Source: Limisphaerales bacterium (GTDB taxonomy: Bacteria > Verrucomicrobiota > Verrucomicrobiia > Limisphaerales > BOG-1460). Taken from it: a stretch of DNA of 46,501 nt. Positions 1 to 46,501 of this stretch are shown here, in pieces. The translations under genes were made by a program, and so were the position numbers. The notes under the pieces are model-generated. The model saw nothing but the letters and a program-made list of their open reading frames with translations, had not been told where the DNA came from and ran no database searches. The first letter of the stretch is position 1. Every line of letters starts with the position of its first letter. The DNA lies in assembly GCA_003159675.1 (NCBI GenBank), contig PLQC01000021.1, forward strand, positions 1 through 46,501, in the 5' to 3' direction.

Positions 1-49
1 ACCACCCCATGTTATCTTTTCAGTTTTCCAAGACATAATGCTCGGAACT

Positions 50-94
50 GTAACCCATCACCCCGGTTCGTTTGTTACCTATCACTCCGGTTCG
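50..94. repeat. Two 21-bp direct repeats, possible IS end
   Basis: Copies at 50-70 and 74-94 agree at 18 of 21 positions with a 24-bp period and both end in CCGGTTCG. Closely spaced terminal repeats of this sort occur at the ends of some insertion sequences, notably the IS21 family, so this may be the edge of an element lying left of the window. No transposase fragment is visible here. From 95 to 241 I see nothing further. Confidence 0.35.
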
Positions 95-241
95 CACCTT
101 CTGCAGGATCGCTTTCGTTTCTGTATCGAGCCAGTTCATATTGCCCAACGAATCAGGTCAGGCACCCCGTACCCGTACCACAAGCCAGCCCGCGAGCTCA
201 GGGACCAAGCTGCCGCGGCCATAGGGGTTGCCTGCAGCGGT

Positions 242-829
242 TTAGACCATCTTCGCATAGGACTCGTTCCCGTCATAGGTCAGTTCATGAAGTTCGGAAG
301 GTTTTAGAGTCTTGTTCAAAGAGCTGATGATCTGTGTAACCGCATCACAGCTCTGTCTGGCGAACTCCTCAGTGATCATCGTTTCCATATCAGCCTTTAG
401 GGCTGCTGTGAGCACCCAACCGAAATCAGTCTCCGTACACTCACGCTCAACCTCAAGAGAATCTCGTGTGGCATGAGCAACTGAATCTCTGAAGTGTGTG
501 AGCTTCTGAATGGTGAGCCATGGATGCGTCGTGAAATCCGGAGCGACTCCGCATCTCTGAGCCACTAACTCGAGTTTCAATCGAGGGCTAGCCCCACGCT
601 TGTCCTTTATGCGCTCTGAGATCAGGTCTCTCCAATTAGGAATCAGGACCTTGCCGTAGCTATTCCCGACCGCCTCGATGGACAACGCCGAGAGGATAAT
701 CGCCCCTAGCCACTCGTAATAGTAGCCATTGTGCTTATGGTTCGCCATGGCGATAAAATGCTCGGAGGCGCTCAGAAAAAAACGGTGCGGAATGAACTTA
801 CGCTCGGCTTTTGTATGGACGACTGACAT
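242..829 (-). CDS. HEPN-like hypothetical protein
   Basis: About 195 residues, mostly helical by composition, without signal peptide or membrane segment. Near the middle is Arg-Asp-Ser-Val-Ala-His, which fits the R-x4-6-H signature of HEPN domains with the usual polar residue right after the Arg; in that superfamily this motif forms an RNase active site. The frame stays open up to 904, but the extra 25 residues are low-complexity and Arg/Gly-rich and read like untranslated spacer, so I start at the Met beginning MSVVHTK. It lies downstream of a small same-strand gene (926-1309). No antitoxin-type or nucleotidyltransferase partner is recognisable next to it. It could be an orphan HEPN ribonuclease, part of a defence or toxin locus continuing left, or an unrelated helical protein. 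The motif is seen; the function is inferred. Confidence 0.55.
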   Translation of the reverse strand: MSVVHTKAERKFIPHRFFLSASEHFIAMANHKHNGYYYEWLGAIILSALSIEAVGNSYGKVLIPNWRDLISERIKDKRGASPRLKLELVAQRCGVAPDFTTHPWLTIQKLTHFRDSVAHATRDSLEVERECTETDFGWVLTAALKADMETMITEEFARQSCDAVTQIISSLNKTLKPSELHELTYDGNESYAKMV

Positions 830-925
830 ATTATGGCGGTCTAACGTAGCTGAGCCACCGCCGACTCGCGACGTGAACCGCGACAGCGGAACTGCAAGCG
901 CCAACGGCGGTTGGCTCCGGCGACT

Positions 926-1309
926 TTAGGCGGCGCGGTCATTTTCATTGGGACGCCTTTTAGCACGCGATGAATCAAGTGGAGTAATGGGACGCGTAGG
1001 TACCGGAACCGGCGCTGATCCTGCGCTATCGTCATCTCCTGATTCTTTGGACAACTGTTCTCTCATTCGTGCCGCAAGATCGGCCATGCCTCTGGCATCA
1101 AAGCTATCCGCCAGAAGCTTCATGGCAGACCAGCGGCAATGTGGACTGTTCTGAGCTTTCATAAGCTCTGGAATCGCAGTAGAATAGTCTTGGCGCTTAA
1201 ACAAAGCAGCACCCAACTCAAAGCGGAGACGCAATTCCGTTGGATACAAAGCAATCTTCCGTCGAAGCTCCTCGATTTCATCATCAGTGGGTATATTCGC
1301 GGATTCCAT
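926..1309 (-). CDS. Small TPR-like hypothetical protein
   Basis: 127 residues. Residues about 8-85 form paired helices with the alternating small/large pattern of tetratricopeptide repeats (for example LRLRFELGAALFKRQDY, then an alanine-rich helix). The last 35 residues are Pro/Ser/Arg-rich and probably disordered. There is no signal peptide, so it is probably a cytoplasmic scaffold or adaptor. It precedes the HEPN-like gene on the same strand with roughly 20-100 bp between them depending on that gene's start, so they may be co-transcribed. I do not recognise a family beyond the helical repeat. Confidence 0.5.
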   Translation of the reverse strand: MESANIPTDDEIEELRRKIALYPTELRLRFELGAALFKRQDYSTAIPELMKAQNSPHCRWSAMKLLADSFDARGMADLAARMREQLSKESGDDDSAGSAPVPVPTRPITPLDSSRAKRRPNENDRAA

Positions 1310-1759
1310 TTGTGGTATGCTCAGCCGCCTACAGTGTTATTAGCCGGAACAGCGTGCATGCCATCGTGCATGGCTGACTTTTCTAACCTCTCCTGTTACC
1401 ATGCCTTTATGAAAGCAGACTTGCGAATTTCTGTAAAGGATTATCGCTGAAACAAAACGCTCAAAATCCTCCTCATCGCGACTCCTTTCGCCCCGCTCAG
1501 GTTCTTCGTTACCATGAATGGAAAGCCTTGGCCTGCCACCGGAGGCCCGGTCTCGGTGACGCGGCTATTCACCGCCCTGCGTAAATCCTTCGCGAAGTCC
1601 GTCGTCTGAACTGTACACAACTTCTCTTCAAGCGACCCATGCGAGGGGCGGGCACCACCGCTCCGCCCCTCGCATGGGACCCCTTGTCCCTTTTCACGTG
1701 CGCGGCAGTAAGACCGCGTTTTCACCGGCGAGACATTCCCGCGGCTCAGCCGATCCGCG
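1310..1759. other. Gene-free stretch with a strong hairpin
   Basis: No convincing gene. Open frames here are short, Arg-rich and overlap the end of the neighbouring regulator gene. The one clear structure is the perfect hairpin at 1636-1678, listed separately. Confidence 0.6.
1636..1678. terminator. 16-bp perfect hairpin downstream of arsR-methyltransferase gene
   Basis: Arms 1636-1651 and 1663-1678 are perfect reverse complements (16 bp, very GC-rich) around an 11-nt loop. It lies about 80 bp beyond the stop of the minus-strand regulator gene. No uridine run follows on either strand, so it may be a factor-dependent terminator, an mRNA-stabilising stem or a dispersed palindrome. Confidence 0.4.
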
Positions 1760-2692
1760 TCACTTCTCGGCCCCGGCGAGCATCGTTTCGAAATGCGGCG
1801 TCTCTTCCTCGCGCGCGACGACGCTGATCTCGATTCTCTTGAATCCGGCCTCCTCGAGCCAGCGGTGCAGATCGCTTTCGGCAAAGCCGGGCCAACGGTC
1901 TCCGTACAGCTCGTGCGCCTTTTGAAAGTTGTGTCGCAATAAATCGAGAATCAGGATCTGCCCGTGCGGACGCAGAAGACGGTGGGCCGCGGCAATGGCT
2001 TTCGCCGGGTCCTCCGCGTGGTGCAGCGCCTGGCTCAGGATCGCCAGATCCACGCTGGCCGGCTCGATCGGCGGATTCTGCAGATCGCCCAGCCGGAATT
2101 CCAGATTCTTCAAGTGATTCTTCTTCGCCTTGGCCGCGCCGAACGCCACGATTTTCTCCGAATTGTCCACGGCAATGACCTTTTTGCAGCGGCGCGCGAG
2201 CAGTTCGCTCAGCAACCCTTCGCCCGAACCGAGATCGGCCACCACCAGCGGAGGCAGGATGCGCAGCAGCAAATGCCCGAAGGCCTGCCACGACCGGCCC
2301 GGCCCGTACACCCGGTCGAAGCGGCCCGCGATCTGGTTGAAATAGACCTGCGCCTGTTCGCGGCGGCGATTCAGGAGGCGCTTCAGGTTGATCTGGTCGC
2401 CGGAATACTCGGGCAATTCCCGGGCCCCGCGGGTCGCCAGCCGGATGAACTCCGACGCGGCGCCGTCCGCCGGTGAGTCCAGCCGGTAAAACGTCCGCTT
2501 GCCGTCACGGCGCGAACGCACCAGTTCCGACTCCAGCAGCAAGCCCAGGTGCGTGGAAATGCGCGACTGGCCCAGGCGCGTGATCTCCTGCAACTCGTTC
2601 ACCGACAACTCGTCCTTCTCCATCAGGGCCACGATCCGCAACCGCGTGGGATCGGACAGGGCTCGCAATGATTTCAGGGTCGGGGACATCAT
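1760..2692 (-). CDS. ArsR-type regulator fused to SAM-dependent methyltransferase
   Basis: 310 residues. Residues about 5-75 form a winged helix of the ArsR/SmtB type with recognition-helix motif GQSRISTHL. The Cys motif used by metal-sensing ArsR members is absent, so it is unlikely to sense metal. Residues about 115-300 are a class I methyltransferase with motif I DLGSGEG (153-159), an acidic residue in AVDNS at the end of strand 2, and a later LILDLL strand. The gene is divergent from metK-ahcY across a 112-bp gap. ArsR proteins tied to SAM/SAH metabolism are known (SahR in some Proteobacteria), so the natural reading is a repressor of metK-ahcY whose methyltransferase-like domain binds SAM or S-adenosylhomocysteine. 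Whether that domain also catalyses cannot be told. A second Met directly after the first makes the start ambiguous by one codon. Confidence 0.85.
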   Translation of the reverse strand: MMSPTLKSLRALSDPTRLRIVALMEKDELSVNELQEITRLGQSRISTHLGLLLESELVRSRRDGKRTFYRLDSPADGAASEFIRLATRGARELPEYSGDQINLKRLLNRRREQAQVYFNQIAGRFDRVYGPGRSWQAFGHLLLRILPPLVVADLGSGEGLLSELLARRCKKVIAVDNSEKIVAFGAAKAKKNHLKNLEFRLGDLQNPPIEPASVDLAILSQALHHAEDPAKAIAAAHRLLRPHGQILILDLLRHNFQKAHELYGDRWPGFAESDLHRWLEEAGFKRIEISVVAREEETPHFETMLAGAEK

Positions 2693-2804
2693 GGCAATGG
2701 GCGCATCAAAATTTCTTGAAATATCAGTTGACGCTGCCTCCCAAGATATATCATCTTATCCTGATACGTCAATATGACATTTTGAACATCCTGAGCATTT
2801 TTTC
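2693..2804. promoter_or_regulatory. Divergent promoter/operator region for arsR-MTase and metK
   Basis: This 112-bp AT-rich gap separates two divergent starts. It contains a perfect 8-bp palindrome GATATATC (2745-2752) inside a longer partial dyad (AAGAT-N5-ATCTT, 2743-2757), flanked by ATATCAG (2721-2727) and CTGATAC (2761-2767). TTGACG at 2728-2733 resembles a -35 box for metK, though no good -10 sits at ideal spacing. The pattern suits an ArsR-dimer operator overlapping a promoter. I saw no SAM or SAH riboswitch fold in this short leader. Confidence 0.5.
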
Positions 2805-4055
2805 ATGAGCAAAAATTTCATCTTTTCTTCCGAGTCCGTCGGCGAGGGCCATCCGGACAAGGTGTGTGATACGATTTCCGATGCCGTGCTGGACGCCTGT
2901 CTGGCCCAGGACCGGCACAGCCGCGTCGCCTGCGAGACCTACGCCAAATGCAACCTCGTCGTGGTCGGCGGGGAAATCACCACCCGGGCGAAGCTCGACT
3001 TCAGCGCCATCGCCCGCGGGGCCATCCGCGAGATCGGCTATGTGAACGAGGACGACGTCTTTCATGCCGACCGGGTGTTGATCATGAACGCGATCACCTC
3101 GCAGAGCCCCGACATTGCGCAGGGCGTGGATGCGCGGAAGGCGAAGGGCAAGGAGACGGCCGAGCAGGGCGCGGGCGATCAGGGGTTGATGTTTGGTTAC
3201 GCCTGCAACGAAACCCCCGAGCTCATGCCGGCGCCCATCATGTATGCCCACCAACTGGGCCGCGCGCTCACGAAGATCCGCAAGAGCGGCAAGGTGAAGT
3301 GGCTCCGGCCGGACGCCAAGAGCCAGGTTTCCGTGCGTTACGTGAACGATCAACCGGTGGCGATCACCAACATCGTCATCTCCACCCAGCACAGCGACGA
3401 CGTGGAGCACGGCACCATCCAGGAGTTTTGCATCGAGGAAGTCATCCGGAAAACCCTGCCCAAACATCTGCTGACGAAGGAAACCAAATACCTCATCAAC
3501 CCCACCGGCCGCTTCGTCGTCGGTGGCCCGCAGGGCGACACCGGGTTGACCGGGCGCAAGATCATCGTGGACAGCTACGGCGGCATGGGCCGGCACGGCG
3601 GCGGCGCCTTCAGCGGCAAGGATCCCTCGAAGGTGGACCGCAGCGCGGCTTACATGGGACGCTACGTGGCCAAGAATATCGTCGCCGCCGGCCTGGCGAC
3701 CAGCGCTGAAATCCAGTTCGCCTATGCCATCGGCTATCCGGATCCCGTCTCGGTCTGCGTGAACACGTTCGGAACCGGCGTTGTCAGCGACGAGGAAATC
3801 GAGCGGGCGGTCTGCGAAGTCTTCAGCTTCAAGCCCGCGGACATCATCAGGCAACTGAATCTGCTTCGCCCGATTTACTTGAAGACGACCAACTATGGTC
3901 ACTTCGGCAAAACCGATCCCGACATCACCTGGGAAAAGGCCGACAAGACGGATGTGCTCAGAAAGGCGGTCAGCCCGGCCCGATCTCCCGTCGCCGCGGT
4001 GACGTTGAACAAGGCGGCCGCGATCGCCAAGGGACGTTCCGCGCGCACAGTTTGA
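2805..4055 (+). CDS. metK: S-adenosylmethionine synthetase
   Basis: 416 residues. It makes SAM from methionine and ATP in the cytoplasm. The N-terminal signature GEGHPDK (14-19 region, with His16 and Lys19 expected at the active site), the [12 protein letters not shown] segment and the C-terminal [19 protein letters not shown] region are all present, so it is a complete, standard enzyme. It is slightly longer than the usual 385-400 residues because of a basic, Ala-rich C-terminal tail. ATG 2805 is supported because the family signature begins within 12 residues of it; no strong ribosome-binding site is evident. ahcY follows 55 bp downstream in the same orientation, so one transcript probably supplies both halves of the methylation cycle, likely controlled by the divergent ArsR-methyltransferase. 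Confidence 0.97.
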
Positions 4056-4077
4056 CGCCTGACCGAACCTCCCATTT

Positions 4078-4105
4078 CAAATCTCAAATCTCAAATCTCG
4101 AATCT
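4078..4105 (+). repeat. Heptamer tandem repeat between metK and ahcY
   Basis: Four head-to-tail copies of CAAATCT (4078, 4085, 4092, 4099; the last with one change) fill half of the 55-bp spacer and stop six bases before the ahcY start codon. The copy number could vary by slippage and alter spacing upstream of ahcY. No ribosome-binding site is visible within it. Confidence 0.8.
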
Positions 4106-4110
4106 CACTT

Positions 4111-5574
4111 ATGCCAGCTTTAACCAAAACCAACGGAAAGAAGACGGCTTCCGGCCGCAAGGCGGCGCCGAGGGCTGATTACCGGGTCAGGGACATCAGC
4201 CTGTCGGACTGGGGCCGGAAGGAAATGTCCGTCGCCGAACAGGAAATGCCGGGTCTCATGTCGATCCGTGCCACGTATGGTCCGCAGAAGCCCTTCGCGG
4301 GCGTGCGCATCTCCGGGTCGCTGCACATGACCATCGAGACCGCGGTGCTCATCGAGACGCTGATGGAACTGGGGGCCTCGGTGCGCTGGGCGAGTTGCAA
4401 CATTTTCAGCACCCAGGACCAGGCCGCCGCGGCCATCGCGAGTGCCGGCGTTCCGGTGTTCGCGCTCAAGGGCGAGACGCTCGAGGAATACTGGGACTTC
4501 ACGCTCGCGGCGCTCACGCATCCCGGCAACAAGGGGCCGCAACTGATCGTGGACGACGGCGGTGACGCCACCTTGCTGTTGCACAAAGGTTATGAAATGG
4601 AACATGGCGGCGGCTGGGTCAACACGCCCGGCGAGAGCCACGAAGAGCAGGTCATCAAGAATCTGCTCAAGAAATGCGCGAAGGACCGCCCCGGCTGGTT
4701 CACCGCCGTCGTGAAGGAATGGAAGGGCGTCAGCGAAGAGACGACGACGGGTGTGCATCGCCTTTACCGGATGCTCGAAGCGGGCAAACTCCTTGTCCCC
4801 GCCGTCAACGTCAACGACTCGGTCACGAAATCCAAGTTCGACAATCTTTACGGCTGCCGCGAATCGCTGGCGGACGGACTCAAGCGCGCGCTCGGTGTGA
4901 TGATCGCCGGCAAGACTGCATGCGTGTGCGGTTACGGCGACGTCGGCAAGGGCAGCGCCCATTCGCTGCGCGGTTTCGGCGCGCGCGTGATCGTCACCGA
5001 GATCGATCCGATCAACGCGCTGCAGGCGGCGATGGAGGGGTTCGAGGTGACGACTCTCGAGGAGACCCTGGGGCAGGCCGACCTTTATGTCACGTGCACT
5101 GGAAACTGCGATGTCATCACCCTCGAACACATGCTCCGGATGAAGGACCAGGCCATCGTGTGCAACATCGGCCATTTCGACAACGAGATCCAGGTGGACC
5201 GGCTGAACACGGCGAAGGGCGTGCACAAGGTCAACATCAAGCCTCAGGTGGACCGCTACGACGTGCCCGGCGACCGCAGTCTTTATCTGCTCGCCGAGGG
5301 CCGGCTCGTCAATCTCGGCTGCGCCGAAGGCCATCCGAGCTTCGTCATGTCGAATTCGTTCACCAACCAGGTGCTTGCCCAACTGGACCTCTGGAAGAAC
5401 AAGGACAGCTACAAACCCGCGGTGTATCGCCTGCCGAAGAAGCTCGACGAGGAAGTCGCCCGGCTGCACCTCGATAAAATCGGGGTGAAGCTGACGAAGC
5501 TGACGAAGAAACAGGCGGGCTACATCGGTGTGCCTGCCGAAGGGCCTTACAAGCCGGATCATTACCGGTATTGA
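4111..5574 (+). CDS. ahcY: Adenosylhomocysteinase (SAH hydrolase)
   Basis: 487 residues. It splits S-adenosylhomocysteine into homocysteine and adenosine with bound NAD, removing the product that inhibits methyltransferases. Diagnostic segments are DDGGDATLL, the NAD-binding [17 protein letters not shown] and the conserved C-terminal [12 protein letters not shown]...KPDHYRY end, which caps the active site in this family. The length fits bacterial members that carry the additional insertion. The first ~20 residues are Lys/Ala-rich and precede the conserved core. It is second in the metK-ahcY pair and ends 6 bp from the end of the convergent kinase gene. Confidence 0.97.
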
Positions 5575-5580
5575 GGCGCA

Positions 5581-6435
5581 TTACACGTACAGCGCCGCTT
5601 TCAATTCGCGCGCCATGATGCTGACGAACGGATACCGCTTTTCCGGGTCCAGTTCCAGGCATTTCAGGATCACCTGCTCGACATTTGCCGGCAGGTCGGG
5701 ATTGTGTCCGCGAGGCGGAATGAAGCCCGAGCGGTCCAGTTGTCTGGCCAGGATCTCGGCGGGGGTGTCGCCGGGGAAGGGCTTCTGGTTCGTGAGCAGT
5801 TCGTAGGCGGAGACGCCGAAGGCAAAAATATCGACGCGGTGGCTGATGGGTTCGCGCAGCAGTTGCTCGGGCGCCATGTAGCCGGGAGTGCCGGGATTCT
5901 TTCTCAACTTTTTCGGCTTCTCCGGGATCGGCCGGGCGAGGTCAAAATCCACGAGCCGCACTCCGGCGTTGCGCGTCACCAGCACGTTTTCCGGTTTGAA
6001 ATCGAGGTGCATGTAGCCGTTCTCGTGCATGTACTCCAACCCGGAGGCCATATCGATGAGGATCTGCGCCACATGTTCGGCCAGCAGCGGGTCGCTTCTG
6101 GCATGCAACTCCTTCAAGTTGGACGCCTCCACGTATTCCATGAGCAGGTAAGGCTGCCCGTGGACCTTTCCATGTTCGACGTAGCCGATGATCTGCTCGT
6201 GATCGGAGAGTTTGGCCAGGATTTCGCAGCCGCGCATGAAGCGGCGCTTTGCGAAATAGTTGAATCGATAACGCGGGTGCATCCGGCGCAGGGCGTAATG
6301 TTTGCCGTCGGAATCCGAGGCGATCCAGATGTCTGCCATGCCGCCGCTGTTGATGAGATCCTGGAGGTAAAAGCGGCCGAACGGGCCCGGGGAGGGCGTC
6401 GTGCCGGAGGTGGCGTCGGAGTTCAACACGGGCAT
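5581..6435 (-). CDS. Atypical Ser/Thr protein kinase
   Basis: 284 residues, essentially one Hanks-type kinase domain without a membrane or sensor segment, so cytoplasmic. Recognisable parts are a glycine-loop remnant (SGGMADIW, 30-37), the helix C Glu71, the catalytic loop HLDFKPEN (143-150), the APE-like segment GYMAPEQ and the DIFAFG motif. Three key positions depart from the norm: the beta-3 Lys is Arg50 (YALRRM), HRD is HLD, and DFG is DFD (163-165). Catalytic Asp145, Lys147, Asn150 and Asp163 remain. It may be a weakly active kinase or a pseudokinase acting as a binding platform. It follows the ATP-cone/uridine-kinase-like gene by 47 bp on the same strand, so the two are probably co-transcribed. 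Confidence 0.85.
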   Translation of the reverse strand: MPVLNSDATSGTTPSPGPFGRFYLQDLINSGGMADIWIASDSDGKHYALRRMHPRYRFNYFAKRRFMRGCEILAKLSDHEQIIGYVEHGKVHGQPYLLMEYVEASNLKELHARSDPLLAEHVAQILIDMASGLEYMHENGYMHLDFKPENVLVTRNAGVRLVDFDLARPIPEKPKKLRKNPGTPGYMAPEQLLREPISHRVDIFAFGVSAYELLTNQKPFPGDTPAEILARQLDRSGFIPPRGHNPDLPANVEQVILKCLELDPEKRYPFVSIMARELKAALYV

Positions 6436-6482
6436 TGGTTTATCATGCCCGCCGATGGCTTGCCACTGCTTTATGCAGACGC

Positions 6483-7943
6483 CTACTCGTTGTGCGGGAT
6501 TCGGATTGTGCCGCCGCCGATGAATTCCCGTACGACGGCATCGCCGGGGATCAGATCGTGACGCGTGATCTGTCCGGGTTCCAGTCCCTCCACGCTCTCG
6601 ATGAGGTTTTGGATGCGTTCAAAGCGGATGCGGGCGTCGAGGAACCCGGCGTAATTGCGGAAGGCGTCGGGGCGGGGGAGCAGCCCGTTCGGCCCGGTCA
6701 GGACGGGTTTGAGCGCGGGCAACTCGAACGGAAAGCCGCTGTTGACGACGCAATCCGCCAGCCCGCGCAGGGGGAGGATGCTGAACAATTCGCCGGCGCG
6801 CACGTAATGCCAGTGGAGGATGGTTCGCAGCGGGTTGTGATTGCGATGCCGCGCATCCCGCACCATGCGGCGCATGAGTCGGAGGTCGGCAAACCGCGTC
6901 AGCCGCCGGCTGCTGCCGTCGCCCTCGTACAGCATGTTTTGGGATTCCAGATAGAGCCGGAATTGGGCCGCGGCATCAATGCCCTCGATGATCGGCGGAT
7001 ACAATCCGTGGAGGCAATCCAGCAGAAGGATTTGGTCCTCCTGAAGACGGATTGGCCGGGTCGCGATGCAGCGGCCTTCCTTGAAGCTGTACACGGGCTT
7101 TTCCACGGTGCGCCCCTCGAGCAGCTCGCGCAGGTGCCGGTTCAGCAGTTGGATGTCCAGCGCCTCCGGCGTTTCGTAGTTGCGGTCGTTGATCCAATCC
7201 GTGGGATGATCGACCAGGGACCAGAAATAATCGTCCAGGTTCAACATGAGGAGGCGCAGGCCCAGTTTTTCCAGGCGCCCGATGAGCTTGACGGTGGTGG
7301 TGGTCTTGCCCGAGGAACTCGGGCCGCTGACCCAGATCATGCGGATCCGGTCGCCGGCATTCAGCCGGGCGATGAGTTTGTCCGCCGCCTCGTCGAGCGA
7401 ACGCTCGTACTGCGCCGTCGATTCTTCGACCAGTCCCTTGACGCCGCTGTCGCGCACCAGCGCGTTCAGGCCGGCGACGGTGTCGCAGCCGCGCGCGCGA
7501 TTCCACGCGAGGGTCTGTTCCATCTGTGCCCGTGGGAAACCGTTGCCGACAAATTTCTCCGGGGTCAGCGCGCCTTCGCGGAGCCAATGGCGCCCCCAGC
7601 GATAGCAGGCGTAAGCGTCGGCGGTGTTTTGAAAGCCGTAACTCTGGAGCGCGTGCAGGACTTCATCCTGGATCGCTTCAATCGTCGGCGGAAAATTGGA
7701 GATCAAATGATGCGGATCCGAATTGAGGCAGATGACGACGGTATCCGACAGGAATTCCGCGATGCGCGCGTCTGTCCCGAACGCATCGAAGAGGGCGTCG
7801 TTGATTCCGGGCAGGAAATCCTCGCGAAAGCCGCCGATCGATTCCGCGGCCCGCAGCAGGGCGCGGCCGATCTGTTCCTGGTCGAAGCGGACCAGCGCGC
7901 GGTTTCGTTTACGGACTTTTACGATGCGGTTTTGGACGGGCAC
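6483..7943 (-). CDS. ATP-cone domain fused to uridine kinase-like P-loop kinase
   Basis: 486 residues. Residues about 5-95 match an ATP-cone, the nucleotide-sensing domain known from ribonucleotide reductases and NrdR. Residues about 200-400 are a P-loop kinase of the uridine kinase/phosphoribulokinase group: Walker A GPSSSGKT (207-214), then LNLDDYF and a segment rich in Asp/Tyr (DRNYETPEALD) as in substrate-binding regions of that family. It probably phosphorylates a nucleoside or a related small molecule, with the ATP-cone adjusting activity to ATP/dATP. The substrate cannot be read from sequence. It is first in a two-gene minus-strand unit with the atypical kinase. Confidence 0.8.
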   Translation of the reverse strand: MPVQNRIVKVRKRNRALVRFDQEQIGRALLRAAESIGGFREDFLPGINDALFDAFGTDARIAEFLSDTVVICLNSDPHHLISNFPPTIEAIQDEVLHALQSYGFQNTADAYACYRWGRHWLREGALTPEKFVGNGFPRAQMEQTLAWNRARGCDTVAGLNALVRDSGVKGLVEESTAQYERSLDEAADKLIARLNAGDRIRMIWVSGPSSSGKTTTTVKLIGRLEKLGLRLLMLNLDDYFWSLVDHPTDWINDRNYETPEALDIQLLNRHLRELLEGRTVEKPVYSFKEGRCIATRPIRLQEDQILLLDCLHGLYPPIIEGIDAAAQFRLYLESQNMLYEGDGSSRRLTRFADLRLMRRMVRDARHRNHNPLRTILHWHYVRAGELFSILPLRGLADCVVNSGFPFELPALKPVLTGPNGLLPRPDAFRNYAGFLDARIRFERIQNLIESVEGLEPGQITRHDLIPGDAVVREFIGGGTIRIPHNE

Positions 7944-8157
7944 GCCTGCGGACTATACAACAGGGGCGTCGGGTGACAATCCGGTTCGATGTCACGCAGC
8001 GGCTCGCGAGGACGCTCGCCCCACCATGAGCGGTTCGCCGGGAGTTTCGCTGCACTATTTTCCACCGAACAAAATCCGCTCCAGGTTGTCCATTTAACGT
8101 CGGCGAAGCGGGGCTTGCCTGGCGTCGATTGTCCGGCGAGAATTGACGGCGAAAACC

Positions 8158-9984
8158 ATGCGGAACATGCGGATGCAATGCGGAGTTTCGGGCGCGGTCC
8201 GCAGCCATCGGGGGCTGCGGTTCGCGCCGGTCCTTGTCGTTCTGCTGGCGGGGCTGGCGCCGGCCGGCCTCCGCGCCGCCAGCCTGACCGCCAGCCTGGA
8301 TCGCAGCAGCATTTCACTCGGGGAGAGCGCCACGCTTTCGATCACCTTCGAAGGGGGCTCGCCCGAGAATGTTCCGACACCGCCCGCGATTCCGAACCTG
8401 GAGATCTCCTACGTCGGCCCTTCGAGCCAGTTCAGCTTCATCAATGGGCAGGTCAGTTCAACCGTGACGCACGCTTTCACGCTCACTCCCCGGCAGGCCG
8501 GCGACTATCCCATTCCCTCGATGACCATCGAGGTGGGCGGGCAGAAGTTGAGCACGCGGCCCCTGCGATTGAGCGTGGCCGGGCCGGGTGCGCCGCCCCC
8601 CGGCGCGGCAGCCGACTCGGGGCCAGTGTTTTTCAAACTGCATCTGCCCCGGAAGGAGCTTTACGTGGGCGAAACGACCGTGGCCGAACTCCAGCTTTAC
8701 CTGAGCGACAAGATCCAGAACCTCGGACGGTTTCAACTCAACGCGCTCCCAGCCGAAGGGTTCACCGTCGGCAAGATGGTGGAAGGGCAGCACCGGCGCG
8801 TGCAGGCGGGCGACTCCGTCTATACCGAGATTCCGATTTCGGTCGCGCTCACGCCGGTCAAGGCGGGCGCGCTGACCATCGGCCCGGTCACGGCCGGATT
8901 GGTGGTTGAATTCGCTTCGCCGAACCGTCGTCGGGACCCGGTTTGGGATCCTTTCGGGATGTTGGACCGAAACGAACAAAAGGCGGTCTCTGTCGTCACG
9001 GACGCCGAGACGGTGCAGGCGCTGCCGTTGCCCGACCGGGGCGCGGCTCCGAATTTTAACGGCGCAGTTGGAAATTACACAATGACCGTGACCGCGGGTC
9101 CGACCAATTTGTCGGTGGGCGACCCCATCACGGTCAGGATTCAGGTGACGGGCAGTGGGACGCTGGATTCGCTGGCGTTGCCCGACCAGCCGGGCTGGCG
9201 CGATTTCAAGGTGTATCCGGGGGCGGCGTCCAAGGTTGATTCGAGCGATCCGTTCGGGATTCAGGGAACCAAGACGTTCGAGGAGGTGGTCGTGCCGCAG
9301 AACGGGGAGATCCATTCATTGCCGCCGGTTACGTTCAGTTATTTCGACACCGACAGAAGGAGTTACCAGACGCTGACCGGGCCGGAGATTGTCCTGGCCG
9401 TTCATGCGGGCGGGGCCGCCGCGGTTCCAGTGGTCGCGGCCGCGAACCACCCCGCGCAGGACACGCCGCCGCCGGACATCGTTTCCATCAAACAGCATTT
9501 TGGAGACGTTACGGAAATCGGCCCGCCGCTGGTCCAGCGGCCCTGGTTCCTCGCGCTTCAGGGTGTGCCCGCGATTGCGCTGATTTCCGCTGTCTTCCGG
9601 CGCAAACGCCGCGAGAGCCTCGCCAACAATCCGCGGTTGCGCCGCCGGAGACACGTCGCACAACAAATCCGCGACGGGAGGGTCGATCTCCAGACGTTCG
9701 CGGCCGGGAACAAGTCGGACGAATTCTTTGCCACCTTGTCCCGGCTGCTGCAGGAGCAACTGGGGGAGCGGCTGGATTTGCCGGCGTCGGCCATTACGGA
9801 AGCGGTGATCGAGGAGCGCCTGCTGCCGCGAGGTGTGCCGGAACAGACGCTGGCCCCGCTCCGCGATTTGTTCCACACCTGCAACCTCGCGCGCTTCGCC
9901 CCGATCAAAAGCAGCCGGGAATTGGCCGCCTTCATCCCCAAGGTCGAGACCGTGCTCCGGGAACTGCGGGAGGTGCAGTTATGA
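8158..9984 (+). CDS. batD: BatD-family exported protein
   Basis: About 608 residues. A signal peptide (hydrophobic VLVVLLAGLAPAG, cleavage near RAAS) is followed by several beta-rich domains, a transmembrane segment near residue 465-480 (WFLALQGVPAIALISAVF) and a basic cytoplasmic tail. This is the BatD architecture; Bat proteins are named for Bacteroides aerotolerance and act at the inner membrane with MoxR-type ATPases and von Willebrand A partners. I begin at ATG 8158; a TTG five codons upstream is possible. Its stop overlaps the next start (ATGA), so the two are translationally coupled. The usual batA/batB/moxR partners are not upstream here: the neighbour is an unrelated divergent gene. 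Confidence 0.85.
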   Translation: MRNMRMQCGVSGAVRSHRGLRFAPVLVVLLAGLAPAGLRAASLTASLDRSSISLGESATLSITFEGGSPENVPTPPAIPNLEISYVGPSSQFSFINGQVSSTVTHAFTLTPRQAGDYPIPSMTIEVGGQKLSTRPLRLSVAGPGAPPPGAAADSGPVFFKLHLPRKELYVGETTVAELQLYLSDKIQNLGRFQLNALPAEGFTVGKMVEGQHRRVQAGDSVYTEIPISVALTPVKAGALTIGPVTAGLVVEFASPNRRRDPVWDPFGMLDRNEQKAVSVVTDAETVQALPLPDRGAAPNFNGAVGNYTMTVTAGPTNLSVGDPITVRIQVTGSGTLDSLALPDQPGWRDFKVYPGAASKVDSSDPFGIQGTKTFEEVVVPQNGEIHSLPPVTFSYFDTDRRSYQTLTGPEIVLAVHAGGAAAVPVVAAANHPAQDTPPPDIVSIKQHFGDVTEIGPPLVQRPWFLALQGVPAIALISAVFRRKRRESLANNPRLRRRRHVAQQIRDGRVDLQTFAAGNKSDEFFATLSRLLQEQLGERLDLPASAITEAVIEERLLPRGVPEQTLAPLRDLFHTCNLARFAPIKSSRELAAFIPKVETVLRELREVQL

Positions 9985-10856
9985 AACGGCGACAAATGTC
10001 TCCATGCGGAAATGTCGAACGTCGAACGCTCGCCCGACAGTTCCGCGAATCGACGTCGGGCGTTCGAATTTGGATGCGCGTTGTGCGCGGCTTGTTTGCG
10101 ATCGGATGGGTGCTGCTGCCCGGTTGGGTCGCCATGCTATGCGCCGCTCCGGCGACCTTCATCCCGGCCGATTTCGACTCGGCCAACAAACTTTACGAGC
10201 AGGGCAAATTTGCGGAGGCGGCTTCGGCCTACGAAAAAATGGTCCGGTCCGGCCCGGTGTCCGCGCCGCTTTATTTCAATCTCGGAAACTCCCTTTTCAA
10301 ATCCGGCCACGCCGGCGAGGCCATCGCCGCCTACCGCGATGCCGGGGAGCTGGCGCCACGCGACCCGGATCTGCGCGCGAATCTACAGTTCGTTCGGGAC
10401 CAGGTCCAGGGTTCCACGCTGTTGCCGAACGTGTGGCGTCGCCGCCTGGAGAGGCTCACCGCAAACGAGTGGACGCTGCTGGCATCGCTCGGGCTTTGGG
10501 TGTGGCTGCTCCTGCTCACCGTCAACCAGCTTCGGCCCGGACTCAAACCCGCCCTCCGGACTTGGACCTGGTTGAGCGGCGCCGCCATGGCAGTCCTGTG
10601 CGGTTGCCTTGGGGGCGCGCTTTTCGCGGAGTCGGGTCAAACAGCGATTGTGATCGTTCACGCCGCCGCCGTCCGCAACGGTCCGCTCGAGGAATCCCCG
10701 ACGGTCTTCACGGTCCATGACGGAGCCGAGCTGAGCATTCTGGATCGAAACGAGCACTGGCTCCAGGTCAGCGTCGGGGATCACCACAGCGGCTGGTTGG
10801 AAAGGGACCGGGTGATCATCGCGCCGTCGCTGGTTGCACCGCAACAGTTGAAATGA
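9981..10856 (+). CDS. BatE-like TPR/SH3 membrane protein
   Basis: 291 residues from the ATG overlapping the batD stop. Residues 60-140 carry TPR helices (DSANKLYEQGKFAEAASAYE), followed by two membrane segments and a C-terminal SH3-like domain ending HSGWLERDRV. This is the BatE-type arrangement seen at the end of bat operons, probably working with BatD at the inner membrane. An alternative start at 10074 would put a clean signal peptide (MRVVRGLFAIGWVLLPGW) at the N-terminus, and the 90 bp before it contains an inverted repeat (CGAACGC...GTCGGGCGTTCG) that looks like spacer DNA. I keep 9981 because of the ATGA coupling but rate the start uncertain. Confidence 0.75.
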   Translation: MKRRQMSPCGNVERRTLARQFRESTSGVRIWMRVVRGLFAIGWVLLPGWVAMLCAAPATFIPADFDSANKLYEQGKFAEAASAYEKMVRSGPVSAPLYFNLGNSLFKSGHAGEAIAAYRDAGELAPRDPDLRANLQFVRDQVQGSTLLPNVWRRRLERLTANEWTLLASLGLWVWLLLLTVNQLRPGLKPALRTWTWLSGAAMAVLCGCLGGALFAESGQTAIVIVHAAAVRNGPLEESPTVFTVHDGAELSILDRNEHWLQVSVGDHHSGWLERDRVIIAPSLVAPQQLK

Positions 10857-10873
10857 GCCAGGATCAGCTTGCG

Positions 10874-10889
10874 TCGGGATTATTCCCGA
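10874..10889 (+). terminator. Small hairpin after batE-like gene
   Basis: TCGGGA-TTAT-TCCCGA forms a perfect 6-bp stem with a 4-nt loop 17 bp after the stop codon. There is no uridine run, so termination here is only a possibility. Confidence 0.3.
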
Positions 10890-10902
10890 GGCAACGGGCC
10901 CG

Positions 10903-10930
10903 GTGCAGTTTTTTCCATCCAATTTGCAGA
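10903..10930 (+). promoter_or_regulatory. 28-bp motif copy A, upstream of GH28 at 11092
   Basis: One of eight copies of GTGC-N7-TCAA-N7-TGCA. Here the blocks are GTGC, TCCA (one change) and TGCA, with a T6 run before the middle block and GA after the last. It ends 162 bp before the ATG of the pectinase. Confidence 0.65.
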
Positions 10931-11091
10931 ATGCCTTGATTGTGAAGAGCACACTGTCGCATTAAACTTGACCGAGACCACGCGGTTAGTTAGCATTTTG
11001 ACGCTGCAGCACAAAGTTTAGCCTGAACCTGACACCATCAATCCCAACTCCGTGTGGAACATCCGCACGAGTTGACTCTCTCTAATTGCCT

Positions 11092-13326
11092 ATGAAGCGG
11101 CCGTTACTTGTTTTTTGCCTGGGCTTGGTTGTGTTGCCTGGACTGGTTTGTGGCGGCACTCCGACCCTGCCGAGCATCGAGACGAACAACATCTTCAACG
11201 TCACAACCTATGGGGCCACCAACGATGGGGTGACGGTGAACACCACGGCGATTCAAAATGCCATCAACGCTGCGGCGTTGGCGTCGAGCGGTGTCGGCGG
11301 CGGCACGGTTGAGATTCCGGGTCCGGGCACCTACTTGACCGGGGCTCTGGCGATGAAGACCAAAGTCAACATCCAGGTGGACGCCGGGGCGACGCTGCAG
11401 ATCATCCCCGAGAGCAGCTATCCCAATGCGACGGGAAGTCCTGCGTATCCTCTGGCCGGGACCAATTTGACCGACGTCGAGATCAGCGGGTCGGGGACGA
11501 TTGACGGCAACGGGGCAGGGTGGTGGGGGGTAAGCTCTTCGAACCCGCCTTACATGATTTATTTCTCGAAGTGCCAGAGGATTTTGATCCAGAACGTGAC
11601 GCTGCAGAACCCGCCGAAGATGCACATTTCCTTCAAGAATTCGGCGGGCAACGTGACCATTCAAGGGATTACCATCAACACAATCGGCACCTCGCCGAAC
11701 ACCGACGGGATGGACCTGATCGGAACCAATTGTCTGGTTCAGAACTGCTCGATCAGCGACGGGGACGACAACATCGCCCTGGGCAGCAGTTCGAGCAGTG
11801 CGGTGACTGCGAATGTCGTCGTGACCAATTGCGCGTTTGGCAGCGGGCATGGGGTGACCATTGGCAGCAACACCACGGGCGGCGTGTCCAATCTGCTGGT
11901 GATCAACTGCACATTCAACGGGACGCAGTATGGCATCCGGATGAAGTCGGACAACACCTCGGGCACCGGCACCGGCGACGGCGGTACGGCGCAGAATCTC
12001 AACTACTACAACCTGACGATGACGAACATCGTTTATTTCCCGATCCTGATTTACAGCTACTACAACGAGATCGGAACGCCGACCAGCATCACTCCATCCA
12101 ATGCAGCCGCCGAACCCACTCCGTTCCCGGTGCCCACTTCGACGGTGGTATGGAAGAACATCATCATCAGCAACCTGACCGCGACGGTATCGAGCAGCGG
12201 GCTGGCGGGACTGATTTGGGCGCGAACGGAATTGCCCGCCACTAACATCCTGTTGAGTCATATCACCATCACGGCCCCGAAAACGTTCGAGATTTACAAC
12301 GCGCACCAGGTGACCATTGTGGATTCGAAAATCACACCCACCAGCGGGAGCACGTTCACCCTTTACCATGCGCAGGTTGCCGTCACGAACTCCAGTTTTC
12401 CCGGAATGAATCCGATTTCCTTTGACGGTTTGACCACGACCAATGTCAACGGGCTGCTGCTCTACAACGCGCAGGCTTCCTTGAGCAACACCAACGTGCT
12501 CGGCAACTCGCCCGTTCTCACCTCGGGCGGGACCCTCCTGACGATCAGCAACAGCCTGAATCTGACCGCTCCGACCGTGCTGAACCTGCTGCTGGGCACA
12601 ACCACCAATACGATCGCCGTGAGGGGCAGCCTCGGTCTGGCCGGTACGGTGAACGTTGCGGACGGCGGCGGCTTCGGCGCCGGTTCCTACACCTTGTTCA
12701 CTTACGGAACCAACTTGAACTGGGGCAACCCGGCCCTGGGCAGCACGCCGTCGGGTTTCCTGTATTCCTTCGACACCAATACCGCCAAGCAGGTGAATTT
12801 GGTCGTTCAATCGATCGGGACCACTCCCGATCCGCCGACGAATCTGACCGCGGTGGCGGCCAATGCTTCGGTGCAGCTCGCGTGGTCGCCGTCAGCCCTG
12901 GCAACCAGCTACAACGTCAAGCGATCGACGTCGAGCGGCGGTCCCTATACCGCCGGGTCGATCATTGCCTCTGTCGTGGGCTCCACGAACCATACCGACA
13001 CGGATGTGACCAACGGGGTGACTTATTATTATGTGGTTTCCGCGTTGAACGGCGCCTACGAGAGCGGCAATTCGAGCGAAGTCAGCGCGACACCAACGCC
13101 TTCTCTGACGCCATTGAGCCTTGTATTCCAGCCCGCAAGCCAGCAACTGCAGGTTTCCTGGCCGGCAGACCACATTGGCTGGCGGTTGCTGATCCAGACC
13201 AACGGTCCGGGTGTCGGTTTGAGCACGAATTGGACGATGTTCAACGGTTCGGATTCGACGAACCAGGTCTCTGTGCCGATTGATCCGGCCAACGGCAGCG
13301 TTTTCCTCGAACTGGTTTATCCGTAA
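11092..13326 (+). CDS. Secreted GH28 polygalacturonase with fibronectin III domain
   Basis: 744 residues. A signal peptide (about 1-23) precedes a right-handed beta-helix GH28 domain (about 28-400) with all hallmarks: NTDGMD (203-208), SDGDDNIALG (general acid and base Asp pair near 222-226), GHG (about 252) and the substrate-binding RMK (about 283-285) in place of RIK. It should hydrolyse alpha-1,4-galacturonan in pectin outside the cytoplasm. Residues about 400-570 continue as beta-helix-like repeats, 580-670 form a fibronectin type III module and the last 70 residues a small beta domain. ATG 11092 is chosen over the TTG at 11086 because it opens directly into the signal peptide. Motif copy A lies upstream, and the broken transposase lies downstream. 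Confidence 0.92.
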   Translation: MKRPLLVFCLGLVVLPGLVCGGTPTLPSIETNNIFNVTTYGATNDGVTVNTTAIQNAINAAALASSGVGGGTVEIPGPGTYLTGALAMKTKVNIQVDAGATLQIIPESSYPNATGSPAYPLAGTNLTDVEISGSGTIDGNGAGWWGVSSSNPPYMIYFSKCQRILIQNVTLQNPPKMHISFKNSAGNVTIQGITINTIGTSPNTDGMDLIGTNCLVQNCSISDGDDNIALGSSSSSAVTANVVVTNCAFGSGHGVTIGSNTTGGVSNLLVINCTFNGTQYGIRMKSDNTSGTGTGDGGTAQNLNYYNLTMTNIVYFPILIYSYYNEIGTPTSITPSNAAAEPTPFPVPTSTVVWKNIIISNLTATVSSSGLAGLIWARTELPATNILLSHITITAPKTFEIYNAHQVTIVDSKITPTSGSTFTLYHAQVAVTNSSFPGMNPISFDGLTTTNVNGLLLYNAQASLSNTNVLGNSPVLTSGGTLLTISNSLNLTAPTVLNLLLGTTTNTIAVRGSLGLAGTVNVADGGGFGAGSYTLFTYGTNLNWGNPALGSTPSGFLYSFDTNTAKQVNLVVQSIGTTPDPPTNLTAVAANASVQLAWSPSALATSYNVKRSTSSGGPYTAGSIIASVVGSTNHTDTDVTNGVTYYYVVSALNGAYESGNSSEVSATPTPSLTPLSLVFQPASQQLQVSWPADHIGWRLLIQTNGPGVGLSTNWTMFNGSDSTNQVSVPIDPANGSVFLELVYP

Positions 13327-13451
13327 ACTGGGGCACCCGGGTTTGTTCCCCGGCCATGGACCGCGATATGCGGATTCGATGTTGGTTTTGAGCCCGGCGC
13401 CCGAAGCGGCAGCGCCAAGGGCCGAGGCGATCACAAGGGAAATAGGGCGCG

Positions 13452-13484
13452 TTTTTCGGTAACGGCAAGCCATTAGCCGAAAAA
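13452..13484. terminator. A/T-ended hairpin between GH28 gene and IS remnant
   Basis: TTTTTCGG (13452-13459) pairs perfectly with CCGAAAAA (13477-13484), and TAACGGC/GCCATTA inside extends the stem with one mismatch and a bulge. It could end the pectinase transcript or belong to the left end of the insertion element. Confidence 0.45.
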
Positions 13485-13485
13485 G

Positions 13486-15150
13486 GGTTGAACGATTTTG
13501 CGGGACAACCCAGCCGCAACTTTTTATGCTGTTGGGCATGAGAGAAGTGTTTGCCCGCTTTCGCCATCCCACAGCCGACGAGCAGGAGATTCTGATTCAT
13601 CTGGATGTGCAGCCGATTCCACCGGCTGAAGTGGAACGATTCGATCAACTCCTGGCTGAGTATCACTACCTGAAGGATGCGCAGTTGGTGGGGGAACACT
13701 TGCGCTTTGTGGCCTCCTATCGCGGCCAATGGCTGGCCTTGGCCGCATGGAGCGCCGCCGCACTGCACATCAAAGCCCGCGACCGCTTTATCGGCTGGAC
13801 CGAGGAGCAGCGGCGCACGCGTCTGCCGCTGGTGGTTAATAACTCGCGGTTGCTGGTGCTGCCTGCCTGCCAATGTCCCAATCTCATCAGCCGTTTCATG
13901 AAGCTAATGCTGGCCCGGCTCTCGGCCGACTGGCAACAAAGCTGGGGACATCCGGTGGCACTGGCCGAAACATTTGTCGATCCGCACCTCTATCAAGGCA
14001 CCGCTTACAAGGCCAGCGGATGGAATCGGCTCGGACAAACCGCCGGCTGGAGGCGTAGCGCGGAGGATTTCTACCAGAAGCATGAGCGACCCAAACAAAT
14101 CTGGGTGCGCGAGTTGGTTGCTCATGCCTGCCGCAAACTCTGCGCCGAGCAATTTCCCCCGGACTGGAAGGCAGTGGAGGAAAAAGCCTTGCCCCATTGC
14201 ACAGCCAAAGCCCCGCAGATGCGCAGCCTGGTTGAACACTTGCGTGCCGAGGTGCCGGAGTTTCGCAGCAAAGAGGCGCTGGCGTATCCGATGGCGGGAT
14301 TTCTGGCGTTGATTGCCTTGGCGATGTTCAGCGGGGTGCGCCGGGGACCGCAGGATTTGGCTGAGTATGCCGCCACCCTTTCGCAAGGACAGTTGCGCGC
14401 GTTGGGCTTTCGGACCAAGCGAGGCACCACACGCATTCGCTGTCCGGGGGAAAGCACCTTCAAGCGGATGCTGCCCCGGATTGATGCAGCGGCGCTGGAA
14501 CGGGCCTTATTGCTGTGGCAACAACAGGTGCTGGGAGCCTCGCAGGACAAGCTGGTGATCGTGGATGGCAAGACGCTGCGTCATGCGCATGTCCAACTGG
14601 TCAGCGCCGTGGACGGCAGCGGTCGCTGGCTGGGCACCGTGCCTGTCAAAGAAGGCAGCAACGAAATTCCCGCCGCTCGGGAACTGTTGGGCAAAGTGCC
14701 CCTCGACAACAAGACCGCGTTGGCCGATGCGCTCCACACGCAGATCGAGACAGCGCAACAAATCCTCTTTGAGGGCGGGGGTGATTACGCGCTGACGGTC
14801 AAGGACAACCAAAAGGAACTGGTCCAAACCCTGACAACGCTTCTCACGCCGGGAAAATTTCCCCCCTCAGCCCACGGACAAGACCCGAGCACTGACACGC
14901 GAACACAATCGGAGCCGGCGTGAGATTCGGGTTCTGGAGTGCCGGGAAGTCACGCCGGAGCAAGTCGGTTTTCCCGGAGCGCGCCTGATTGCGCGGTTGC
15001 GGCGCCGCGTGCCGCGCAAAGGCCACAAATCCACCGAAACGGTGTATCTGATCAGCAGCTTGACCGTGGAGCAACTGGACGCGCTGGGCTGGATCAAACT
15101 CAAACGTGGCTATTGGGCCATCGAGAGCCGATTGCATCATGCGTTAGCCG
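13486..15150 (+). mobile_element. Degenerate ISAs1-like insertion sequence remnant
   Basis: The element consists of the broken transposase and a short upstream segment. The right end is lost at about 15145, where transposase homology gives way to the leader of the pectin methylesterase gene. With one end missing, the inverted repeats and target duplication cannot be defined; the left limit is approximate. Confidence 0.6.
13526..15150 (+). pseudogene. Frameshifted, 3'-truncated ISAs1-type transposase with N-terminal DUF4338
   Basis: The first frame gives 465 residues. About 30-215 match DUF4338 (RDRFIGW, NNSRLLVLP, RFMKLMLARLSADWQ, ETFVD, GTAYKASGWNRLG), the domain also found in DruA. From about 220 it is an ISAs1-type DDE transposase (IVDGKTLRHA, TVKDNQKEL). 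That frame ends at 14923 with an unrelated tail. The next frame continues the family sequence (RALTREHNRSRREIRVLE ... RGYWAIESRLHHAL), carrying the catalytic Glu. The switch falls at a run of six C (14861-14866); one C fewer, or a +1 slip, restores the frame. After LHHAL near 15145 the family sequence stops abruptly, so the 3' end of the gene and right end of the element are missing. It is almost certainly inactive. Confidence 0.85.
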
Positions 15151-15229
15151 GGGGGAGGATACGGCGAATTCCAGTTGACGTTCGGCGAGATCTCGCGACA
15201 GAGTGATTTGCCATCTCGTGAATATCAGA

Positions 15230-16213
15230 ATGAAGTTTTTGTGCCGGCGGCAAGTCAGGATAGCGATGTGGCCCCTTTTCTGCGCCGCCTTCGCGGCCGG
15301 CGACCCGCTCGATGCCCAAACCAATCTGACCGTGGCCGCGGATGGCAGCGCCGAGTTCAGCAGCGTGCAGGAAGCCGTGATGGCCGTGCCCGCGGGCAGT
15401 TCGTCGAATCCGGTGATCCTCCACATCAAGCCGGGCGTTTACAAGGAATTGATCTACGTGCAGCGCGAGAAGCGCTTCTTCCATTTTATGGGCGAGGATC
15501 CCGCCAGGACGGTGATCACGTGCGATTTGTACGCCGGCCTCCCGGGCCGCGACGGCAAACCCATCGGCACGTTTCACACCCCTTCGACCACGATCGACGC
15601 GGACGATTTCACGGCGGAGAACGTCACGTTCGAGAACAGCGCAGGTCCCAAGGGGCAGGCTCTGGCCATCCGGATCGACGGCGACCGCGCGGCGTTCCGG
15701 AACTGCCGTTTTCTGGGCTGGCAGGACACGATCCTGGCCAACCGGGGACGGCAGTATTTCACGAATTGCTTTGTCGCCGGCCACGTGGATTTCATTTTCG
15801 GAGCGGCCACGGTCTTCTTCGAGAACTGCCGGATCCAATGTCTGCGGGACGGTTACATCACCGCCGCATCGACTCCCGAGAGCCAGCCCTTCGGGTTCGT
15901 CTTTTCGAATTGCGCCATTGGCGGCGAGACCCAGGCGGTAAAGACTTATCTCGGCCGGCCCTGGCGGTTGAACGCCAGCACGATCTTCCTGAACACGGAA
16001 ATGTCGGCGGTGGTCCGCCCGGAAGGCTGGCATAATTGGAGGAATCCGCAGGCGGAGAAGACGGCGCGCTACGCCGAGTTCAACAGCCGCGGTCCCGGCG
16101 CGAACCCCAAGGCGCGCGTCCCCTGGTCCCGCCAATTAAGCAAGAGCGAGGCCGACGCGATCACCGTGCAGAAAGTCCTCGGCGGCGCGGACGGGTGGGA
16201 TCCGGCGAGGTGA
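15230..16213 (+). CDS. Secreted pectin methylesterase (CE8)
   Basis: 327 residues. It removes methyl esters from homogalacturonan, exposing it to polygalacturonases and pectate lyases. CE8 landmarks in order are GVYKE, GQALAIR, GWQDTI (catalytic Asp near 164), GHVDFIFG (catalytic Asp near 185) and LGRPW (substrate-binding Arg and Trp near 243). The length matches single-domain members. The N-terminus from ATG 15230 gives a signal peptide with a basic start and a hydrophobic core. An ATG at 15266 has a good AGGA five bases ahead and would give a shorter leader, so the start is open. Only about 80 bp separate it from the truncated transposase, so the insertion may have removed its native promoter; none of the 28-bp motif copies lies here. 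Confidence 0.92.
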   Translation: MKFLCRRQVRIAMWPLFCAAFAAGDPLDAQTNLTVAADGSAEFSSVQEAVMAVPAGSSSNPVILHIKPGVYKELIYVQREKRFFHFMGEDPARTVITCDLYAGLPGRDGKPIGTFHTPSTTIDADDFTAENVTFENSAGPKGQALAIRIDGDRAAFRNCRFLGWQDTILANRGRQYFTNCFVAGHVDFIFGAATVFFENCRIQCLRDGYITAASTPESQPFGFVFSNCAIGGETQAVKTYLGRPWRLNASTIFLNTEMSAVVRPEGWHNWRNPQAEKTARYAEFNSRGPGANPKARVPWSRQLSKSEADAITVQKVLGGADGWDPAR

Positions 16214-16318
16214 CTCGGGACCGGGTTTCGGCGGTGGCCTGGTTTCAACCGGCGGGTGCGGGGCGGCGCGGCCACCCTACCAATGCCTCCAATGCCCGCG
16301 TTTTCGAGGGCACGCAGA

Positions 16319-16346
16319 GTGCGCTTTTTTCAAGCAGAAATGCCGC
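16319..16346 (+). promoter_or_regulatory. 28-bp motif copy I, upstream of GH28 at 16447
   Basis: Blocks GTGC, TCAA and TGCC (last base changed) at the standard 11-bp steps, with a T6 run ending in the middle block. It ends 100 bp before the ATG of the second GH28 gene and lies in the only sizeable gap of this stretch (16214-16446). Confidence 0.6.
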
Positions 16347-16446
16347 GCGCCAGAGTGGAAAGGCTTTGGAAACTGCGGCCTGGCGGGTAACAATCAAATG
16401 CTGCAATTGGTTGGTTGATGCACTGACATCTCTTTGGAACACGACG

Positions 16447-17787
16447 ATGAAATCCTTATCACCGAACCTGACCCGGCTCCTTTGGACACCTGTTGGACTG
16501 CTCATTCTCGCCGTCGGATTGCCTGGCACGGGCCTCGCGGCCGGCGCCTTCAACGTCCGCGACTTCGGCGCCAAGGGCGACGGCACGAACCTCGACACCG
16601 CGGCCATTCAAAAGGCCCTGAATGCCTGCGGCAAGGCGGGTGGTGGCACCGTGGAGTTGCCCGCCGGCACGTATCTCAGCAAACCGCTCACCCTGCGCAA
16701 CCGCACGGTCTTTCAGCTCGACGCGGGCGCAAAACTGCAGGCCACGGATGACCCGGCCGATTTCATCAAGGAGAAAACGCCGACCGGAACCAATTTCAAC
16801 CACTTCCTCATCGGGAAGAATCTCGACTCGGTCGCCATCGTGGGCCCGGGCGTCATCGACGGCGCGGGCGCGCGCTGGTGGGTGCCGGCCGAGGAAGCGC
16901 GCCGCAGGATTCCCGGATACACCCTGCCGCGTCCGAACTTGATCGTGTTGACCTCCTGCAAGAATGTTCGCCTGGAAAACATCACACTTCAAAATTCGCC
17001 GAAATTCCACTTCGTCCCGACCGATTGCGACGGAGTGCTCGTCTCCAATGTGACCATCACCGCTCCCGCCCATGCGGCGAACACCGATGCCATCGACCCC
17101 AGCGCCAGCCGGCACATGATCATCACGCGGTGCCGCATCGATGTCGGCGACGACAACATCGCCATCAAGGCCGGGAAGAAGATGGAGGGCCGCGAGTTTG
17201 CCAGCGAAGACATCACGGTGACCGATTGCACGTTCCTGCACGGGCACGGCATGTCGATCGGCAGTGAAACCGTCGGCGGCGTGCGGAACGTCACGGTGCG
17301 GAATTGCACATTCGAGGGCACGGAAAACGGGATTCGAATCAAGTCGCAACGGGGCAAGGGCGGGGTGGTGGAGAACATCCGTTTCAGCGATATCACGATG
17401 AAAAATGTCGATCCCGCGATCACCTTCACCATGTATTACATGAACAACTCGGCTCAAGATACCCCCCAATCGTCCGCGGCCAGTGTCGAAGCTTCCGCCA
17501 ATGCCGACGACAGGATTCCCGTCTATCGGAACATCCACATCAAGAACCTGACAGCGACCTGCCAGCGATCGGCGGGTACCATCATGGGCCTGCCGGAAAG
17601 CCGGATTTCGAATGTTGTTTTGGAAAACGTCCGCATTTCAGCCGGCACGACCGGTCTCACGATCAAGAACGCGAAGGGGATCGAACTCAAGAACGTGCGG
17701 GTCACGGCCGCAAAGGGTCCTGCATTCATCGTCCAAAACGCGAAGGTCGAAGGCCTGGACTCCGCCGGCAATCCGAAGCCAGAATGA
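16447..17787 (+). CDS. Secreted GH28 glycoside hydrolase
   Basis: 446 residues. A signal peptide (about 1-31, ending GLAAG) is followed by a single GH28 beta-helix domain starting at the typical FNVRDFGAKGDG. Catalytic motifs are NTDAID (211-216; Ala where most have Gly), GDDNIAIKAG (236-245), GHG (about 264) and GIRIKS (about 295-300). The compact single domain and NTDA variant suit exo-acting or rhamnogalacturonan-directed members, but substrate cannot be fixed from sequence. I use ATG 16447; the frame is open further upstream, but that extension lacks signal-peptide character and would cross motif copy I. Its stop overlaps the start of the GH105 gene (ATGA), so the two are coupled. Confidence 0.9.
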   Translation: MKSLSPNLTRLLWTPVGLLILAVGLPGTGLAAGAFNVRDFGAKGDGTNLDTAAIQKALNACGKAGGGTVELPAGTYLSKPLTLRNRTVFQLDAGAKLQATDDPADFIKEKTPTGTNFNHFLIGKNLDSVAIVGPGVIDGAGARWWVPAEEARRRIPGYTLPRPNLIVLTSCKNVRLENITLQNSPKFHFVPTDCDGVLVSNVTITAPAHAANTDAIDPSASRHMIITRCRIDVGDDNIAIKAGKKMEGREFASEDITVTDCTFLHGHGMSIGSETVGGVRNVTVRNCTFEGTENGIRIKSQRGKGGVVENIRFSDITMKNVDPAITFTMYYMNNSAQDTPQSSAASVEASANADDRIPVYRNIHIKNLTATCQRSAGTIMGLPESRISNVVLENVRISAGTTGLTIKNAKGIELKNVRVTAAKGPAFIVQNAKVEGLDSAGNPKPE

Positions 17788-19010
17788 TCAGGAATCCTTT
17801 TTGGATTGTATTTCCGGGCTTCATGTTGAACCTTCACGGTGCCGCGCCGTCTCCCATCGACATCGTTGCCGGCGCGACGCCCCTGCAATGGTCCGCGCGC
17901 ATGGCGGATTCCGAGATGAACCGGCTGGGGGACCGGTTGGTTTGGAAGGAGAACGGGGCGGCAAAATGGGATTACGCCGCCGGTTTGTTCACCCTTTCGC
18001 TCCTGAAACTGGACGAATGCGCGCCCGACCCGCGTTACCTCCGATTCGCCGAAAGCGCCATCGGCTCGTTCATCACGCCGGAAGGGGGCATCCGTGACTA
18101 CAACGCGGCGGAGTACCAGCTCGACCACATCAACCCCGGCAAGACCGTCCTGATGCTTTACCGGATCACGAAAGAAGAGCGATACCGCAACGCGGCCGTG
18201 CTGCTGCGCAGGCAGCTCGACACCCAGCCGCGCACCGGCGAAGGCGGGTTCTGGCACAAGCAGAAATATCCTCATCAAATGTGGCTCGACGGCCTCTATA
18301 TGGCCGGGCCGTTCTATGCCGAATATGCGAAGCGATTCAACGAACCCGAGGCGTCATTCGACGACATCGCGAAGCAATTCCGCGTCGTGGCGGCGCATAC
18401 GCACGATCCGGCGACCGGCCTGTTTTATCACGGCTGGGACGAGAGCCGGCGGCAGGAGTGGGCCAACAAGATCACCGGCACCTCCTCGAATTTCTGGGGC
18501 CGCGCCCTGGGCTGGTACGGGATGGCGCTGGTGGACACGCTGGACTTTTTCCCCGTCACCCATCCCGCGCGAGGGGAACTGATCGGCACGCTGCAAAAGC
18601 TTTGCGCGGGCGTTGTAAAATACCAGGATCCCCGGAGCGGACTCTGGTATCAGGTGGTCGATCAGGGCGGCCGCAAGGGCAATTACCTCGAAGCGTCCGC
18701 CTCGAGCATGTTCGTCTATGTGCTCGCAAAGAGCGTCAATCGGAATTACCTCCCTCGCAACTATGAGCCCGCGATTCTGAAGGGTTACCAGGGCATCCTC
18801 GATGGACTCATCAGGAAAGACGGTCCAGGGGACATTTCGCTGACGCACTGCTGCTCCGTCGCGAGCCTGGGCTACGGCAAGGACGGGTCCTACGAATATT
18901 ACCTCAGGGAACCGGTCGTGGATAACGATCTCAAAGGGGTCGGCCCGTTCATTCTCGCCGGCATCGAGGTGCAGCGGCTCCGCCACATTCCCCCTGTTTC
19001 GCGCTATTGA
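17784..19010 (+). CDS. GH105 unsaturated rhamnogalacturonyl hydrolase
   Basis: 408 residues of the (alpha/alpha)6-barrel GH88/GH105 group (YteR/YesR-like). It removes the unsaturated uronic acid left at the non-reducing end by pectate or rhamnogalacturonan lyases. Evidence includes WLDGLYMAGPF (167-177), whose Asp169 corresponds to the conserved catalytic acid, then LFYHGWDES, WGRALGWYGMALVD and LTHCCSVASLG near the end. A short hydrophobic N-terminus (WIVFPGFMLNL) suggests export to the periplasm. It starts in an ATGA overlap with the GH28 gene and is translationally coupled, a sensible pairing because both act on the same polymer fragments. Confidence 0.9.
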   Translation: MIRNPFWIVFPGFMLNLHGAAPSPIDIVAGATPLQWSARMADSEMNRLGDRLVWKENGAAKWDYAAGLFTLSLLKLDECAPDPRYLRFAESAIGSFITPEGGIRDYNAAEYQLDHINPGKTVLMLYRITKEERYRNAAVLLRRQLDTQPRTGEGGFWHKQKYPHQMWLDGLYMAGPFYAEYAKRFNEPEASFDDIAKQFRVVAAHTHDPATGLFYHGWDESRRQEWANKITGTSSNFWGRALGWYGMALVDTLDFFPVTHPARGELIGTLQKLCAGVVKYQDPRSGLWYQVVDQGGRKGNYLEASASSMFVYVLAKSVNRNYLPRNYEPAILKGYQGILDGLIRKDGPGDISLTHCCSVASLGYGKDGSYEYYLREPVVDNDLKGVGPFILAGIEVQRLRHIPPVSRY

Positions 19011-19074
19011 CGATACGCATGAAGACATGTAATTAACGGCGACGCTATGGATACTAGCCACGAGATGCCGTCGG

Positions 19075-19102
19075 GTGCACAAAACTCACAGAGATGTGCA
19101 GA
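19075..19102 (+). promoter_or_regulatory. 28-bp motif copy F, upstream of uxaE
   Basis: Blocks GTGC, TCAC (one change) and TGCA followed by GA, at 11-bp steps. This copy lacks the usual T-run and has AAAAC instead, which helps show that the three blocks, not AT-richness, are what is conserved. It ends 65 bp before the start codon of uxaE. Confidence 0.65.
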
Positions 19103-19167
19103 ATCTTGGGATTCTTTATGGAAAAAACGGGGTTACGATGGGATGACGTTTAATAAAGCTTAGTTTT

Positions 19168-20478
19168 ATGAGCAGATTCTTGAAACTCGAGAAGATCTCG
19201 ATCGGGGTTGGAGATCGCTTCGCGAGCCAGGCCAAACCCCAACTTCGCGCGTGCATGATGGCAGCGTCGCAGGGCGTGGAGGTCATTCCGGTGTGGAACA
19301 AATCAAACCGGGAACACATCATCATCGGTTCCGAGCCTGCCGCCACGCGCGCGGCGGCCGATGCGGCGGTTGCGGAACTGGGATGGGCGAGGCCGTACCA
19401 CATCGATGCCGACCACATCCGGCTCGAGACGGTGGATCGCTTCGTCCCGTTTTCGGATTTCTACACGATCGATGTCGCGGATTGGATTGGCAAGGCGGCC
19501 GACCCGGGGGCCGTCACGTCGTTCGTGAAGCGTCATCCCGAGCTGGCGGGGCAATTGTCGATTCCGGGCATCGAGCAGCCTTTTCAGACGACGCCGGCCG
19601 ACGTGGAACGCATCGCTGGAAAGTATCTGCTTGCCGTTCAGGAGGCGGGGAAAATCTATCGGCACATTGTCAAGGTGAAGGGCGAGGGGGCGTTTATCAC
19701 CGAGATTTCAATGGACGAAACCGACACGCCGCAGACCCCGCCGGAGCTGCTGATCATCCTGGCCGCGATTGCCGATGAGAAGGTTCCGATCCAGACGATC
19801 GCGCCGAAGTTTACGGGGCGATTCAACAAAGGCGTGGATTACGTGGGGAAGATGACGCAGTTCGAGAAGGAGTTCAACGAGGATCTGGCGGTGATCGCGT
19901 TTGCGGTTGAGCAGTATGGTTTGCCCAGCACGCTGAAGCTGAGCGTGCATTCCGGCAGCGACAAGTTCTCGATCTACGCGCCGATGCGCCGGGCACTGGA
20001 GCGGTTCGACGCGGGGCTGCATATCAAGACCGCGGGCACGACCTGGCTGGAGGAGGTCATTGGTCTGGCGGAGGCGGGCGGCAGCGGCCTGGCGCTGGCC
20101 AAGGAGATCTACGGCGGAGCGCTGGAACACGTGGAAGACCTGTGTGCGCCTTACGCGACAGTGATCGATATCGACCGGAGCCGGCTGCCTTCGGCGGCGG
20201 CGGTCCGCGGCTGGAGCTCGGAGCAGTTTGTCTCCGCGCTGCGCCACGACCAGGGCAACAAGGCTTTCAACCCGCACCTGCGTCAGTTGCTGCACGTCGG
20301 TTACAAGATCGCCGCCGGAATGGGCCGGCGCTATCTCGACGAGCTCAAGTCGCACGAAGCCGTGGTGTCGAGAAACGTCACCCGGAATCTTTACGAACGG
20401 CATCTCAAACCGCTGTTTGTCGGTGGAGGAAAACCAAAACCGCGCGAACGGACCCGCCAGGTCGCAACCACCCGCTGA
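19168..20478 (+). CDS. uxaE: Tagaturonate epimerase
   Basis: 436 residues, resembling UxaE described from Thermotoga, which converts D-tagaturonate to D-fructuronate so that galacturonate can feed the glucuronate branch without a tagaturonate reductase. Segments with likely metal and substrate ligands are ISMDETDTPQTP, VHSGSDKFSIY and KTAGTTWLEE, spread through an alpha/beta barrel-like fold. It has no signal peptide and is cytoplasmic. It is first in a tight unit: uxaC begins five bases after its stop and the sugar kinase follows. Motif copy F lies upstream, making this the only intracellular pathway operon carrying the motif in the window. Confidence 0.88.
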   Translation: MSRFLKLEKISIGVGDRFASQAKPQLRACMMAASQGVEVIPVWNKSNREHIIIGSEPAATRAAADAAVAELGWARPYHIDADHIRLETVDRFVPFSDFYTIDVADWIGKAADPGAVTSFVKRHPELAGQLSIPGIEQPFQTTPADVERIAGKYLLAVQEAGKIYRHIVKVKGEGAFITEISMDETDTPQTPPELLIILAAIADEKVPIQTIAPKFTGRFNKGVDYVGKMTQFEKEFNEDLAVIAFAVEQYGLPSTLKLSVHSGSDKFSIYAPMRRALERFDAGLHIKTAGTTWLEEVIGLAEAGGSGLALAKEIYGGALEHVEDLCAPYATVIDIDRSRLPSAAAVRGWSSEQFVSALRHDQGNKAFNPHLRQLLHVGYKIAAGMGRRYLDELKSHEAVVSRNVTRNLYERHLKPLFVGGGKPKPRERTRQVATTR

Positions 20479-20483
20479 TCGTT

Positions 20484-21974
20484 ATGAAATTCATTCACGA
20501 GGATTTTCTCCTGCAAACGCGGACGGCGCGCCGGCTCTATCATCACTATGCCGAGGCGGAACCGATCCTGGATTTCCACTGTCATCTGTCGCCGCGGGAC
20601 ATCGCCGAGAACCGCCAGTTCAAGAACCTGTTTGAAATCTGGCTGGAAGGGGATCATTACAAGTGGCGGGCCATGCGCTCGAATGGGGTCGCCGAGCGCT
20701 TTTGCACGGGAACAGCCGATCCGTTCGCGAAATTCCAGGCCTGGGCCGCCACGGTTCCGCACACCGTCCGCAACCCGCTCTTTCACTGGACGCACCTCGA
20801 ATTGAAGCGTTACTTCGATGTCGAGGAACTGCTGGACGAAGCCAGCGCGGTCCGCATCTGGAAGGAAGCCAATGAGCGGCTGGCCACGCCGGAATTGACA
20901 ACGCAGGGCATCCTGAAAAAATTCGGAGTCAAGGCGCTGTGCACCACGGACGATCCGACCGATGACCTGAAGCTGCACAAGGCCATCGCCGCGTCCAACC
21001 TGGGAACGCAGGTATTCCCCGCATTCCGTCCGGATAAAGCCCTGGGCGTCGATCGGCCGGAGCAGTTCAACCCATGGGTGGACCGGCTCTCCGCGGCCGC
21101 GGACATGGAAATGGATGGTTTCGCGGCTTTCCTGGACGCCTTGCGCGCCCGTCACGACTTTTTCCACAGCGCGGGCTGCCGGCTTTCGGATCATGGCATG
21201 AACCAGTGCTATGCGGACTTCTGCTCCGATAAAACGGCCGCCGCCATCTTTGCCCGGACGCGAAAGGGAAAGCCCGCTTCTCCGGCGGAACACGCGCAAT
21301 TCGCCTCGTTCATGATGCTGTTCTTTGGACGGCTCGATGCCGAAAAGGGCTGGACGAAACAGCTTCATCTTGGCGCGTTGCGGAACAACAACACCCGGTT
21401 GTTGCGCGAGTTGGGCCCCGACACCGGGTTCGACTCCATCGGCGATTTTCCGCAAGCCGCCTCGCTGGCCGTTTATCTGGACCGTCTGGACCGTGAAAAC
21501 GCGCTGCCCAAGACCATCCTCTACAATAATAACCCGGCCGACTACCACGTGTTTGCCACGATGCTGGGGAATTTCCAGGACGGCACGATCCCCGGGAAAA
21601 TCCAGCTCGGTTCCGGGTGGTGGTTTCTCGATCAAAAGGAGGGAATCGAGGGGCAGCTCAACGCGCTGTCCAATCTCGGCCTGCTCTCGCGCTTCGTCGG
21701 CATGGTCACCGATTCGCGCTCGTTCATGTCTTATCCGCGACACGAATACTTCCGGCGTGTGCTCTGCAACCTCATCGGGCGCGACGTGGAAAGCGGTGAA
21801 ATTCCCGATGACGACATGTTGTTGGGCCCGATGATCCGAAACATCTGTTACTCGAATGCGAAGCAGTACATGGCGTTGCCGGAACCGGTGGCAGATTCCA
21901 ATGGCGACCGGCGCAAACGAGCGGCCGCCCGATCCAACGGGGAATCGGCGCTGCGCCGCGCCAACAAGCATTGA
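20484..21974 (+). CDS. uxaC: Glucuronate/galacturonate isomerase
   Basis: 496 residues. It isomerises D-galacturonate to D-tagaturonate (and D-glucuronate to D-fructuronate) in the cytoplasm. It belongs to the amidohydrolase-like fold: the N-terminal ILDFHCHLSP (His32 and His34) is the first metal motif, and KALCTTDDPTDDL, HLGALRNNNTR, LYNNNPADY and the C-terminal FVGMVTDSRSF are strongly conserved in UxaC. ATG 20484 is chosen because the family N-terminus MKFIHEDFLL starts there, five bases after uxaE. The last ~30 residues are basic, Ser/Ala/Arg-rich and look like a non-conserved extension. Confidence 0.96.
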   Translation: MKFIHEDFLLQTRTARRLYHHYAEAEPILDFHCHLSPRDIAENRQFKNLFEIWLEGDHYKWRAMRSNGVAERFCTGTADPFAKFQAWAATVPHTVRNPLFHWTHLELKRYFDVEELLDEASAVRIWKEANERLATPELTTQGILKKFGVKALCTTDDPTDDLKLHKAIAASNLGTQVFPAFRPDKALGVDRPEQFNPWVDRLSAAADMEMDGFAAFLDALRARHDFFHSAGCRLSDHGMNQCYADFCSDKTAAAIFARTRKGKPASPAEHAQFASFMMLFFGRLDAEKGWTKQLHLGALRNNNTRLLRELGPDTGFDSIGDFPQAASLAVYLDRLDRENALPKTILYNNNPADYHVFATMLGNFQDGTIPGKIQLGSGWWFLDQKEGIEGQLNALSNLGLLSRFVGMVTDSRSFMSYPRHEYFRRVLCNLIGRDVESGEIPDDDMLLGPMIRNICYSNAKQYMALPEPVADSNGDRRKRAAARSNGESALRRANKH

Positions 21975-22059
21975 GTTCTCCCGGGGGCCGGCGTCCACCC
22001 ATCGGCACGGCGGCTGAACGCGCCATCGTTCTCAATCTCTTTCCCGTTGACCACTAGAA

Positions 22060-23148
22060 ATGAAGACGAAGCAAGGTTTGAATATCCGGAAGAACGCCGC
22101 GCTGGACTTTGTCTCCCTGGGCGCCCTGGTGCATCGCCTGGATACAGGAATCATCCCGTTCCGCAAGGCGACCCACTGCGACATCCACGTCAGCGGGGGT
22201 GAGTTTAACGTGGCCGCGAATCTGTCCGACTGTTTCGGGTTGAAGACAGGGATTGCGACCGCGATGGTGGATTATCCGATTGGCGATTTGATTGCCGAGC
22301 GGGTGAGGGCGATGGGGGTGAAGGGCTTTTACAGGAGGTTCAAGCATGATGGCGTTCACGGGCCGAACATGGCGACGGTTTACAGCGACCGGGGCCAGGG
22401 AGTGCGGGCGCCGGTGGTTTTTTACAACCGCTGCAACGAAGCGGCGGCGCAATTGAAGCCGGGGGATTTCAACTGGAAGGAGATCTTCGCCGGCGGCGTC
22501 CGTTGGTTCCACAGCGGAGGAATATTTGCGGCGCTGTCGCCGACGACGGCCGAGGTGATTGTGGAGGCAATGGAAGCGGCCAAAGAGGCCGGGGCGCTGG
22601 TGTCATTTGACCTGAATTACCGCGCGAAACTATGGAATGTCTCCGGGGGCCAGGAGCGCGCGGTGGCGGTGTTGGATCGGATTGTGAAGCGGGTAGACGT
22701 GCTGGTGGGCAACGAAGAGGATTTGCAGATGGGCCTGGGGATTCCCGGACCCGACGTGAAAGCGAAATCGAAGCTGGATCCGAGCGCATTCATCAGCATG
22801 ATGGAGAATGTGCGGAAGAAACATCCGCAGGTGAAGGTGGTGGCGACGACGTTGCGCGAGGTGCATTCGACCAACCGGCACAGTTGGGGCGCGGTGGCGT
22901 GGATCGAGGGCAAGACGCATATGTCGCCGACCTGCGAACTGGAGGTGCTGGATCGGGTGGGGGGAGGGGATGGATTTGCCGCGGGCTTCTTCTACGGGTT
23001 GCTCGCGGGCGAGTCGCTGGAGGACGCCGTGAGACTGGGCTGGGCCCATGGCGCGCTGCTGACGACGTTTCCTGGAGACACGACCATGGCGACGCTGGAG
23101 CAGGTGCGGGCATTTGCCAAAGGCGGTTCGGCGCGGATTCAGCGCTGA
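22060..23148 (+). CDS. kdgK: PfkB-family 2-keto-3-deoxygluconate kinase
   Basis: 362 residues of the ribokinase/PfkB fold. The substrate end motif GGEFNVAANL (near 47-56) and the ATP/anion-hole motif DRVGGGDGF with catalytic Asp304 are clear. In the galacturonate pathway the expected role is phosphorylation of 2-keto-3-deoxygluconate to KDPG, and placement directly after uxaE-uxaC supports this. PfkB substrate specificity is not readable with certainty, and the symbol rests on context. The gap to uxaC is 85 bp without an obvious promoter, so it is probably in the same operon. Confidence 0.82.
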   Translation: MKTKQGLNIRKNAALDFVSLGALVHRLDTGIIPFRKATHCDIHVSGGEFNVAANLSDCFGLKTGIATAMVDYPIGDLIAERVRAMGVKGFYRRFKHDGVHGPNMATVYSDRGQGVRAPVVFYNRCNEAAAQLKPGDFNWKEIFAGGVRWFHSGGIFAALSPTTAEVIVEAMEAAKEAGALVSFDLNYRAKLWNVSGGQERAVAVLDRIVKRVDVLVGNEEDLQMGLGIPGPDVKAKSKLDPSAFISMMENVRKKHPQVKVVATTLREVHSTNRHSWGAVAWIEGKTHMSPTCELEVLDRVGGGDGFAAGFFYGLLAGESLEDAVRLGWAHGALLTTFPGDTTMATLEQVRAFAKGGSARIQR

Positions 23149-23149
23149 A

Positions 23150-23177
23150 GTGCCTTATTTTCAATTTAATTTGCAGA
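23150..23177 (+). promoter_or_regulatory. 28-bp motif copy B, upstream of pectate lyase
   Basis: Blocks GTGC, TCAA and TGCA followed by GA at exact 11-bp steps, with a T-rich left spacer. It begins one base after the kdgK stop codon and ends 107 bp before the ATG of the pectate lyase gene. Confidence 0.7.
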
Positions 23178-23284
23178 ATTGAGGGGCTGACCCATGCCCA
23201 TTCGTTGTGCTACGATGCGCGCATCTTAAACCCTTGACGACAGTTGCGCGGTTTCCACTGCCTTGACGAAATCTCCGAGTTCGT

Positions 23285-26200
23285 ATGAAATCAGCCCTCA
23301 GAATTGCTATTCTCGCCACCGTCCTGACATTCGCCGCCGCCGCGCCAACCGATGCGACGGTGCTGCTGGACGACACGTTTGCTGACGGCACGCGCACCAA
23401 CCAGAACCTGCCGACGGATTCGGCCTGGTTCGTTTCGAGTGCGGCAGATGTGACGATGACAACTGGCAGCATGTCCATCGCAACGCCCAATGGTTCATTT
23501 ATGGGGATCACTTACTTTGCGACCAATTCCTCAAGTCCGGTGCAGTTGTGGATCGGAGACATGCTGACAGCCACGATCACATTCACTTTAAACAATGTTG
23601 CCCCGCTCAACACATCGCAGGGTTTCCGGCTGGGGCTGTTTGATTTTGCCGATTCCACTCTTTCGCCAAAATGGGTGACGGCGGATGGATTCAGCACCAG
23701 TTCACAGGGAACGAATGTTCAAGGTTACGCATTATTTCAAAACATGGGCGTCGCGTTCAATAACGCAACTCCCATGAGTCTTACCAAGCGCACCACCGCA
23801 ACAGACAGTTCCTTGCTGGGGACGAGCGGCGACTGGACTTCGCAAATTAACGGGCCGGGCAACACAAATAATTTCCACGGTTTCGCGAGTGGCGGACAAT
23901 ACTTGCTGCAATTTATGGCGCAGCGCGCCGATGCTGTTTCCCTTGTGCTCACCGTGACCTGGCAAAACCTTGCGAACGGCGCGTCGCTCTCGACCTCGGT
24001 GACCGATAGCGCGGCGTCCACTTTTAATTTTGACGGTATTGCCTTGCGTCCGTCCGGTTCAGGGTCCACGGCGACGAACATTGTGTTCAATGAAGTGCGG
24101 GTCGAACTGGTGCCCTCGGCGACGGCGCCGACCATCACCTCCCAACCGCAGGATCAATCGGTGTTCGCGGGCCAGAACGCCACTTTCAGCGTCATTGCCA
24201 GCGGCAGCGCGCCGTTGAGCTATCAATGGTATTACAACAATGACACGTTGCTGACGAATGCCATCGGCCCTTCGCTGACCATCACCAACGCCTCATTGTC
24301 GGACACAGGCGGATATTCGGTCATTGTCACCAACGCGTATGGTTCCGTGCTCAGCTACAACGCCCAGCTTGTGGTGAGCGTCCCGACCGCGCCCTCGATT
24401 GTCACCCAACCGCAAAGCCAGACCGTGTTGCCCGGGGAAAGCGCCGTTTTCACCGTGGTGGCGGGTGGCAGCGCGCCGTTCAGCTATCAATGGTACTACA
24501 ACACCAACACCGTGCTGACCAACGCGACCAGTGATACGCTGACGTTGACCAATGTCCAGCCGGCCGACGCAGGTTCTTACTCCGTGGTCGTGAGTAATTT
24601 CTTCAGCTCTGCGGCCAGCACCAACGCCATTCTCTCCGTAAATACAAATCCCGTGGCCCCGTCTTTCACCTCTCAACCGCTTTCGCAGATTGTCCTGACG
24701 GGGGGCACCGCCGCCTTCACTGCCACGGTCGTCGGCACCGCGACCATCCTCTATCAGTGGGACAAAAACGGATCGCCGGTTGCGGGCGCGACTTCGTCCA
24801 CCTTGACCTTGACGAACGTGCAGAGCACCGACACCGGCAGTTACACGCTGACCGCTTCGAACAGCGTCGGCGGTGTGACGAGCATGCCGGCGGTTCTGAG
24901 CGTGACGCCCTCGATTCCCGTGGTCAACAGCGCTTACAATCTGGTCGGCTTTGGCCAGAATACAACGGGCGGCGGCGTGCTGCCGAACACGGATCCGAAT
25001 TATGCCCAGGTTTATACCGCCACCGACTTTGCGAATGCGCTCAACAGCAAGACTGTGAAGATCATTGAGATCATGAACGATCTCAATCTGGGCTACAACG
25101 AAATCGAAGCCTCTGCAAAATCCAACAGCGAACCTTTCCGCGCTGCTGCGACACCCCTCCTGCAGCCCGTTTTGCTTCAGACCGGCGTCAGTCTCGTTGA
25201 TATCCAAAAGAAAAACGGCCTGACGATTTTTTCGGCCGGAGGCTCGACCCTCCGGCACGCCAAGTTGAACATCAAGAATTGCGGCAACATCATCATCCGC
25301 AATCTCAAATTCGACCAGCTTTGGGAGTGGGATGAATCGACCAAAGGCCAATACGACAGAAACGACTGGGACTTCATCACTCTGGGCGACGGCGGCGCGG
25401 TGAGCAATATCTGGGTTGATCACTGCACGTTCACGAAATCCTACGACGGCATTCTGGATACCAAGGCCGGCTGCTCAGCGATCACCATTTCGTGGTGCAA
25501 ATACGCCGGTGATGACGGTGCCACCAATACCAACAGTTGGGTGTGGCAGCAGATCAATTATCTTGAACGGAGTCCTTCAAGCTATCCGATGTATAATTTC
25601 CTGCGCACTCGTGGTTTCAGCACCACAAACATCGTCACGATCATGCAGGCGCATGACAAGACCCACTTGGCGGGTCAAAATGATCTCGACCCGAACAACG
25701 CGACCATCTCGATGACTTTCCACCACCTGTGGTTGGGCGTGTGGGATCGCTGCGTGCCGCGTCTGCGCGCCGGCAACGTGCATGATTACAATATCTATGT
25801 GGACGACACATTGGTGCTGGCTGCCAAGCGTCTGCGCGATGCGATTGCGGCCACCATGAGCACAGCCGATCAAAATACACTGAACAACACTTACAGTTTC
25901 GATCCACCCGTCAACGGCAGCATCTCCACAGAAAGCGGCGCACTTCTGCTTGAAAAGTCGGTTTACATTGATTGCCTCTGGCCGCTGCGCAACAATCAGA
26001 CCGATCCTTCGAATCCGGCCTACACTGGAAAAATCCAGGCGCTCGATAGCATTTATCGATTCGACACCACGACCGTGCGCGGGAACAGCACCGACCCCGG
26101 CAACCCGATGGGTCCGTTCCAGGCGCCTCTCATCCCGTTTTCATGGAATTTGCCTGGCAATCAATTGCCTTATTCCTACACCGCGGACGATCCGGCCCAG

Positions 26201-27082
26201 CTTCAAGCTATCGTCACCAGCCCGACGGCCGGCGCCGGCGCCGGAGTCCTCACCTGGGCGAAAACCAACTGGCTGATCACTGCGTATCCACCAACGATGC
26301 CGTTCGTCATTTCCGACCTGCAGAACCAGTCCGTGCCCGTCGGTGACGCCGCCACGTTCGTCGTGGTGGCCGGCGGCTCGGCGCCGCTGTCGTATCAGTG
26401 GTACTTCAACACAAACACACCCATCGCGAACGCCACCAATTCCTTCCTGATGCTGGTCAACGTCCAAACGACCAACGCAGGGTCATACTCCGTCGTCATC
26501 AGCAACACCGCCGGCTCCACCAGCAGCACCAACGCGACGCTCGTCACCTCCCTGCCAAATCATCCGCCCATCCCCGGTGCTTATGCCGTCGCGACGGCCG
26601 AGAACACCCCCGTCTCGATTCCGGTGGCGAATCTATTGGCCGTGGGTTCCGATCCGGACGGTAACGCCTTCAGCGTTTCCGGCGTGCTTCCGTCGAGCAC
26701 CAACAACGGCTCGGCTTCCCTGGGCGGCAATCTGATCGCGTATTCGCCGCCATCGAACTACATCGGCTCCGACCTTTTCAATTACATCCTCACCGACTCA
26801 CTCGGCGCTTCCGCCACCGGCAGCGTGGTTGCGGCGGTGATCTCCTCGAACAACATCGCGCTGAACACGGCTGGAACTCCTTTGTTGTCCGGCGGATTGT
26901 TCCAGGCCTCCTACTTTGGCATCCCGAATCTGACCTATATCATCGACCGATCGACAAACCTGGCCGGGCCGTGGGAGTTGGGCTATACCAATATTACCGC
27001 CGACACCAACGGTCTCTTCCAGGTAATCGATCCGAACAATCCGCCTGCGGCCATGCGGTTTTATCGCGCCCGCTATTGGTGA
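23285..27082 (+). CDS. Giant secreted modular pectate lyase (PL1) with Ig-like domains
   Basis: 1265 residues. Order: signal peptide (1-24); a beta-rich N-terminal domain (25-278) shared with the secreted protein at 40349-41491; three Ig-like modules (about 280, 368 and 458, each with the YQW core); a PL1 pectate lyase beta-helix (about 549-985) with WVDHCTF (709), SYDGILD, FHHLWLGVWDRC and PRLRAGNVH (about 825), whose Arg residues fit the catalytic region; a fourth Ig-like module (about 1002); a cadherin/Big-like domain (about 1092-1180); and a C-terminal module ending AMRFYRARYW. It should cleave de-esterified pectin by beta-elimination outside the cell, the Ig modules acting as spacers or carbohydrate/surface-binding units. 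The unsaturated products would be substrates for the GH105 enzyme. Confidence 0.9.
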   Translation: MKSALRIAILATVLTFAAAAPTDATVLLDDTFADGTRTNQNLPTDSAWFVSSAADVTMTTGSMSIATPNGSFMGITYFATNSSSPVQLWIGDMLTATITFTLNNVAPLNTSQGFRLGLFDFADSTLSPKWVTADGFSTSSQGTNVQGYALFQNMGVAFNNATPMSLTKRTTATDSSLLGTSGDWTSQINGPGNTNNFHGFASGGQYLLQFMAQRADAVSLVLTVTWQNLANGASLSTSVTDSAASTFNFDGIALRPSGSGSTATNIVFNEVRVELVPSATAPTITSQPQDQSVFAGQNATFSVIASGSAPLSYQWYYNNDTLLTNAIGPSLTITNASLSDTGGYSVIVTNAYGSVLSYNAQLVVSVPTAPSIVTQPQSQTVLPGESAVFTVVAGGSAPFSYQWYYNTNTVLTNATSDTLTLTNVQPADAGSYSVVVSNFFSSAASTNAILSVNTNPVAPSFTSQPLSQIVLTGGTAAFTATVVGTATILYQWDKNGSPVAGATSSTLTLTNVQSTDTGSYTLTASNSVGGVTSMPAVLSVTPSIPVVNSAYNLVGFGQNTTGGGVLPNTDPNYAQVYTATDFANALNSKTVKIIEIMNDLNLGYNEIEASAKSNSEPFRAAATPLLQPVLLQTGVSLVDIQKKNGLTIFSAGGSTLRHAKLNIKNCGNIIIRNLKFDQLWEWDESTKGQYDRNDWDFITLGDGGAVSNIWVDHCTFTKSYDGILDTKAGCSAITISWCKYAGDDGATNTNSWVWQQINYLERSPSSYPMYNFLRTRGFSTTNIVTIMQAHDKTHLAGQNDLDPNNATISMTFHHLWLGVWDRCVPRLRAGNVHDYNIYVDDTLVLAAKRLRDAIAATMSTADQNTLNNTYSFDPPVNGSISTESGALLLEKSVYIDCLWPLRNNQTDPSNPAYTGKIQALDSIYRFDTTTVRGNSTDPGNPMGPFQAPLIPFSWNLPGNQLPYSYTADDPAQLQAIVTSPTAGAGAGVLTWAKTNWLITAYPPTMPFVISDLQNQSVPVGDAATFVVVAGGSAPLSYQWYFNTNTPIANATNSFLMLVNVQTTNAGSYSVVISNTAGSTSSTNATLVTSLPNHPPIPGAYAVATAENTPVSIPVANLLAVGSDPDGNAFSVSGVLPSSTNNGSASLGGNLIAYSPPSNYIGSDLFNYILTDSLGASATGSVVAAVISSNNIALNTAGTPLLSGGLFQASYFGIPNLTYIIDRSTNLAGPWELGYTNITADTNGLFQVIDPNNPPAAMRFYRARYW

Positions 27083-27337
27083 GCGGTCTGCAGACGCAGC
27101 CTCCCCCTCGCAGGAGCGGCCGCTTGGCGCGGAGGACGCATCCGGATACTGCCACCGATGCAAACAGGAGCGCGGCGTTTACGCCGCTTCATCGTTCGGA
27201 AGCCCACAGGTCAATCATTTCGTCGTTGCCCGATCGGACGCTGAAGCGGCCTGAAGGCCGCGCGCCGGGGGCGCCCGAAGGCGTGGCGTGGAGGAAAATG
27301 TTTCCAATCGGACTTGGAACCATTACAAGAGTCCGGT
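27083..27337. repeat. Gap with two GC-rich palindromes
   Basis: No gene. GCGGCG-TTTA-CGCCGC (27172-27187) and GCGGCCT-GA-AGGCCGC (27246-27261) are compact perfect palindromes of the dispersed-repeat type. Either could form a hairpin after the pectate lyase stop, but neither has a uridine run. Confidence 0.45.
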
Positions 27338-29041
27338 ATGACGGCCGAAGTTCCGCAGCCCGCTGACAAACCGGCGGATCCATTTTTTCGCTGGCTTTCG
27401 CTCAGGCCCCGACTTCTGCTCGTCCTCGCGGTCGTTGCCGCTCTCGGCCCGTTCCTCGGGAAGCCGCTGAATTTTGACGACCCGCTGTTTCTCTGGACGG
27501 CCCGGCAGATACAAGCCCACCCCGCCAACCCTTACGGGTTCAAGGTGAACTGGTATGGCGTCGAATCCCCGATGTGGGACGTCACCAAAAATCCGCCGCT
27601 GAGCTCTTATTACCTGGCAATGGCGGCGGCGTTCCTGGGCTGGGGCGAAAAGGCGCTGCATTTCGCCTTCCTGCTGCCCGCGGTCGCCGCCATCCTGGGA
27701 ACGTACCGACTGGCGTGCCGCTTCACGAATCGGCCCGGGTTCGCCGCGTGTGCGACTCTCTTCACGCCCGTGTTCCTCGTCTCCAGCACCACGCTGATGT
27801 GCGACACGTTGATGCTGGCCTTCTGGGTCTGGGCCGTCGTTTTGTGGGTCGAGGGCACCGAGGGCGGCGGCTCCTGGCGCCTGGCGTGCGCCGGATTGTT
27901 GATGGCGTTGGCCGCGCTCACAAAATACTTCGGCGCCTGTCTGATTCCGTTGTTGATCGCCTACAGCCTCATCTGCCGGAAGCGTCTGGGAGGCTGGACT
28001 GTTTTTTTTCTCATCCCGGTGGCAGTCCTGGCGGTTTATCAATGGGTCACGGCGAGCCTCTATGGGCGCGGATTGCTCTCAGATGCGGGAGCTTATGTCT
28101 CCTTGATTCGGGGCACCTCGGACTTCTCGGGACCCGTCGCAGGCGTGACGGCGTTGGCATTCACGGGCGGTTGTCTGGCCGTGGCGACATTTCTCGCTCC
28201 GCTGCTCTGGCTGACTCGGGCGCGCATGGCGGCCATTGCGGACCTCATCCTGGTTGCGGGCGTGCTCGTGATGGGCGGCAGACTGGCGAAAGTTTACGGG
28301 GATTTTCCCGGCGCCTCGCTGACTTGGGTTGAAGTCCAGGTCATGTTCTGGGCCGCGGGCGGAGCCAGCGTGCTGGCGCTTGCAATCGCCGATGCCTGGC
28401 AGCGGCGCGACGCTGGTTCATATCTGCTGGTGCTTTGGGTTTTCGGAACGTTCCTTTTCGCCGCCTTTTTCAACTGGATCGTCAACGGCCGATCGATCCT
28501 GCCCATGGCTCCTGCAGTCGGCATCCTGCTCGCGCGGGGTTTGGAGAAACAGGATGAATTGATGGGCGAAAAAGTTCGACTGCAAATCGTGTGGGTTTGC
28601 CTCGGGATAGGAGGCGCGCTCGCTGTCGGGGTGGCGCATGCGGATTTCGCTGTCGCCAACGCCGCCAGACTGAGCGCGGAAAGGGCCTACGACCGTTACG
28701 CGCAAGGTCCGGGGACACTCTGGTTCGAAGGGCACTGGGGGTTTCAGTATTACATCGAAAAGTGCGGCACGAATGCCAAGCCTGTGTTACATGGGGCGGT
28801 TGCGAGGAGAGGTGATTTGCTGGCCATTCCATTGAACAATACCAACACAAAGCCGCCGGATCCTTCGATGGCGCACCCGTGGAAGGCCTTGCTGGTTGAC
28901 GGACCTCGTTGGTTGACAACGAGTAGCCGGGACGTGGGCGCGGGCTTCTATGCCTCGGCTTGGGGACCTCTGCCGTTTGCCTTCGGTGAAGTGCCTAGTG
29001 ATCGGGTTCTGCTGTATTTCTTCGGACCCGGTCCCCCTTAG
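27338..29041 (+). CDS. ArnT/GT39-like membrane glycosyltransferase
   Basis: 567 residues with about ten hydrophobic membrane segments, so an integral inner-membrane protein. After the first segment comes PLNFDDPLFLWTA (Asp47/Asp48), the acidic pair in the first periplasmic loop typical of GT-C enzymes that use polyprenyl-linked sugars (dolichyl-mannosyltransferase/ArnT group). The NWYGVESPMWDVTKNPPL loop with its NPP motif is also characteristic. It probably transfers a sugar to a lipid or protein on the periplasmic face; donor and acceptor are unknown. ATG 27338 is preferred over a TTG eight codons upstream. It stands alone between the pectate lyase and the PEP-CTERM gene. Confidence 0.8.
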   Translation: MTAEVPQPADKPADPFFRWLSLRPRLLLVLAVVAALGPFLGKPLNFDDPLFLWTARQIQAHPANPYGFKVNWYGVESPMWDVTKNPPLSSYYLAMAAAFLGWGEKALHFAFLLPAVAAILGTYRLACRFTNRPGFAACATLFTPVFLVSSTTLMCDTLMLAFWVWAVVLWVEGTEGGGSWRLACAGLLMALAALTKYFGACLIPLLIAYSLICRKRLGGWTVFFLIPVAVLAVYQWVTASLYGRGLLSDAGAYVSLIRGTSDFSGPVAGVTALAFTGGCLAVATFLAPLLWLTRARMAAIADLILVAGVLVMGGRLAKVYGDFPGASLTWVEVQVMFWAAGGASVLALAIADAWQRRDAGSYLLVLWVFGTFLFAAFFNWIVNGRSILPMAPAVGILLARGLEKQDELMGEKVRLQIVWVCLGIGGALAVGVAHADFAVANAARLSAERAYDRYAQGPGTLWFEGHWGFQYYIEKCGTNAKPVLHGAVARRGDLLAIPLNNTNTKPPDPSMAHPWKALLVDGPRWLTTSSRDVGAGFYASAWGPLPFAFGEVPSDRVLLYFFGPGPP

Positions 29042-29129
29042 AGGACATGGAGCCGGCTACCCAGGTGGTTCTGCTGAGGGCAGTTAGGAGAACGCGCTGC
29101 ATACGGACTTTAGCGGATACGGTTTAGCG

Positions 29130-29157
29130 GTTCTCATTTTTCAAGTAATTATGCAAT
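29130..29157 (+). promoter_or_regulatory. 28-bp motif copy H, upstream of PEP-CTERM gene
   Basis: Blocks GTTC (one change), TCAA and TGCA at exact 11-bp steps, with a T5 run before the middle block. Its inner part (CATTTTTCAAG) is identical to that of copy G on the other strand at 41.6 kb. It ends 77 bp before the start codon. Confidence 0.55.
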
Positions 29158-29234
29158 TAATCAATGGTGACAAGTTCCGAAAAACTGATACGGTAACTAC
29201 AGTTGCGATACAACCCTAAACAGTGCTGTAAGTC

Positions 29235-30044
29235 ATGAAACGTTCATACCTAACCGTTCTTACCGTCGGTGCCCTGTGTTTTCTTTTTCAGAGCGCACAA
29301 GCCACACTCCTGTTTTCAGAAGCTTTTAAATATAATACCGGTGTCCTTGGTGGCGATGTTAACCCTGGTAATAGCACAGCTTGGTCCAGTGGCAGCGCCA
29401 ATTTGACCGTTGTTAGCGGCAACCTGACTTATGCAGGTTTGGCGGATCAGGGTGGTAACGAACTTAAGATCAATAACGGAGTATCCGCCGGATCTATTTA
29501 TAATACATTCGCAAATCAGACCAGCGGACAAATCTACTATTCATTCTTGTTTGATCCAACTGCAGTTGACAGTGGCAATAACTATTTCACCGCGATGAAT
29601 CCGGGCACCACCCCCCCGGGTGGCAGCGGCGACGCAATTGATGCTTATTATTATGCTGCCGGTCAGATTGAAGTGCGCGGTGCCGCTCAATCCGCAACCG
29701 CTGGTACCGGCACCGCCTTGTCGCTAAATACGACGTATCTCATCGTTGAAGAAATTGATCTCACTGCAAAGACCGCCAGCCTTTGGGTAGATCCAAACTC
29801 AAGCACCTTTGGTGGTACCGCACCTACGGCAACTGCGAGCCTTTCAAGTCTCACAGCGACAGCGATAGACGATGTAGGGTTCAAAGCTCAAAGCGCCGCG
29901 GGTGGTCCTTATTTGGTTGATAACCTTCTCATTGGCACAACGTGGGCAGATGTAACGCCCTCGGCAGTTCCCGAACCTGCAAGCTTCGCGCTGGCGGGCT
30001 TGGGCATGATCAGTTTGGTTTTCGCGCGCCGGATGCGGCGTTAA
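29235..30044 (+). CDS. PEP-CTERM sorted surface protein
   Basis: 269 residues: signal peptide (about 1-23), a beta-rich Gly/Thr/Ser-rich body without Cys that resembles a LamG/jelly-roll fold, and a textbook PEP-CTERM tail (VPEPASFALAGLGM ... ARRMRR). In this system an exosortase cuts at the PEP motif and moves the protein to the outside, usually linked to exopolysaccharide production. The gene is noticeably more AT-rich than its neighbours. It is monocistronic: motif copy H lies upstream and a strong terminator follows 23 bp after the stop. No exosortase is in the window. Confidence 0.9.
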   Translation: MKRSYLTVLTVGALCFLFQSAQATLLFSEAFKYNTGVLGGDVNPGNSTAWSSGSANLTVVSGNLTYAGLADQGGNELKINNGVSAGSIYNTFANQTSGQIYYSFLFDPTAVDSGNNYFTAMNPGTTPPGGSGDAIDAYYYAAGQIEVRGAAQSATAGTGTALSLNTTYLIVEEIDLTAKTASLWVDPNSSTFGGTAPTATASLSSLTATAIDDVGFKAQSAAGGPYLVDNLLIGTTWADVTPSAVPEPASFALAGLGMISLVFARRMRR

Positions 30045-30067
30045 TATCCGTTGATTTCTTGTTTGCG

Positions 30068-30105
30068 ACAGGCGCTGGTAATTTTCCAGCGCCTGTTTGG
30101 TTTTT
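30068..30105 (+). terminator. Rho-independent terminator of PEP-CTERM gene
   Basis: A perfect 11-bp stem, ACAGGCGCTGG (30068-30078) with CCAGCGCCTGT (30086-30096), a 7-nt loop and a T-rich tail (TTGGTTTTT). It is the clearest intrinsic terminator in the window. Confidence 0.9.
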
Positions 30106-30194
30106 AGAGGGACCCTGCCGGCCAGCGCGCTATTGGCATCGGGAAATAGAGGATAGCATTCACAGGTGCTAACCGACAAAAATGACCAGAAACC

Positions 30195-30556
30195 ATGACC
30201 GTTTCACAACCACCGCCATGTTCCGACCAGGCAACCTGCAGGCGCACAGTTCTCGGCGTGTGCTTACTGCTGGCGTTGGGTGCGTTCTTCATCTTTGGCC
30301 GGACACGCGAATAAGGGTTCAATTTTGATGACGATCATTATTTTTCCTCCAATTATCAAGTCAAGGCCGGGATGACCTGGAAGGGTGTGCTGCGGGCTTT
30401 TCAGACGGCATACGCCAGCAACTGGCATCCGCTGACATGGTTGTCCCTCATGCTCGACGTGCAAATCTTCGGAATCGGTTCGGCAGGGCCGCATCTGACC
30501 AATGTAATCCTGCCGCGGTCAACGCGATGCTGTTGTTTCTCCTGTTAAAACGATAA
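30195..30556 (+). pseudogene. Decayed N-terminal fragment of a TMTC-like protein
   Basis: Translation from ATG 30195 gives a basic start and one membrane helix (LLLALGAFFIF), then a stop at 30312. Beyond the stop the same frame reads FNFDDDHYFSSNY and ASNWHPLTWLSLMLDV, closely matching FNYALRCDFLNYDDPQYFSTN and the identical ASNWHPLTWLSLMLDV of the intact gene at 33457-35211. A frameshift near 30510 then moves the match (VNAMLLFLLLKR) to another frame, and homology ends at about 30553. A stop codon, a frameshift and loss of the rest show a dead copy of the nearby gene family. Confidence 0.85.
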
Positions 30557-30942
30557 GCCTTTGGACGATGAGGCGCCGCTGGCCGGGCAATCCCCACTCC
30601 CAAGACATTTCCATGCCGGCGGTTTTCGCAAACTCGCTTGCGCCGTCTGACTGGCAGCAGTTAAATCGGGGCGTCGGGCAAAACGCGTCGGATGATGAAG
30701 ATGGCGACGTCGCGGTTTTGGGACTTGGCAGCTTGTAAACTCTCACTTGAACAAGGCGGGCATTGGTGGTTGAATCGCCAGCGTCAGTCAGCGACCAGCA
30801 TTTGGCATCGACTTTGCTTGTATGCACGTTCCGCTGGGAGGCTTGAGCGGGCTCTTGACTTTGTTTACCCTTTGACCGACTGAAACCGACGCCTGACCAC
30901 AAGCCGAGCAAGCAAAGCCTCTCGAACCTATCCGGGGCAAAG
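30557..30942. other. Gene-free stretch before TMTC-like gene
   Basis: About 390 bp after the pseudogene with no supported coding region. A minus-strand open frame here is Ser/Arg-rich, crosses the pseudogene end and shows no family features. No motif copy and no strong hairpin was seen. Confidence 0.5.
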
Positions 30943-33330
30943 ATGGCTTTATCAAGAGGCCGCGGGCCAGGAACAAGCAGGATTGTTGATTTTCTAATTT
31001 CATCGCGGCATCGGGTTTGGTTGTTTGGCCTCTTCCTGACAGCTATTACGATTATCTCCTACGAACCGGCTTGGAACGGAAAAGCAATTTGGGATGATGA
31101 TGCACACCTTAATCCACCCGGACTGCGTTCACCACAGGGATTGGCACGCATCTGGATCGAACCCGGCGCCACGCAACAGTATTATCCGCTGGTCCATAGC
31201 ATTTTTTGGGTTGAGTACAAACTCTGGGGCAATACAACGCTGGGTTATCATTTAATTAATATTTTGCTGCACGCCTTTTCAGCCCTGCTGTTATGGACAA
31301 TTCTACGGCGGTTGGAGGTTCCGGGAGCTCATTGGGCAGCGGCCATTTTCGCCCTGCACCCCGTCTGCGTGGAGTCGGTGGCCTGGATCTCGGAAATCAA
31401 GAACACGTTGTTGGGGGCATTTTATCTGGGCGCGGCGCTGGTTTATTTGAGATTTGACCGGACCAGAAACTGGAAGTTTTATTTCGTGACTTTGGGGCTG
31501 TTCGTGTTGGGGTTGATGTCCAAGACTATTATTGCGACCCTGCCTGCGGCGTTGCTGGTGGTTTTCTGGTGGCAACGCGGAAAGTTGTCCTGGAAACAGG
31601 ATGTATTACCGCTGATTCCATTTTTTGCGGTGGGTATTGGTGCCGGGTTGTTCACGGCGTGGGTGGAATGGAAATTTGTTGGCGCGAGCGGTTCCGGGTA
31701 TAATTTCCCCATCATTGATCGGTTGCTCATCGCGGGGCGCGCGATTTGGTTCTATTTGGGCAAGCTCGTCTGGCCCGTGGATTTGACTTTTATCTATCCC
31801 CGCTGGCATGTCAGCCAGGCGGTGTGGTGGCAATACCTTTTTCCTATCACGGCACTGCTGGTGTCGGTGGGGTTGTGGTTGCTTTCACGCCGAAATCGCG
31901 CGCTGCTGGCGGCATGGCTCTTTTTTGTTGGAACGTTGTTCCCAGCACTGGGCTTTTTCAATGTCTATCCCTTTTGTTATTCGTTCGTAGCTGATCACTT
32001 TCAGTATTTGGCCAGTATTGGCCCGATCACATTGGCTGCGGCAGGAATCGCCATATTATTCCGTTCTTTAATGAACAAGCAACAATTCCTTGAACCCATT
32101 ATTTGCGGAACACTGCTATTGGTGTTGGGTGTATCGAGTTGGCGACAGAGTGGAATGTACCCCAACATTGAAACCCTCTGGCGGACGACGATCTCCAGGA
32201 ACCCGGATTGCTGGCTGGCTAACAACAATCTGGGCGGTTACTTGTATAATAAAGGGCACATTAAAGAAGCTATAGAACACTACCAGAAGGCCATCCAGAT
32301 TGATCCGAATTACGCCGAGGCGCAGAACAATCTGGGTGCCGCCCTCGCCGCCGAAGGGCGGTTTGATGAAGCAATCGGGAACTATCACAAAGCCATCCAG
32401 ATCAGTCCGAATTTCGCCTATGCGCTGAACAATTTGGGCATGGCTTTGGCCGCCCGAGGCCAGTTCGATGACGCGATCGAGAACTATCGCAAGGCCATCC
32501 AGATCAGTCCGAATTTCGCCGATGCGCTGGACAATCTGGGTGCTGCCCTTACCGTCAAGGGCAGGTTTGATGAAGCGCTTGGGTATTATCGCCAGGCTCT
32601 TGCGATTGACCCCAACTTTGCGGGAGCACAAAACAACCTGGGAATTCTGCTGGCCAAGCAGGGCCAAATCACTGAAGCCATCGAGTATTACCAGAAAGCC
32701 ATTGAACTCAATCCTAATCGCGCAGAATTTTACAATAATCTGGGCAACCTGCTTGCCATTCAGGGGCGGCCGGCCGAGGCGATCAGGCAATTCCAGAAAG
32801 CCCTTGCAGTTGAACCGGACTATACCAAGGCGCACTACAACTTGGCCGATATATTCTTCGCCCAAGGACGGTGGGGCGAGGCCATTGAACAATATCAACG
32901 GGCTTTGGAACAGATGCCAGACTCCACTCATGCTCACTATCAATTGGGACTTCTGCTGCAAAGTCGGGGGGAATTTGCAGCGGCAATCACACAGTTTCAG
33001 AAAATTCTTGAACTTGATCCCCGGCACGTGGCGGCTCAAAACAATCTGGCGTGGCTGCTGGCAACCTGTCCGGAGGCATCGCTGCGGGACGGGAAGAGGG
33101 CGGTTGGATTGGCGCGACAGGCCGAAGAGCTTTCGGGCGGCAAGTCCCCGGAGATCCTGGACACCCTGGCGGTGGCCTATGCCGAGGCCGGAGACTTTGA
33201 CAATGCGATCGCCGCCGCCAAACGGATGCTGACCATGGCCGCCGCTCGGAACGACACACTCCTGGCTGAAGCCGTCACCAACCGGCTCAGGCTTTATGAA
33301 GCCCACATCCCATACCATGAAACGCCTTAG
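30943..33330 (+). CDS. TMTC-like GT-C membrane protein with ten-odd TPRs
   Basis: 795 residues. Residues 1-425 hold about ten membrane helices with the TMTC/GT-C landmarks AIWDDDAHLN in the first outer loop and ALHPVCVESVAWISEIKNTL. Residues about 430-790 are tandem 34-residue TPRs (repeating NNLGxxLxxxGxxxEAIxxYxKAIxIxPN) plus a more diverged C-terminal pair. Animal TMTC proteins with this architecture are O-mannosyltransferases (GT105), so this one may transfer a sugar from a lipid carrier to exported proteins, the TPRs binding the acceptor. That function is inference. A second, shorter family member lies 126 bp downstream in the same orientation and a dead one lies upstream. Confidence 0.82.
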   Translation: MALSRGRGPGTSRIVDFLISSRHRVWLFGLFLTAITIISYEPAWNGKAIWDDDAHLNPPGLRSPQGLARIWIEPGATQQYYPLVHSIFWVEYKLWGNTTLGYHLINILLHAFSALLLWTILRRLEVPGAHWAAAIFALHPVCVESVAWISEIKNTLLGAFYLGAALVYLRFDRTRNWKFYFVTLGLFVLGLMSKTIIATLPAALLVVFWWQRGKLSWKQDVLPLIPFFAVGIGAGLFTAWVEWKFVGASGSGYNFPIIDRLLIAGRAIWFYLGKLVWPVDLTFIYPRWHVSQAVWWQYLFPITALLVSVGLWLLSRRNRALLAAWLFFVGTLFPALGFFNVYPFCYSFVADHFQYLASIGPITLAAAGIAILFRSLMNKQQFLEPIICGTLLLVLGVSSWRQSGMYPNIETLWRTTISRNPDCWLANNNLGGYLYNKGHIKEAIEHYQKAIQIDPNYAEAQNNLGAALAAEGRFDEAIGNYHKAIQISPNFAYALNNLGMALAARGQFDDAIENYRKAIQISPNFADALDNLGAALTVKGRFDEALGYYRQALAIDPNFAGAQNNLGILLAKQGQITEAIEYYQKAIELNPNRAEFYNNLGNLLAIQGRPAEAIRQFQKALAVEPDYTKAHYNLADIFFAQGRWGEAIEQYQRALEQMPDSTHAHYQLGLLLQSRGEFAAAITQFQKILELDPRHVAAQNNLAWLLATCPEASLRDGKRAVGLARQAEELSGGKSPEILDTLAVAYAEAGDFDNAIAAAKRMLTMAAARNDTLLAEAVTNRLRLYEAHIPYHETP
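32287..32592 (+). repeat. 102-bp tandem DNA repeats encoding TPRs
   Basis: Units starting at 32287, 32389 and 32491 share the opening AAGGCCATCCAGAT with an exact 102-bp period (34 codons). The second and third are nearly identical over their first 50 bp, indicating recent duplication of TPR units. Confidence 0.85.
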
Positions 33331-33456
33331 ACATCACTCTTGCCATGCGCCCCGACGCGGTCCGACGACACATTCCGGGTACACCGGGGAGCGTCTGCAG
33401 GAGCGGATTGGAGAAACCATCCGATCCATGGCCTCCCCAAACGAGAACTTTCGAAA

Positions 33457-35211
33457 ATGAAAGCCACTCCCGAGGCGCAAGCTTCACGGACAGGATTGAA
33501 GGGCAAAGCCGTTGTTCCAGGCACCTCTATCTTGCTGGCCGTCACGATCTTTCTGGTTTTCAACTATGCGCTCCGGTGCGACTTCCTGAACTACGATGAT
33601 CCGCAATATTTCTCAACGAATCCTCACGTCCAGGCCGGCCTCACCTGGCCGAATGTGGCTTGGGCACTCACGACCCGGTACGCGAGCAACTGGCATCCGC
33701 TGACATGGCTCTCATTGATGCTGGACGTGGATTTGTTCGGCCCGGGTCCGGCCGGGCCACATTTGACAAACGTGGCGCTCCACGCGGCGAACACGGTGCT
33801 GGTGTTTTTGTTGTTGAAGGGATTGACAGGGGCTCACTGGCGGAGCGCGTTCGTGGCGGCATTGTTTGGATTGCATCCGCTGCACGTCGAATCTGTGGCA
33901 TGGGTGTCGGAGCGGAAGGATGTGCTGAGCGCGTTCTTCGGACTGCTGACGCTGATCACGTATGGACGATACGCGGCGGAGTCCAAGGCCCATGATTTGA
34001 AGTCCAGGGTCTTGTACGGGCTTGCGCTCCTTTTTTTTGTTCTGGGATTGATGAGCAAACCGATGCTGGTGACGCTGCCATTCGTGATGTTGCTGCTGGA
34101 TTGGTGGCCGCTGGGACGGTACCAGCAGGCATCCGACCCACGGCGCCAGCCGCCGCTTCTCCGTCTGGCCGTCGAAAAACTTCCGTTCCTCGCTCTCTGC
34201 GCCGCTTCCTCCGCCGTCACGCTCGTCGCACAAAGGGGGGCGGTCCAGTCGCTCGGATATATCCCCCTGAGTATCCGGACCGTGAACGCCATCGATTCCT
34301 ATGGCCGTTATTTATGGAAAACAATCTGGCCCGTGGATCTGGCAATCCCGTATCCCTACCATGGGTACGGAAATGTTTGGCTGTTTTTTCTGGCGACATC
34401 ATTGCTGCTGGGGATCACCGTGGCCGTGATGCGGTTTGGCCGAGTTTTCCCGTTCCTGCTTGTAGGTTGGCTCTGGTATCTCGGAATGTTGGTCCCCACG
34501 ATCGGGTTGGTGCAGGTGGGGACGCAATCCATGGCCGATCGCTACACCTACCTGCCGCTCATCGGCGTGTTCATCATCGCGGCCTGGGGGGCGGGGGAAT
34601 TCACCAAACGCTGGCGATTGCCGCAGGCCGCTATTTGGTGTGGAGCGTTGCTGATCCTTTCCTTGTGCACGTCGCGCACGCTCGACCAGCTTGCGTATTG
34701 GAAGAACAGCGGAACCCTCTTCGGGCACTCGATCGAGGTAACCCGGGTCAACGATGTCGCCCAGTACAACCTCGGCTTCTACTGCGCCGGCCGGGGCGAG
34801 CTGGATGAAGCGATGAATCACTACCTGGAAGCCATCCGGATCAATCCCAGTTACGATGACGCCCTCAACAATCTCGGAGTGGCCCTGGCCATGGAAGGGC
34901 AGACGGACGAAGCCATCGCAAGGATTCGGGAATCCATTCGATACGCTCCGAGGAAGGCGGACGCATATTACAACCTGGGAAACGTCTTTGTCATGCAACA
35001 CAAGCTGGACGATGCCGCCAATGCCTACACGGAAGCCCTCCGGCTCAAACCGGACTATCCGGAGGCGCACAACAATATTGGCAACATTTACGCCATGCAG
35101 GGCCGGCGCGACCTGGCGGTCGAGCACTACCGCGAGGCGCTGCGGTTGAATCCGAAGCATGAAGGGGCCAGGCGGGCCTTGAACGCTCTCGGAGCGGCGC
35201 CCGGGGAGTGA
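33457..35211 (+). CDS. TMTC-like GT-C membrane protein with C-terminal TPRs
   Basis: 584 residues. The N-terminal 400 residues carry about ten membrane helices with LNYDDPQYFSTN (acidic pair in the first outer loop), ASNWHPLTWLSLMLDV, LHPLHVESVAWVSERKDVL and LGLMSKPMLVTLPF, the usual signature of bacterial TMTC-like proteins. The last ~150 residues contain about four TPRs. It is probably a polyprenyl-phosphate sugar transferase acting on exported proteins. ATG 33457 is chosen because the membrane domain starts soon after it; the frame is open 117 bp further, but that segment is Arg/His-rich with no family resemblance. The intact family features make it the best reference for the relic at 30195-30556. 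Confidence 0.82.
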   Translation: MKATPEAQASRTGLKGKAVVPGTSILLAVTIFLVFNYALRCDFLNYDDPQYFSTNPHVQAGLTWPNVAWALTTRYASNWHPLTWLSLMLDVDLFGPGPAGPHLTNVALHAANTVLVFLLLKGLTGAHWRSAFVAALFGLHPLHVESVAWVSERKDVLSAFFGLLTLITYGRYAAESKAHDLKSRVLYGLALLFFVLGLMSKPMLVTLPFVMLLLDWWPLGRYQQASDPRRQPPLLRLAVEKLPFLALCAASSAVTLVAQRGAVQSLGYIPLSIRTVNAIDSYGRYLWKTIWPVDLAIPYPYHGYGNVWLFFLATSLLLGITVAVMRFGRVFPFLLVGWLWYLGMLVPTIGLVQVGTQSMADRYTYLPLIGVFIIAAWGAGEFTKRWRLPQAAIWCGALLILSLCTSRTLDQLAYWKNSGTLFGHSIEVTRVNDVAQYNLGFYCAGRGELDEAMNHYLEAIRINPSYDDALNNLGVALAMEGQTDEAIARIRESIRYAPRKADAYYNLGNVFVMQHKLDDAANAYTEALRLKPDYPEAHNNIGNIYAMQGRRDLAVEHYREALRLNPKHEGARRALNALGAAPGE

Positions 35212-35245
35212 TGCCCCGGAATCCGGGGCCGGCGCCAAAAAACCA

Positions 35246-35273
35246 GTGCACTATTATCAAATTCATTCGCACA
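35246..35273 (+). promoter_or_regulatory. 28-bp motif copy D, upstream of third GH28 gene
   Basis: Blocks GTGC, TCAA and CGCA (one change) at exact 11-bp steps. It ends 45 bp before ATG 35319, the closest spacing of the set. It lies within the longest possible open frame of that gene, an argument for the later start. Confidence 0.6.
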
Positions 35274-35318
35274 AGTTTTAATTTCCCATGCCGGGCGCTC
35301 GGGCTATCCTTGGACGCA

Positions 35319-36734
35319 ATGACTTCCAATTCACGGCGTTCCTGGATTCCACGGTTGAATATCACGGTCTCCGTCCTTTTTGCCGCTTTCATCGTCAAAG
35401 CCGGCGCCGAGGCGCTCCCGGACGAAGCCGGGGCGAAGGCGGCGTCTGAGGCCGCCACGCAGGCCTGGTCCGGGGTGCCGGAGATCCTTGCGCGGATCGT
35501 GCCGCCGGTCTTTCCCGCTCGCGACTTCGGGGTGACGAATTTCGGAGCGATCGCCGACGGTGCGACGGACTGCACCGAAGCGTTCCGACGCGCCATCGAG
35601 GCGTGCCATGACGCCGGCGGCGGGCGGGTGGTGGTTCCGCGCGGCACCTTCCTGACGGGCGCCATTCATCTCCGGAGCAACGTGAATCTTCACCTGGAAA
35701 AAGGCGCGACCCTCCGGTTCAGCACCGATCCCCGGAAATACCTGCCGGTCGTTTTCACACGCTATGAATGTACCGAGGTGATGAATTACTCGCCCTTCAT
35801 TTACGCGTTGGGACAGGAGAACGTCGCCATCACCGGCGAAGGCACTCTCGACGGCCAGGGGTCGGCAGGGGTCTGGTATCAATGGAAGAAGACCGACGAC
35901 GCCAACCGTCTGGTGCGGATGGGACAGCAGGGCGTCCCCGTGAAACAACGCATTTTTGGCGAAGGACATCATCTGCGCCCCAATTTCATTGAGCCCGCGC
36001 GCTGTCGCAATGTCCTCATCGAAGGCGTGCACATCACGAATTCACCCATGTGGGTGCTGCACCCGCTTTACTCCACCAACCTCACGGTGCGAAATGTGAC
36101 CGTCGAGACCAAGGGCCCGAACACGGACGGATGCGACCCCGATTCCTGCACCGATGTGCTGATCCAGAATTGCTCGTTCAGCGACGGCGACGATTGCATC
36201 GCCATCAAGTCGGGGCGTGACGCGGACGGGCGCCGGGTGAACATTCCCTGTCAAAATCTGGTGATCCGGGACTGTGTATTCAAGGAAGGCCACGGCGGGG
36301 TGGCGATGGGGAGTGAGACGTCCGGAGGCATCCGGAACGTGTTCGCGGAGAATTGCCGCTTCGACAGTTCGGATCTCGATGCGGCCATGCGTTTCAAGAC
36401 CAATCCGGCCCGGGGCGGGTTCATCGAGAACGTCTATTTGCGGAACTGCTCGGTGAAAACCGCGAAGGTGGGGATCCACATGACCATGCGGTATGGGAGC
36501 AGCGGGGCGCGGGATGGCGATTCCATCCCGGTTGTGAGAAACATTGATATTCGGGATTCGACCTTTGGCGATCTGACCAGGCAGGCGGTGTTCATCGAGG
36601 GCTATTCCCCATCGATCCAGATCACGGATGTGACGATCGCCCACTGCGAATTCCTGAAGTCCCGGGGCGCCAGTTACATGACCAATACCAGCCGGGTGCA
36701 TGTGATTGCCACCCGGGGAAGCGGCATAGAATAA
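35319..36734 (+). CDS. Secreted GH28 glycoside hydrolase
   Basis: 471 residues: signal peptide ([20 protein letters not shown]), about 45 Ala/Glu-rich residues, then a GH28 domain opening [12 protein letters not shown]. Catalytic motifs are [34 protein letters not shown] and AMRFKTN (RFK in place of RIK). The [18 protein letters not shown] form with an insertion in the middle ([14 protein letters not shown]) is typical of exo-polygalacturonases and rhamnogalacturonan galacturonohydrolases. ATG 35319 is chosen over an upstream ATG at 35208 because it opens into the signal peptide and leaves the 28-bp motif upstream. It lies between a TMTC-like gene and the pseudopilin gene. Confidence 0.9.
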
Positions 36735-36741
36735 GGGTTCG

Positions 36742-36769
36742 GTGCACTTTTTTCAATTTTATTTGCAGA
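36742..36769 (+). promoter_or_regulatory. 28-bp motif copy C, upstream of pseudopilin gene
   Basis: Blocks GTGC, TCAA and TGCA followed by GA, with a T6 run: the closest match to the consensus. It begins seven bases after the GH28 stop codon and ends 90 bp before ATG 36860. Confidence 0.7.
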
Positions 36770-36859
36770 CTGGACCTGTTGCCTGACGCACTTCCCGGGA
36801 TTACCTTGGTACCAGCAAACACAGCTTATATCGAATCGGCCCGGACAAACCCGAAGTTT

Positions 36860-37735
36860 ATGGATTCAGAAATCGACCTTTCGACCCATCAGGCGTCTTT
36901 CGCGCCTGGCCAGCGAGGCACCTCGCGTCGTTCACTCAGATCGCTCAACGCGTTCACTCTCATCGAATTGCTCGTCGTAATCGCCATCATTGCGATCCTG
37001 GCTGCGTTGCTCCTTCCCGCTCTATCGAAAGCCAGAGCCAAAGCGTACCAGGCCAACTGTCTCTCCAATTTCAGGCAGATGGGGGCCGCGTTGCGGATGC
37101 GTATCGATGACAACGACGACTGGCTTCCGCCGGGTCCGATTACTCCGACCACGAGTCCGACCTGTCTTGCCGTGGATCAGACACCCACCTATGCAAGTCC
37201 GCTCAACAGCTCCTCGAATTATAGAAAGTGGCTGCCTTATTATCTGGCGACATATCTGAACCTGCCGGCGCCTACCGATTTGAGTGCCACGGACGTTAAG
37301 GCGGTCAAGGTCTTCATTTGTCCCGGCTATGCCAGAGGCATGCCCGGGAACGCTGTCAACGGCAGCTATCGCCCCGATATAGACAACAACCCCGCTCCCT
37401 ACGCCCACGCATTTTGTTACTCGGTGACGAGAACGAATGACTACCCGAATTCGCTGCTTGCCTCTCACGGTCTTGGAATGCCATTCGGCAAAGAAAATGC
37501 AGCGGCTCCATGGGATCAACCCATCAAATTGTCCCAGCTCCAGAGCGCAGGTTCACCGAGCGATATCTGGGCGGTCGCAGACATTGATACGAATTGTCTG
37601 GCCACTCCGACTTCGGTGGGCACCGATCTTCCTTATATGGCGAAAAATGCGGTCCATGGCGGCAACATCCGGAATTTCCTCTATTTCGATTTCCATGCCG
37701 CGTCCAGGCAGGTGCCCACGACGAGCGCGTACTGA
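36860..37735 (+). CDS. Type II secretion/pilin-like protein with prepilin signal
   Basis: 291 residues. A basic leader is followed by the prepilin N-terminal methylation motif [24 protein letters not shown] (cleavage before the Phe expected), a long amphipathic helix ([17 protein letters not shown]) and a globular domain. The C-terminus has [15 protein letters not shown], a variant of the H-X9-DG element common to large pseudopilin families in Verrucomicrobiota and Planctomycetota; here the Gly is Phe. Such proteins are thought to form pseudopili or surface fibres that aid secretion or substrate binding. ATG 36860 is preferred over a TTG at 36779. The shared motif upstream suggests co-expression with the pectinases. 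Confidence 0.85.
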
Positions 37736-37867
37736 CGTTCCTCCAAGCGCCCGAGGACTTGAGGCGATGCGCGGCAGCGTTGCTGTCGCGCGTGCGCTGT
37801 ACAGAAAACCATGAAGAAGCGCCTGGCGGACCAGCCGACGTGAGCGCTGGCCGGGGCCTTCAACAAG

Positions 37868-40267
37868 ATGGACATTCATCCGCACGATCATGGCGCTTTT
37901 GAAGGAACTTCGTGGTCTGCCTTATGGCGATCGGTGCGGATACGCGGCTGTCTTTGGGTAGCGGCGCTTGCCGGGGTCCTGTTCGTGTTGCTTCACGGAT
38001 CGCTCTTCGGCGGAAAGGGATTGGTGCCGGCCGATGGGGTTCTGGACTACCCTCCCTGGAACTCAGCGGAGCGTCCGTCCAATTACCTGTTGGCGGACCA
38101 GTACAACGTCTTCGTCCCCCAGCACGAGTTCATGCATCAGAGGTTTCTGCTGGGAGAATTCCCGCTATGGAATCCGTATCTGGGCTGCGGCGTGCCCAAT
38201 TTGGCGTCGATGCAGAGTGGATTGCTTTCTCCCATCCAGTTGTTCCTGTTGCCGATCGATCCCTTTTATGCAAGCGGGCTGGCGGCTTTCCTGAAGCTCT
38301 TTCTCGCCGGTTTTTTTACCTTCGTGTACCTCCGTCTTCTGGGGGCGTCCCATGCCGCCGCCTTTCTTTCCGGCATGGTGTTTTCCCTCTGCGGATTCAT
38401 GATCGTCTGGTTGGGGCATCCGCACGTCAATTGTGCGATGTGGCTTCCGCTCCTGCTTTACTTCGTCGAAAAAACGTTCCGCTCGGGAAGCCCGGGACTG
38501 TTCACCGCAGCGGCGTTGCGGCCATGGGTCGGCCTTGCGGTGACATTTGGGTTCATGTTCCTTGGGGGGCATCTCCCGACCGCAATCCATCTCACGATTG
38601 GTGTGACGATCTATTTTCTCTTTCGCCTGTCATTCAACCCGAAGAAGCAACCTTTCCGGCGCCTGGCGCTCCTGGCATCTGCGCTGGTGGCAGGGTTGTT
38701 CGTGGCGGCGCCGCAGATCGTTCCGTACTTGGAGTATTATCGGCAAAGCTCCAGCGGCCTGGCCTCGGATGCGCTTCATCGCTGGGCGACGCATCTCGCA
38801 CCCGGCGCATTGATCCACTTTCTCCTGCCCAACTTTTCGGGCAATCCGGCGGTCGGGTTCGAGGACTTGCCCAGACTGTTGGGATTGGGAGCACCCGACA
38901 ATTTTAACGAATGTACGAGTTACGTCGGGATCCTGCCGCTCTTCCTCGCATTCTATGCGGCATGCCGCCGTCGGTGCCGGTTCACCGTCTTTTATTCATG
39001 CGCGACAGTGGGATCGATGCTGTTTGTGCTGGGGGTCCCTCCGCTGCCCACACTGATCCGGGCGGTGCCGATCCTCTGCGATATCAATCAAACGCGGCTG
39101 CTGTTGTTCACTGCATTCAGCGTGGCCGTGCTCGCCGGGTTGGGCTGGGATACGTTGAGTCGAGAGGAGAATCGATCCAATGCGGTTTGGGTCGCGATGG
39201 GTTTCTTTGGCCTAATCGCTGCCGTGCTCCTCTGGCTCTGGAATGCGATCTCACCCGGATTCCACGGGTTGGATCCAGGTCACCGGACATTCCTCGTGCG
39301 GCAGTTCCTTGTGCTGTTGGGGGGAGTGGTCGCGTCAGGCGTCCTTGTTCTGCAAACCGCTTCCCGGGGGCGAAGGCTTGCCGGGACGATCTGTTTGTGC
39401 TGGACCGCATTCGATCTGCTTTGGTTTGGCATGGGATACAACCCGTCAATCCCACGCGACCGTTACTATCCTCGCGTTGAGGCGATCAAATGGCTGCAGA
39501 AGGATCCTTCGGTCTTCAGGGTTTTTGGCGGTGGGGTCGTCCTTGCCCCCAATACGGCCTCCGTTTTCGGTCTGAGCGATGCCCGAGGTTATGATTTCAT
39601 GAGCGTGAGGCGCTACGAAGAGCTCATCACCGGGAGCGCGGGCAATTTCTTCTTCTATCGAGACGCCAATTCATTTCCCAAGGGCTTCCAACTCCTGAAT
39701 GTAAAATACGTGCTCTTGCCCAAGCCGCTCCCGTTGAACCCGGAACTCTTCCAACTGGTCTATTCAAACGAAATAGCCATTTATCGCAACACAGCCTGTC
39801 GGGAACGGGCTCTCGCCGTTCTGAACTATCAGGTTGACAGCGATCCGGCTTCCCTCCTTCTGCGGGTTCACCCGCGGAGCTTCGACCCGGCCGCCGTGTT
39901 GATGCTCGAAAAGGAGCCGGAAAGCATCGAGCCTTCGCATGGAACAACAAGCGCGGCTTCCGATGTGGACTCCTCCGCAACGATCAGCTCCTACAAACCG
40001 GATGAGGTCACCATTGAGGCCTCATCGCCCCAGCCCGGCTTTGTCCTCCTGCTCGACACCTATTTCCCCGGGTGGTCGGCGCGCGTGAACGGCCACCCGG
40101 CGCGGATATATCGCGCCGATTACAGTTTCCGCGCGGTCGCGATCCCGTCGGGAAAGTCAACCGTCTGCTTCTCGTACCGGCCCATGAGCCTGTTTATCGG
40201 CGGGGCGCTCTCTGCGATGAGCTTGCTGACGATGGGCGCAGCCTGTTTCCTGCCGCGGACTCGATAG
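37868..40267 (+). CDS. YfhO-like polytopic membrane protein
   Basis: 799 residues with about a dozen membrane helices in the first ~520, then a soluble C-terminal part (DVDSSATISSYKPDEVTIEASSPQPGFVLLLDTYFPGWSARVNG region) and a final membrane pair. The opening (DGVLDYPPWNS ... LADQYNVFVPQHEFMHQRFLLGEFPLWNPY) is typical of YfhO-type bacterial GT-C proteins, which attach sugars to cell-envelope polymers in Firmicutes. Here the acceptor is unknown. It is a single gene, 132 bp after the pseudopilin, ended by a hairpin shared with the convergent gene. The gap 37736-37867 shows no motif copy. Confidence 0.8.
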   Translation: MDIHPHDHGAFEGTSWSALWRSVRIRGCLWVAALAGVLFVLLHGSLFGGKGLVPADGVLDYPPWNSAERPSNYLLADQYNVFVPQHEFMHQRFLLGEFPLWNPYLGCGVPNLASMQSGLLSPIQLFLLPIDPFYASGLAAFLKLFLAGFFTFVYLRLLGASHAAAFLSGMVFSLCGFMIVWLGHPHVNCAMWLPLLLYFVEKTFRSGSPGLFTAAALRPWVGLAVTFGFMFLGGHLPTAIHLTIGVTIYFLFRLSFNPKKQPFRRLALLASALVAGLFVAAPQIVPYLEYYRQSSSGLASDALHRWATHLAPGALIHFLLPNFSGNPAVGFEDLPRLLGLGAPDNFNECTSYVGILPLFLAFYAACRRRCRFTVFYSCATVGSMLFVLGVPPLPTLIRAVPILCDINQTRLLLFTAFSVAVLAGLGWDTLSREENRSNAVWVAMGFFGLIAAVLLWLWNAISPGFHGLDPGHRTFLVRQFLVLLGGVVASGVLVLQTASRGRRLAGTICLCWTAFDLLWFGMGYNPSIPRDRYYPRVEAIKWLQKDPSVFRVFGGGVVLAPNTASVFGLSDARGYDFMSVRRYEELITGSAGNFFFYRDANSFPKGFQLLNVKYVLLPKPLPLNPELFQLVYSNEIAIYRNTACRERALAVLNYQVDSDPASLLLRVHPRSFDPAAVLMLEKEPESIEPSHGTTSAASDVDSSATISSYKPDEVTIEASSPQPGFVLLLDTYFPGWSARVNGHPARIYRADYSFRAVAIPSGKSTVCFSYRPMSLFIGGALSAMSLLTMGAACFLPRTR

Positions 40268-40284
40268 GGCCCAAAAGAATGGAA

Positions 40285-40318
40285 AAAGCCCCGATATTGT
40301 CGCCAATACCGGGGCTTT
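40285..40318. terminator. Shared terminator between convergent genes
   Basis: A 14-bp stem with one mismatch (arms 40285-40298 and 40305-40318, loop GTCGCC). Read on the minus strand it ends GGGGCTTTTT, a good intrinsic terminator for the gene at 40349-41491. On the plus strand only CTTT follows, so it is weaker for the YfhO-like gene. Confidence 0.8.
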
Positions 40319-40348
40319 GAACCCCAAATAACTAAACGCCAGCCCGCT

Positions 40349-41491
40349 TTAGGGACTGGAGATTCGGTAGAAGCTCGAACTTGCAGTGGCAGTCGTGTCC
40401 GTCCACGAGAGCGAAGTTCTCAGGGAGCCTCCGACTGGATAGCCTGTGACAAGCACGGGCCAGGAAGAGGAGGGCGCTGTTGCGGTTCCCAGGGCGTTTG
40501 TCCTCAACACGCTGTAGCTGTAGCCGGCGCTGGCGTTCCACGTGATGATATTCGTGCCCGCATTGAGCCGCGCGATATGGGTGATCTGCGGCGCGGCTGG
40601 CACGATGGGAAGCACGTCCACTTCGAACGAGGTGAGTTGGAACCCTGCCGCGGTTACGCTGGAAGCACCCGGGCGAATTGCAAACGTGTCGAAGTTGGTG
40701 TACGCGTAATTTGTGTCTGTGACGGTTTGCGTGATAGCCCCGTTGGTAAGCCCGGTTCCGATGACAGTCGTGCTGATCGTGGTGGTGTTTGTGGCAGTAT
40801 GGGCCACGGTTAAAATCAAGGTATAAGGGATATTGTCTCCAAAGCCGGGGTCGTTCGTAGTCCCACCACCGTTACCACCAACTTGGTCGGCATCCGACGT
40901 TGTTTGAAACAGGCTGTCACCGTCGTCATTATTCACATTGGTAAATGCAAGAATCTGCAGCGGGGCCACATTGAAAAAGTCTGCCATCTGCATGTTTTGA
41001 GCGTAACCCAGGAGCCCTATTTGCCGGATGCTCGACCCGGTGCCGTTCGTAAAGGGCAATTGGAGGGGTCCCGCGTAGACGATCCCCCAGCGAAATCCGC
41101 GATGGGTGGAGACGATTGCTTGAGGCTGCACATTCGAGAAGGTGAGAGTTGCAACCGTCCGAATCTGCTGGCCCACCGCGAGGGAGACTTGATCGTTTGT
41201 ATCCAGGTTGTTGGTATCTGTAAAATAATTCCACAGCGTAAGAGAACCTCCCGACGAGGGCGCCGTAAAGAAGAGCGATCCGCTCAGCCCATAGTATGCG
41301 CTGTCTTTTGAAGACGACCAGCCGACGGTATAGGGCAGGTTTTGATTCGTCTGGAGGATGCTGTAATTGGTGCCGGTGTCGGGCCAGTTTGTTTGGTTGA
41401 CAATGACGGTGGCTGATACGGCCAGTGTTGAACCGAGCAGAGCCAGGAGGGTCAGGAGTTTTGGGGCTACTTTTTTCATACGGTCAGTCAT
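40349..41491 (-). CDS. Secreted protein sharing the pectate lyase N-terminal domain
   Basis: 380 residues: signal peptide (LLTLLALLGSTLAVSA), a ~270-residue beta-rich domain and a C-terminal ~75-residue module ending SSSFYRISSP. The main domain matches residues 25-278 of the pectate lyase at 23285: QTNQNLPYTVGWSSS aligns with RTNQNLPTDSAWFVSS near the start, and TNFDTFAIRPGASS with FNFDGIALRPSGSG near the end, followed by EVDVLP and RVELVP. No enzyme motif is visible, so it may be a binding or surface-attachment protein; it has no PEP-CTERM tail. The start could be 41491 or the Met four codons later. Motif copy G lies 146 bp upstream on the same strand, and a good terminator follows. Confidence 0.8.
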   Translation of the reverse strand: MTDRMKKVAPKLLTLLALLGSTLAVSATVIVNQTNWPDTGTNYSILQTNQNLPYTVGWSSSKDSAYYGLSGSLFFTAPSSGGSLTLWNYFTDTNNLDTNDQVSLAVGQQIRTVATLTFSNVQPQAIVSTHRGFRWGIVYAGPLQLPFTNGTGSSIRQIGLLGYAQNMQMADFFNVAPLQILAFTNVNNDDGDSLFQTTSDADQVGGNGGGTTNDPGFGDNIPYTLILTVAHTATNTTTISTTVIGTGLTNGAITQTVTDTNYAYTNFDTFAIRPGASSVTAAGFQLTSFEVDVLPIVPAAPQITHIARLNAGTNIITWNASAGYSYSVLRTNALGTATAPSSSWPVLVTGYPVGGSLRTSLSWTDTTATASSSFYRISSP

Positions 41492-41637
41492 TAATTGTTA
41501 TGCAAACCCACTCCTGAGGGGCGAGCCGTCCCAATAATTTGATCCACGCTCAGACAGGAATCCGGTTTGTTCATCGCTTTTCGCTTTGGTCACCCAAATT
41601 TATATCAGATGCCGGTGCCAATCGTCAGCCCCTTTTT

Positions 41638-41665
41638 GTTGCAAACATGCTTGAAAAATGGGCAC
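41638..41665 (-). promoter_or_regulatory. 28-bp motif copy G, between secreted protein and XylR-type regulator
   Basis: On the minus strand: GTGC, TCAA and TGCA at exact 11-bp steps with a T5 run. It ends 146 bp before the start of the minus-strand secreted protein and is also 136 bp before the divergent regulator gene, so it could control either or both. The rest of this ~310-bp gap shows no other feature. Confidence 0.65.
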
Positions 41666-41801
41666 TCAAAGCGCGCGCATTAGGAATTGTAACCCCCGCG
41701 GTGCCTGAAAACCCACATAACACGGCCCATTTGCTTCAATTGTCCGCCTCCATCCCGCCGCGGCCAATCCGCCGGCGCCCGACCGTTTCCGTTAAAAACA
41801 G

Positions 41802-42986
41802 TTGAAAAGGATTCCGAGACGATTCAGTTTCTTCCCTGTGACGGGTAATACCCAAAAACGAGTGTTGGTGGCCTTGGGCTGGTACGATTACCGGTTGCAT
41901 CGGGGCATCGAGAAATTCGCACTGGAACATGGCTGGCATTTGTCCTCGAATCTGGCGCGGGAAAAGGTCATCCCCTGGGGCTGGGAGGGAAGCGGTATCC
42001 TGGCGTGGCTCGGGGCCGGGGACGACCTGGCCGACTTTGTGGTGCACGCCGGGAAGCCGACGGTGGATTTCAGCTTCCGCCGGCCGCAACTGAAGTTTGC
42101 CCGCGTGCTGGAGGATCACGCCCAGGCCGCGCAATTGGTCGCCGAACATTTTCTCTCGCGCGGCTTTCACCATTTCATGTTCTACAGCGACACGGACAAC
42201 TGGTCGTACGAGGAGCGGGGCTACGGGTTCATCGAGGCGCTGAAACGTTCCGGGCACAGTTGCCTGTGGCTGCGGTGGCATCTGTCTCCGTCCTATCGGG
42301 ACGACCGGGAACAATGGAAACGGAAACGCAAGTGGCTGGTTTCCCAGTTGAAACCCGCCGCCAAGCCGCTGGCGGTTTTCGCCGCCACCGACGAGCAGGC
42401 GCTCGACGTGCTGGATTGCTGTGAAAGCGCCGGGTTGACGGTCCCCGAACAGGTCGCCATCGTCGGAGCCGAGAACTATCTCCTGGCCCCGGACGCCATG
42501 CGCACTCCGGTTTCGAGCGTGGATACCAACCTGGAGACGCTCGGCTACAACGGCGCCGCCTTGCTGCAAGATTTGATGAATGGCAAACGCCCTCCCGAAA
42601 AGCCGATTCGCATCGCTGCCGCCGGCATCATCACGCGCAAAAGCAGCGACCTCCTGGCGATCCAGCACAAGGGCGTCGCCAACAGCCTCCGTTTCATCTG
42701 GGAACATGCCGACCAACCCATCACCGTCAAGGACCTCGTCGGCGTGGCGGCGATGTCGCGCCGGGGATTGCACAAGGCGTTTCTCGAGAATGTGGGACGC
42801 ACCCCCGGCCAGGAACTTCAACGGGTGCGGATCGAACGCGCCAAACGATTGCTGGCCGAATCCAGCCACAAGCTCGAGGTGCTCGCCAGCCTTTGCGGTT
42901 ATCAGAGCGCCAACAGCTTCTGTGTGGCGTTCAAGCAGGCGACCGGGATGTCGCCCAAACAATTCCGCGAGAGCGTGGTGCATTGA
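41802..42986 (+). CDS. XylR-type transcription regulator (PBP-like sensor + AraC HTH)
   Basis: 394 residues. Residues about 18-285 form a periplasmic-binding-protein-like sensor as in LacI/XylR regulators (VLVALGWYDYRLHRGIEKFALEH at the start, PEQVAIVGAENYLL and SSVDTNLETLGYNGA in the second half). Residues about 290-394 are an AraC-type double helix-turn-helix ending with the family signature (LCGYQSANSFCVAFKQATGMSPKQFR). Such proteins sense a sugar and usually activate catabolic genes. The ligand here is unknown, but a pectin-derived sugar or uronate would fit the neighbourhood. The frame starts at TTG 41802; GTG 41838 is an alternative start just before the sensor, and no clear ribosome-binding site settles it. 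Motif copy G is in its upstream region. Confidence 0.88.
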   Translation: MKRIPRRFSFFPVTGNTQKRVLVALGWYDYRLHRGIEKFALEHGWHLSSNLAREKVIPWGWEGSGILAWLGAGDDLADFVVHAGKPTVDFSFRRPQLKFARVLEDHAQAAQLVAEHFLSRGFHHFMFYSDTDNWSYEERGYGFIEALKRSGHSCLWLRWHLSPSYRDDREQWKRKRKWLVSQLKPAAKPLAVFAATDEQALDVLDCCESAGLTVPEQVAIVGAENYLLAPDAMRTPVSSVDTNLETLGYNGAALLQDLMNGKRPPEKPIRIAAAGIITRKSSDLLAIQHKGVANSLRFIWEHADQPITVKDLVGVAAMSRRGLHKAFLENVGRTPGQELQRVRIERAKRLLAESSHKLEVLASLCGYQSANSFCVAFKQATGMSPKQFRESVVH

Positions 42987-43019
42987 GCCGCCGCCATCGC
43001 GCCGGGTGAGCCGCCCCGC

Positions 43020-46000
43020 TCACACCGCCGGGGCCAATTCACCCGCCCTCTGGGGACGCGCCACGGCGACTCGCCGTTTGAGATGTTCCAAAGCCAGGTA
43101 AATCACCGGCGTCGTATATAACGTCAGCGCCTGTGAGAACAGCAGGCCGCCGACGACGGCAATCCCCATCGGCTGCCGCAATTCCGACCCCGTCCCAATA
43201 CCGAGCGCGAGCGGCAGACTGCCCAGCAGCGCCGCCATTGTCGTCATCATGATGGGCCGGAATCGAATCACGCAGGCCTTGTAAATCGCCTCCTCGGGAC
43301 TCAATTTCTCGCGGCGTTCGGCCTCGACGGCGAAGTCCACCATCATGATGGCGTTTTTCTTCACGATGCCCATGAGCAGGATGATGCCGATGAAGGAGAC
43401 GAGGGAAAGGTCATAGCCGCACACGATCAGCGCGAGCAAGGCACCGACTCCCGCCGAAGGAAGCGTGGACAGGATTGTGAGCGGATGAATCAAACTTTCG
43501 TAGAGCATGCCCAGGACGATATAGACCGTGATCAAGGCGGCGCTGAACAGAAGAGGCATGTTGGCCAGGGATGCCTTGAACACCTGTGCCGTGCCCTGGA
43601 AGCTGCCTTGCACGTCCGCCGGCATCCTCAACTCCTCCGTTGCCCGTTGGATCAACCCGGTTGCCTGTCCCAACGACACCCCCGATGCGAGGTTGAAAGA
43701 AAGCGTGACTGCGGGGAACTGTCCCTGGTGATTGACGGACAGGTAGGCGTTGCCGGGTTCGAAGCGGGCGAGGCTGGACAGCGGAACCTCGACCCCATTG
43801 GTGGAGGCAACGTAAATCTTGTCGAGCGCCGCCGGGTCCGACTGGAACTTCGGGTCCACCTCGAGGATGACGTGGTGCTCGTTGTATCGCTGGTAAATGA
43901 TCGAGACCTGGCGCTGGCCGAAGGCATCGTACAGGGCGTTGTCCACCGCCTGCGGCGAGACCCCGAGACGCGCGGCCCTGTCGCGGTCGATATCGACGTT
44001 TGCCTGCAACCCGCCGGTCTGCTGGTCGCTGGTGACGTCCTTCAATTGCGGGATCTGACGGAGCTTGGCCACCAGCGCATCGGACCAATGGTTCAGGTCG
44101 TTCAGATCGGCGGACGTCAGGGCGTATTGATATTGGGCCTTGCTGAGCCGGCCGCCCACCCGGATGTCCTGCACCGGTTGGAGGAACAACGTGATCCCTT
44201 CGAGGCGGCCCAGTTTGCGGCGCAACCGATTGATGACCTCGTCCACGCGGACCTTTCTCTGTCTAAGGGGTTTCAGCGCGATGAACATTCGCCCGTTGTT
44301 GACGGTGGAGCTGCCGGAAGCCGCCCCGATGAACGAACCGAGCGTGTCCACCGCGGGGTCGGCGAGCACGATTCGGGCGACCTTGTTCTGGAGCGCCGCC
44401 ATGGCGTCGAAAGAGATGTCCTGTGAGGCCTCGGTGATCCCGATCATCAAGCCCGTGTCCTGTTGGGGAAAGAACCCCTTGGGCACGATCAGGTAGAGCC
44501 AGATGGTGACGATGAACGTGACCAGCGCCACCAGGAGCATGAAGGGCTGATGGCGCAGGACCCATCGGAGCCCGCGTTCATAGCGGCTCAACAAGCCGTT
44601 GAACGCCCCTTCGCAAGCCCGGTAAAAAATCCCGGGCTTGCCGTACGCCGACTCCGCCCGCAGGAATCGCGAGCACATCATCGGCGTCAGCGTCAGGGAA
44701 ATCACGCCGGACACCAGGATCGCCAGACTGAGGGTCACGGCGAACTCGTGAAACAGGCGCCCGATCAATCCGCCCATGAACAACAGCGGAATAAACACCG
44801 CCACCAGCGAGGTGCTCATCGAGACGACGGTGAAGCCGATCTGCCGCGCGCCCTTGAGCGCCGCCTGCATCGTGGACTCGCCCTGTTCGATGAACCGATA
44901 GACATTCTCGATCACCACGATGGCGTCATCCACCACGAACCCGACCGAGATGGTGATGGCCATCAGGGAAAGATTGTCGAGGCTGTAGTGGAGCAGGTAC
45001 ATGAAACCCATCGTCCCGGCTATTGCCAGCGGCACGGTGTTGCTCGCGATGAACGTCGGCCAGAAGCGCCTCAGAAAGAGGAAGATCACCATCACCACCA
45101 GCGCGCAGGTCAACAGGAGCGAAAATTGCACGTCCGCGAACGAGGCCCGGATGGTGGTCGTGCGGTCGCTGATTTGCGACACCTTGATCCCCGGCGGAAT
45201 CCATCTCTCGATCTGCGGCAGCACCGCGTGGATGCGATCCACGGTGTCGATGACGTTGGCGCCCGCCTGCTTGAAAATGATCACCAGCACCGCCGGCGTG
45301 GTCCCCGCCCATCCCGCCAGTTTGTCGTTCTCCACGCCTTCGATGACGTGGCCGATCGCGTCGAGCCGGATGGGCACGCCGTGTTTCTGGGTCAGGATGA
45401 GCGAACGATAATATCGGGCGTCGGCGATCTGGTCGTTGCTTTCAATCGTGTAAGACCGGGTGCGGCCGTCGAAACTACCCTTCGGGGAATCCACGTTCGC
45501 CTGGCCGAGAAAGCTGCGCACATCCTCGAGGCCCAGGCCTGTCGATGCCAGCGCGGCGGGGTTGACCTGGACACGGACGGCGGATTTTTCCGCGCCGCTG
45601 ATGATCGCCTGGCTGACCCCTTCCACCTGGCTCAGGCGCTGCCCGACAATCTCGTCGGCGTATTCGAAAACCTGCGTGGGCGGCAGCGTGTCGCAAGTCA
45701 TGGCCAGCACCAGGATCGGCGCGTCCGCGGGATTGATTTTGCGGTACGTCGGCGGGCTCGGCAGGGCCAGCGGCAGATCGCCCGCGGCCGCGCTGATGGC
45801 CGCCTGCACGTCGCGGGCCGCCCCGTCGATGCTGCGGCTCAAATCGAACTGGATGGTCACCGAAGTGCCGCCCAGCGTGCTGATCGAGGTCATCTCCGAC
45901 ACGCCCGCAATTTGTCCCAGGCGCTTTTCCAGCGGCGCCGCCACCGACGACGCCATGGTGGCGGGGTCCGCTCCCGGCAGCGATGCGGAAACGGAGATGA

Positions 46001-46136
46001 CCGGATAATCCACGCGCGGAATCGGGGCGACGGGCAGAAACCGGTAGGCCACGATGCCCATCAGGAACAGGCCGATGGCCAGCAACGACGTGCCGACGGG
46101 GCGGCGGATGAATGGCTCGGAAATGTTCATGGCCAT
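43020..46136 (-). CDS. RND efflux transporter, MdtC/MdtB-like
   Basis: 1038 residues, the full RND length, with twelve membrane helices in two halves and two large periplasmic domains. Landmarks are the N-terminal ISEPFIRRPVGTSLL, the TM4 proton-relay pair in GFVVDDAIVVIENVYR (Asp-Asp), and NAIMMVDFAVEAERR and [22 protein letters not shown] in the second half. It is an inner-membrane proton-driven pump for hydrophobic or amphipathic compounds, working with a periplasmic adaptor and an outer-membrane channel. The ATG directly follows the stop of the upstream RND gene, so the two are coupled and probably form an MdtBC-type heteromultimer. It converges with the XylR-type gene with 33 bp between their ends. 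Confidence 0.95.
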   Translation of the reverse strand: MAMNISEPFIRRPVGTSLLAIGLFLMGIVAYRFLPVAPIPRVDYPVISVSASLPGADPATMASSVAAPLEKRLGQIAGVSEMTSISTLGGTSVTIQFDLSRSIDGAARDVQAAISAAAGDLPLALPSPPTYRKINPADAPILVLAMTCDTLPPTQVFEYADEIVGQRLSQVEGVSQAIISGAEKSAVRVQVNPAALASTGLGLEDVRSFLGQANVDSPKGSFDGRTRSYTIESNDQIADARYYRSLILTQKHGVPIRLDAIGHVIEGVENDKLAGWAGTTPAVLVIIFKQAGANVIDTVDRIHAVLPQIERWIPPGIKVSQISDRTTTIRASFADVQFSLLLTCALVVMVIFLFLRRFWPTFIASNTVPLAIAGTMGFMYLLHYSLDNLSLMAITISVGFVVDDAIVVIENVYRFIEQGESTMQAALKGARQIGFTVVSMSTSLVAVFIPLLFMGGLIGRLFHEFAVTLSLAILVSGVISLTLTPMMCSRFLRAESAYGKPGIFYRACEGAFNGLLSRYERGLRWVLRHQPFMLLVALVTFIVTIWLYLIVPKGFFPQQDTGLMIGITEASQDISFDAMAALQNKVARIVLADPAVDTLGSFIGAASGSSTVNNGRMFIALKPLRQRKVRVDEVINRLRRKLGRLEGITLFLQPVQDIRVGGRLSKAQYQYALTSADLNDLNHWSDALVAKLRQIPQLKDVTSDQQTGGLQANVDIDRDRAARLGVSPQAVDNALYDAFGQRQVSIIYQRYNEHHVILEVDPKFQSDPAALDKIYVASTNGVEVPLSSLARFEPGNAYLSVNHQGQFPAVTLSFNLASGVSLGQATGLIQRATEELRMPADVQGSFQGTAQVFKASLANMPLLFSAALITVYIVLGMLYESLIHPLTILSTLPSAGVGALLALIVCGYDLSLVSFIGIILLMGIVKKNAIMMVDFAVEAERREKLSPEEAIYKACVIRFRPIMMTTMAALLGSLPLALGIGTGSELRQPMGIAVVGGLLFSQALTLYTTPVIYLALEHLKRRVAVARPQRAGELAPAV

Positions 46137-46501
46137 TCAGCCCCCGGGCGTTGCTGCAACCCCGCCCGGCGCACCCGCCGCCGCCACAGACCCCGCCGTC
46201 CGCCAGCGCCGAACCCGGTTCCCGAACCGGTCGAGGTAAAGGTAGATCACCGGCGTCGTGTAGAGCGTCAGGAATTGCGAGAATAACAGGCCGCCTACGA
46301 TGGCAATGCCCATGGGACGGCGCAATTCCGAACCGTTGCCGTGCTCCAACGCCAGCGGCAGCGCGCCAAGCAACGCCGCCATCGTCGTCATCATGATCGG
46401 GCGGAACCGCAGCAGGCACGCCTGGTAAATGGACTTCTCAGGCGGCAACCCCTCGTTGCGCTCGGCGTCGAGCGCAAAATCGATCATCATGATCGCGTTC
46501 T
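46137..46501 (-). CDS. RND efflux transporter, C-terminal fragment at window edge
   Basis: 121 C-terminal residues of a second RND pump; the gene continues beyond the window. It begins in the conserved [15 protein letters not shown] region, followed by [34 protein letters not shown], matching the same segment of the downstream pump closely, and ends in a Gly/Ala/Pro-rich tail. The stop codon touches the start of the next gene. Its pairing with a full-length paralogue points to an MdtB-MdtC style arrangement; the adaptor gene would be expected further upstream. Confidence 0.93.

Follow-up and report, generated by a model that had tools for sequence, protein, structure and literature searches.

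The regulator gene and its surroundings

The locus considered here raises the question of which protein reads a sequence motif that recurs in front of its pectin genes. The original prediction proposed, from proximity, a sugar-sensing regulator encoded beside one of the motif copies. The window, that is, the whole stretch of DNA analyzed (46,501 bp), takes up the first 46.5 kb of a contig 54.5 kb long, from a draft genome of 4.11 Mb. The domains of the regulator, the motif, its repeat geometry and promoter position, and its co-occurrence, co-location and co-variation with the regulator were computed. Taken jointly, the results go beyond the argument from proximity and make it highly probable that this protein serves locally as the dedicated reader of the motif, binding in tandem and most likely acting as a sigma70 activator in response to a pectin-derived sugar acid. 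The features at the regulator gene are as follows:

41838–42986, plus strand: XylR-like regulator with a LacI-type sugar-sensor domain and an AraC-type double HTH; the ORF opens at TTG 41802
40349–41491, minus strand: predicted secreted protein (hydrophobic N-terminus read from the sequence), predicted target of motif copy G
41637–41665, minus strand: motif copy G, predicted operator directed toward 40349–41491; 41640–41665 with 0 mismatches; R1 model E = 1.3e-4
41623–41628, minus strand: putative −35 hexamer CTGACG adjoining copy G (−35-like hexamers are enriched at this offset in 87 sites)
41599–41604, minus strand: putative −10 hexamer TATAAA adjoining copy G (from the site alignment)

The ORF and Pfam evidence agrees with the predicted divergent arrangement of the regulator ORF (41802–42986) and the secreted-protein gene, and copy G, which shows no mismatch to the consensus, does lie within the gap between them. 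Pfam scans of the main ORFs are likewise in accord with the description of this protein as the only sugar-responsive transcription factor of the window. Its length is 382–394 aa, depending on whether GTG 41838 or TTG 41802 is taken as the start; the former appears more likely because most orthologues carry ATG at query residue 14. Pfam revealed Peripla_BP_3 (8e-31), HTH_18 (1.8e-20) and HTH_AraC (3e-14) domains. Accordingly, the feature characteristic of the AraC/XylS family was present, a C-terminal domain some 100 residues long that carries two HTH motifs (HTH_18), with helices predicted in it, and the Peripla_BP_3 sensor followed by the AraC HTH across the full length corresponds to the XylR-type hybrid. 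The mean pLDDT of the predicted fold was 87. Named relatives of the regulator were found mainly in Verrucomicrobiota MAGs (subdivision 3, Limisphaerales, Pedosphaera), and relatives with 59–85% identity were present throughout the order. Downstream, at 43020–46499, two neighboring genes for AcrB-type RND transporters lie on the minus strand and converge with the regulator gene; between them there is a 260-bp repeat (D2, 75% identical).

The repeated motif and its copies

The motif recovered from the repeats of the window (family D6) and a consensus scan was GTGCANWWTTTTCAANNNNNTTTGCANAA. The scan pattern GTGCNNWTTTTTCAANNNNNTTTGCA, with up to 3 mismatches allowed, gave 7 matches in the window against 0.03 expected, and of the 8 matches in the whole genome, 7 were inside the window. 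The profile model R1 was in agreement, as its top seven genome matches were all within the window, and the PWM additionally detected an eighth, weaker window copy. Besides copy G, the following copies were found:

10903–10931, plus strand: upstream of the GH28 polygalacturonase-family gene 11086–13326
16319–16344, plus strand: weaker copy between the pectinesterase end (16213) and the GH28 domain of ORF 16036–17787; R1 E = 0.09
19075–19103, plus strand: weak copy upstream of uxaE (19168), found by the PWM only
23150–23178, plus strand: upstream of the gene of a pectate-lyase/Ig-domain protein, 23285–27082
29130–29156, plus strand: upstream of the gene of a PEP-CTERM protein, 29235–30044
35246–35274, plus strand: upstream of a GH28 gene (ATG 35319)
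36742–36769, plus strand: upstream of a prepilin-like (N_methyl) gene (ATG 36860)

For the prepilin-like gene, the TTG at 36779 that was listed as its start is better taken as part of a −35 hexamer, TTGCCT. At the two weak copies, 16319 and 19075, convincing −35/−10 elements were absent. Plain-pattern matches of the form GTGCGANTTTTTCAATCC..TTGGCA in several regulator-free genomes were rejected; they apparently represent a conserved coding stretch and disappeared at the threshold of the profile model. The sequence GTGCGAATTTTTCAATCCGCTTGGCA, which is near-identical to the motif pattern, was also found in regulator-free genomes (e.g., G069:C163:8125 and G099:C363:6487); it likewise resembles conserved coding sequence and is a false positive of the plain pattern.

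Predicted targets and ligand

Further genes of the pectin locus were assigned by Pfam:

15203–16213, plus strand: pectinesterase
17304–19010, plus strand: GH88 unsaturated-uronide hydrolase family protein
19168–20478, plus strand: UxaE tagaturonate epimerase
20142–21974, plus strand: UxaC uronate isomerase
22060–23148, plus strand: PfkB-family sugar kinase, a KDG kinase candidate

Within this locus, an ORF at 13526–14923 matched DruA (PF14236) and a DDE transposase-associated domain and is probably a mobile element. Elsewhere in the window, an ArsR-methyltransferase fusion located beside S-adenosylmethionine synthetase and S-adenosylhomocysteine hydrolase forms a methionine-cycle cluster (1760–5574), and 102-nt repeats with 102-nt spacing occur within a TPR protein (32252–32761).

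The genes behind the window copies encode GH28 and pectate-lyase/Ig proteins, UxaE (weak copy), and prepilin-like and PEP-CTERM proteins, while the Pfam scan gave no match for the 40349–41491 protein. Across genomes, 97 motif-downstream genes were collected, among which 16 encoded GH28, 11 UxaE, 3 PfkB, 2 UxaC and 1 a pectinesterase; the predicted targets of the regulator are thus pectin/galacturonate genes. The commonest single class consisted of prepilin-like genes (N_methyl, some with DUF1559), with 20 of the 97 in relatives as well as 36742–37735 in the window, a raw frequency, uncorrected for background, that hints at pilin-like surface proteins in the pectin response.

A galacturonate-type ligand is the best guess from this gene context because the motif-downstream genes include GH28, UxaE, PfkB, UxaC and pectinesterase genes. 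It is possible, although clearly less likely, that the effector is an oligosaccharide or a pectin sugar other than galacturonate, for example rhamnose: GH39, GH43 and GH42 genes also stand behind some motif copies, but the assigned metabolic targets are predominantly UxaE, UxaC, GH28, pectinesterase and PfkB, and no rhamnose pathway genes were identified in the window.

Site architecture and orientation

Alignment of 87 distinct sites revealed that the TGCANAA half-site is repeated at 21 bp, with the box TTTTCAA after the first half, and a shift of 21 bp gave the highest direct-repeat self-similarity of the motif. A −35-like TTGNCA occupied columns 39–44 and a −10-like TA was located at about columns 61–63; the best −35 fell at columns 38–40 in 53 of the 87 sites, compared with 7.2 ± 2.6 for shuffles. 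Judging from the alignment, a 21-bp direct repeat stands just upstream of sigma70-like −35/−10 elements, an arrangement that matches activator sites of the AraC family. A palindromic reading was also considered and rejected: local symmetry outscored the 21-bp repeat in self-comparison but was limited to the initial portion of the site. Tandem binding is favored because of the 21-bp repeat and the constant orientation toward the target gene. At orthologous loci, 24 of 25 upstream copies pointed away from the regulator gene, and all 13 downstream copies pointed to the next gene. Since the copies face away from the regulator, they would serve its neighbors; autoactivation is not indicated, and the autoregulation suggested for this class in the original prediction found no support.

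According to the proposed mechanism, two monomers of the regulator would occupy the motif in tandem, one on each of its direct TGCANAA half-sites, whose spacing of 21 bp, equal to two helical turns, would place them on one face of the DNA. The distal half-site would bear the second box, TTTTCAA. Because the proximal half-site would end close to the −35 hexamer, the bound regulator would most likely activate sigma70 RNA polymerase upon binding galacturonate or a near product. The genes controlled in this way would be those of pectin depolymerases, the galacturonate pathway and the surface proteins beside the regulator.

Binding of the regulator as a repressor released by the sugar is unlikely. 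LacI-like sensor domains are frequent in repressors, and a protein bound beside the −35 could block polymerase; however, an AraC-type HTH combined with a site just upstream of the −35 fits activators, and repressor sites more often lie over −10/+1. In addition, the closest solved relative, E. coli XylR, is an activator according to the title of Song and Park 1997, as cited in PMC2873477.

Co-occurrence and co-location of the regulator and the motif

Co-occurrence was assessed in 320 genomes of the order, with thresholds of E ≤ 1e-100 for the regulator and E ≤ 0.01 for the motif model R1. The association between orthologue and motif was strongly positive: both were present in 47 genomes, the regulator only in 5, the motif only in 6 and neither in 262 (Fisher p = 9e-44). 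Genomes also used for model building contributed 33 of the 134 order-wide motif matches, and when these genomes were left out, the corresponding numbers were 37, 3, 6 and 262 (p = 6e-38); these p values overstate independence because the genomes are related. The regulator and the motif were jointly present or absent within families as well (e.g., f22 and f26).

The motif without the regulator, which would have argued against the original prediction, was thus confined to six genomes, with approximately three chance motif matches expected at the threshold (320 × 0.01). Two of them, G086 and G218, contained pieces of the orthologue (78% and 89% identity, respectively) ending at contig ends, whereas in G109, G147, G215 and G234, two of which are 69% complete, no close orthologue was retained, and their number is about that expected by chance. 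All five regulator-only genomes held a weaker motif (E from 0.017 to 0.07), in four cases on the contig of the regulator itself; in the control at this looser level, a match was found in 2 of 10 genomes. Contig ends, genome incompleteness and the expected number of chance matches thus account for most of the exceptions.

The consensus derived from the source genome alone matched beside orthologues in G005, G017, G020, G057 and G059. The PWM built from 19 orthologue loci detected 43 sites, with 0 in reversed sequence, and in 79 named loci it gave 78 matches where the orthologue was at least 59% identical, against 0 in the reversed controls, and 3 matches at relatives of 52–56% identity. The latter group belongs mainly to Opitutae, together with Chthoniobacter and two Planctomycetota MAGs. 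In relatives, the motif was often located within 400 bp of the regulator gene, while in many held-out genomes it was found on contigs other than that of the regulator (78 matches); adjacency is therefore common but not universal.

These data bear on the two alternatives that had been considered equally possible, namely, another AraC protein and a sigma factor, and both come out weak: C30 and C129 do not track with the motif, and the motif lies upstream of −35/−10-like elements. That another AraC-family protein reads the motif, the regulator being merely its neighbor, is very improbable. The site geometry says only "AraC family", and the genome encodes six other HTH_18 proteins (seven in 4.11 Mb). 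However, C30, a PocR-type protein and the closest by DNA-binding domain, had orthologues in 13 of the 320 genomes, with the motif in 1 of these 13, and C129 had orthologues in 7, with the motif in 5; with orthologues in so few genomes, these two proteins cannot serve the 53 genomes with the motif (this test covered C30 and C129 and left out C170, C182, C118 and C58). The Peripla_BP sensor was absent from all five other HTH_18 proteins scanned by Pfam (two PocR types, one Ada/methyltransferase type and two others; C170, of 1025 aa, was left out), and it is the orthologues of the XylR-like regulator that repeatedly have the motif within 400 bp. The least credible reading takes the motif for a promoter element recognized by an alternative sigma factor rather than for an activator site. 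This would suit the directionality of the motif and its fairly short distance upstream of genes, but ordinary −35/−10-like hexamers stand downstream of it at fixed offsets, it holds the 21-bp direct repeat, and its presence tracks one regulator gene.

Co-variation of the regulator and the motif

The phylogenetic tree separated clade A, which contains the regulator of the window, from clades B, C and D and from a group of 22 sequences, the relatives of 52–56% identity. The site consensus varied by clade; for example, clade A sites have GGTGC, and clade D sites have GTTGC and end in GAAA or CAAA. Around the 52–56% relatives, the motif was nearly absent (2 of 22 loci), and most of these proteins carried changes in the recognition helices, from MSRRGLHKAF to MSERGLRQAF and from GYQSANSF to GYPNLNSF; in Chthoniobacter flavus, SRRGLH was kept and a variant site was still present. 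Re-estimation of the motif on the matches of this group yielded 3 sites in the 22 loci, a number too small to define a separate consensus. Motif variants that follow the regulator clades are what would be expected of a reader and an operator evolving together.

Thus, strong comparative evidence indicates that the XylR-like regulator would read a repeated switch placed before the promoters of pectin-eating genes. In a broader sense, the Verrucomicrobiota XylR-like clade may act as the master activator for growth on pectin/galacturonate across the order, with an operator co-varying with the recognition helices, and may also switch on prepilin-like and anchored surface proteins, linking these to pectin uptake; the chances for and against this extension seem to us evenly balanced. 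In other phyla, the master-activator role for pectin/galacturonate use belongs to unrelated regulator families. Very little of the regulation of polysaccharide use in Verrucomicrobiota has been mapped, and among the papers searched, no operator or regulon was found described for a pectin regulator in this phylum. The regulator, operator, promoter geometry and target list now form one testable unit, and the motif can be used to place genes in the pectin response, for example, those of the secreted protein 40349–41491 and prepilin-like proteins.

Comparison with known systems

Known hexuronate regulators include ExuR/UxuR (GntR family), KdgR (IclR family) and the galacturonate regulators of the LacI family, whose operators are, as a rule, palindromic. 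They would share a metabolic purpose with the regulator studied here but belong to other protein families.

With respect to the site, the closest likeness is to AraC at araBAD, where the direct half-sites of I1-I2 are 21 bp apart and adjoin the −35, as in the Verrucomicrobiota motif. When the PWM was applied to the E. coli araB-araC gap, the best position was araI1-I2 in the araB orientation, although its score of 0.4 bits was far below the threshold. The half-site letters differ (TAGC for AraC versus TGCA for the Verrucomicrobiota motif), the −35 is about 2–3 bp farther downstream in the Verrucomicrobiota sites, and the sensor of AraC is a cupin arm domain, in contrast to the LacI/XylR-type sensor of the regulator.

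With respect to the protein, homology to E. coli XylR (4fe4, 4fe7), which combines a LacI-type sensor with an AraC-type HTH, extends over the full length of the regulator (profile E = 3.9e-48). The predicted fold of the regulator had 4fe4 as the best Foldseek/PDB match (E = 8.6e-23, TM 0.64), with about 21% identity in the structural alignment. The gene context is that of xylose in E. coli and of pectin/galacturonate here; neither a location at xylose genes nor the operator of E. coli XylR was found for the regulator, and the scan of the E. coli xylA-xylF gap gave no good match to the Verrucomicrobiota motif. Because pectin genes surround the regulator and the xylose promoter region of E. coli lacks the motif, the protein was assigned as a XylR-type AraC-family regulator and not as the xylose regulator itself. 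Together with its motif, it represents not a new kind of system but a new regulator–operator pair of a familiar type.
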